A stretch of DNA of 64,000 bases, from contig JAGUCH010000001.1 in assembly GCA_019096065.1 (NCBI GenBank), positions 6,324,001 through 6,388,000 of the forward strand, read 5' to 3'. This document shows, piece after piece, positions 1 to 64,000 of the stretch. Every line of letters begins with the position of its first letter. Position 1 is the first letter of the stretch. The DNA comes from Paracyclopina nana. Its lineage: Eukaryota > Arthropoda > Copepoda > Cyclopoida > Cyclopettidae. A model generated the notes under the pieces. That model searched no databases. It had not been told where the DNA came from and saw only the letters and a list, made by a program, of their open reading frames with translations. Position numbers and translations under genes: made by a program.

Positions 1-3000
1 GGAATGCATTTGGTGCTTTTTTGTGGCTTCCCCTGCGGCTGCTGCTTGATACGATCCCCTAATGTGCATTTTTCGGTGAGAGCTAGATCCATATCTTTTT
101 CCCTCGCCGTGCCACGATGATGATGATGATAGACCTATCACAAAATAATAGCTGCTAGCTAAGAAACGTTCTATTTCCGAGCAACGAGAGAAATGCTTAT
201 GTGTGAGCAATGCGTACAATAATTGTGCCATTGTTACTCTACCGTGGGCTCGCTTTCAGGCCGGAGTCCAATATGTTGTGTCACAAGCTCTCCGATACAC
301 TCAGGATGTATGGGAGCAATATCATAAGCGTACTATTTTTATAGACACTAATATATTGTTGAGCCAGTCATTCGCAGGCTTTGCTCGCTCTTAATAGGCT
401 CTTTGATAATGAGCTTTTGCACAGCACACTCAGTGGAAAACATATCACGGCGACGTGTACGATGATGTTACAGAAGGAGAATGGACATTATGGGCTGATA
501 TGAGCGAGGAAAGCCCATACTGCGAGGCTAAATAAAACTTGACCGTTGCATTGAAGGACGACGACGTGTATGACGTGATCATGGTCAGACAAAAACTACT
601 TCTCTTTTGTGTGCTGTAGCAGTATCTCGAGGAGGAGACAATACGCGCAAGGGAAGAGGGATACAATGGCTAAAAAATAGTAGAGCGCCGCGCAAGCCGT
701 CTAGTACGGTTATTCATATAATGGATGGGAAAGTCTATCTCATGCACACTAGCTAGCCCTTCGAGGAAAATGCCACAATACTGTGGATACTACTAATCCA
801 AGGAGCCCCCGCATGTGCCCACCTTTATCAAAATAACTAGGAGACGTCAGCCTTATCCAAGGACCATGTAATGGTCCTAAGAAACCATTGCATTGGAAAA
901 ATGTCGTTTGCCCTCCCGTTGCACAAGAGTTGGGCGACGGCCTGAGAATACGGGATCGTCGTCATATCCGTAATCGCACCAAATCACATATGAGCTGGTG
1001 TGCGCAAAAGTACATTTTTTCTTGGGTGTGTTGTAACTCTTTGCTTTCTCCTCTTCCATAATATAGTAGCATGGGTGGAGAAGCTTGAAAAAAATGAAAG
1101 CAGTTCCCACCATAATCTTGGTATGCTTGACCGAGTCGGCCAAATTAGATTTCATGCTCAAGTAGCTTACATCATGCACGGAAAATAGCTTCATGGTAGA
1201 TGCTAAAAAAATTGGAAAGGCTCAACTCGATGGTAATTGGAATATTTTTGTACATTACAAAGCTTGGAATCATATTGCAAGAGAAGGCATCAAATTGCCA
1301 TAGCAAGGGACAAACTGAATGCTCCGAACATGTGTGTCCATTTGGACTAAACATTCCTGATATTTGTTGAGCAAACAAGCAAGAAGACAAAAGAAAGGCA
1401 GTCGGATATCAGGCTCTGGTACGGTAAGTATACTTGCTTACGGCAGAACAAAATGCTGACTAAGCTCAAAGAAGTCGCGCAGCTCACAGATGATACTTGC
1501 AGCTAGCTCAACTATCTACACTGGATATAGCACACAGCTCAAATCAACACAAAATAGAGGCTTACGCGAAAATGACATGATTGCAAGATCATGTTTCAGA
1601 GCTGACACCCCCTAACTGTTACGACAGAGGGACTTGTCACTATGCACCAGCTATATATAAGTAATGGTCTTGTTGGTGGTTGCATAATGTATTTTTCCAG
1701 AAGTCAGGAGTGAATTATGGGATCAAACAAAAGGTGATTATCACCTTGCCGTATTGAATACGCATGAGTCGATTTATCTTATATGAAACATCATTAGGGT
1801 CACATTAGGGAAGATACTCCACTCCCTTTGATGGTCATTCCTGCTACTCCAGTGCATCAAAAGATACTTAGGGGAGTGGGTTTATAAATACCACATATAT
1901 TATAGGGATAGGTTTTTTTCGTGGCAGTGCTCAATCCATTCTTCTTTCACATATCTATTGGCACATCATAGAGAGGAGAAGGAAGCAATGGGGGGCAAAA
2001 AGTGCCATATTGTTCTTGGAACTCCGACCTTCCATCAAAAGTCGGCCCATGAAGGGCTTTTTCGCCACGTAAAGGGCGAAGAAGCCTTGAAGACTCGATA
2101 GAGTAAGAATTAAGTTATTCCAGTTTATTCCGCGTGGTGCTTCACATAATCCTTCGACTTACTTGATTATATCAAAATAGCACCTAGAACTATGAGTGTG
2201 GCCTTGGCTACTATGTATACTATTTAGAAAGTGTAGTGCGAGTGGCCACTTGCGGTGAACGAGTGGGACGACGCTTCGACATCTGTATTAGTGCGAAATA
2301 ACACTTACCCGACGGCCACGTTGACAGGATGAGAAGAATCAGAGAAGATCCCCAGCAAAATTCTTTGATCTCCATTTTGTTGATTGCCTCTCCTCAAAAA
2401 AGGCCTAAAGCTGATCAGAAATTGGAGGACTGGACATCAACACTTTGTCATTGTCAGCAGTAGCGGTAGCTAGAATGTCTTGTCATCACACAGAGTGGTC
2501 GTTGGGTAGTTCTAATAGAGAAGCCGTCCTGCCGAAGTTGCCCACTACATTTTTGAGTGCTTTTCCATCGTCTTCCAGCGTTTGTGTTTTGTAGTTGGGT
2601 CCAACTTCTCTGATGTTGGGGCACAAAGTGAAGTTGCTCTCCGAAATCCCGAGAAGACGCAGCAGCGCCCCTTTCTCGGCTCCGATGTGTGTCGGTTCTA
2701 TACGGCTGCAGCTGGAAGCAGACTATTAAGGATTTGCTGCTCTCCGCGAGACCACCACCCACTCGATTTCCATCACATAATTTATACAATGCTGCAATGC
2801 CCACTGTGCCAGTAATTTTAGCCAATAATGGATATGATTATTCAACAAGTCTCCTCTAGCTCATTAGATGGAAGTATTGGCTATTTGCATGCACTACGGT
2901 GTAGTATGCTCTCTTTTCTGCTCTGTTTAGCAAGAAGTCAGAGTCAAAAGCAGTTAGCAAGCATGTGCTAGCCTGATTTGGAGCCTGCTAAATCGAGCCC

Positions 3001-3864
3001 GGATTAGCTTTTTTACCTTCTATCAGGAAACAATAGTTGAGAAATACCCCAGGTTCACCAAGCAAATACTGAGCTAAGGTTAATTAAGGCTGGCTGAATG
3101 ATATGGTTAATGGTCTGAGCAGTCGAGTAGACATACGAACGTAGAGCCACAGTGTGACGGCAGATCGAAAAATGGGGCGGTGGCTGGAGTGTGGCAATGG
3201 TCCTAATAAGGCCCAACGGAGCCGTTGATATGAATGGATCCTGTCAGCGGTAAAATAGACCTAACTTTTCAAAAAAGGAGGTTTAAGCGGGGGAGCCGTG
3301 CCAATTTTTGCATTGCATTGGGGAATGGCGGCGCGAATGGCCGTTGCTGCTTGATATTGGCCTTGGCCCGGTAACTTTTTTCACTTGGGGGGAGGAAGAA
3401 AGTGTTGCAGAGCCAAGATCTGGGCATCTGGAATAGCTTTCCCCTGTTGAAAGTTAGTTGGCGTGCGCTCACTTTCTCTTACTACATAGTAGTAGTGGTA
3501 GCATGTTTAGGGATGCCATCTAGTTCCTCTACTTGATATGAATGCTCAAATTGCCTAGTTTGCAGCCATAAATCATGACATGCGCTGAGTGGCTACGACA
3601 ATGCTGCTGCGAAAGCAGGATGTAGGTTTTTTTCTGCACTGCACCTTTTTTTGGTGGTGATATTGTAGCGAGCTACGCATAGTGAACTAGCCATCACCAT
3701 CTCCTTCTACTCGGCAGCCTTGATTGAAAGTGTCAAAAAAGTGTCCTTGAGTATTACCATGAAATATGCTTTCAAAGCAAAATTTCCACATTGTGGTGAA
3801 CCGTACCTCCTATCCGATTATCCCATGTCACGCCTCCTTTTCCTCCTATTGCAAAAGGAGCAAC
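1..3864. other. no gene recognised
   Basis: No open frame here resembles a known protein or joins to a neighbour through good splice sites. The longest frame is about 120 codons and lies opposite another frame of similar quality. A short GAT run (about 117-130) is the only simple repeat I noticed. Distal regulatory sequence or undetected short exons cannot be excluded. Confidence 0.5.
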
Positions 3865-4137
3865 AGCCCGGTTCCAACAAGGAATATTAGCATAGTATAT
3901 ATTACGGTAAACCAGTTAAGGCCTGGTTCACCTGCGATATCATTAGCAAAACATCGAGCTATATTATGCTGATATTTGCAAATATCAGGTACTTCCAAAA
4001 TTATTTTTTTAGATTTTTTCTTCGGATTCGGTCTTTTGGAACCAAAAGCCATCCTAAAACAATATCTAAAGTCTCCGTTCCTCTTTTTTCGCTCCTGACT
4101 ATGCTGATTTTCCTTGTTGGATTGTTGGATCCGGGCT
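3865..4137. mobile_element. MITE family A copy (long version)
   Basis: The element starts AGCCCGGTTCCAAC and ends with the inverted form ATCCGGGCT. The flanking triplet AAC is present at both ends (3862-3864 and 4138-4140), as expected of a 3-bp target-site duplication. It is about 120 bp longer than the other copies because of extra internal sequence. No coding capacity is seen, so it is non-autonomous. A 3-bp duplication fits a PIF/Harbinger-like source, but that is inference. Confidence 0.75.
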
Positions 4138-4166
4138 AACGTTTGAGTTTCGCAGTTGATTCTAAC

Positions 4167-4275
4167 GCTCATTATCTTCTATGTCTTTGGTCGTGGCATG
4201 GTTATGGTCAATTTATCGCTTCTTCTTTGCTGAAATAGCAACCTCGTCAAAGCAAATGAATACATAACAATCTTA
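4167..4275. repeat. diverged partial copy of MITE family B
   Basis: The GCTCATTATCTTC start, the GTCTTTG.TCGTGGCATGGTT stretch and the GCAACCTCGTCA core of family B are recognisable here. The right arm is missing or too decayed to see. It lies directly beside the family A copy ending at 4137. Confidence 0.5.
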
Positions 4276-6739
4276 CCTTACTTTTGTGGGCTAAGGGTGA
4301 AAATCGTGAAGCCTTTTGCAGCCTTCATCTCCAAGATGTGACAGAGGAATCATTCTCAGGAAATGATGTTCATCTTCCTCCAGCAAGATCACCCTACGAA
4401 TATCCTCGGAGCCAACCGAAAACGACATTTTTACATCAACTCTAAAAATTTCGCATTTGGTCCCCCTTTAAAGTGGATACATCACCAACGAAGCGAAGTT
4501 TTAGCTCCACGACAACATAATTTTACCCAGATGAATTTACCCACGGATGCTCCCTATTAGCCCTAATTTTAGAGGTAACGTCATCAAAGATAGCATGTCC
4601 TTGAGCTACCACCATAAAAGACTTTTAACATAAATATGTGTCTGTCGGCTGGAGAAACTTAGGTACACATAGGCATGTTCTTTTAGTAGCAAATACACAT
4701 ACTGTTTCTAATTAAGTACGCGCATGTATTTGTTGTAGCCAATGTTTGTTGTAGATTTGGCTTTAGTGAACGTTGTGCTTGCACGCGTGTAATAGTTTTG
4801 GTGCATTTTGAGACACGACTTGAGAACCAAAGCAAATGGAAAATACTACAAAATGCATCGCTAACTCACAAAAGCGTCAAAATAGGTGCTCTACCGCTGT
4901 CACGGTAGCGCCAGAAATGAAGAAACGCTTGAAACTTTAATTAAAACTTCGTATCTTCAAGTTTTGAGCCAGAACCTCGAGCTGAGATTATTTCTCGAGA
5001 AGACAAAACTCATCTTTTTTTTAATATCTTCTATTTGAGTAATAGATAAACTCAAAAGTGCGTGCTGATGTGAATTCTGTTAATCACACAAGCATTGTAG
5101 CTTCAGTGCCTGAGTAATGACATTCATTTCCACACAAAAGCACGAGAATCTCTTCTCTTCTACTTTTTGTGGGCATGACCTCAATATTTTATGGTACTAA
5201 CCAGCACTTTTTGTCTCTCAGCCAAGTGGGAGATAGGATTAAGATTAGAAAGCTGGGCTTGCTGCCATATTTTGGCCTCCTAAATTTGCGTTTTTACACG
5301 TTGCTTAAAGAAGCAGTTCTACATTCATATAACATCCACAACAAGTAATATATGCTATATTGTAGGGAAACATCTGAAAGCTCTTTGCAGATCAACTCCC
5401 ATGTTTCCTTTCAATCATTTATGGTAAAAGATACATGAATACCAGCATGCAGTATGGTAGCACGGTCACAGTAGTGACTGATAAAAGGCTCCAGCTGAGC
5501 AACAGAAATTGTAAGCGTACTGCAGATACGCCCATGCAGGCATTATTCCTAGGAGGAGGCAAAGACTTCCTTAAACAACACACAGAGATGATTTTCAGGC
5601 AACTTTTATCCTTCCTCCTTTTTCGCCAAAGCGCCCTCGCAGCATCGTGCAAAGCAGATCCAAAAAGGAGCCTTTCCTTTCAGCCAATTCAATTTGAATA
5701 TTTATAGCCTGGATCGAGAAGATTCTGACCAGATGAATGTCCTATCATTTGGCAAGCTTGAGGTATTCGCCCGTTTTCTTTTGAGAAGCGCCTTAACCAA
5801 CCTTCTCCTTATTGACCTTGGTGAGGATCCAGCCGTGTCATAGAAGAAATTGCCTCATCCGTGTGCCAAGATGATGTTTACACATCACTTTTTTTCTCCC
5901 TCACCAATTCTCTCTGCCTATATTCATGCTGGTGGGCTGCGAAAAATACCGCATCCAACGGAATCAACATCGCCATGGAGCTACAAGAAAAAGAACATTA
6001 ATCTCGTTCTCCTCGCAACCTGGCACGACTTTCGGTTGTAATTGGCTCGGTTCACTCGTGATAATGATCTGGCTTAGGAGCCTTAGAAGTTCAATAAGGG
6101 TCAAAGAGCTTCGGTATGCATGTGTTTTCCTAAGTCGTTGAGGAGGCAAAAAGTTGTACTTTGCCTTCGAGCAGATTGCATCTAGCTGATTTGATTCGCG
6201 CGCTCGCATATTGAAAAAGCTAATCCGGAACAAAGCCGCATTGAAGCAAACAAGAGCCTAAGTCAATGTTAGCTCTACAGCATAGCTAGCGGCTTATTAA
6301 AAGTGAGCCGCGCACTACAGTCTTCCGATTCCAGCTAGCTTTTCATTGCCCCAGCATCCATAACCATGCAAATTGTAGCATGCTCAGCGGGCCCATTAAA
6401 GATTTCGAGACGGCAGTTTTAATTTTCATTGCTCTTCCATCCAATTATTGCCTACTGCCAAGCCAAGGGCGAAGGATCAGCTGCTCTGAAGCTGCCTTCT
6501 ATACTGCTGCCTCTTCTGGATCAAGATCAAAGGGGAATTTTGAAGGGGAGCAGGAGATGATAATTCAATTTTACTAAGTGTTCCTTCCTGGCCTTCAGGA
6601 AGCATGCTGCAGCCAAGAGTGCTCTAAAAGGCAACACATTTAGAGATGTTAAAAGAAAAGGGCTCACATTTGCCAATGATTGGACGACCTCCTCCAACGA
6701 AACTTTGTGGCCCTTAAGAAAGCTAGCTAGAGCAGACAA
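4276..6739. other. no gene recognised
   Basis: Only short unrelated frames occur, none over 90 codons. No repeat family was seen until the foldback element starts at 6740. Confidence 0.45.
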
Positions 6740-8924
6740 GGGACCATATAAAATGCCCAAATGGCCCAAAATGGCCCAAATGGCCCAAAATTTTAAAACC
6801 TAAAAATTTCAACTCAGGCAGCACCCTTGGGCAATGAGGAGTCCAAATATGAAAATTATTTTTGCCTAACTCAAAGGAAAGTCACTTAAATATTAACTTA
6901 AAGATTGAAAAAATTACTGTATAAAAGCCTGGAGGCCCAAATGGCCCAAAATTTTAGATTTGAAAAATTCCAATGCAGAATGATCCCTTGTGACTAGGAG
7001 AGTGCACTCATAAAATTTGACAATCCTAATACTTAAGGAAGTACCTTAAATAATAACTTAAACATTGTTATTGTGCCAGGCACAAAGAGGCCCAAAATTT
7101 TAGATTTGAAAAATTCCAATGCAGAATGATCCCTTGTGACTAGGAGAGTGCACTCATAAAATTTGACAATCCTAATACTTAAGGAAGTACCTTAAATAAT
7201 AACTTAAACATTGTTATTGTGCCAGGCACAAAGTGGCCCAAAATTTTAGATTTGAAAAATTCCAATGCAGAATGAACCCTTGTGACATGGAGAGTGCACT
7301 CATAAAATATGACAATCCTAATACTTAAGGAAGTGCCTTAAATAATAACTTAAACATGAAACATGAAACAATGAAATTTGACAATCCAAAATCTAAAATT
7401 TTGGGCCACTTTGTTCCTAGCACAATAACAATGTTTAAGTTATTATTTAAGGCACTTCCTTAAGTATTAGGATTGTCAAATTTAATGAGTGCACTATCCT
7501 AGTCACAAGGGATCATTCTGCATTGGAATTTTTCAAATCTAAAATTTTGGGCCACTTTGTGCCTAGCACAATAACAATGTTTAAGTTATTATTTAAGGTA
7601 CTTCCTTAAGTATTAGGATTGTCAAATTTTATGAGTGCACTCTCCTAGTCACAAGGGATCATTCTGCATTGGAATTTTTCAAATCTAAAATTTTGGGCCA
7701 CTTTGTGCCTAGCACAATAACAATGTTTAAGTTATTATTTAAGGTACTTCCTTTTGTATTAGGATTGTCAAATTTTATGAGTGCACTCTCCTAGTCACAA
7801 GGGATCATTCTGCATTGGAATTTTTCAAATCTAAAATTTTGGGCCACTTTGTGCCTAGCACAATAACAATGTTTAAGTTATTATTTAAGGCACTTCCTTA
7901 AGTATTAGGATTGTCAAATTTTATGAGTGCACTATCCTAGTCACAAGGGATCCTTCTGCATTGGAATTTTTCAAATCTAAAATTTTGGGCCACTTTGTGC
8001 CTGGCACATTAACAATGTTTAAGTTATTATTTAAGGCACTTCCTTAAGTATTAGGATTGTCAAATTTTATGAGTGCACTCTCCTTGTCACAATGGATCAT
8101 TCTGCATTGGAATTTTTCAAATCTAAAATTTTGGGCCACTTTGTGCCTAGCACAATAACAATGTTTAAGTTATTATTTAAGGTACTTCCTTTTGTATTAG
8201 GATTGTCAAATTTTATGAGTGCACTCTCCTAGTCACAAGGGATCATTCTGCATTGGAATTTTTCAAATCTAAAATTTTGGGCCACTTTGTGCCTAGCACA
8301 ATAACAATGTTTAAGTTAATATTTAAGGTACTTCCTTAAGTATTAGGATTGTCAAATTTTATGAGTGCACTCTCCTAGTCACAAGGGATCATTCTGCATT
8401 GGAATTTTTCAAATCTAAAATTTTGGGCCACTTTGTGCCTGGCACATTAACAATGTTTAAGTTATTATTTAAGGCACTTCCTTAAGTATTAGGATTGTCA
8501 AATTTTATGAGTGCACTCTCCTTGTCACAAGGGATCATTCTGCATTGGAATTTTTCAAATCTAAAATTTAGGGCCACTTTGTGCCTGGCACAATAACAAT
8601 GTTTAAGTTATTATTTAAGGTACTTCCTTAAGTATTAGGATTGTCAAATTTTATGAGTGCACTCTCCTTGTCACAAGGGATCATTCTGCATTGGAATTTT
8701 TCAAATCTAAAATTTTGGGCCATTTGGGCCTCCAGGCTATTATACTGTATTTTTTTTAATCTTTAAGTTAATATTTAAGTGACTTTCCTTTGAGTTAGGC
8801 AAAAATAATTTTCATATTTGGACTCCTCATTGCCCAAGGGTGCTGCATGAGTTGAAATTTTAAGGTTTTAAAATTTTGGGCCATTTGGGCCATTTTGGGC
8901 CATTTGGGCATTTTATATGGTCCC
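6740..8924. mobile_element. foldback-type transposon with tandem-repeat arms
   Basis: The 2185-bp unit begins GGGACCATATAAAATGCCC and ends with its exact inverse. The flanking 10-mer GAGCAGACAA occurs at 6730-6739 and again at 8925-8934, a target duplication. The outer about 200 bp of the two ends are near-perfect inverted copies. Inside, a unit of about 146 bp is repeated tandemly, about three times in one orientation (6943-7385) and about nine times in the opposite orientation (7390-8716), with the switch near 7380. No transposase frame exists inside. This is the architecture of Foldback elements, which usually make 9-bp duplications. Confidence 0.88.
6943..8716. repeat. opposed tandem arrays of a ~146-bp unit
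   Basis: Each unit carries GCCCAAAATTTTAGATTTG or its inverse, then a CTTGTGACTAGGAGAGTGCA block and a short pyrimidine/purine palindrome around TTAAGGAAGTACCTTAA. The units are nearly identical, differing by a few substitutions such as CCTAGCACA versus CCTGGCACA. That suggests recent expansion or homogenisation by gene conversion. The two arrays differ in copy number, about three against nine. Confidence 0.85.
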
Positions 8925-8934
8925 GAGCAGACAA

Positions 8935-11900
8935 TTTATAGAGCAACATCCTGAAGCAACACTCTGCTAAACGATGGCTGCAGGAAAAAATACATCTTTT
9001 GCTGCAGTATTTGGGCCGTCTGATCTCCTATAATGTCATTAAGCTGTACCATGGTTCCTATTAAATACTACTGCCCACACAAAATGTATCCTCAATGCGG
9101 GTAAAAGAAAGACTGTATATTCATAGTTGAAGCCCACTATTCTCAAATGAATCAAGTAGTGCAACGTCAGCTGAAATGTGCACCTCCTAAGCAAAAATGG
9201 GGGCATTACAACTCAAGCAACAATGAGGAGAAAGTTGGTGAAACTGAGCCATAACCAGCTTTCCATCGTTTGGAGAAAAAGTGGATGGACGCGCTGGATA
9301 AGTACCTGAGGGCACTTCGCGAGTCAGACAATTCCTTTATGAAACTCAACCCAAGCCTTTGCCTGGCGTAAAAAAGCTCTCAACGAGCCTTCAAAAGCAC
9401 ACTCTCTCGCATATAGGAAGTACCTCCTTTGTCTGCCAACAAGTTAATCTGACGATGCTACCTTCTACTATATGGAACTGTCAAATTACTTGTGAACCAA
9501 ACTAATGACCACTAGCTTTTCCCACTAACCATGCACGAAGGAGGAGCGATGCCTTTGTACTTATGCTATCTATGTGTTGTTGATTCCTGCTGCGCACACA
9601 AGCTCTTGCAAGACCTTTAATTAACATCGAGAACTCGAGCTACTTTTTCGAGGAAAACAGCAGCATTGCGGTATATTCCATTCCCTAATGGTGTCTGGAA
9701 AGGAAGATGGAAAAGAAGAAGCCACAAAATACCAATAGATTTATTTGCCTCTTCGCGTACGGCTGCTAGCTCCTGGGCTCAGGCAGAGAATTCTGAAAAT
9801 ATCCAAAAATCTGACAACTGTACACACACAGAGTATCGGAAATCGGACAGCTGCTATATGTCATGAATATGAATTAGGTAAATGTGCCACAGACACATAC
9901 TAAATGATGATGAAGATTGAGCATCAGATGTGTCCATTTACCTGCGTCACCACTGCACTGTGTAGCATGTACTATTACGATCTATGTGGTGAGAAAAAAG
10001 GCAATTGGATGGTGCCAAGTAGTAGTTGTAGTAGCTCTTTGCAGCGCAGCTCAACTGTTTAATTATTAGAATAATCAGGGATTGCCAGTTAGGCGTTTGA
10101 TTTTAACAAGCTTTTCCCAGGCCGCATCCATAGATCAACTGGCTTATGCAGTTTAAGAGCTGATTGTGAAACTTCTATGCCTTGCTAATTTGGTCCAAAA
10201 AGTGCATTTCTTTCAAGTCCTTTCCTAGCTATACTTAAATGCAAGGAAGATGTGATGAAGAATAGCTCTGCAGGACAGCTCTTGTACTTCCTCTGAAGTC
10301 GCATATCATTTTAAAAGGCTGAATACTTTACTATCTCACTTCAAAGGATATAGATATATGTATATAGCTACTGCACCGTGCAGTGTCTTTGATGATTTCG
10401 ATAAAATGCACTTTCAAATTCGCTGTCAAAGTTTACTTAAGATACTTATGTGGACTTTTTTGCAAAAAATCCCTCGAAGCTGCCCAGCGTGAACTTCCGA
10501 GATGGTCCTTTGAGGCCTTTCGAAACTTGAATATTGCAGTTGCATGCAAATTTCGCTCCCGTCTTTAGGGGAGAAGCACAAAATTAAAACCCTAGTAGTC
10601 CAAAAATGCAAACAGGCGCCATTTGGAATACATAATAGTATCCAGCTTATTGCACAGCGCTACAAGCTAGTAGTTGGTACTGGAAAATGCATCAAGAAAT
10701 AGTTTTTAACGGCCATTTTCTCTCTTTAAAACTAGTAAGGCAACAAGATTAGAGAGCTGCATGCTGCTTTGTAGAGGATATTTCTATCTAGATGCTTGCA
10801 AAATGTGCATCATCTTGATAGTGATGACAAACAATCTTGAGCTTCCAAGCCTCTATCTTCAAGGCTGGCACCAGCCCACAGAGGGGAAAAACGAACAAAA
10901 TACGCCATCTGAGCGACGTGGGCTTTCCTTTTCTTCAGCCTCTCTTCCCCGATAACAATTCGTGCGTGCTATTGCGTAATATTGCCAATTAGCAAACAGT
11001 GAATCTCTCTGTGTGCGGTAGCTGTGGTGTCATCTCTCATCTCGAGTTTTCAGAGACCTTTGTTTGCTTCTCATGCTCCGACCAAGTTTGCCTCATGCTA
11101 CTGCAGCAGCAGTCTTAAAAATGAAATTGGATCCCGAGAACTTCGGAATTAATTTTGGCATTTCCACTGCGGTAAAGCCAAATTCGTTCACCTTTCCCAA
11201 ATCCACCATAAACTACGATTAAAGAAATGTCTGAGAGGCAAGAATTCTTTCTCTCGAGGCATGTGACCATGATAACTTAATTATAAAGATGTCACATTCA
11301 GAGTTATACTCACTACCAAGGGATACAGTTGGGCAGCAAGCTGCAGTTGTAGTAAGTTTTACTTTTTAAAAGCAATACTAACGTTACTATACAAGAAGCT
11401 AAAGTGATTTCCAATTTTTGCCACTACTATGATGACGTTTTCCTTCCCTGCTGCCTCCATAGTTGTTGCTCCAAGCGCTTCTTAAATTAGCTTTAGAAAC
11501 GGTATGCGCTGGCTGCGCTGTCGCACTAAATAAACCTGCCAATTGGCCATAGCACCTACCCGGTTTTAATGACTCAATCGTTCTAGTTGGTGGTGTGCGG
11601 AAGGTTTTTGGCTGGATTTGTTGCATAAAGCTTGTAGTGTAATCATGGCTGATTAACCACCAGATTACGCACTACTGCAGATCAATAAACTCTTCATCTT
11701 TACGCCCCTCGACTTAGCTTCCACCAAACACACAGTTAGACACTTCAAAAGCCATTTTTTCAAAAATGCACTTCGTAATCTCTCCGAGGAAGAAAGGGGG
11801 GAATGGAACGAGCTCCTTTTCAGTTTTGTCTCAGGCTGCTGCAATAAGTTTGCTGCAGTGCCTTGAGAATATATAGAGTAAGACACATTGGGTTCCTTTC

Positions 11901-12232
11901 AACGACAAGACATATTGGATGTAGCCACCGTGAGCAATCTAGTAGCACCCTATGGCATTATCAAAACGCATACTGAGGCAGAAAGGTCAAAAGCAAACAC
12001 AATATCTGTGATCTATTATAGACCATATTTTAGAAGGGCCAAGATGTTGGACGTTAAGCACATAAAGAAGGCCTGCCTTTTCATGCGCCACCAATATAAA
12101 TCATTTTTCTGATGCAAGGCCATAAAAATATGCCTGCCCCTTGCAGTACCAAAAAGTGGCCATTTACGAGCGTCATATTTCAGTAAAGAGAGGGAAGAAG
12201 GGAGAGGGAGGGAGTGTGGGCATCCATTTCTT
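8935..12232. other. no gene recognised
   Basis: No frame above 90 codons and no match to any family I know. No inverted repeat of note. This is the 3' flank of the EF-hand gene, which is transcribed toward it, so part of it should be 3' UTR. Confidence 0.45.
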
Positions 12233-14347
12233 TCAAGATGAGTGCCAAAACGTACTGGGCCCCATATAAATATCAGGAGGAGGCACACAAAAGTTGCATC
12301 CTTCCATCAGCTTGACCATTTCGGCATCAGTCATCATCACAGCTACGAAGTCTGCCATGTAAACTCTGGGGACAGCAAGAGATGAGAAAAAATATTGGTT
12401 GCTTAGGGTCCACACGAGATATCTGCTCTGTAGTAATACCTGCAGTGCCTGTCCTTCTTCATTCTCGAGAAAATCCGCATCGCATCCTTGTGATGGTCAT
12501 TTGACGAGAAAAGTCCCAGGATGTCATAAACGTCCTTAAGAGCAGTGATCAGGGTGGCCAGAGTGAGGTAACCCACTCGCTGGTAATCCCAGATCAAGAA
12601 CAAAGTGCAGAACTTCTGATAAGTGGAAATCCTGCGAATAGGAAATCTGATCAGACGGATATGTGGAGAAAGTCGACCCCCAAAGGGCTCACCTGGTGGA
12701 GGGAATACAGAGTGAGGCCACGAATTCGGCGAAATCGATGACACCGTCATTATCCCTATCACAGAGCCTGAACACACTATTGGCCAATTTGAGAGGATTG
12801 ATGGCATTGGGATAGGCTCGTTTGTACATGCTCAGAAACTGCTTCTCGTTAAGGCCCTAAAACGAAGGGGAAAACATATGACAAAAACGACAGGTTTCTT
12901 TGCCCAATTTATGAAAGAGAGGCGTGCTTGGCACTGCCTTCTCTTAAGTGGATCAATTAGCGTTCTATCCAGTTTTTATAGGGCAAGCCTTAAAATCTCA
13001 TGGGACCCCAAAAGTAGGCAGTTCAGAGAGGAGACGCCAGTGCTTTCATCAAGAAGAAAAAAGAAGGTGCCCGGTTTGGCAAGCGAAACGGCCCCTTGAT
13101 GCATTTTTTCTTTATGTCACCACAAGAGAGCTTTAATTTGCGGAACAAATTACCAGCTGCATGGACTTTATTAGCCCATAAACGCACGCTCCATACCATG
13201 GCAGTATCTTGAGGCCCCCAAGAAAGCAGTGCAGCTGCCACCTCGGTGAGAATATGTACAAGATAAGACCGTTATTCAATGCGCAAGGGAGAGCCGCATC
13301 TTATCAAGTGTGACCTCCAAATGCTATTCACGCCGCTTCTATTTTGCTATCAGCAGGCTCAAAACTGACTTTCATGGATAAAAAGCTCTTAATGGAGAAA
13401 GTTTTGCGGAGCACACACACATTGCCTAATGGTCCAACTTTCTGGCGGGAAAATTCAAAAGAACGGGAAATAAATGAAGAACAAGCCAGATACTCACCTT
13501 AGATGGTTTGCCATCACAAAGGCTGACAAATTGGGCAAACTTTTCCTCCACAATCATCTCATCAAGACCAGACACCTAAACAAAAGAAAAGAACCAAGAA
13601 AATCAAAGAGGGAAGGCAATTCAGAGGCTCATTATCTTCCGCGTCTTTGATCGTGGCCTGCTTACGGTTGTTATTGCTTCTTATTTACTGACATCGCAAC
13701 CTCGTCAGTAAATAAGAACCGATAACAACCGCAACCATGCTACGATCAAAGACGCGGAAGATAATGAGCCAGAGTGTTGGTATCTACTTCTATTTTTTTG
13801 GCTCTTAGATATTCTTATCACGATTTGAGAACCTTTTGGAGCCATCAACTTATTTGGTTCTAATGCAGTTTCTGCAGAAAGTAACAAATTGACTCGGAAG
13901 CTAAAAATTGACGACAAAGAGAGCTGCTTTTAAGAATACATTGGACTGAAAAAGTCTCGGATGACTCGGCTGAAATCTTACTTGCGCAATGGCTGGAATA
14001 CTGATCGACTCTCTCCTTGCTGGCTTCTCATTGAGGCTAGATGAACTGCTCCAAATTTTATGAGCTGAGCCAAATTTCGATTCTGGCGGCGTCGCCGGAA
14101 AATCTGACAAGATGGAAGCTAAGCTGCCTCTTCTGGTTTCAAATTTTTTCGCCAAGCTCGATGTCACAAGGTTTGACGAGGAGCTAGATCTTCTTGACGC
14201 TTCTGGTGTTTGTTGTTGGTGAGCTTGGCTGCCTCTCCGACTTGAGGGGTTGGAGTGATGATAGTAGGCAAAATCGTCTCGCTCCAAGGAGGTGAAAATT
14301 TGGCTCTGAGTTCGCCTAGGGCTCTCGCCTGGATTGAAGTTGCTCAT
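12233..14347 (-). CDS. EF-hand protein of the calaxin / neuronal calcium sensor type with a Ser-rich N-terminal extension
   Basis: There are five exons on the minus strand: 14347-13982, 13575-13498, 12856-12693, 12631-12440 and 12365-12233. All have GT-AG junctions and consistent phases, and encode 310 residues. Residues 1-122 are a low-complexity Ser/Arg/Gln tail with repeated basophilic kinase-type sites (RRGS, RRSS, RRES). Residues 123-310 follow the four-EF-hand plan of calaxin (EFCAB1), KChIP and NCS proteins. Only EF2 keeps a complete 12-residue Ca2+ loop (about 181-192, D-R-D-N-D-G-V-I-D-F-A-E). EF3 (about 218-229) and EF4 have lost acidic ligands, and EF1 is vestigial. The C-terminal stretch ending in a Cys-Val-Pro-Pro-Pro-Asp tail resembles calaxin more than NCS-1. 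No N-myristoylation glycine is present. Intron 1 contains a family B MITE. The exact subfamily is uncertain. Confidence 0.8.
13626..13770. mobile_element. MITE family B copy in intron 1 of the EF-hand gene
   Basis: A 145-bp imperfect palindrome starting GGCTCATTATCTTCC and ending with the inverse. The flanking triplet AGA (13623-13625 and 13771-13773) is the target duplication. Copies of the same length occur at 23194, 47905 and, as a diverged subfamily, 56503. Confidence 0.85.
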
Positions 14348-14821
14348 ATTCGCACAAAAGAGGGTTTTTACTTAGGGCACTTTCGACCGAAGCAGAACAA
14401 ATAGCTGCACATATCTGATAAGGATCACATTTCTATGCTGATAAGCGCAACGAGTTTGATTCTTCGTAGCAACACTTCGATAAACATGACTGCTCAGCTT
14501 TACTCGGAACTGAGCCACTAAGTTCAGCACGAACGTCGATCGAGCTCATCACAACCAGAGCTGTAGATTTTGAAGAGTAAAACGTTCTCAAAACTCAGTT
14601 CCAAAAAACAGCCTATTTGTGGCCGGCCGGCTTACAGTAAGACGACATCGGCCCATTTTTGTTCCACCGTTTATTGTGTTATGCTATTTTTATTTGGTAT
14701 TTGGTAATTTTACCAAGAAACTTTGAGCGCCTCAAATCGGTCTGATCGGAGTTGTAGTTTACACTATACCTTAGTAAATTTTGTCGCAAAAAATTTCAGC
14801 TGTTGTTGAGAACGAGATAGT

Positions 14822-14980
14822 AGGCCGGTTCCAACAAGGAATATCAGCATAGTATAGTACGGTGAACCAGTTAAGTCAGCTTGAGCTGAGCGCTCGAGTT
14901 AGCTGTGACCTGACTATGCTAAAAAGTCAAGTTGCGTCTCCTGACTAAGCTATGCTGATTTTCCTTGTTGGAACCGGGCC
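14822..14980. mobile_element. MITE family A copy
   Basis: The unit starts AGGCCGGTTCCAAC and ends GTTGGAACCGGGCC, with the family interior TATCAGCATAGTATAGTACG. The flanks are AGT and ACT, not a perfect direct duplication. It sits about 480 bp upstream of the EF-hand gene start codon. Confidence 0.75.
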
Positions 14981-17316
14981 ACTCTAATCAAAATCTACTG
15001 CTCTGATCACAACGTCATTCTTGATAAATTCTAGTTTATTAGCTAAAAGCATCCCTTGTTAAGAGTCAATTAATGAGCTACTAACAAACAAGCAACTGAT
15101 AATTTGACAGATGTTCATGAATGCTCACAGATTGAAATGGTTGTAATTATAATGCAGAGGAACATTGCTTCTTGCGAAACACATGTAAAAACGTCATCAG
15201 TTCCGCAGTCAATGGTAATCCATTGTAGCAATGTGGCCTATGGTACTGATACTGGAAACACAATAGAATCAAGAAAGGACATCTTTACCGGCGTTTGGCC
15301 GCAAATCACCGCCTTGGTGGACATTTGACACAATGGACCAGCGCGCGCGCATTTGGTGCGATCAATGCATGATGTATCGAAATGGGGGAGCTTTTATATG
15401 CGTCTAGAAAGACCTCTTTTTGCTACATGGCCATAGGAGGTCCAAGTGAGGCCAGCGAGGCCATTGGGGATGACAAAGGAAGGAAGGATTTATGGCCTTG
15501 CTTTCGGATGCCACCACACTCTATGCACAAGCAGGAAAAAGGTCACGATTGTCGCCTGAAATAAAGGGATTACCAAAGCAAAGAAGACATTGGTTGCTGC
15601 AATCCATTTAGTTTGCTGTAGCAGGCATCAACGATGCATGTACGTCTTGTTTTGGCACATCCTGATGGCTGCTTTCGAAGGCCGCTACGCCGCAAAGCGC
15701 GATCCTGGATAAATGGCAGCCATCATAGCAATCATTTATTTGCCCAAAAGAAAGCCTCGTCATTTCCACGTGCGAGCTGAAGATGCTTTTTGCCTTTGTT
15801 TGCACGCAATATCTCAACATGAAAGGTAGAATGATTGTGACGCGTGAATTTCGAACCATTATTTATTATGCCAAAGTGCTCCTAGTACCAGCAGCAACAT
15901 TCACTTGGGCCCGATCTCCAGAAAACTGTTGGTATCTGCAAAATAAGAGGGTGAGAAAATTAGCAGCATAAGAGTACGCTACGGTATTTTGTTTCAGATG
16001 GAGGAGAAAAAGAAGCTGCAGGGGCCCCAGTTCAGCATTTTTTCCTTTTCTGCAAGATACTTGAGATGCCTGCAGTGGCCAATAATTCTCCCTAGAGTAA
16101 TATGTTTCAGGCTAGACTGAGATTGGATTCTGAGATGAATCTTCTAAGGTCGGTTAGGATGCAAGCAGGCCATATAAAATGATTCATATCGTCGGCGCTA
16201 AGAAATATTGGCCAGCGTCAAGAATCTTGGCCTCTTCTACCGCGCAGCAATTTCCTCTGTTTTGTTATTGGAAGCCATTTTAAAATTCGCGCGCATGCTT
16301 AAAACTAACCAAAAACTTTAGCTAGTACATAAGTTGCTCAAGTTTTTTTCCAGTCTACTGAAATTGAGTTGGAAAAGTAGCAGGCGCCAGAAAATTGGTT
16401 TCTTCAACTGCGCAAAGTTAGTGGGAAAAGAGCAGTCTGATGCTACTCGAAAAAAACAATGATTTGAAAGCCTACACACCATAGGGCTCTTTTTCCCAAC
16501 GTTTTTAGGCGTAAACAGCAACTAGCTAGTGGTTGAGATTTTCTTCTCAGCTCTTGTTTGAAAGTGCTCGTTGCAAAACAAAATGTATTGAGCTAGCTTC
16601 ATGAATAACGAAGTGGCCTTGAGATCACACTCGCCGAAATCCATCTATAAAATTGGCAGAATCTTGCAATAGCCAATAGTTGAAATGGATAAAATGTTTC
16701 CTTTCTGCACTTTCTCACAGCAGCAGTAACGCCAGAGCATCAGCTTGAAATAGGAAGAGACTAAAGAGACCCTTTCCCTCTTTGGGTATTACTTTTCTGC
16801 AGTTGCGATTGGTGTCATTGGAAAACTCTTTCAGAGAATCGTCCGATAAGGGGAAAATATTGGGTGACCCTAAGAACCAAAATATTTTCCCTGCATACAG
16901 GGCTATCTCTAACGAGCAATCCTGACGGAACAAAGTCGTATTTAATCACGAAACTAATTTAAGTTTTTTCGTCCTCACCTAGTTGGCGCTGCAGTTGCGC
17001 TAGAACATAAAAAATGCGGGAAATTTAAACTGCAAATTTGGTTTAACTTGTGCGCCAGCGAGCACTCCTTTCACATGCCTACAAGCGCTACCAGACAAAT
17101 CCGTAAAAAATTAATCCACCACAATTTCAGGCTTTTTTAAAGAGATTTTGGCATTAAACACAATTATCACTGCAAAAGCAATAATGAAAATCCACAGATC
17201 TAACATAACATTTCGTCTTGAAGCCTACCACAGCGTAGACATTTGATTAGTAACAGTACAGCTGCCGTAAGAGTTCACCTTATTAGTATAGATCATCTTG
17301 CCTGCATAGAGCTTTA
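14981..17316. other. no gene recognised
   Basis: Frames of 60-85 codons occur on both strands without a recognisable motif or good splice partners. No repeat family was identified in this stretch. Confidence 0.4.
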
Positions 17317-17820
17317 TTGTCCTGTTCATGTACTCCCCAAACTCCTTAGGAAAAGGCACGAAAAACACCTCAAGGAAATGAGAAAAATTGTGTTATGACA
17401 AGCGCCAGCTGATAATAAAAAAATCAGATCGACTTTAAGCCAACTTGAAAGTAAACAAATCTAATTTTGGTTATTAAGTGCTCCACATTTTAATCCTTTT
17501 TAAGAAAATTTAAAATTAAATTTCATCTTTTATCAAAAAAGCGTGATGAAAGATAGTTTGTTTTGAAATATGCTGAAAACCATGCGACAAAATAGCAAAA
17601 ATTGCCATTAAAAATGCTGCTCAGCCCCAAGCTGAACTCGTAGAGTGGCAGTCAGCAGCAGATTCACTTTTCCTTACCTTAAGGCATTCTTAATACATGA
17701 ACAGGGCATATGTCCAGTTCATGTACGCCCCAAACTCTTCAGGAAAATGCAAGAAAACTCCATAAGGTAAGGAAAATATTGTTGTAAGACAAGCACACAT
17801 GATTGTGTTTTTCAAAATCT
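17317..17820. repeat. two copies of dispersed repeat E
   Basis: Around 17320-17420 and again 17691-17820 the same text occurs: a GTTCATGTACNCCCCAAACTC block, a short spacer, then GAAAATTGTGTTATGACAAGC-like sequence. A third copy surrounds the family A MITE at 22806. The copies are diverged and non-coding. The repeat type is unknown. Confidence 0.6.
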
Positions 17821-17886
17821 TTTTTTTTTTCTAAGCCTTCTTGGGATAAACCAAATCTAATTTCGGCAAGTACTGTTCTGAATTTC

Positions 17887-17967
17887 AGCCCGGTTCCAAC
17901 TAGGAATATCAGCATAGTATAGTACGGTAAACCCGACTATGCTGATTTCCCTAGTTGGAACCGGACT
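17887..17967. mobile_element. short MITE family A copy
   Basis: This is an 81-bp near-palindrome from AGCCCGGTTCCAACTAGG to the inverse, with TTC duplicated on both sides (17884-17886 and 17968-17970). It has lost most of the interior found in the roughly 155-bp copies. Confidence 0.85.
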
Positions 17968-18614
17968 TTCAACATTTACCCGAGGAAAATGAAAAAAGCT
18001 GATTAGTTAACAAAAATATAAAAAAGCCTGAAACAAAATACGAAAAAACGCTGCTCGGTTCGAACTGGTTGAGAGGCAGACTTTTTCCTTAATGCAATTT
18101 TTTCCAAACCTTATGGCATCGCTACCCAATATACAGCTAGTAGGTATTGTGTAAATGTTATCTTAAGGGCCATTCATCGTCTTGGGGAAAATGATGGGAA
18201 GATACTGCAAAATTATTTCCAGACTAGGGCCGCATACTATCTACAATGAACACGGAGTTGAATAATTAATGGCAATAGCTAAAATGACGGCTGGATTTTT
18301 TGTAGTTTATAGTGGGAGACAATCGGTTGCTTTCTCCTTTTGCTCTCTTAAGAAATATAACTATATAAGCATCTTTCCGTGGAAATTTATGAGCTGTCTC
18401 AAGAGGTTTTTGCTACAAAAAAGCCATCTTCCATTTTGTGGCAATAAATTGCCCAAATTGAAGATGAGAAATTCCATCAAGTACTGATGATATCAGAAAA
18501 AGCAAGCTATTAAGGCATGGGAGCGAGGCTTCTTCATACATCGAGCCGTAGAAATATAGTACAAGGATATAAAAGAAAAGCCTTCAATTACCTCAAGAAA
18601 TAGGGTAAATTGAT

Positions 18615-18785
18615 AGGGCGTTCTCATATCGCAGTTTGGTCTAACCAAAACTGATTTTAGTTAAACCACGCTGATACTGGTTAAACTAAACACTACACGA
18701 ATGCTGACTTTTGTCCGGACAAAAGTCAGTTTGGTCTAACCAGTATCAGTTTTGGTTAAACTAAAATGCAATATGAGAACGCCCT
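18615..18785. mobile_element. MITE family C copy
   Basis: A 171-bp inverted repeat starts AGGGCGTTCTCATATCGCA and ends ATGAGAACGCCCT. The arms are built from TGGTTAAACTAAA/TGGTCTAACC motifs, and GAT is duplicated at both sides. A second, nearly identical copy is at 30926-31096 within PEX1. A shorter fragment, AATATGAGAACGCCC, occurs near 21971. Confidence 0.82.
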
Positions 18786-18869
18786 GATAGCACACATCGG
18801 CGCCTTCAGATTGTTTTTCAATATCAAAAGTCGATTCGGAACCTAGACCCAGGTTGTTCTATATGGGAA

Positions 18870-19155
18870 TTAGGAGGGACTTTTCAGAAGGACTATTTTT
18901 TCATGAGATTGGTCAATGTCATGGTACATTTTTCGGTCGCAATTGGTTATATTCCTGCTCATTTTTGGTTGGTCCATTTCTGTAACTTCAGCAGTACCAG
19001 GTACGGTCCTTTTCAGCAGCACTAAGTACGATCCGTTTGGGCAATAGTACCAGGAAAAATGCGTTTTGTAGCACCAGTAGCAGTAGTTCCAAGTACGATG
19101 CGTTCTAGTAGGACCAGGTAAGGTTCCCCAACGCTCTAACCGTTGAGCCATAAGA
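18870..19155 (-). repeat. possible SINE-like unit: tRNA-like head plus degenerate ~27-bp repeats
   Basis: Read on the minus strand, about 19155-19118 matches the 5' half of a tRNA, with an A-box-like TGGCTCAACGGTTAGAGCG. It is followed by several imperfect units containing GTACGATCCG or TACCAGGTACG spaced about 27 bp apart (19110-18990). No T arm follows at normal distance. It could be a tRNA-derived SINE or a decayed tRNA. Confidence is limited because only one copy is in the window. Confidence 0.35.
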
Positions 19156-19558
19156 ACACACCTCTGAGGAATAGCTTTTAATAGTTATTTATTTCGTGCC
19201 GGGGCACGTAAAGTAGGGTCATTAAATAGCTGAGCGAGGATTTTAAAATTGGAAAACTGGAGTACAGCTTTACTAGCCCGAGCCTGCAAGATCTGTAATT
19301 GGACGCGTGTTTTTCCATTTTAAAATCCGAGGTCAGCTATTAAATGACCCAATTATACGTGCCTCAGCTCAAAATATACGATTTTATTTTCTGTAATACA
19401 ATTTTTGAGTGTTTTAATGAAGTTACCGGGCTGCCCTGTGCCCTAGAAAATACTGCTCAGTTTTTAGTTGCTATGTGAATATCACTGGCTCTCATGAGCT
19501 AGCATCCTGTGGTTTGGGAGCAATAAAATAGACTTTTAAAATCCATTTCTTCAGAGGG

Positions 19559-19630
19559 GCTCCTATGGGACAATGGTAAGAGCGCTGGGCTCTTGATTCA
19601 GCAGTCTAGGGTTCAAACCCCAGTCATTCC
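19559..19630 (+). pseudogene. tRNA-like sequence (left arm, first)
   Basis: A D-arm-like GGGACAATGGTAAGAGCG is followed by an anticodon stem-loop whose seven-base loop reads CTCTTGA (putative anticodon CTT). A T arm with B-box GGTTCAAACCC follows at the right distance. The T stem has one mismatch and acceptor pairing is poor, so I call it a tRNA-derived pseudogene or repeat head. Confidence 0.45.
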
Positions 19631-19704
19631 CTTAATTTTTTTGATTTCTCTATTTTGCTTGAATTATGGTTTGGTCCTATACATAGCATGCAATTTTCAT
19701 GATG

Positions 19705-19777
19705 TTTCCATAGCTCAGTGGTTAGAGTATGGAATGCTAATCCAACTGTCCGAGGTTTGAATCTAGGATGACCCTCT
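19705..19777 (+). pseudogene. tRNA-like sequence (left arm, second)
   Basis: The A-box TAGCTCAGTGGTTAGAG is perfect. The anticodon stem TGGA/TCCA encloses the loop ATGCTAA (putative anticodon GCT), and the B-box is a degenerate GGTTTGAATCT. There is no long variable arm, unlike a true serine tRNA. An inverted copy is in the other arm. Confidence 0.45.
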
Positions 19778-20189
19778 CTTTTTCCAATTTCTTTGGAATT
19801 TGGATTAGATCCATGGAATATGATCGGCATTAAGATACTTAAAATCCCTCAAATTTGATTCCTGGGCCATTAAGTATTTAAAGTCCCCCAAATTGCTTAG
19901 AAAGAACTGTGATATAAAAGAGCTGAGTCGGATTGGTAAACTGAATTATAACACAAGGAAATCGTATTACAGTATATAATATCTATTTTATATACTGTAA
20001 TACGATTTCCTCGTGTTATAATTCAGTTTACCGATCCGACTCAGCTCTTTTATATCACAGTTCTTTCTATGCAATTTGGGGGATATTAAATACTTAACAG
20101 CCCTTGAATCAAATTTGAGGGATTTTAAGCAATTTAATGCCCCTCATATTCCATGGAAGTAATCAACATTCCAAAGAAGTTGGAAAAAG

Positions 20190-20264
20190 AGAGGATCATC
20201 CTAGATTTGAACCTCAGACAGTTGGATCAGCATTCCAATGCTCTAACCACTGAGCTATGGAAAC
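20190..20264 (-). pseudogene. tRNA-like sequence (right arm, inverse of 19705-19777)
   Basis: This is the inverse copy of the second left-arm tRNA-like sequence. It carries the same A-box and the putative GCT loop with a few base differences, including a B-box GGTTCAAATCT that is closer to consensus than the left copy. Confidence 0.45.
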
Positions 20265-20337
20265 ATCATGATAATTGCATGCTATGTATAGGACTTTAAC
20301 CATAACTTTAGCCAGATAAAGAAAAAAAAAGTTAGTT

Positions 20338-20412
20338 GAGGAATGACTGAGGTTTGAACCCTAGACGGCTGAATCAAGAGCCCAGCGCTCTAACCATAAT
20401 GCCATAGGAACA
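20338..20412 (-). pseudogene. tRNA-like sequence (right arm, inverse of 19559-19630)
   Basis: This is the inverse copy of the first left-arm tRNA-like sequence, with A-box TGGCATTATGGTTAGAGCG and B-box GGTTCAAACCTC. Its A-box is closer to consensus than the left copy's, suggesting the arms decayed independently from a good tRNA. Confidence 0.45.
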
Positions 20413-20794
20413 CATCTGAAGAAATGGATTTTGAAAGTCTAATTTATTGCTCCCAACCCACAGGATACTAGCTAATGAGAGCCAGTGATATTCACATAGC
20501 AACTAAAAACCGAGCAGCATTTTCTAGGGCACGGGGCAGCCCGGTAACTTCATTAAAACACTCAAAAATCGTATTACAGAATATAAAATTGTATATTCCG
20601 AGCTGGGGTACGTAAAATTGGGTCATTAAATAGCTGACCTCGGATTTAAAAATGGAAAAACACTCGTACAATTACAGCCCTCGCAGGCTCGGGCTAGTAA
20701 AGCTGTACTCGAGTTTTCCCATTTTAAAATCCTCGCTCAGCTATTTAATGACCCTACTTTACGTGCCCCAGCTCGAAATAAATAACTATAAAAT

Positions 20795-20945
20795 CCCTCA
20801 AATTTGATTCCTGGGCCATTAAGTATTTAAAGTCCCCCAAATTGCTTAGAAAGAACTGTGATATAAAAGAGCTGAGTCGGATTGGTAAACTGAATTATAA
20901 CACAAGGAAATCGTATTACAGTATATAATATCTATTTATATATGT
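20795..20945. repeat. third copy of the palindrome's inner-arm block
   Basis: This runs from AAAATCCCTCAAATTTGATT to the TATATAATATCTA centre sequence and matches 19841-19992 almost base for base. It abuts the right end of the palindrome directly, which suggests a truncated tandem insertion of the same element. Confidence 0.75.
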
Positions 20946-21431
20946 AAACAATTTATAAAACAAGCTAATAAAATAGCTGAGCAAATTTTGTAAAGTAAAA
21001 ATCGAGTGGCAACTTTGCGGGCTCGAGCTTGCGAGAGCCAAGTAATGCTACGAGATTTTTTCTTTGTAAAATGAGCTCAGACATTTTGTAAGCCTGTTTT
21101 ATAATTTGTTTACATATATATACGATTTTATATGATGGAAAGTAATTTTCAAATGTTAATGAAGTTACCAGACCAGGCAATCTTGACTTAGCATTTGATC
21201 CATTACTTTGAGGGCTTGAGTTGAGAGGCCCTCAGTAGTGCAAGAGTAGCCAAAAGTGTTAATGAATCACTTAAAAAGTGTGCATTTTGAATTTGGTACT
21301 TTTTGAAGCTAAAAGATGTGTTAGATCAAGTTTTGTCTGGTATCTCTGATAGAGACTCTACTCCTCTGCTAAGCTTAGCTCAGCTTAGAAGATCAATAAA
21401 AAGGAATTATAACAACAATTTTTATCTCTCT

Positions 21432-21504
21432 GTATTGGTAGCTCAGTCAGTAGAGCGTCGGACTCCTAATCTAGATGATCAGGGTTCGATCCCCATGCAA
21501 GGCA
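21432..21504 (+). pseudogene. tRNA-like sequence, putative Arg(CCT)
   Basis: A-box TAGCTCAGTCAGTAGAGCG and B-box GGTTCGATCCC are both good. The anticodon loop CTCCTAA would give CCT. The anticodon stem has a mismatch and the acceptor stem pairs poorly, so a functional tRNA is doubtful. It lies in the same repeat-rich block as the tRNA-bearing palindrome. Confidence 0.5.
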
Positions 21505-21720
21505 TTTTTTCTCCTTTTTTCTGCAATGGGGTTTACTTCTTGGTTAATATCTGGTCAAACAGAGGAGCAACACACCTTATAAAATACTTTATAATGTGTG
21601 TCACTTGATAAAGTTAAACGTCAGAGCTTTTATATATGTGCATTAATATGAACTGAGACGAATTGGTAAACTGAATTATACATGCGAAAATTGCTTTCCA
21701 TCATATAAAAATGTATACAG

Positions 21721-22305
21721 TCTGTTTCAGAGAATTCTACGCACTTTGTAATCAAAAGTTTGTGTTACGGATTTAATAAATGCTGGACATAATGGATATC
21801 GTTTGAAACCTTGAAACTCTGGTCTTCTTTTTTATTAATATCACTTTTGATAAAATAAAAAAAGCACCAAAAATTGCACCCATTTTTTCTAATTTTTGAT
21901 GTCAATGCACACATTTCAAAATGTTGAGAAATTGCGAATTTTGACTTTAGGTTTTGGTAAGCTAAAGTCCAATATGAGAACGCCCTTTTGTCTTCTTTGC
22001 GACAACACATTGTTCTTCTCAGCATTAAAATAACAAATGGTTCATCTTTGATTTTGATTTTATCATGAAAATGCTTGATTTTAGCTGCATTCAGTAGGTG
22101 AAAATTGCACTTTTGATCTAAAAAATGAAGTCGCTTCAGGAAAATTTACTTTTCTTATCTTTTTTATTTTTATTTTGTGATTTTCATTGCTACAAAACAG
22201 ATGGCAAAAGATTCAAGCTCTCCGATATCCATTTTGTACCGCCGCATTTCTCAAATCCGTAAAACAAACTTTTGATTTCAAAGTACGTCGAATTCTCTGA
22301 AACAG
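21721..22305. mobile_element. non-autonomous DNA transposon with 3-bp duplication
   Basis: The ends are TCTGTTTCAGAGAATTCTACG and the inverse GTCGAATTCTCTGAAACAGA, with further matching sequence (ATCAAAAGTTTGT) inside. CAG is duplicated at 21718-21720 and 22306-22308. The 585-bp unit is inserted into a fragment of the tRNA-palindrome repeat. A family C end fragment lies within it near 21971. Confidence 0.75.
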
Positions 22306-22309
22306 ACAG

Positions 22310-22495
22310 TCTACCGAGCTAGGGAACATAAAATAGGGCTCTTAAAAAGCTGACCTCGGATTTTAAAATGGAAAAACACTCGTACAGTTACAGCCTTCGC
22401 AGGCTCGGGCTAGTAAAGCTGTACTCGAGTTTTCCCATTTTTATATACTGTAATACGATTTCCTCGTGTTATAATTCAGTTTACCGATCCAACTC
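22310..22495. repeat. fragment of the tRNA-palindrome arm
   Basis: The CGAGCTAGGGAACATAAAAT start, the CTCGGATTTTAAAATGG block and the GATTTCCTCGTGTTATAATTC end match parts of the arms at 19181-20789. The tRNA-like segments are deleted. Confidence 0.7.
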
Positions 22496-22774
22496 AGCTT
22501 GTCTTTGTGACCTCTCTATAGAGGATGTACTCCTTGTTTTCTAAAATAGCAATTTTTACCAAACTTTGGAGATATTTATTGGCCATTTTCCAGCCCTACC
22601 AAAACGGGATTTTTTGGCCATTTGGCAGACAATCAATTCCCAATTTTTTCCCCCTGCAAACATCTACCCTCCCAAGGTGCCAAAATGTGGGGTGTAATTG
22701 ATTTTGATTCCTTCCATGGGGCTGCTCTGGACTCTATAGCCTTTCTCCATAGGAAAAAGCGACCATAATTATAT

Positions 22775-23045
22775 GCCGTTCATGTGCCCCCAAATTCCTT
22801 ACGATAGCCCGGTTCCAACAACAAAATAAGTATAGTATAAGTATGATTAACCAGAATAGTATGGTACAGCTGAGCTCGCGAGCTAGCAGGCACCATACTA
22901 TACTTATAAGTATAAGTAAGGTGTCCATACTGTACTGATTTTCTTTGTTGGAACCGGGCTGATAATGCAAGTCGAACGCCTTACGAAAAGGAGAAAAATT
23001 GTCTTATGACAAACACTGAAGTTCTGCTGATGCTAATACTTAGGA
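22775..23045. repeat. dispersed repeat E interrupted by a MITE
   Basis: The GTTCATGTGCCCCCAAATTCC block and the GAAAAATTGTCTTATGACAAAC block match repeat E at 17317-17820. Here they are split by the family A MITE at 22806-22960, giving a clear order of insertion. Confidence 0.6.
22806..22960. mobile_element. MITE family A copy nested in repeat E
   Basis: AGCCCGGTTCCAACAA at the left and TTGTTGGAACCGGGCT at the right, with GAT duplicated at 22803-22805 and 22961-22963. The interior differs from other copies in having several TATAAGTATA units. Confidence 0.85.
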
Positions 23046-23193
23046 AAAAAGGGTCAATTTTAAGACTATTTATAAGTAAACTCTCAAAGTTTATTTCAAT
23101 TTCAGTGCCAAACTGGTTACTTCTGAATCAATATGTATAAAACACAAAACTCAAAACTTGCAGAGTTAATACATAAAAGATACAGCTGAAATA

Positions 23194-23338
23194 GGCTCAT
23201 TATCTTCCGCGTCTTTGATCGTAGCATGGTTGCGGTTGTTATCGGTTCTTATTTACTGACGAGGTTGCGATGTCAGTAAATAAGAAGCAATAACAACCGT
23301 AACCAAGCCACGATCAAAGACGTGGAAGATAATGAGCC
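23194..23338. mobile_element. MITE family B copy
   Basis: A 145-bp palindrome with the GGCTCATTATCTTCCGCG end and its inverse. AATA is found on both sides (23190-23193 and 23339-23342). It is nearly identical to the copy in the Xsc intron. Confidence 0.85.
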
Positions 23339-23600
23339 AATATCAATGTTTTCAGAATTTTGCCCTAAATTTGTTAGCTCAATTCCTGGTTCAACTAGTT
23401 GAGAAGCCCTTCTTAAGTGGTTTGATAACAAAACTCCGTTGCCTTATGACAATTTTATACTTTCCGAAAATCAACTTTGCACATGAACGGGATATTAGAC
23501 CACCAACCAACATTGATCTTAAGGTACTGGACCACTTGACAGGATTTCCCTTTTTGAGGGGCTGTATCACCACTAGCTGATTTTTAATGATACTGGCTGT

Positions 23601-23731
23601 TAAGGAATCGGAACGCAAAATTCCTTTGTGCAAAGAAGTTCTCAGTTCATAAACTAACTGCGTATAGTTGTCATTTTGTATGGTTTTGTCATAATGCATT
23701 CCTTGATGAACAGTAGATGAACAGTATGTTA
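23601..23731. repeat. dispersed repeat F, copy 1
   Basis: This about 130-bp block starts TAAGGAATCGGAACGCAAAA, runs through GTTGTCATTTTGTATGG and ends near AGATGAACAGTAT. A second copy is at 29311-29447. No terminal inverted repeats were obvious. Confidence 0.65.
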
Positions 23732-23740
23732 GCCTACTAA

Positions 23741-24151
23741 GGCCTGGATCAGCTGGTTATTTCGCCGCAATTTTGAGCGCCGTAATTGCGATGCAATTGT
23801 CAACATAACAGCGATCAGCTGGTAATTGTAAACCAATTTTTGCTATGTGCAAAAATTACTTCTTTAGCAAGTTTAAAGTAAAACTTTAAGACCAAAATTG
23901 GAAATCGGATCATTAGAGCTTGAATTACCAAAAACAGCCTCTATTATGATAAGTAAGGCCAAAAATTCGGCCAACTGAAATTACAAAGGTTTGGTTGACT
24001 TTATTCTTAAAGTTCCGCCGCTGCTTTGCTCACCGAAATTGCACTGCAATTATCTTTTGTAGCTGATCCACTTAAATTGCAGCGCAATTACAAACAGCAG
24101 CTGAAATTATGACCGAAATTGCGCTGCAATCAGGACCAGCTGATCCAGGCC
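23741..24151. mobile_element. PIF/Harbinger-like MITE with TAA duplication
   Basis: The ends are GGCCTGGATCAGCTGG and CAGCTGATCCAGGCC, flanked by TAA on both sides (23738-23740 and 24152-24154). This matches the TWA target preference known for PIF/Harbinger elements. The interior repeats ATTGCGNTGCAATT in both orientations. No coding capacity. Confidence 0.78.
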
Positions 24152-24819
24152 TAAGGAAAAATTTTCCTAACGTTTAAAAAAATTTGTGTTTTACCAATGC
24201 CTCGTATTGCAGTACTGATCACTTTCAGTAACTTTTCATTGCTGCAATTAGACCATTTTAGCCACCTCTGTAGGCCAAAGTTTGAAGTTTTTTGATTAAT
24301 CAGAAGGACGATAGCTTAAAAGCATTTCATTTAATGATGCCGTAAGATTTTAAGGAAACGTACTATATATGTCAACACCCTACAAGTTAATTCAACAACA
24401 ATACCTACAGGTAAACAAGCTAATAGGACGAGGCCTTGTTTATCTCAGGCCCCCGTCAAATGCTAGGCTTTGCCTTTGGGCAAGTAAGCAGAACCTTTTC
24501 CTTCGCGAGTGAGGAGATTGGCTAATGGCTCAATTTTTCATGAGCATCAAAGGCCCAATTTTGCCGAAAAAGGGCCAGAAGCGAAAAAAAACTCACATTC
24601 TTTTGTATTTTTCTTGCTCTTCTCCGCTCACAGATGGCCTCGTCTCTTGCAAAGAATACAAAAGATCCTCCATTGTTATAGCATCGTCTCCTTCTTCTTT
24701 CTCAGCTATTTTGCCGCAATAAGAAAGATTCTGCAATAGGGAGAAAAGTTTGAATATGGCTGATTATTGTTTACCTTCCATCCTTCATATGAATCCCGTT
24801 TAAAAAAAGTAGATACTTT

Positions 24820-25128
24820 GGCTCAATATCTTCTGCGTCTTTGATCGTGGCATGGTTGCGGTTGTCATCGCAACCTCGTCAGTAAAAAAGAACCGATCAC
24901 AACCGCAACCTAGGGTACTAGAAATCCCTTTACTACGTTATAGGGTAACATACAGAGGCAACAGCTGACCCCATTTGGAACAGTTCATGGGGGATTTTTA
25001 CAAAGTAAAGTGTTCCAAATTAGTATAGCTGATTTTCTCTATGGGTTACCCTATAACGTAGTGCTACGAAGTCGCGGAGGAATTTCTAGAACCCTGCCAC
25101 AACCTGCTACGATCAAAGACGCAGAATA
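24820..25128. mobile_element. MITE family B copy split by a later insertion
   Basis: The left arm GGCTCAATATCTTCTGCG and core run to 24911. The right arm GCTACGATCAAAGACGC resumes at about 25106. Between them lies an unrelated inverted-repeat element. The core is also shortened relative to full copies. Confidence 0.7.
24912..25099. mobile_element. inverted-repeat element nested in a family B MITE
   Basis: The left end AGGGTACTAGAAATCC pairs with the right end GGAATTTCTAGAACCCT. Further in, ACGTTATAGGGTAAC pairs with GTTACCCTATAACGT. CAACCT occurs at both borders (24906-24911 and 25100-25105), probably the target duplication. Confidence 0.65.
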
Positions 25129-27284
25129 CCTAGGTTATTTAAATAGCTGTCCCAAGGTAGCAATGAAAATACCTGTTTTCGATTGGGCCTAGGGTAGAAC
25201 ACACGTAATCATAGCGCCGTCAAGCCTCAATTTTAGAGCATCAAAGATGATTTTAGTTCACCAAAACTGGTTTACCATTCCTTCTGTTTTAGCATACTTT
25301 AATCAGCTATTGCTTACTGAACTCAGCTTTAGTCAACTGAGATATAAAGAAAGGGTTTATGCTCCATAACTATATTGACAGCTATTTGCGTTTGAAGGAG
25401 AAAAACAATTACCACTATGGAATGGGGGCAATTTTCACGATGCAGGACTATTTTTCTTGACAAATTAGTGTCAACATCTGGATTTGAGTGATGTTACCTG
25501 ATGTAAGGATTAAGGATAAGAGTTAATATCTTCGCTCAACTTCTTGCTCTTTTCTTCATTCTGTTGCTCGAGCCTAAAGTTGGCATGTAGTTTTATGACT
25601 AGCATAGTGAAGGGAATAGTTTTCGGGACTCTTTCACTCAAGGGAAGAATCCATGAAAGATCTTTTAACAACTAATCCTTGCAAAGAAGGCTTTGCCAAA
25701 GACAAATATGCTAGCCCTTTCTCACAAGTAAATGAAGCAACTTTTGCCAGAAAATGAGCTCGAGCAGCAACAGAAAGTGCAAAAGTAGTGTGAGTAAAAA
25801 TGGCTCACTCAATTCGGATACTGCCACTGCGGAGGATGTTCATGCATTGAGCTAAAAAAAACTTCACCAACTTTCTAGGAGCTGCTAAGATTGGGGAAAA
25901 AAAGAATAGCTACTTCTGAATTTCGCTTTCCGTGACTTAAAATACTGTAAGAAGTTGCAGGAGCAATCTTCTACCTCCATAGGCTTTTCTCCATTATTAG
26001 GCTCTTTTTTGCAAACGTCTTAGGGAGAGAGAGAGATAAAGAAAAACAAGGGCAATAGCATTCGCAAGAAAGCAATTTTAAAGCAGTCCATTAAGAATTT
26101 CCTTTGTGCTGAAAAACCGAGAAAAAGGAAACATTTCACTCCTTCCAATTACTTCTAGTATACTTGGCATGTGGCTACAATTTGGCAAAAACGGCCTTGA
26201 AATAAGTGGACTCATGCCCTAAAGAATAATGAGAGCACCAGCTTCCACAACCAAGGACAGCGTGGTGATGAGGAAAAGAGACACAAAAGAGACAATTTGG
26301 GCAAATGCCCCTAAAACTTCTGGGGGAAGATGCATTGGGGTGGAAACAGAAGCAATTTATTAGATCTAAAGCAGAGCCTGTCGTTCCTTAAAAAAAGCTT
26401 GGACAGTCCTTTCTGTAAGCAAGTGTTCCTGCGAAACATCGAAGCTATCAATTTTATGCATGCCACGATATTCGCGAGCGGAGAAAGCCAAGCAAGGGGT
26501 CGTGCTCCAAAGAGAGAGAGAGAAAAAAGAGAAATGGAAAAATGCTGCCGCCTTCTAAGTGAATTATATTAGGACATTCGGATACATATTCATATCAAAT
26601 GAGAAATACATATGCAGCTACTTCGTGGCAGCTAAACTAATAACGTATACATAATACATCCCAAGAGATTCTCGTCCTAGCTGCTTGCCCACATTGTTGC
26701 TTTCGTTTAGGCGCAGCTAGCTACTAGTTATATGGGAGCTCTTTCAAAGGCTTTTATTTCTAGATGCCCAACAAAGGATGATTTATAAGCCAATTTTCGA
26801 GAGTGCTTCTCTCATCACAATTTGTCATCATCAAGAATTTGTGCAGGTACCAATGCTACTTGGATCAATTTCACCACTTCTATGAGCTAGCCAATCAAGC
26901 AAGAGTCAATATTGTAACCTGTTCAGTTTCAAATGCTATGTGCTATCAAAAATGCCAACATGCAGCAGCTTTTACAATGCTTCAAACGGAAAGGATATAC
27001 ACATTGATGAAAAATAGTACACGGCCTCTCAATATTGTTTATCTTTTTGGACCACTTCTACCAAAAGCTATTTTAACAAACGTACCAATCAATGTACCAT
27101 TTTTAGGTCCAGAAGAAGCACTATCAAGCAAAGTTAATACGTCATGCGTGGCTACAATTACTTGACGTTAATCCACCATTAGCATTTTTTGTAACTTTTG
27201 GGCCATTCATGATTTTGCAAAAAAAAACAGTTTAACCTAGAAAGCTTTTTTGCTCTCAAGCATCGTCATCAAGGAAAGAGTTAA
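25129..27284. other. no gene recognised
   Basis: The longest frame is about 120 codons on the plus strand at 26803-27165. It matches no family I recognise and has no flanking exon candidates. Short GA runs occur near 26024 and 26513. Confidence 0.4.
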
Positions 27285-28519
27285 GGGCCACTGACTGGCT
27301 CCCTTGAAGAATCCATTCAGTAGACCCGAGAGCTTTCTGAAAACGTTATGGGCCATTTGGAAGGTCTACCCCTAGGTAGTAACTGTGCCAAAGGGTTTTG
27401 CCCTCGGGCCCCTGGGAGGGGAGATACGGGCCCTCAAAGTTTGGGGAAATTCTTATGTAGTAAAATTTTGGACCCCTCTCACAGCCATATGAATCAACTT
27501 TTATTAGCCCATTTTTTGTCCATTGTTAGGCCCCCTATGGGGGTCTTAGAGAATGGATATTGTAAAACCATCGTTTTTTGAGAGATACGGTGCAAATACC
27601 TGAGCTGAAAATTAAATTTTTATATAAATATAGGGTATGATGAACAACTTTTGCTTTTGTCATAATTTGATGTGATCAACTTAAATGGCACTAATTAAGC
27701 AAACTGTGATGCACTTACTGTAAAAGTTCCCTAGAAAATGGTCCAACAATATGATGACAAAAATAAAAGTTGCTCATCATATCCCATATTTATAATAAAA
27801 TTTCAATTTCAGCGTATTTTTTGCATGTTCATTTAATGAAATCAAAACTTAATGACTATTAACTCAATATTTTCAAAAAAATGAAAAGTCTTTATTAAGG
27901 AAGTACCCCAAGATGCTACCCAAATAAAAAATGACAGAAATAAATATTGTTCATATGACCCTATAATTATAATAAAATTTCATTTTTAGCTGTTATATTC
28001 AAAGTCTGTTAAACAAAGTTATTAGGGCCAAAATTGGCTATTTTTGACAGACAATATCTGCCCTCAAACAAAAAAGTGTACTTTTTTTATTTTTTTATTT
28101 GAAAGTACTAATCTTTGGCTGACTCTATGCAAAAAAAGAAAAAAATTCCACCGGGGGAAGGTTGCTCAATTTTGCTCCAAAGTTACCCCCTAAAAAACAC
28201 ATTTCGGCCCCTGGAGCACAGTGGGCATGCAGGACAACAACTTTTCGTCCATTCTCTAAGACCCCCATAGGGGGCCTAACAATGGACAAAAATGGGCAAA
28301 TAAAAGTTGATTCATATGGCTGTGAGAGGGGTCCAAAGTTTTACTACATAAGGATTTCCCCAAACTTTGAGGGCCCGTATCTCCCCTCCCAGGGGCCCGA
28401 GGGCAAAACCCTTTGGCACAGTTACTACCTAGGGGTAGACCTTCCAAATGGCCCATAACGTTTTCAGAAAGCTCTCGGGTCTACTGAATGGATTCTTCAA
28501 GGGAGCCAGTCAGTAGCCC
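27285..28519. mobile_element. piggyBac-like non-autonomous element flanked by TTAA
   Basis: GGGCCACTGACTGGCTCCC at the left and GGGAGCCAGTCAGTAGCCC at the right are inverted repeats. TTAA is at both borders (27281-27284 and 28520-28523), the signature of piggyBac-type insertion. The inverted repeats extend inward about 270 bp, including a block around GGGCCATTTGGAAGGTCTAC. The 1235-bp interior has no transposase. A looser inner pair (TATGATGAACAACTTTTGC with its inverse) lies near 27635 and 27780. Confidence 0.82.
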
Positions 28520-28523
28520 TTAA

Positions 28524-30137
28524 AATGGTACACGCTATGCTTTGACGATATATTTTCGTCACAGATCAACACAAAAAACTGAAAGCATTACAGCTGCCTG
28601 TTTACAAGCGACATGTGAAAGTTGCCATGAAAAACTGTTTATCGCGAGAAATCTCTTATCCATAAGGCAGGAGAAAAAACTCAATTAAAAGAAGCCGAGC
28701 ATCAAGGAGATCTAGCAATATTGTAATAGGTATGTGGTGGACGCCGAACGTGTCATGTTTCTATGTTGGGCTTACCAATTGATTCGAGCACGGTTGTTTT
28801 CCATGGCTTGTTGCTGGTATCCAGCTCCATTCTTTGGTCTTCGGGTCTAGAATGGCTTTTGTAAGCGTGGTAGAAAAGCTTTTATTGTTTTTGTTGCCAT
28901 TTGTTGCTGGTGTCATTGTTCGGTCTTTGAGACCACCACCGCCATGTTTGCTACTGCTACAAGCTTTCTCTCCTTTTGACAGTGCCACAACCAATTTGTT
29001 TTCCTGTCCCAATTCCATTCTGGGGCCTTCTGATGCCTCGGTTGCTGTTTTTTCTGGCAGAAAAGAAATGAAGGCGATCATTCTTCAGATGAAATGGAAG
29101 TCACTTTTAAAACAATAAATTACTGTTAGGTAATAGCACTGCAGATGCTGAAGGAACAAAAGAACCCTCGTCAAGAGGACAAGGCATTAATAAAATGGAG
29201 TTTAATGCTTTCTTTCATACCAGTCAGTGCGGAGAGGGAGTAGTAAATGGGATGAAAAAGGAAAGACTGGCAGACCAGGCAGCCTTTATGCTCTGTTCAT
29301 CTACAAACTCCTTAAGGAACCGGAACGCGAAATTCCTTTGCGCAAAGGAGTTCTCAGTACATAAACTAGCAGCGAAGAGTTGTCATTCTGCATGGTTTCG
29401 TCATTATGCATTCTCTAAGGAACGGTAGATGAACAGAGTATTAGACCAGTCAGGCAAAGCCAGCCAGTGTGGTGTAAATTACAGTACTCAGTAACTCAGT
29501 TTTTCTCAACAACTCGCCTGGGCTGTGAGAGATATTTGCTCCTAATGTTAAATTCCAATTTAATGCTACACAATTTTCAGAGCATTCGCGATCTCAAAAC
29601 GAGCGACTGAATTAATAATGAAATGGAGCAAGTACATTATCAGTGCAGTAGGGTTTTTGGTACTACACAAGATAATTCCCATTCTCAGCACTACTGAGAA
29701 CGTTAATGTTTGATGAGGAGCGGCATAATTTGGATCAGGCTTGGTGTCTTACGAAGAAGGAATTTTAACTATTCCAAATACGCAGGAGAAGTTCAAAGGA
29801 AACGACTGAAGAATTTCCAATTTCAAGCCTCCCGCCAACTGCTAGTGCAGCTGCCAAAAAGTAAAACCACTTTTTGTAAGTGCATTGCATCGCAGACGAT
29901 CGCTGCATTCTTTGCTTTAATTGCCAAATTGAGCAGGAGAAAATTGGGTTCATGTTATAAATCTTGTCTAGGCCATTTTGCAGGCTCTAAATTGCCGACT
30001 TTTGGCCCAAACTGCTTTTTCAGAATTATTAGGGTGATCATCTAGGCCTCTTCCCCACTCCTTTCCAGCTTGAAATAACATTTATGTGACGAGTTGTGTT
30101 TCTAGCAAATCCTTGCTGGCTGGTTAATTATGATAGC
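28524..30137. other. PEX1 3' flank; last PEX1 exon may be here but was not found
   Basis: PEX1 may need one more exon downstream of 30138, because a good GTAAGC donor lies just before its in-frame stop. I found no stretch here resembling the usual PEX1 C-terminal segment. A 106-codon minus-strand frame at 29081-28761 is Lys/Ser/Thr rich and unrecognised. Repeat F copy 2 is inside this stretch. Confidence 0.4.
29311..29447. repeat. dispersed repeat F, copy 2
   Basis: This matches 23601-23731 through AAGGAACCGGAACGCGAAAT, GTTCTCAGTACATAAACTA and GTTGTCATTCTGCATGG, to AGATGAACAGAGTATTAG. Confidence 0.65.
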
Positions 30138-39713
<9,576 letters not shown>

Positions 39714-40874
39714 TCCGGCTTAAGCAAGGGAATCCTTATCTTTTTCTCATCTTGAAACTTGTTTGTTTTTGTTTGTAGTTCTTCAAACGCTCGCTAGAGG
39801 GCGTCTCTCCGGATTCTCAATTTTTGCTTCAGATTTACTCAGATTTTAGCGTAATGCTCTCAGCAATTGTCAGCAACAAAAAAAAAAGCTTGAAGGTCAA
39901 TGTGACAATGTTGTTGCCAACGATGGTCGGAAACGATCAATGTGGTCGTTTTTGAGCTGATTTAGCAGGAAAAATTGTGGTCGCAAAAGTGGTCGTTTTT
40001 GCGAAAAAAGTGGTCGGAAGCCAAAAAATCCGTTGGCAACACTGTCGAAGGTCCAGAAGGTCCTTGTCAACCTACAACCAACTGATGAAAATTACGAATC
40101 CACAAATATCGGAGCAATCGTTAGCTACATCAAAAGTCTGTATTTATTTTTCACAGAACGATATAATAATAACGGCAAAACGATGATCATGATTATGATG
40201 CTGAGCGAAAGACGAATGTTTCTACACTCCTGCTCGGTCGACCACCGCTGCGGGGGGAAGGGTCAAAATTTGTGCAATTGCGAATCTGTAGAAGAATGAA
40301 CGAATGACAACTTGCTTGCGCTGTGCGAAATTCCTTAGTTAACAAACTTGCGTCATTCAATGTATAAGAGAGATCAGAAACAACCACAGCTTTTCTCAAA
40401 AGGTTTTTTTTCTTGGAATGGTCAAGAAGGAATACATTGCATATTGCCCAATAATTCTTTCTTTTCGCCGAAACAGTTCTTTAAAGTAGTTTGATGACCT
40501 GGGTCAAGGTTAGTTTGTGTGCTTTCTTTTCCACGAGCAACTCTTTTTAGCAGCTTTATCACATAAAAGAAGAGTTTTGATAATAGATGATGATAGAATG
40601 GGATGTTGATGATAAGTTGTGGTGTCTTTTGCTGGAGGTGGGAGTCTCCTTTTTCACTTTCTTTCTTTGCTGGGGCTTTTTTTGCCTAGTTTCATAACAC
40701 AACTGATTTTAGGCCCACCCACTTATTCACGGGAGTGTAACGGACAAATAGATTTTGGCCTTGCTTTTTGTGCAGATTGTTACTGCTGTACATTTGGGGG
40801 TTCCATAGGAAGCTGTCGTTTCATCACATCATTCCGACCACAACCTGTATAATCACGCCTTTCTCGCGCGTCGT

Positions 40875-43800
40875 TTAAACATTTTTCAGGTGCTCTTCAG
40901 TTGCCGGGTCGGCCAGTTGTTGGTCCATAGCGCCATTGTCCGAAAGAAGCCTGCATAACAATACTGGATAAGTATGTATGAATCAAATACCATGGTGCTG
41001 CTCCATGATACCTTATCATGGTGTCATCGAGCTTTCCTAGGCCTTCCTTGAAGTCTTCAGCCGAGAAGCAGTCAAAGTCGTTCGACATTCCAATCATTGT
41101 TTGGAACGCCTGATCTGAGCCGTCGTCAGCTACAGGCACAATCAAATAGAGAATCAGAGATTGAGGAAAACCAATATTTTGCCATGTGTATCTACCTCCT
41201 GTAAGAATGATGTCAGGTATGCTTGAGGGAGTCTGTGGATTAGGCGAGTTGACATGATTGGAATATTGGGTCATGCTGTTCTGCTGCTGCTGGTTGCTGA
41301 ACATGTCCACGAAGTCGTTTATAGGCTGAAAAAGAGCAGATCTTGCGTAACAAAACACTGGAAGGACGATTTGGAAGGGAACACGACGACGAGTGCTTTT
41401 CAACAAGACATGTTAAAAATACCTGATGATGCGAGTACCCACTGGATTGAGGAATGTACATCCCTTGCTCTGCTGAGGAGTTCTCAAGCTACAACAAATT
41501 GATCGAAATAAAATTAAGCAAAATAGAGCAAAAAGAAGCAACCAAATAAGTCCAATTTACCAGCCAATAATAAAATCAATGTTTTTTAAAGTTTGGTAGT
41601 AGTAAATGCCTATGGCCTTCGAGTATAGAAAACACGAACAATCAGAATTTGTAGTAGAATCATGCAGAAAAAGGATACTTTTTAAAGGAGTAGTAATATA
41701 ACAATAATAAGGGATGATGTATGCGCTTAAGAGTATAGCGGGCCAAACTCAAAAGGGCAAAATTGTTGCAACTTGAACTAGTTGAAGAGAAAGCTATTTC
41801 AAAAATCCACGCACCACAGACAGTTTTTGAACATCTTTTGTGAGGTCCATGTAATGCTGATAATTTTGTCCAGCCATCACCATGGCATCTGAATAGATTG
41901 GAGCACTGCTTCCAAGAGACCCACATCCTGGCGAATGAGGACTACCAATCATGTCGATTGGGCTTGTGCTTCGGCCCATGGGACTTCCCTAGAGGCATTT
42001 ATTTCGGTGAGCAAGTTTAGTTCCCAGTGTCACATTAAAAAAAAGAAAGCCCATCTTACGTGCATCCCTGGCGAGGCAGGTGGGGGGATAGATTGCGGAT
42101 TTCTGTAATTGGACATTGATGACGAGAGTTCTCCAGGCTGCTGTAAGATGTATGAGATAAGTTAGTTGCAGCAAAGTAAGTTAATCAATTATAAGGCTTA
42201 CATTATTCCGGTTTTGGCTAGTGTCGTTACTTTGCTGCTGAGACGACATTCCCAAATGGGAATTGGCGCTGTACATCAAGTTCCTTGATTGTTGTTGTTG
42301 CTGATCAACAGCAATGCCCTGAAATCATTCATAAACCATGAAAAGCAAATTCTAAAAAAAATGGCTCACGTGATATTTAAGGCTGCGAGATGCTTTGATT
42401 TTGCCAAATATTAATTTTTTTCTTCAACAATAGCCAAAAATACAAGCTTATGCAATAGCTTCAAAAAGCACACTTGTGGAAAAAAGTGATGGCAATTTGT
42501 CGATTCTTTTTTAGGGCAATAAATAGTATTGCTCCACCACCATCGTTTTGAAAAGATAGCTGTGCATGCTCTAAAACATTTAAACATGAACCTTATTCAA
42601 GTGCAACAAGTTGCGAATGGTACTATCACATAAAGAAGAAGCCACTGGTTGAACGTTTTTGGCTTGCTCGTCATTATCAGACACAAGGGACATGGGAATC
42701 GACAGGATCTTGCTGATCTCGTTATCACTCAGACGAACAATTGACGTCGATCCACCAGAAGTCGCTGACAAGCTCTGCAACAAAAATGGCTTACGATCAG
42801 CATGCAATTTTTCCTACAATCTGATCATCAATGCCCCCCATTTGGGTCTTAGTACAGATTTTAGAAAACGGACACAATTACACAGATTTTTCGTGGTGAC
42901 TATTGCGAGGTTTTTCTCCCCATTTGTCACTCCTTAGAAATCAGAAAGTCAGGACTACTACACATGATTTGGCAAACAATGAAACAGCAACATGTGACAT
43001 TTTCAGGTATTTTGCTCTAAATACCAGGAGAGGACACAAGTACTCCGCGGTCAAAACAAACTTTTTCCGGTCGTTGTTAATCGATGGCAATAATTTATCG
43101 ATTGTTAAAAAGCACAGTTAATTGCACTTAAAAAAAGCAGCACAACAGTTCGAACAATTACATTGAATGGCGACAAGTGAAGACTTGCCTGATGTCTGAA
43201 ATGTCGAGGTTGCGGGTAATGGTCGTAACCAACATTGACGGGTAGGCTCTATAGAGGGTAATAAAAAGCAAGCAAATAATAGAAAGACCAAGTTAAACAA
43301 GAACTAGGTTTTGTGTGTACAAAGTGCTTCAGTAACCTCGAAATTAAATTTGCTAAAACAACACTGCAGCTCCTGGCACAAATGCCATGAGCCTTGATGG
43401 AACAAGGTAAAAACTGAATCGTTATTTTGACGATCGCTCGCACCACAAAAGCCGTAAAACGTCAAGGGGTGGCACTACAGTAAAAACTATATATAAGACT
43501 CAAGCCTCAACAAACTCTTACTGATGCCGGGCTATTGAAACGGTTGCTGAGTGAAGCTGACCCATTAGTGGGAGTCTTGGGGCTGGCGGGGCTACTGTGA
43601 TGCCCCCCAGGGCTCCAGGAATAGGTGGGGCTTCCCTGACAACCATTTGGACTCGACTGAAAATCACCCAATTTTGTATACACGTTTTTTAGCATTTTGA
43701 GCGGTTGCCATGCATCCTTCTGTGCTATGTGGGCTGAAAAACGCGAGCCAACAATTCCGATCATGGAACCTACCGAGCTATAGGGAGATCCCTGGTCATC

Positions 43801-45310
43801 ACTGACCATGGAGGCAGCGCAGCAATTTCCAGCTGAAATATTTGTTGAATTGTTGGCACCAGAGGATTGCCCAATTTGGATGTTGGTGAGGTCAGGTAGT
43901 GAGCCCGGCTTGAGGTCAGAGGAAGTCTCGGGCAGAGCGAGGCTGTAGAGGCTGAAAGAGAAGATGCTCTGTATATGCACTTGCAATGCATAATATCGGT
44001 TGTTACCTGTTCTTCACAGTTTGTACGTCATTGTTGGTACCAAGATGGTGATGCAGCTGAGAGTTGCTTATGTAGGGAGCTGAAAAAATGGCACAAGAAG
44101 AAGAGTATAAATAGTTTGCCTTGTACACAATTCATTGAGCCCAAAAAAAGCCCATCAATAATTCAGGCTAATGGTTGCACATGTAGCATTTCAGGGTGTT
44201 AGTTGTTGGCCCCCACAATGTCAGTAGCTCGCGTTGCTATCCAAATGACTAATTCAAGCTGAGCTGACATCAACTTTTGGTACATGATTCCAACGCTCTC
44301 GATTATGAGCCTCAAATTACATTATCGTATCAAGGATACCAACCTCGTCGTTGCATCGTGGGAGAAGCCCCGTGAAGAGGACTGATGGCTCCATTGGAGC
44401 CTTGAAGGGCCGAGGGCGTGTCAGAAATACTTCCAGCAGGGGACACCACTGAGCTGCTCCGAATGTAGCTGGCCGAGGTGTGTAAGAAAGGATCGGATTT
44501 CACGCGCCTCCACGAGCTCGACGAGTCCGGAGGGATCAAAAGTCCGCACTGCTGCGAGGCCGTAACCCCGGCTGGCACGTTTGAGCTGCTCAGTCTCTCC
44601 GACCCATAGGGCGAAGTGTCTTTTCGATGCTTGTTGCTCCGAATCGGGCCCGTGGTCATGGCCGATGAGCTACCGGAGCTACGGAGCGAGGAGGAGAGCA
44701 TGTTGGACGTCGAGCCCGAGCTGCCCATCCGGGTGTCTCTCAACGAGTGATGCGAGCCCGACATGATGGCCATTGGGCTGCTGCCCATCATGTGCGCAGA
44801 GGACGAGACGGTCACCATGCCCATGAGGGTTGGCGGCGAGTTGGCCATAACGTGGTTCATCTGCAAAAAAGCATCAATTAATATCCAAGCCTTAATTGTG
44901 AGGACTGAAAAAGGAAAAGGTGAGCTTCTATAGATGCGCGGCTCCTTGTTCTTCCTGGCAGTTGAGATTGTGAGTGCGGCCCGGGGGTGCCCTCACCATC
45001 ATCATTTGCCTGGGTGGCTGCTGAATGCAACGATAGTCGTAAACATTCGCGGACTAACAGGTGTGCTGCCTAGAAGCTAGCGTTCGCCTGAGAGAGGTCG
45101 CGAGCCTCGGTCAATAGTTGTACTTACCCTTTGCTGCTGGGTCTGCTGCACGGGGTGCATTGGGGGCGAGGCCACGTTTCCCTTGACGGCCGCGCACTCC
45201 GACATGATCTTGCGGAACTCGGCCTCCTCCTCGGCCCCCTTTTGATTGTGCAGCGCGATTTTCTCCGCAAACTTTCTCGGGTTGGCCCCCGAGGCGGCCA
45301 TGATGTTCAT
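40875..45310 (-). CDS. CRTC: CREB-regulated transcription coactivator (CRTC/TORC)
   Basis: A cAMP- and Ca2+-responsive coactivator that enters the nucleus when dephosphorylated and binds the CREB bZIP. Minus-strand exons: 45310-45128, possible microexon 45020-44997, 44860-44344, 44079-44007, 43951-43774, 43656-43522, 43248-43189, 42774-42592, 42318-42202, 42140-42060, 41988-41815, 41488-41423, 41325-41196, 41129-41012, 40950-40875. All phases agree, giving about 704 residues. The N-terminus has the CREB-binding signature NPRKFAEKIALHNQK. A SIK/AMPK-type site, W-R-R-V-K-S-D-P-F-L-H (Ser near 191), matches the 14-3-3 site of vertebrate CRTC2 Ser171. PGSLPDLTNIQ, the C-terminal PDIILTG and a final acidic LLSD...DPATEE tail complete the family pattern. 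The middle is Ser/Gln/Pro rich. Exon 43248-43189 ends in a GC donor (GCAAGT). A second in-frame ATG at 45301 has the better Kozak context. Confidence 0.94.
44997..45020 (-). other. possible 24-nt CRTC microexon
   Basis: Between CRTC exon 1 and the large second exon, an AG acceptor (TTGCATTCAG) and a strong donor (ATG|GTGAGG) enclose 24 nt in frame, coding Q-P-P-R-Q-M-M-M. Skipping it keeps the reading frame. It could be constitutive, alternative or fortuitous. Confidence 0.45.
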
Positions 45311-46050
45311 GGAGACGGAGTCAGGGGGAGGCGGCTACCCTGATGATGGCTCCTGCGTCGCAGGTCATGGCGCAAAAGCAAAAGTCGCACTTGAGGCCTG
45401 GACACGCAGCACAGTGTGTACTGAAGGCCTCGCCAGCTGCTGCAGCTACAGCAGTGCTACAACGACGACGACGACGACGACGGCGAAGGACGAGTCGCAC
45501 TAGAACAGCCTCCCGTTCCAGGCAGAGCGGGCAGTCACTGCTAGGCTAGAGAGAGAGAGAGAGCAGTTAGAAAGCCGCATGCATGCAGCGACTAGCGCGG
45601 TGGAGAGCTCGCTCCTTGTGTGCTCAAGATCAGCCAACGACTTACTTGCCGCACTACACGCACGTACTACTATTATACGTACGGGGTGGTCGTGTGTGCC
45701 GCAATGCTTTTTTGCCACTGCTACACCAAGCAAGGCTTTGAGCAGGTACTTGCTTGCGAACAATCAACAGCTGAACGACTGGCTTCAGAGGCTGGCTGTG
45801 TAGACTCGACGCTTCTGCGCGGCGTTTGTACCGACAAGAGTCTGTGATGCGCACAGCAAAGCCTGTTTCAGCTTCTTCTTCGCCTATCTCATGACCAACT
45901 TGGATAGATGATGGATGCGGACTAATGACACTTCGCTGTTGCTGCTTTGGCCCGTAGCCCAGGTCGTCCTTGATCATGCGAGCGCATGCGAGCGCAGCTA
46001 AACTATGCGCTAGCCTGTTATACCTTTTTGAAGCTAGCCACACGCACACA
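45311..46050 (-). promoter_or_regulatory. CRTC 5' UTR / proximal upstream region with simple repeats
   Basis: Upstream of the CRTC start codon the sequence is GC-richer than its surroundings. It contains an ACG trinucleotide run (about 45462-45482) and a GA run (about 45549-45564). Open frames on both strands look like base-composition effects. It probably includes the 5' UTR and first exon, but no TATA box or initiator was identified with confidence. Confidence 0.4.
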
Positions 46051-46179
46051 CAAGCTCGACTCGAATGTTGGCAACGCGTCCTGCTTCCCCTTTCTGTTGA
46101 CGCTTTTTACGCAGCCGCTCTCGTTTTCCCAACCGACTATGGTAAATGCGCGCACTATATCTGCGATTGTGTGTTTGAC

Positions 46180-46189
46180 CACGTGACGT
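46180..46189. promoter_or_regulatory. overlapping E-box and CRE half-site upstream of CRTC
   Basis: CACGTG (46180-46185) overlaps TGACGT (46184-46189). It lies about 870 bp upstream of the CRTC start codon and about 540 bp upstream of the Xsc stop codon on the same strand. E-boxes bind bHLH-ZIP factors and TGACGT is the CREB half-site. Function is inference only. Confidence 0.25.
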
Positions 46190-46728
46190 TAGTTGCATTC
46201 ATGCTAAGTAGCAGGAATATTGATAATGATGATAAGACATATATCCTGGAGAAGCAGCAAACACAAAACTACTGCCTAATTTTACTGATAATAGCATACG
46301 AATTCGGTTCTCCACGCCGAGCCCTTGACGCCTGATTGATGCAGCTAGCCAACGAGGTAATTAGCCAAGGATCACAGATGCCCCAAAAAGGAATTTCTTC
46401 GTAGCTAGCGGAGAGGCGCTAGGCCATCAAAGAAACCTGTTTTATAATTCTTTGTCCGTTACTATTGGGCGCAAAACCTGGCTGATCAACTCAAAGCGAC
46501 ACAGAGGAATTTCCCCCATAGAAAATGCTCGTACTTTCAACGCACTAGATAATGGGAGAAGAGAAAAGCACGGTCAAAGGCAAATTCTATTTTTAAAGTA
46601 AAATACATAAAACGAAAGGTCACAGCCACTTGGTTCACTTTTGGTCACATGATAATAAGTAGAACGTAAAGGGGAAAGAGCTATAAATGTTACAAGAAAA
46701 TGAGGGCAAAGAGAAGTCTCGTTTGCAA

Positions 46729-49700
46729 CTAGACAAAGCTGGCATATTTGCTCAAATGTCTGACAGGCTTAGACAAAGCATCTCTTCTAAAGGGATCAGC
46801 CAATACTTGGGAAACGCACACTTCCAAAACGCCAGGCCTCCCCGAATTGACCAAAGTGTTGAGGGCTTCGCTAATCTGCTCGGGTTTTTCCACGCGTATG
46901 CCTTCGCCTCCCATGGTTCGCGAAATCTCCGCAAAGCTAGGGTTGTTCAGGTTGGTGCCCACAAATCGATTCTCGTAAAAGTCCACTTGGTTTTTCTTTT
47001 CGGCGCCCCATTGATTATTGTTGAAGACGACAGCAATAGCTGGAATGCTTTCACGGACGCAAGTTAGCATTTCATTCAGGCTCATTCCCCAGGCGCCATC
47101 TCCCACGTACGCAATGCTCGGCCTCTCGGGTGACCCCAACTTGGCACCCATGGCGCATGGAAACGCATACCCACAATTGCCGAAGCTCATCGCGGCGAAA
47201 AAGGACCGCGGCCTGTCAAACCTCAAGTAGCTGTTGGACACAGAGCAAATGTTGCCAATATCAGTTGACACCATGGCATCCTGAAAACGGAATACAGAGA
47301 TAATTGTGGATTATAAACTTAAGAGGATGCTTATTGAGAGGCTTTTGAGCATTTTTTGCAATTAACAAATTTTTTTAATAATCAATTATAAAGAAATGAT
47401 TACCTTTGGCATGGCCTTTTCCAACTCCCGCAGAGCATGTCGCGGCGCCATTTTTTCCTCAGTGCTCACGCTCATTCCGGTTAATTCTGCCTCCCATTCA
47501 GCCTTGATAGCCTGGGCCTTTTGAACGCGCTCAGCAGCGTTCAATAGGCACGATGGCTGCATTCCAGACAAATGGCTCATTATGGCTTCAGCTGCCAGCT
47601 TTGCATCGCCATGAATTCCAACATCCACGTCTTTTGTCAGCCCAATTCTTCTGTGTGCAGTCTCTACTTGGATGATTTTGGCATTTTTCGGCCAATAATC
47701 AAAGTTATACTGTGGCAGGGAGCCAAAGGGACCTAGCCTAGTTCCCAATGCCAAAACCACATCAGCCTCTGAAATCACTTTCATGGCTGCCTTGGAACCC
47801 TACGATGATGAAGAGAAAACATGAAACAGACAACTACATCAACAGGAAAGCTATTAACTGAATGGAGCCGCCAAATGCTTCAATTTAGTAAGATAATAAT
47901 TAGTGGCTCATTATCTTCCGCGTCTTTGATCGTAGCATGGTTGCGGTTGTTATCGTTTCTTATTTACTGACGAGGTTGCGATGTCAGTAAATAAGAAGCG
48001 ATAACAACCGTAAGCATGCAACGATCAAAGACGCGGAAGATAATAAGCCAGTAACACAATTAACAAGAAATGCGATTTCTCTAATTACGAGATAACACTG
48101 CGATTCATCCTTTTTTGTTGGATATTTTTACATTTCATTCTCTTGTAATTGTTACGTAAAATTCTTGGTGGATTTCCAAAGGTTTTCCTGCTAATGATCG
48201 AGAGCCCTGAGTATCCTAAAAGCTTTACGAGATAGATCTCAATATGTCATTCATTCCAATCATGGCGTAATCAATTGTTCACCTTTCATCTCTTTAATTG
48301 ATTTTACGTGGATTGGCTAGGCAACAACACCATGAATGTTTACCAGTCTTAGGTTATTTCATGTGCCATTGCTGCAGCGAGGTTTAAGTGTACCTGATAT
48401 CCCAAAGGGCCCATGAGAAGTGGATGAGATTTGGGGAAGGCATCATTGTGCAAATATGTAGTGCAAACTGGGGCCTGCAAATGATCAGCCAATTTAACTG
48501 CATCATCAACCCCATCTGCCATGACAACTCCACCGCCAGAAACAATCACAGGGTTTTGGCACTCGACAAAAGCTCAGCAGCCTCAAGGAGGGCTTGTGGG
48601 CCTCCAGCTGATCTTTCAATTACATTGGGAGGCGGAATTTTGGCCTCGATGTCGCCATAAAACATATCTCTGGGGATGTTGAGTTGGACAGGCCCTCTTT
48701 CCAGCATGGCGTAATTGAAGCACCTGTTCGTGAATTCCGCCATTCTCTTGGGAGAACAAACGTGTGCCTGGTACTTGGTTATCTCCGAAAAAATTGGCAG
48801 CTGGAAGGGAAAATAATTAAATTTACTTCATAATCTGACATCCACTCCACCATGGCTTACTAAAAAAACAGAATATTGCTAAACCATTGCTCCTCTTCTA
48901 AAAAATCTTCAACACAATCGCAACTAATTTTAACTGCTTCTAATCATATTTCTTTTTATTATGAAAGAGTGCCACATCCAAGCCGAACCGATTCCAGTTA
49001 CCACTTTCTAGCTGCACTAGAGTGGCGCTGGTTGCACGTCATTGATCAGCGTTGCTAGACATAGCATTAGCAGTCCTTAGTAGGACAAGTAAACCAAAAA
49101 AAGTGTATCGCATCGAATTCACGACATAGTGAAATATGTTGCTTCCACTTTCACTCAAGAATTTCGAATACAGTTGTTAATTCGGTTCTTTATGTGCCGT
49201 GTTGCAATGAGAATTCGATTACACGAGCAAAAGAAATTTGGCTGTTAGCGTAACTTTTGGGGATATTTCGCGTACAACATCTGTCAGATTCTCAACGAAT
49301 TGCAAAAAAACAATAACAAAATCAAACTAGTTGAGCCGGCGACAGCATGTCCACGTGTCCCGCCTACTGTCTCGCTAACTGTGAAATATGGTCACCTGGT
49401 TTGTTTCTTGGAAGCCTCCGAGGCCATTCGTCAGAGAGCCGGTTTCTGGAGTGATGACAACGACAGGAGAATGGGCCCAATACGCGGCTGCCACTCCCGT
49501 GACAAAGTTGGTGATTCCGGGTCCGTTTTGAGCAATGCAAACTCCGGGTTTGTTGGTCACCCTGGAGTAACCGTCGGCCATGTGCACTGCATTCTGCTCG
49601 TGCTGCACAGAGACAAACCGGATTCCGGCCGGGGGAAAAATGTCCAATGCGTCCATAAAGGCCGAGCCAACGATGCCAAAAACCGTGTCGGTGCCGTGAG

Positions 49701-49737
49701 CCGCCATTGTTTCTACGAAGGCCTCACTGGAAGTCAT
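46729..49737 (-). CDS. xsc: sulfoacetaldehyde acetyltransferase-like ThDP enzyme (Xsc), with a frameshift
   Basis: Xsc (EC 2.3.3.15) converts sulfoacetaldehyde plus phosphate to acetyl phosphate and sulfite, the C-S cleavage step of bacterial taurine breakdown. Four minus-strand exons: 49737-49396, 48800-48394, 47799-47404, 47280-46729. All introns are phase 0, giving about 565 residues against about 590-600 in bacteria. The match to bacterial Xsc runs end to end: SEAFVET near the start, HEQ with the ThDP-activating Glu (about 47), AQNGPGITNFVT, GLGGFQET, GPLGYQGSKAAMK, LGTRLGPFG, VSTDIGNI, GDGAWGMS (ThDP/Mg motif, about 442), QWGAEKKNQVDFY and DPFRRDALSKPVR. It is not the related HACL1: the C-terminus lacks a peroxisomal tripeptide. 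Exon 2 lacks one base in an A-run (plus-strand T-run 48554-48557), which breaks the frame after A-K. Intron 3 (between exons 2 and 3) holds a family B MITE. Confidence 0.9.
47905..48049. mobile_element. MITE family B copy in an Xsc intron
   Basis: A 145-bp palindrome starting GGCTCATTATCTTCCGCG, with AGT duplicated at 47902-47904 and 48050-48052. It lies between Xsc exons 2 and 3 and is nearly identical to the copies at 13626 and 23194. Confidence 0.88.
48551..48557 (-). other. single-base frameshift in Xsc exon 2
   Basis: On the minus strand the frame reads ...Ala-Lys, then GCC AAA ACC CTG TGA. The next frame continues directly into the conserved Val-Ile-Val-Ser-Gly-Gly-Gly. The shift falls at a run of four A. 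Exon 2 is 407 nt, one short of a multiple of three, while both neighbouring introns are phase 0. That supports one missing base. Confidence 0.8.
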
Positions 49738-52700
49738 TTTGGTCAATTTCGTTCTCCACTCTGGCTGGCTTCTATTGTTGCTGAAAAATGAGTCAGGTAA
49801 AGATTTTCGTTTTTATCTCTATCAGTTGAACTTTTCCCGGGTGGAATCTATTTTTACCCACGTTTTTCGACGTAGTTTTAGATCAGGGGAATCGGCGGAG
49901 GTTTGGAAATGCCAGAAGATCTTTCCATCTTTTTGTTCTTGCCTGTTTCAATTTTGGGCTGCATTTATGAAAGGTTGCCTCAGTACCGGTTTTTTTACAA
50001 ATGGTACATTTGTTTCTATGCCAGAATCGATTTTTAAGATATCGTGGTATTGAGATTCAATGTGTGGCTTTGATCTTGGCAACTCGAGTTTCAAGCCTGA
50101 TGATCTTATTTCGATTACATTTTTAGTTAACTACTTTCCTGAGCTGGGTAGTAATAAAGTTACAGTTAAGAACAGTTTCAGATTCGAACATTTTGATGTA
50201 TTTTTATCCTCTTCTTCGAACCACAGCTACAAACTTTAAAGACTTATGAATCCTAGCAGCGCGTTTTTGGAGCTTTTAAAAGCTCATTACTGAGGTTAGC
50301 AGTATTCAGAGGCTGTGTAAAATATCGCAAACTAGGACTGATAATGCCTCCTGAGCTGGGAAACGAAAAATTGTTAAGTCACCGGTAATCTTATCAGATC
50401 CAATTTTTCCACCAAGCATCGGTATTGGGGGACAGTTTTGCTACATTAGGTTGTGATAGGCTATATGTTACCTCTCGAGTTTCTCTTGCAATTGCTGATA
50501 TGAATTTGCACTTTGATGCATTGTTCTTGATATTTGGTTTAAAGCCGAAGCATGGTTAATCCGAACTACGGATCTTGCCAAAAATAAGGGTAACGTTGCA
50601 GCCATTTCTAGAAAATATAGTTTTACTCGGTCTTAGCGGGTGAACTTTGGGGTTAGAAATGATCTAAACATGTTCGCAGTTCTTGCTTTTATTACGAAAA
50701 GTTGCTAACACATCGAGAACAAATTGTTGAAATTATAAATTTTATTTTTGTTGCGCATTACATTATTGAGTCCATATCTAATGTAAGGCAAAAAGGATTA
50801 CTATTTTGTGTTTAACGGGTACATAGAAGAAAGTGCGCAGTGGATTTGTTGCTAAGCTATGTTGGGAGAAAATCTGTTTATTTTTAGCCTTTTATAGTTC
50901 CAGTTTTTGGTTCATGTGATCGCTTTTCATGGCAGTTAGAAGCTTGCTTTTTGGCTGAACGAGGTTGCGTTAAAGCAAGCTTAATTGTTCCGTCTGCTTC
51001 AGTATAAATAATCCGTTTCATAATCTCTTTTTTACATCAATCCTTTTGCTTCTTAAACCTTACGGCCTTCATGTGACTATGTCAATATTCATGTGAAGCT
51101 ATTGAATATTGCTTTGTTGGTCATTATCATAGACCAAAAATTAAAATTAATTCAGTTTTGAATATTGGCAGTGTTTCATTTACTGCTTGGGTTGAATATA
51201 CAATACGTTGCACCAGAGCAGTAACTGGTATATTAATTTGAATATCTCGCCAATAAAAGAGGTGCTTCAATTTCCTAGGAAGGCCGACATTAGCCACTTA
51301 GTGTCAAGAACGGAAACCTTTCACATGTCTTTTTGCCTTGTCTGGAAAAATGTGTGCGTTTCATCCTGTGAATGAGGACAGTTGTCGAGGGCTTCTTCTT
51401 TTCCAAGTGGCCACATTCAAAAGCAAAAGAGGTTGGAATGGTTTTCTTATACCCATAGTTGCCTTTCTGGCACTGTCCTTATCTTGTGAATCTGTGGTTT
51501 TGCCGGCATTTGGCTCCTTTTCTTTAAATCCCATTTTGCTAAGTGGTCTTCTCAACTAATGCTGCTGTGACAATCAGCGGCATAGCAAGATTTTTAGAGC
51601 TTGGGGGTTCCGAGTTCCCTCCGAGTCATTTCCTTCTTTTTGCTCCTCTACTGCTGCTGCATGCATTTTGCTCACGTGGCCGCCTTCCAAGACGAGAAAA
51701 AATACTTTTTCTTCCCATTTCTTAACGCATTATTAAGTTTAGGGTGTAATTGCATTTGGCGTATGTATTCCCTTTGCTCCTCAACTTCTAGCATTTTAGC
51801 TTCAGGGTTCAACCGTATACATTTTCTCGGTTGGGACGGCAGCTAATGGTATTTTTTCAAAACGCTAGATTAAAAATTCGAATTTGACTCTCCGATACAA
51901 AATGGACGCTGTTATTGTTGCCTATATGTTGCTACTCCTGTGAAGTTGAATGACAAAGTGCGGAGTCGATCACTATCGATCATGTGTGTCATATGCAATT
52001 TTTCTCAAATCTATGTCATTGACAGCACAAGCTGTCATTTTTATGCAGCCCTATTGCCATGTGAAGGTGCTGGAGAGAGGAGGAAGAAAATATTGCATGT
52101 AGTACAAGATGTCTACGCCTCAAATCATCCGGGAATTTTTCTTGCTCTATGTCATCCCAGTCACGTAGATCATTTTGAGATCATTGGCAACCCTAATCTT
52201 GAGATGTCTGAGGAGTGAGCGTACAATTTACCTGTGAAGGGTTTTTTTTGCCGGAGGAATAAATTTGTCAGAAACTTTTCTTGGCCATAAAAAAGTTTAT
52301 TTTTGTCGTTTCTTTGGGCCAAGTGAATTTGCCTTTTCTTCTCGATTTTTCAAGCATAGAATAGTTAGCATCAAAATATTACCTTGGATTTAGGGCAGTG
52401 TTGTCATAAAGCAGCAAGGCAAATTGATGTATCTCTTTTGCTCCCCTAAATCGGCCTTTGGGGCCATCCACGTGCAAGCGTTTGCCTCCAGTTTTTTAGC
52501 CTCCACTACCTAATACTAGGGCGTTGTGTTCACATTTGCGAAGGAAGAAGGGCTCTCTTTCTTTCTTCTTTTCCCTCCTGCTCCACTACAACCCATCCTG
52601 TTCTTAAATGTTTTGCCTTCACATCGGGCCCTTTGTTTCCTTTTTTGCCAGCTGCAATCCTTAATCAATTGAGATGCTAAAAATAGCTGATACTAGAAAC

Positions 52701-55124
52701 TGAGAAGATGCTGATGTAGAGCATTTTTTGCCCACTTTCGCTAGTGTGCTGCTTTAGGGCAGGGCCAGCCTTGCTTTCCACACTTGCACTTTCAGGATCT
52801 GGCCGTGTTGGGCCTTTTGTACATTTTTTGTTCCGGTAATTGCTCTTGAATCCGAATTAGTGGCCGACTTTTTGACCGGCAAATTGACCTACATATGTTT
52901 TCTATGCATGCTTCTCTCGCGGTGAGCAATGTTCTCTTTTTTCGCATTCTCTGCCAAGTTTTTATGGTTTGTCTGACTTGTTGGCCAAGAAGTTTTTCCG
53001 ATAAAGAAGGAGGTGGACAACTTTCAATAAACCAATCAAGTCAATAATTAAATGCTTCAAATTAGCCACGGTCGACCGGAAAAGCTTCAACAGGGCGCGA
53101 TTCTGCTCTTAAATATAGCAGTAGTGTCTGTATTCTATGAGCCCCAACCTCAGCCTTATACAGCCTCCGTCCTCAGCCTCTTTTCACCATGTTAAGAAGA
53201 GCAGAAATGTGTGTCGTGCCGGCCTTTTTACTATCCAAAAAGTCTATATAGCAGCAGCATGTGTGGGTGCGCGCTCTTCACCATTGTCGAGAGTGAGGAT
53301 CGAAAAGAGCTCGAGTTCAGTGAAGGCGGCCAAGTGCTTGCTTGGCTTTGGGTCCCTGTAGAACTACTTGCAAAAAATGAGCCTCTTCCTGCTTTTGACA
53401 TTGCCTGTCAGCTTTTTTTACAGGATACGACCGTGTCTCTTCTTTGTGCCTTGTTTGGTCAATTGAGACTGTATCAAAAGCTCATCAATCTTAGCCGAAC
53501 TTTCCAAACTGTTGTTGGGTGCGGGAGTGTTGGTTGTTTATGCCCCCATACAATGCTCAACAGGCCTGAAAATTACTTTCAGTCAATGGAGAAACTACTA
53601 CTGCATTAGCAATTAGAGATCCACCGTCAAGGCTGCGCATATCGGGGAGCTTGCACTTTTATGAGTGCTCCTAGAATAATTTAGCAGTTTATTCCGTCAA
53701 ACTATCGATTGTTGGCTCCAATTCTGGGTGGAAAGGATTTGAATCTGCATGTTTTGGGACGAAAGAAAGGGGGGAGTGTAAAATACATATTTTGGCAGGA
53801 AGGCAGGCAAAGTTTTTCCTGTAGTACTGTCATTAATGGGCTTTGTGATGAAAAGAGTTTGGAAGTTTTAGCCATCCCATTCTTGTGTTGCGGTCCTTCG
53901 CTGGCTCTCTCTTCTTAGTTTTAAGTGCTTCAAGAGTGGTTTTAACAGCGCCCATCAATCACTTTTATGACGCTTACATTCAAAGTCCATTTTCTATGAT
54001 TATCGTCTCGTCGTGGATTCTTCCTTTTTCCCGAGCTGCTGTATAAAGGAGAAGATAGTCCTTTCTTTGCTAATGGCTAGTCAGACATGAGTGACGGAAG
54101 CGCTAGAAATGGCCAAATTAGATCAGCAGAAGCAGCTCGCTAGGAAGTGTATGTGGCAGAATATACCATACACACATTTATTCTTGGATACCAAGGCCGA
54201 GAGCTGCATGGCGTGGTGAGGAAAAAGAGGCGTGCCAAGAAAGTTGATTATTTGACCTCCTCTATTTATCTTGTTTTCCTAACTCGTTTAGCCATGAAGT
54301 GACCATTCGGTTTTCTCAACCCATAAATAACGCATAGTGTAGTACCATCTTCGCGCGCACAGCACTTCAATGCTATTCGTTGACTACCTTTTTTCGCAGC
54401 CTTTTTACCTTGCCTCTCTCTCTCTCTCTCTTTCTAGATTGCTCGTATCCTGGCTTCTGGTATGGCAAACATGCCTTTGTTCGACAATACGACATTGTTT
54501 TTTACTCATTTCTCAGCCCTATTGAGTCCAAGTCGAAGGAGCTTGCGAAAAAAACCGCGCATCAGCGCCTCCCAGCGACCACTCTTGTCAACGGAATGAG
54601 CAGAAAAGGCTTTGCAGCAGCAAGGGCAGCAGTCGCAGCAGCCTTGAAGAATGGGCCACTAGCAGCCCTAAAAGTGAAAGCTCGTTTCCCTCCAGTTTGT
54701 AGTTGTAACGTCAGAGCTGGTTGGCTTTTTTGCTAGCTGGGCCGACCCGAGCGTTCATGCTAGGCGCAGAGAAAGCTTCCTTGGCAGAGAGCAAGCAAGC
54801 AAGCATCCTTGGGAGCCTTCTTTCGCTTTGGCTTTATTGGGAGGGACCGTATTCAGCTCAGTACTGCTGTGGAGTGAGTCCTGCACACGTACAAAATACA
54901 TCATTAACGTCAAAATAACACAATGAGGTGAAATGATTGTCAGGACTCAAGCGGTCATCAAGATGACTGGCTTAGCCCAACTACTGCCAGGCTGATACCC
55001 CCGCGAAATAATTATTGTGAGCAAGAGGGAATAATTTTGCTACCATGGCCTTCGTCACCTGAAATTTGAATGGAGAGAAGAGAAATTTTCAGTGATTTGA
55101 TTCATAATTGATTGATAGCCGAAC
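49738..55124. other. no gene recognised between Xsc and the nAChR gene
   Basis: This stretch must hold the promoters or 5' UTRs of the divergent Xsc (minus) and nAChR (plus) genes. The longest frame, about 132 codons at 53211-53609 plus, has no recognisable domain. A CT run near 54415-54434 is the only simple repeat. No transposon ends were found, in contrast to the left half of the window. Confidence 0.45.
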
Positions 55125-58100
55125 ATGGCCAAGTTCAAGAGCCTGTCCAACATGTGCTGGACCCTCACGCTGCTCATGGTGTCCCTGTTGCAAGTGATGC
55201 CAGGTAAGATGAATACAGATACATTTTTGCCCCTGATGCTGGCAGTAAAGGGAAAACGCGAACCCAAGATTGGAAGATACTTTTTATTACTCTTTGGGGA
55301 TAATGTTAGGCCAATGGCGGAGCTATAGATAGCTTTGGGCTATAGTAGCACAATGAATGGTTTTCTAATGAAACGAACAAAAAAACCAGCCAGCCTTTTT
55401 TAGCGGTTCCTATTTAAGCTACTATGGCTAGAAGCACATCGATTTTGAAGAAGCCATATTGGCCCAAAATTTAGCACCCTAAATAACGATCGTTGCTGCA
55501 GGACTTGACCATTGTGCGCCGTTGTAGTTGTAATAGAAGGGTGCAAGCCAAGAAGGAAAGGCTAAGTTTTCATTTGCAATAAATGTCAAAAATGGCCCAA
55601 AAAAGCTTTGTGGGAAGGCCGCCGCTCGAGAAAGTCCAATAACGTAATCCTTTGGAGAATGTATTCCTTTGGAAGATACTACTACTCCTATGTGCTCCTG
55701 AATACGCCTAGTACGTAATGAAAATACGCTTGGGATTTGTAATCTCTTCCTTCACGAGAAGGGAAAAAGACAGTGAAATAAGACGAAGGCTGATAAATGG
55801 GCGTTAAAAGGCCTACTATCGCTTTAGTATTGGTGAAATGCCATACATTTTCCACTTTGGGGCGGAATTCCAATTTGGAACTTGCGAAATTGTCTGCCAT
55901 AATACACCAGGCTGCATTAAAATTCTGCCTCTGATACAGGAAGCAATTAAAAGCAGCAGCAGCAGGAAAAAATTTTCTTCCCTGATTTCGGAAGTCATGA
56001 ACGAGAGAGAAGTTGGGCAAAGAGCTTGTAAAATTCCTGAATGGTTTACTTGCGCTCGGAGCATGCAGTCATCAGCTTTGATGAGGTTGAGTTTTTTGCC
56101 AGGCAACAGTGCAGTCACATCTAATGGAGTTTATGCCATAACAAACCATTCTTTTCAATCCACCCATTTTGTCGAACCATGACTCCGTTAGTTTTCTGGC
56201 GGCAAGTCCACTTGCTTTCAAGCCATCTTTCCTTGATTTTAAAGTAAATCGACGACAACTGCAAGCTGTAGTGCCATGGCGTTGTTTAAGTTTCCAAGCA
56301 ACGAAGTTTCCATTCCCCCGTCGATTGTCAACTTGAAGACCGACCTTTCCTACGAGATATAGTTGTGCAAAAATTAGCATGTGTTCGACACCCATATACT
56401 ATACCTTTTATGTGTCTCTGAGAAAGAGCTAAGTTCGGTCAGCAGGAAGGAGTGTGCGGCACAAGTGGCCGCAAGCGTCATTATGATCACTTTTAACACA
56501 ATGGCTTAGTCTCTTCTGGAGATTTCATAGTGACCCAGCCACGGTCATTATCGATTCTTATGTAGTTCCATCGCAACCCGCTCAGTACATAAGAAACGAT
56601 AATGACCGTGGCTTGGTCACTATGAAATCTCCAGAAGAGGCTAAGCCAATTTTGACAACGTGTCATCATCTACTGTTTATGATTGTCTGTAGTTTGTCGA
56701 TCCGTTCGTGTGTCTTGTTTAAAAAAGAAGAATTATTGCACTGCTTCTGTTTTTGTTTAGTAAGTGCCGCATCAACAATTTTGCAATTCTTTGATCAAAA
56801 GTGCATTTTTTCCCCTTGCAATCTGCTCGCTTTCAGCCATTTATCATGTTCAGCTGTTTGGCTAGATAAGGCAGCAGATTCATCAAGTAAAGTTGATGTT
56901 GCTGAGGCATCAATAGAAAAAATAGCTGCAAAGTTTGCTTATTTCGACTTTTCACGTTGCTGCCATTTATTCTCATTTGCTATTATTGCCAAAAACTTGC
57001 TAGGAATACATACATTGTGCATGTATACAGCGCTGTTGCCTGTACAAACCTTGCTTTCTTTTCTTGGAGGAAAACTAGCAAGCTTCTTTGGTTGGGCTAT
57101 GAAATATATCTTATAAGTAATCTGAACGTCAAAAGTGCATCTTGGGCCCTGCCAACTTACATATTGGATCCCTGCTAGTGTAAGCGACCGCAATTTATTA
57201 TGCTTGAAGGTGTTGCGAAAATCTGCACATATTCCGACGCCGTCGTCGTGTTATTTAGGCACCATACCGATCAATTTCACTACCGCAAGGAATGCATTTC
57301 TTGGTACGTGTAGTATGCTAATGCGATTTCATTTTGAGTGAATAATGCTGTAAAGGGGACTGTTTTGGGTGAGTGGAAAGTTGGACGACATTGCTAATAA
57401 TTTGAATTTTGTGCAATAGAAGAAAGGAGAAGTTGAAAACGCAATAATAAATTGCGTAGTAATGTTCTAGCTCAGCTCGTGAGATGCTTTGATTCCTCCA
57501 TGATAAATGAACAAGTTTGTCTGGGAATTCGTGAGATGCTGATGCCTAAGGTAGGCAAGCGCATAAAATGTTTAAAGGAGAGAATGGTGCCATTTCCGTT
57601 CCTTCATTCGGTAAGCAAACTCGCTCTCTCTCCCTCCTATGATGTTGGAAGAAGTATACATACAAGAATGTGATGATTAATTTGTGCGGCTCAAGCTTTC
57701 TCTGGTTGAAGGCAAACATGAGCGATTTTGAGGAGCATTGTCGCTTACAGCAACATACAGCTAGATCAAGAGAATTATGAACTCTAAAGGATCAACTTAT
57801 CTTCACCAAGCCTGCTCACAATTTTCTGAATCAGTCCATATTTGATAGGTGTACGCGAAAGCAGGGAAAACTGCAGAAGTGAAAGACTTTGCTGCTACCT
57901 AGCTTACTGCTTATGTGTTGCATTTGGTGAATGCCGCTTACGGCGATCTACTGGTCTTGAGCATCATGAAAGATTAAGCAATGCATGTCATTGTGGGCTA
58001 TTTTTTCCCTCTCTCTCTCTCTCTCTCAACTTTCGGCTCATTTCTTTTGCATGTAATAGAAGATTCCCATCTTATCTGACAAGAGCCCTCGGGGTTAGAC

Positions 58101-61100
58101 ATGAATGCAGTAGTTTTTGGCTGAAATGCAGGATAGCTCCTCTTGGTTCGGGATGGCCAATACCCAAATGAGAGGCAAATGCAGTGGGACACCCATACAA
58201 ACTTTTGTGCTAAGGTCCAGATCTAGCCCTGTTGTTATTGTTCTACACACAACTAATGGTTGGTTTTCTCTCTTTTCATGCCCTTACAGTATACTTGCTG
58301 CCTCTTTTCTTCCTCGAAATAGAATTTACTTTGGGCTTTTCTCGGTTTTTTACCCGCACATTAGGTGACTTTCTGCTGCCGCGGATTTTGCCAATAGCCT
58401 TGTTGATGCTCTTTGTCACCATCGTGGCAGTAAACAATTGTCTACTAGCACTAGTTGGTTTATTGCCAAAGCAATACTAGCTTCCAGTTCTTCAGGGATT
58501 GCTGGTCACAATTTTATATATGACTCTTCTTCCTTCCCACCATTTATGTGACTATTTTCCACGCGTGAAACCCGAAAATTGGTGTGCTGGTTGATAAATG
58601 GTTTGTCAAAACTAGGTTGTATGGCCTCAACTGCAATGAGAAGGGATCGAGTCGCAATAAAAGATTCATCGATCTGAATTGCGGCTGCCACAAACAGAAA
58701 AGTTTTCTATTGCAGTAATTCAAGGCCTGAAAATTCTGATGGCTCTCTTTTCTTGACGATACTTTCTAACCAGCATGCTTTCAATACTTTTGGGCGGCTA
58801 ACTTTAAATGAAGTAGTTTATGAGAGCTACCAACTTTTTGTATGGATATTTTCATTTTGCTCCAAAACAATTGCTTCGCCGGCTTTTATGTGAAACCTAA
58901 AAAATGAGACCAACTGCAAATAAGAGCTTTCACGTCTTTTAATATCAAAGCAGCTCGAGCCAATAACACACCCGAAAAAGGCCTGAAGCTCAATACAAAT
59001 CAAATATACCCACTCTCCTCGTCTCATTCATCTTAAAAAGAAATAAAAGCAGCGCTTCCTCCTCCTCCAAATGAAAAAGACATTTCTTCTCACTGTGCCA
59101 TCTTTCACGACCAGAAAAACGAAGGAAAGGGGATACATGTGAAAGTTTGGAAAAGCTTCGCCGCTTCAACAAGATTTTTGCTCTTTTTGCGGACTAGTCA
59201 GCATTCCGCACCACGGTCGTTTTGTGTTTGTTTGTTTCTCACATGCAATTGTTATTTTCTGCTAGTAGCATCCAATATATACGAGGACGAAGAAAACAAT
59301 AAGGCGAAGACATGTCTGCGTACCATCCGGAAAATCGCTTGACAGGTTTAAGAAAGCTCAGGAACATCCATGATTATTGTTTGTTTGCCTTTTTTGTAGC
59401 ATTCCTCCATTTCCGACTTTTTTCCAGGTCATTTCTCGAAGTCGTTGTCTGGAGTAAGAAATCGAATTCAGTGCGTCAAATGCAGATGCTGAACCCGCCT
59501 GTACAGCTTTATGTAGCTTGCTTATTCTCTCTTCCAGTAGCAGCAAAGAAACAACAGTTGGCGCCGATTTCTTATGCCGATTGGTCGTCTCATTTTTGGC
59601 TGTAAGCTTTGCATTGGAGTCTTTGTGAGCGAAAACGTACGTGATTTTGGAACCACGCCGAGGATAAGTTGTTGCTTTCCTTAGATGTGTGGTACATTTT
59701 TTCTTCTCTAACGCAGATGTTCTATTGCGGCTTGGCTTTCGTCTTCCCATTCGTAAGAACCGAAATGGTTGCAAAATATTTGAATCCAGCCTAGCCATGA
59801 CCGAGTAGCTGCTCCTGCTTTCCTGAATGACGATGGTTTCTTTTGAAAGACCACTGAGCTCTTCTTGATGAGACAAACACAAAACAGGACCTTTCATCTC
59901 GGCAGAATCTGGGGCAGCTTTGAACCTGGGCTTACATAGCCGCAGCTGATGCCGGTTCAAAAGATCTGTAAAAATGTGCTTTTTTCTACGAGTATTTCTA
60001 ATCTTCACTCAGCCTGCCATTAGCTTCTGTTCCATTCTTGAAAAATGTCGCGCCCATTACAGCCTAGGGAAGAATGAGCTCTTGAAATGGCTCAGCAGCT
60101 AGCCGCGCGCGCTTAAATGAGGTGCCGCCGTGGGCCTATTCAATTTAAAAGGGACTGGTGTGCTCAAGATTCGGCAGGCGTTTCTCAGATGCTGCCTTAG
60201 ATCCGGACCAGTCACGGTCAGACTTAATTTGAATTTTTATTAGCTTTCTTCTCCCCCCTCTTGTATGCTATATAGAAGTAAAGCTACATAACTGCAACAG
60301 TGAAGAGAGGCTCTCCCTAGTTATGCATATAGTAGGATATCTCTCATGTGTGATGTAGTGTTGCTCCATATCTGTGGTGAGCTAGCTGCTGACCAAGACA
60401 GACTCGTCTCTGAACGTGTATTGACAGACACATTCAAACAGACTTGTGAATGCATAACAATCTTCAGGTTGTTGTGTTCCTCTTCTCCCTTTTTACGACG
60501 TCCATGCCACACAGTACAAGCTGTTTTCATAAGCTTAGCTGCTCGTGAACTTAAATGATCACGCACAACTACTGGGAGGTTTTGCTGGGACACTTCAGCG
60601 TAATTGGATTTTGGACCAAAATCTTCATGGTAATCCGCAGCCTCGAGATCTCTATCACCCCGGGCCGTTTTTAACTGTGCTTAAAGGAGAAACCTTTTTC
60701 CAAAGTGCTCTGATATGATTGTCGAAAACTCGATCCAAAAATGTCGAGGTGCCAAAACAAATTGGTTTCTTTAGTGCAATGCCTTGTATCTTCTTCTTCG
60801 TATCCTTAAATGAGTGGCACATCTACATTCAGTGTGAGGTCGTCTCGTTTTCCTCAGTGGTGGTGAGCCAGATTGAGAAAATGGCTTGCAGACGCACGCA
60901 CCCACAAGCAAGCTTATTTCCTGAAAAAGGTGCAGTTGGGCGTGCCTATCTGACTAACAACAGGCATCACAAGAGATGCCAACTGCAATTCCAAAGCCCC
61001 TACTCGGTGTCGTTCCAAAAAAGGCCCCTAGCATGATAACACTCAAAAGAGAAAGGCATCACGATTTTGTATCATGTAAATACATCCGCGTAGAAGCAGG

Positions 61101-63790
61101 CAATTAATTTGGGCATATTGCAGCATTGAGCGTACGGCGTACATGCTCCGTGTATCTTTCATGTAAATACACGAAGCCCGAATAAGACCTAATAAGCGTG
61201 GATATCTTATGCACAATTGAACGCACCGACGAAAGCAGCGGGAGGGAATTGTACTTTCACAAAGCTCTTCTTCTCAGTCTCAAATAAATTTTATGATGAA
61301 GGCTGTTTGGTTGAAACTTTTTATTGTTGTCGAAAGAGCACTCGAGATGTTTTTGTCTCCTGCTCTCCTTTGAAGTAAATCTTGATCTCATTTAATGACA
61401 TTACTATTGTACTTCAAAAAATAGCTTCCTGTCTTATTTTCTGTTCCTCTCTGTTGACCACCTCAGTGGGCACAATTGATTGTGAAATACTGCCTGGGCT
61501 TGTATTTCAAGACGCTTCGTCGTCGATAAATGGGCTGCAATGGCATCGTCGTCTGGCCAGCCAAATACAGATTTATGGCTTCTGCTGAATGCATGCTGTG
61601 GTCATTTTTTGGGTGCAAACGCCTCATGGCTGGCTAGCATTATATATTTATTTGAGCTTAAATAGCTGCTGGCTGCAATCTCCTTCTTGGCCCTGAGAGA
61701 TTGAAATATATGACAGCAAGGCTATGTCGACATTGTCCTGTATTGACTGTAGGCACAAGATGCCATCCGCACTTAACTCAATTAGGTTTCCATGGCCTTT
61801 TTGTCTTTTCTAAAAGGACGAAGAAGGCAGAAAAGTAAGTGTTCAGATTGCATGTCAAGATGTCGGCGCATTGTGAAGCTGCCAGAAACACAATGGATAT
61901 GAAATGAAACCTTATGGAAAAACTTTTATGTATGATGCCATAAGTGCACTTACCCAGGTTTTCTTTTTTACTTCTTCTATGAGCTGAAAAGGTAGCATTA
62001 GCGTGGATCTTGACATCCACATACGGTGATATTTTAGAGCTGTGTGGAGGAGAAAAAAAGTTAACCATTTTGTTGCAGTACTTTATCAGGGCCTACTGGG
62101 CTGTATCCTGTATAGGTTTTTCCTGTTTTTCACGCTACAGTTGGTAAGCTCTTGCTGCAGTAAAGACGATTTCTATTACGATAGTTTGTTCTATTTTCAG
62201 TTATTATTGGTTTATCTAATTGCGCATTTCCTGACCACCAAGATGCTGTGAATGCACGTTTGCTGAGCTTTCTTCTTCCCGTCGATTTTTGTTTGACGTT
62301 TGTGCAGTTCATTTTTTTCGATGATTTATTAGTGCATACTAATGATCCAACCAACCAAATCTGACATCCAGTGGAGCAAAGTCAATAGATTATGCTACTT
62401 TGTCTCCTCTCGCATAGAAGAACAAACGACCACAGTTCTGCTGCAACTTTTCCTCCTTTGTCAGCTCTCATGATCTTTAAAATATTATGGCATTTTCGAG
62501 CTAAGCTCAAGGAGTTAAACCGAGCATAGCTTTTTCTTGATATCTTTTGGAAGACAGCTGCGAAGAAAATGCTTGATTTGGAAGCTTTGAATATGTTTTC
62601 ATCTTGAACAACTATCTCCTCCCACACTTTTATTGATGTGAGACTTTTGAGGCTTGTGGTCATCGCAACTGGAAAAAATGTAGCTGCCGTGAGATGAGTG
62701 GCGTTGAAGTAAGTTATGGGGAAACTTTCCAACCAAAAGCTGCCAAAATAAGAACGAAAGCAATAAGCTACTTGGCAAACTTGTGCGAAAAAGGGGAATC
62801 TTCTTTCTTCACAGTCGAGTTTTGACCTCTAGCTTGCACGCATCGATGAGCTATTCTTGTGTATCCTTAACTAGATGTCCGCAGAAGCAACTAAAAACCT
62901 GTGCAGTTTCTTTTCACATTGAGTTGACACTTGAGATTTCACAAGTACCACCAGGCTTTGCCAAAGATGCTGGTATGTGTCAAAACCATGAAAAATCTTT
63001 TTCGTGTTGGCAGCCGCATTCAGAGCTGCACCACTGTTCGTAGTAGTGACGTCGGTAGCTGAGAGTTTTCATTTGCGAAAAAAGTTTGCTTTTGTTTGCA
63101 ACTTTCGATGCTTTCTTCTTCATTGAAGCTCTCTTCGTGCGGCTCCAATACAATGGGAAAAAATTGTGCGTCGTTAATTAATTAGTCCTGTAACTTTAGT
63201 AATTGTAGGACAAAATGAGGCTTATCAGCTGGTTTAGGTCTTGGCTTTCTGTAAGTTAGAAATATGGTTTGTGTCACGTGACCTTGGTGGAAGCAGGAAA
63301 TTATAAATGACTTAGAAGATCGCTATGTTTGGCTCATTAGCCATCTAGTGATGCCAGTCGTAGGAAATATTTCATTGCTTAGTTACGCATTTTTAGCTTT
63401 CACTTCAAGCCATCATCATCCTAGTTAACCGAACAGGCCTGCTTTCTAGCTGCTTAGTCAATTAATTTTCTTGTGTGTCCCTGACAGAGAAGTCATTAGA
63501 TCATGGCAAAAAAAATCTTACTATCTTTAGGGAATGGCAAATGGACTAGAGAATATTCAAGTGCACTGCTGCGGTTTTTATCGCCCCATTGCACTTCTCT
63601 CTATTTTTTTGCAAAGGAAATACAAGGCTAATGTTCCTCTCTGCTTATTCTAGGTTTGTGCTCCCAAGAGGAGGAGAGGCTGGTGCGTGACCTTTTTCGA
63701 GGCTACAACAAGCTTATACGACCTGTGCAAAACATGACGCAGAAGGTAGAGGTCGCCTTCGGATTGGCTTTCATTCAGCTCATCAATGTG
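55125..63790 (+). CDS. nicotinic acetylcholine receptor beta1-like subunit, first two coding exons (partial)
   Basis: This is a subunit of a cys-loop, acetylcholine-gated cation channel of the postsynaptic membrane. Exon 1 (55125-55203) encodes a 26-residue signal peptide with a hydrophobic Thr-Leu-Thr-Leu-Leu-Met-Val-Ser-Leu-Leu core. It ends in phase 1 at a GTAAGA donor. Exon 2 (63654-63790) follows a CTTATTCTAG acceptor in matching phase. It starts Gly-Leu-Cys-Ser, then reads EEERLVRDLFRGYNKLIRP and ends in QLINV, the N-terminal helix and first strand of the ligand domain. The sequence is much closer to insect beta1 than to alpha subunits, which have LYDDLLSNYN here. The rest of the gene lies beyond the right edge. 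The intervening 8.4 kb intron has few transposons. Confidence 0.87.
56503..56647. mobile_element. MITE family B subfamily copy in nAChR intron 1
   Basis: A 145-bp palindrome, GGCTTAGTCTCTTCTGGAG to the inverse, with AAT duplicated at both borders (56500-56502 and 56648-56650). It has the same length as family B, the same GGCT end and a related core (CATCGCAACC, ACATAAGAAACGATAA). The arm sequence is different, so it is a subfamily. A 167-codon plus-strand frame (56613-57116) starts inside it and is probably chance. Confidence 0.8.
59358..60057 (-). CDS. candidate unrecognised gene nested antisense in the nAChR intron
   Basis: An unusually long open frame runs to a stop at 59358 on the minus strand, 201 codons from a good acceptor (CATTTTTACAG, exon start 59965). 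A short first exon, 60057-60009, begins ATG, ends at a GTGAAG donor in phase 1 and joins in frame. That gives about 218 residues with a 43-nt intron. The protein is basic and rich in Ser, Lys and Arg (RMGRRKPSRNRTS, RRGSK). A C-terminal stretch around S-L-L-L-L-E-E-R-I-S-K-L-H-K could be helical. I recognise no family. A chance frame of this length is unlikely but possible, and the intron model is tentative. Confidence 0.35.
60060..63653. other. remainder of nAChR intron 1, nothing recognised
   Basis: Frames up to about 116 codons occur on both strands without recognisable motifs. No inverted-repeat element was found. Distal regulatory sequence of the receptor gene would be expected in such a long first intron. 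Confidence 0.4.
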
Positions 63791-64000
63791 GTTCGTATCT
63801 TTCTCGTTTTTCTCTCTTTTTCAGTGCAGGCACTTAAAAAGATATTCGGCAGAGTTCATGCGTGCATAACAAGTAGAGTTGTATTTGCAAAATCCTCTGT
63901 AGGCATATTTTTATACCCCTCATTTTTTTACGTCATCGTTTAATACGATTTTTATGAATGGCACTTCTGCCTTCACTGAATTATTTCACAAAAGCGTCAA
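63791..64000 (+). other. start of nAChR intron 2
   Basis: A GTTCGT donor follows the QLINV codons at 63790. The next exon, expected to start with the Asn-Glu-Lys-Asn-Gln region of the ligand domain, is not reached before the window ends. Confidence 0.6.

What the first reader, a model, noticed from the sequence alone, without database searches (positions are those of the whole stretch)
46729..49737. An intron-bearing sulfoacetaldehyde acetyltransferase (Xsc) in an animal genome
The four exons match bacterial Xsc from end to end, including the ThDP glutamate, the GDG motif and the C-terminal DPFRRDALSKPVR. Xsc is the sulfite-releasing step of bacterial taurine and sulfonate use and is not part of textbook animal metabolism. 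Here it has three spliceosomal introns, one holding a MITE found in other genes of this window, and lies 1.4 kb from CRTC. Contamination is therefore excluded. It implies old horizontal transfer or a patchily retained eukaryotic gene, and a possible animal route from taurine to sulfite. Animals have no well-known use for acetyl phosphate, so the real substrate or product is an open question.
Basis: partly seen in the sequence, partly recalled or inferred. Interest (0 to 1): 0.88.

Follow-up and report, generated by a model that had tools for sequence, protein, structure and literature searches.

The report
Bacterial taurine-sulfur enzyme in copepod genome
The nuclear genome of a small crustacean, almost certainly a copepod, carries an intron-bearing copy of a bacterial enzyme that splits a taurine breakdown product into sulfite and acetyl phosphate, together with a bacterial-type acetate kinase, so these animals may have, or may recently have had, a bacterial way to use taurine-like compounds for energy.

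Summary
Confirmed with corrections. The window holds a host gene for sulfoacetaldehyde acetyltransferase (Xsc; 862 bits against the TIGR03457 cut-off of 676). The first 62 of 120 listed homologues (73-83% identical) are eukaryote-like; the 61 used in the tree form one clade with the window (SH-aLRT 100), apart from 92 bacterial rows. A sulfite-oxidase tree places the genome among copepods. The same genome has a full-length acetate kinase gene, antisense in an intron of the animal gene BLTP1, and sulfite oxidase. Searches found no phosphate acetyltransferase, phosphoketolase or further PF02776 enzyme besides a HACL1-like gene. Best reading: one old bacterial transfer; Xsc yields sulfite (oxidised by SUOX) and acetyl phosphate (cashed for ATP by acetate kinase). 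The upstream enzyme is unassigned. Both bacterial-type genes have small frame lesions in this assembly; recent decay, null alleles or assembly error remain undecided. My literature searches showed no reported animal Xsc. New variant of a known kind; interest 0.78.

The parts
50472..50605 (-). Xsc exon 1: ATG and 44 codons plus two bases of a basic presequence; donor GAG|GTAACA
   Evidence: aligns with the presequence of P0001 at score 68; one of seven candidate exons
49396..49780 (-).
48394..48800 (-). Xsc exon 3, 407 bases, with the frameshift at 48547-48563
47800..48393 (-). Xsc intron 3 holding a palindromic MITE-like repeat at about 47898-48054
47404..47799 (-). Xsc exon 4
46729..47280 (-). 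Xsc exon 5 with stop codon; DPFRRDALSKPVR near the end
45080..45334 (-). Neighbour: N-terminal CRTC exon ORF (TORC_N)
   Evidence: Pfam 57 bits, cut-off 25
31920..32201 (-). Neighbour: AAA ATPase exon, read as PEX1 by eye (the name is recalled)
   Evidence: Pfam AAA 47.8 bits

Best explanation
A copepod nuclear gene for a mitochondrion-targeted Xsc, gained once from bacteria and since given introns and a presequence. Shown: gene structure, family membership, one clade with 61 other eukaryote-like sequences, acetate kinase and sulfite oxidase genes in the same genome. Inferred from the family: ThDP-dependent cleavage of sulfoacetaldehyde with phosphate into sulfite and acetyl phosphate. Inferred from gene content: sulfite goes to sulfite oxidase, and acetyl phosphate to acetate kinase, which makes ATP and acetate. 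Inferred and unassigned: sulfoacetaldehyde comes from taurine by a host aminotransferase, or from dietary sulfonates.
For: Equivalog match 862 bits versus 676. 145 of 146 columns invariant in 92 bacterial rows are kept. Five-exon structure and presequence exon. 53 of 63 rows have a 20-residue or longer N-terminal extension, 50 of those 53 with net charge +2 or more in the first 30 residues. One clade, SH-aLRT 100. Copepod placement of the genome, 96. Acetate kinase inside BLTP1. Sulfite oxidase. No Pta, no Xfp, no pyruvate-oxidase-type gene among the PF02776 matches.
Against: Frame lesions in both Xsc and acetate kinase. No taurine-pyruvate aminotransferase seen among about eight class III aminotransferase genes (lists capped at 25 families, pieces only). 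The kinase model lacks a clear presequence, so the two enzymes may be in different compartments. No expression or assay data for this species. The species of the related sequences are unnamed.
Confidence: 0.6

Rival explanations
1. In this species the route is being lost: Xsc and acetate kinase are recent pseudogenes or segregating null alleles of a pathway that works in related copepods.
For: Three small frame lesions in about 3 kb of the two genes, while in sulfite oxidase and three ornithine aminotransferase genes the frame changes fit introns by eye. Eurytemora and Lepeophtheirus are named among the sulfite-oxidase hits but no named copepod protein is among the 120 Xsc hits listed.
Against: Otherwise intact splice sites, stop codon and conserved residues; only 1 private change at columns conserved in 97% or more of the other rows. 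Slips in short runs are also common assembly errors. The control is small.
Confidence: 0.25
2. The enzyme is intact in copepods but acts on another substrate or makes another product than bacterial Xsc.
For: No upstream sulfoacetaldehyde-forming enzyme identified. Five columns are fixed differently in the eukaryote-like rows.
Against: 145 of 146 bacterially invariant columns kept; score far above the equivalog cut-off; an acetate kinase for the expected product is present.
Confidence: 0.12
3. An ancient eukaryotic gene retained in copepods and lost in most other lineages, rather than a transfer into copepods.
For: The 61 related sequences have no species names, so non-copepod eukaryotes among them are not excluded.
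Against: They form one clade; their sources look marine and metatranscriptomic; the sulfite-oxidase tree shows unnamed sequences from the same kinds of source inside the copepod clade. This is indirect.
Confidence: 0.06
4. Contamination or misassembly.
For: None found.
Against: Four GT..AG introns, one holding a repeat copied elsewhere in the window; presequence exon shared with a homologue; animal neighbours.
Confidence: 0.01

Closest known systems
Bacterial Xsc (TIGR03457, NF005713), for example P0064 (Alphaproteobacteria MAG) and P0069 (Rhodospirillaceae bacterium)
   Same: Full-length family match; 68-69% identity to the nearest bacterial hits; 145 of 146 bacterially invariant columns
   Different: Nuclear gene with four introns and a presequence in an animal; coupled here with acetate kinase instead of the phosphate acetyltransferase described for a sponge symbiont (PMC10356861, passages)
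Unnamed eukaryote-like Xsc sequences P0001-P0062
   Same: One clade with the window (61 of 62 used); basic presequence in most
   Different: Open frames without the window's frameshift, as predicted proteins; species unknown
HACL1 / oxalyl-CoA decarboxylase group
   Same: Same three-domain ThDP architecture
   Different: A separate gene of this genome (L002) matches that group best
Bacterial acetate kinase (TIGR00016)
   Same: 433 bits versus cut-off 293
   Different: The genome's copy lies in an intron of BLTP1, groups with seven unnamed sequences and has frame slips

Membership tests
Xsc (sulfoacetaldehyde acetyltransferase) | Score over the curated equivalog cut-off over the full length | tested here: met
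   861.7 bits, cut-off 676.4, residues 1-561; protein joined across introns and the frameshift
Xsc (sulfoacetaldehyde acetyltransferase) | Three TPP-enzyme domains | tested here: met
   PF02776, PF00205, PF02775
Xsc (sulfoacetaldehyde acetyltransferase) | Residues invariant in bacterial Xsc | tested here: met
   145 of 146 columns; exception V to T at residue 75
Xsc (sulfoacetaldehyde acetyltransferase) | Sulfite and acetyl phosphate from sulfoacetaldehyde and phosphate | not testable with these tools
   needs an enzyme assay
Xsc (sulfoacetaldehyde acetyltransferase) | Open reading frame in this genome | tested here: not met
   one-base frameshift at 48547-48563 in the assembly; real or error not decided
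HACL1 or acetolactate synthase | Best family score | tested here: not met
   acetolactate synthase 367 bits, cut-off 538; the HACL1-like gene is L002; no tree with these families was built
Taurine dissimilation via Tpa and Xsc | A taurine-pyruvate aminotransferase | tested here: inconclusive
   about eight class III genes, none labelled so in the 25 families shown per piece
Taurine dissimilation via Tpa and Xsc | Phosphate acetyltransferase downstream | tested here: not met
   no PF01515 match in the genome; acetate kinase instead
Acetate kinase | Score over the TIGR00016 cut-off | tested here: met
   433.4 bits, cut-off 293.4, for the read-through protein
Mitochondrial protein | Basic N-terminal presequence | tested here: inconclusive
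   composition and conservation fit; import not tested

The most novel reading that the evidence does not exclude
Copepods run an ATP-yielding sulfonate dissimilation assembled from two bacterial genes: mitochondrial Xsc makes sulfite and acetyl phosphate from taurine-derived sulfoacetaldehyde, acetate kinase turns acetyl phosphate into ATP and acetate, and sulfite oxidase takes sulfur to sulfate. An animal would then use acetyl phosphate as an energy carrier, and part of the Xsc read from copepod metagenomes would be host, not bacterial.
Probability: 0.45. Interest if true: 0.9.

Novelty: new variant of a known kind. Interest (0 to 1): 0.78.

Why it matters
Zooplankton are treated as a source of taurine for bacteria, and a zooplankton metagenome study assigned Xsc and Tpa mostly to Alphaproteobacteria (PMC5836950, passages). 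The nearest named bacterial hits to this animal-type Xsc are alphaproteobacterial, so host genes could be misread as bacterial. If the route works, copepods would degrade sulfonates themselves and marine taurine and sulfite budgets would need a new term. Acetyl phosphate metabolism is not part of textbook animal biochemistry (general knowledge), and the idea can be tested by one enzyme assay and one RNA dataset.

Tried and rejected
Rejected: contamination or misassembly (introns, repeat, presequence exon, neighbours). HACL1 or acetolactate synthase identity. Programmed frameshifting at the A run: in my reading no canonical slippery heptamer fits; no test was run. Other acetyl-phosphate sources: no Pta, no Xfp, no third PF02776 gene. 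These six-frame, exon-wise searches can miss genes with very short exons.

Against my reading: presequence exon 1 scores 6 against P0028 while another candidate (54509) scores 7; against P0001, P0002, P0007 and P0009 it scores 68, 20, 26 and 24 and the four others scored reach at most 4 (five of the seven candidates were scored, the other two being inner starts of one of them). Ten of 63 rows show no presequence in the record. In the tree the window pairs with P0001 at 83 only. The frame-lesion control is small and its introns were judged by eye.

Led nowhere: COX1 for species identity (no match); eukaryotic SSU rRNA (not completed); naming the species of the 61 related sequences (no organism names given); copepod genome papers (listing only). 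Not done: structure prediction, tree with other ThDP families, species-level link between Xsc and acetate kinase sequences.

Full report
What is there. The joined 565-aa product matches the NCBIfam equivalog for sulfoacetaldehyde acetyltransferase with 861.7 bits (cut-off 676.4) over its whole length; the best other family, acetolactate synthase, gets 367 bits, below its own cut-off of 538. Pfam finds the three TPP-enzyme domains. In the PDB copy the best chain is BbmA at 222 bits, so no close relative is solved there.

Two corrections. First, the gene is longer. The frame runs on upstream of the methionine to a TTTTTCAG acceptor (exon start 49780), and a 5' exon at 50605-50472 adds a basic presequence. 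Against the presequence of the nearest homologue P0001 this exon scores 68, the four other scored candidates 4 or less; against P0028 it scores 6 and another candidate 7. The model has five exons and 624 residues. Second, the exon 48800-48394 is 407 bases between two phase-0 introns and changes frame at an A run in 48547-48563.

Relatives. The search scored 8000 candidates and listed 120. The first 62 are eukaryote-like: sources EukProt, MERC, JGI, ENA and Logan-type records on contigs of mostly 2-7 kb, 73-83% identical. Bacteria follow at up to 69%, the named ones mostly alphaproteobacterial. With the window, 53 of 63 rows have at least 20 residues before the bacterial-type start; 50 of those 53 have net charge +2 or more in the first 30 residues (mean +3.9, against -0.6 for 30-residue pieces of the rest), and all 53 hold a W[RST] motif there; ten rows have no such extension or no recognisable start. 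That is what mitochondrial presequences look like; import itself is inferred. A tree of 154 rows (window, 61 of the 62 eukaryote-like hits, 12 of the 58 bacterial hits, 80 bacterial loci) puts the 62 eukaryote-like rows on one side of a branch, SH-aLRT 100, stem 0.39. One eukaryote-like hit (P0062) was dropped for length. The window pairs with P0001 at 83, under the starred level. It was a quick search without bootstrap.

Constraint. Of 146 columns invariant in the 92 bacterial rows the window keeps 145. It has 1 private change at columns conserved in 97% or more of all other rows (range 0-4 in the eukaryote-like rows) and 3 within the eukaryote-like set, where 8 rows have more. Apart from the frameshift there is no sign of long decay.

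Which animal. The genome has 91,952,342 bases in 10 contigs. Its sulfite oxidase has unnamed best hits, then a EukProt model whose Tk gene name I recall as Tigriopus, Lepeophtheirus salmonis, beetles and Eurytemora carolleeae among others. A tree of 54 rows (own gene and 53 of 120 hits) puts it with Lepeophtheirus, Eurytemora and the Tigriopus-like row at 96, apart from the 20 other named arthropods. I take it as a copepod. That the other Xsc rows are copepods too is inference.

A pathway, not a lone gene. Family searches of the whole genome (six frames, exon by exon) gave: phosphate acetyltransferase none; phosphoketolase none; acetate kinase one full-length match, E 3.2e-123, with one TGA inside; sulfite oxidase one gene with cytochrome b5, molybdopterin and dimerisation domains; PF02776 only Xsc and a HACL1/oxalyl-CoA-decarboxylase-like gene, so no pyruvate-oxidase-type gene was found. 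The kinase lies on the same contig, 3.1 Mb away, at L004:4941-6116 on the plus strand. BLTP1_N matches lie on the minus strand on both sides of it: profile positions 14-80 in L004:5820-6428, 69-207 in 4489-4968 and 206-497 in 3605-4450; NOG1 follows at 7108-9247 plus. So the kinase sits antisense in an intron of an animal gene. It passes TIGR00016 with 433 bits against 293. In a tree of 55 rows (own and 54 of 120 hits) it forms a clade of 8 with seven unnamed sequences at 97. Its frame is interrupted by two slips about 60 bases apart with an in-frame TGA between.

Mechanism. From the family: sulfoacetaldehyde plus phosphate gives sulfite plus acetyl phosphate. The genome offers a consumer for each product, sulfite oxidase and acetate kinase. 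Among the families searched Xsc is the only producer of acetyl phosphate. Upstream, class III aminotransferases (24 matches, about eight genes) look like three ornithine aminotransferases, two GABA transaminases and three of the AGXT2/PHYKPL/ETNPPL kind (the last names recalled); none is labelled taurine-pyruvate aminotransferase in the 25 families shown per piece. Taurine as substrate is plausible, not shown. The kinase model has no clear presequence; two homologues, P0122 and P0125, have basic N-terminal extensions.

Working or decaying. Three small frame lesions fall in about 3 kb of the two bacterial-type genes. In sulfite oxidase and three ornithine aminotransferase genes frame changes fit introns by eye. 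This leans towards real lesions, but the control is small and such slips are common assembly errors. No protein named as a copepod's is among the 120 Xsc hits listed, though Lepeophtheirus and Eurytemora are named among the sulfite-oxidase hits; this fits loss in parts of the copepods, but also fragmentary gene models.

Literature. Searches for Xsc or sulfoacetaldehyde with eukaryotes, metazoa, plankton groups or copepods and for acetate kinase with animals or copepods listed no title or abstract start that reports an animal Xsc or a copepod acetate kinase; only open-licence papers are held. PMC5012681 (passages) counted Xsc among 31 genes in poly(A) RNA of the Amazon plume; the passages that I saw name no organism for it. 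PMC5836950 (passages) assigned zooplankton-metagenome Xsc and Tpa mostly to Alphaproteobacteria. PMC10356861 and PMC11525543 (passages) describe taurine pathways of bacterial sponge symbionts.

Verdict. A real, host-encoded animal Xsc in a genome that also has an acetate kinase inside an animal gene: known enzymes in a new kind of host, with presequence, introns and an unusual pairing. Whether this individual's copies work is open.

Noticed in passing
L004:4941-6116 (C1 about 3,239,240-3,240,415): Bacterial-type acetate kinase antisense inside an intron of the BLTP1 gene, with two frame slips.
   Followed up: yes
window 47898-48054 and copies at 13618-13772, 23194-23345, 24819-24910, 4167-4249, 56541-56608: Palindromic MITE-like repeat family, up to 96.6% alike.
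   Followed up: partly
L007, L008, L009/L012: Three ornithine aminotransferase genes in one genome.
   Followed up: partly
L011, L015: Two GABA-transaminase-like genes; one could be the missing taurine aminotransferase.
   Followed up: no
P0070 (protein): Bacterial-type Xsc of unnamed source that branches next to the eukaryote-like clade; its owner might point to the donor.
   Followed up: no
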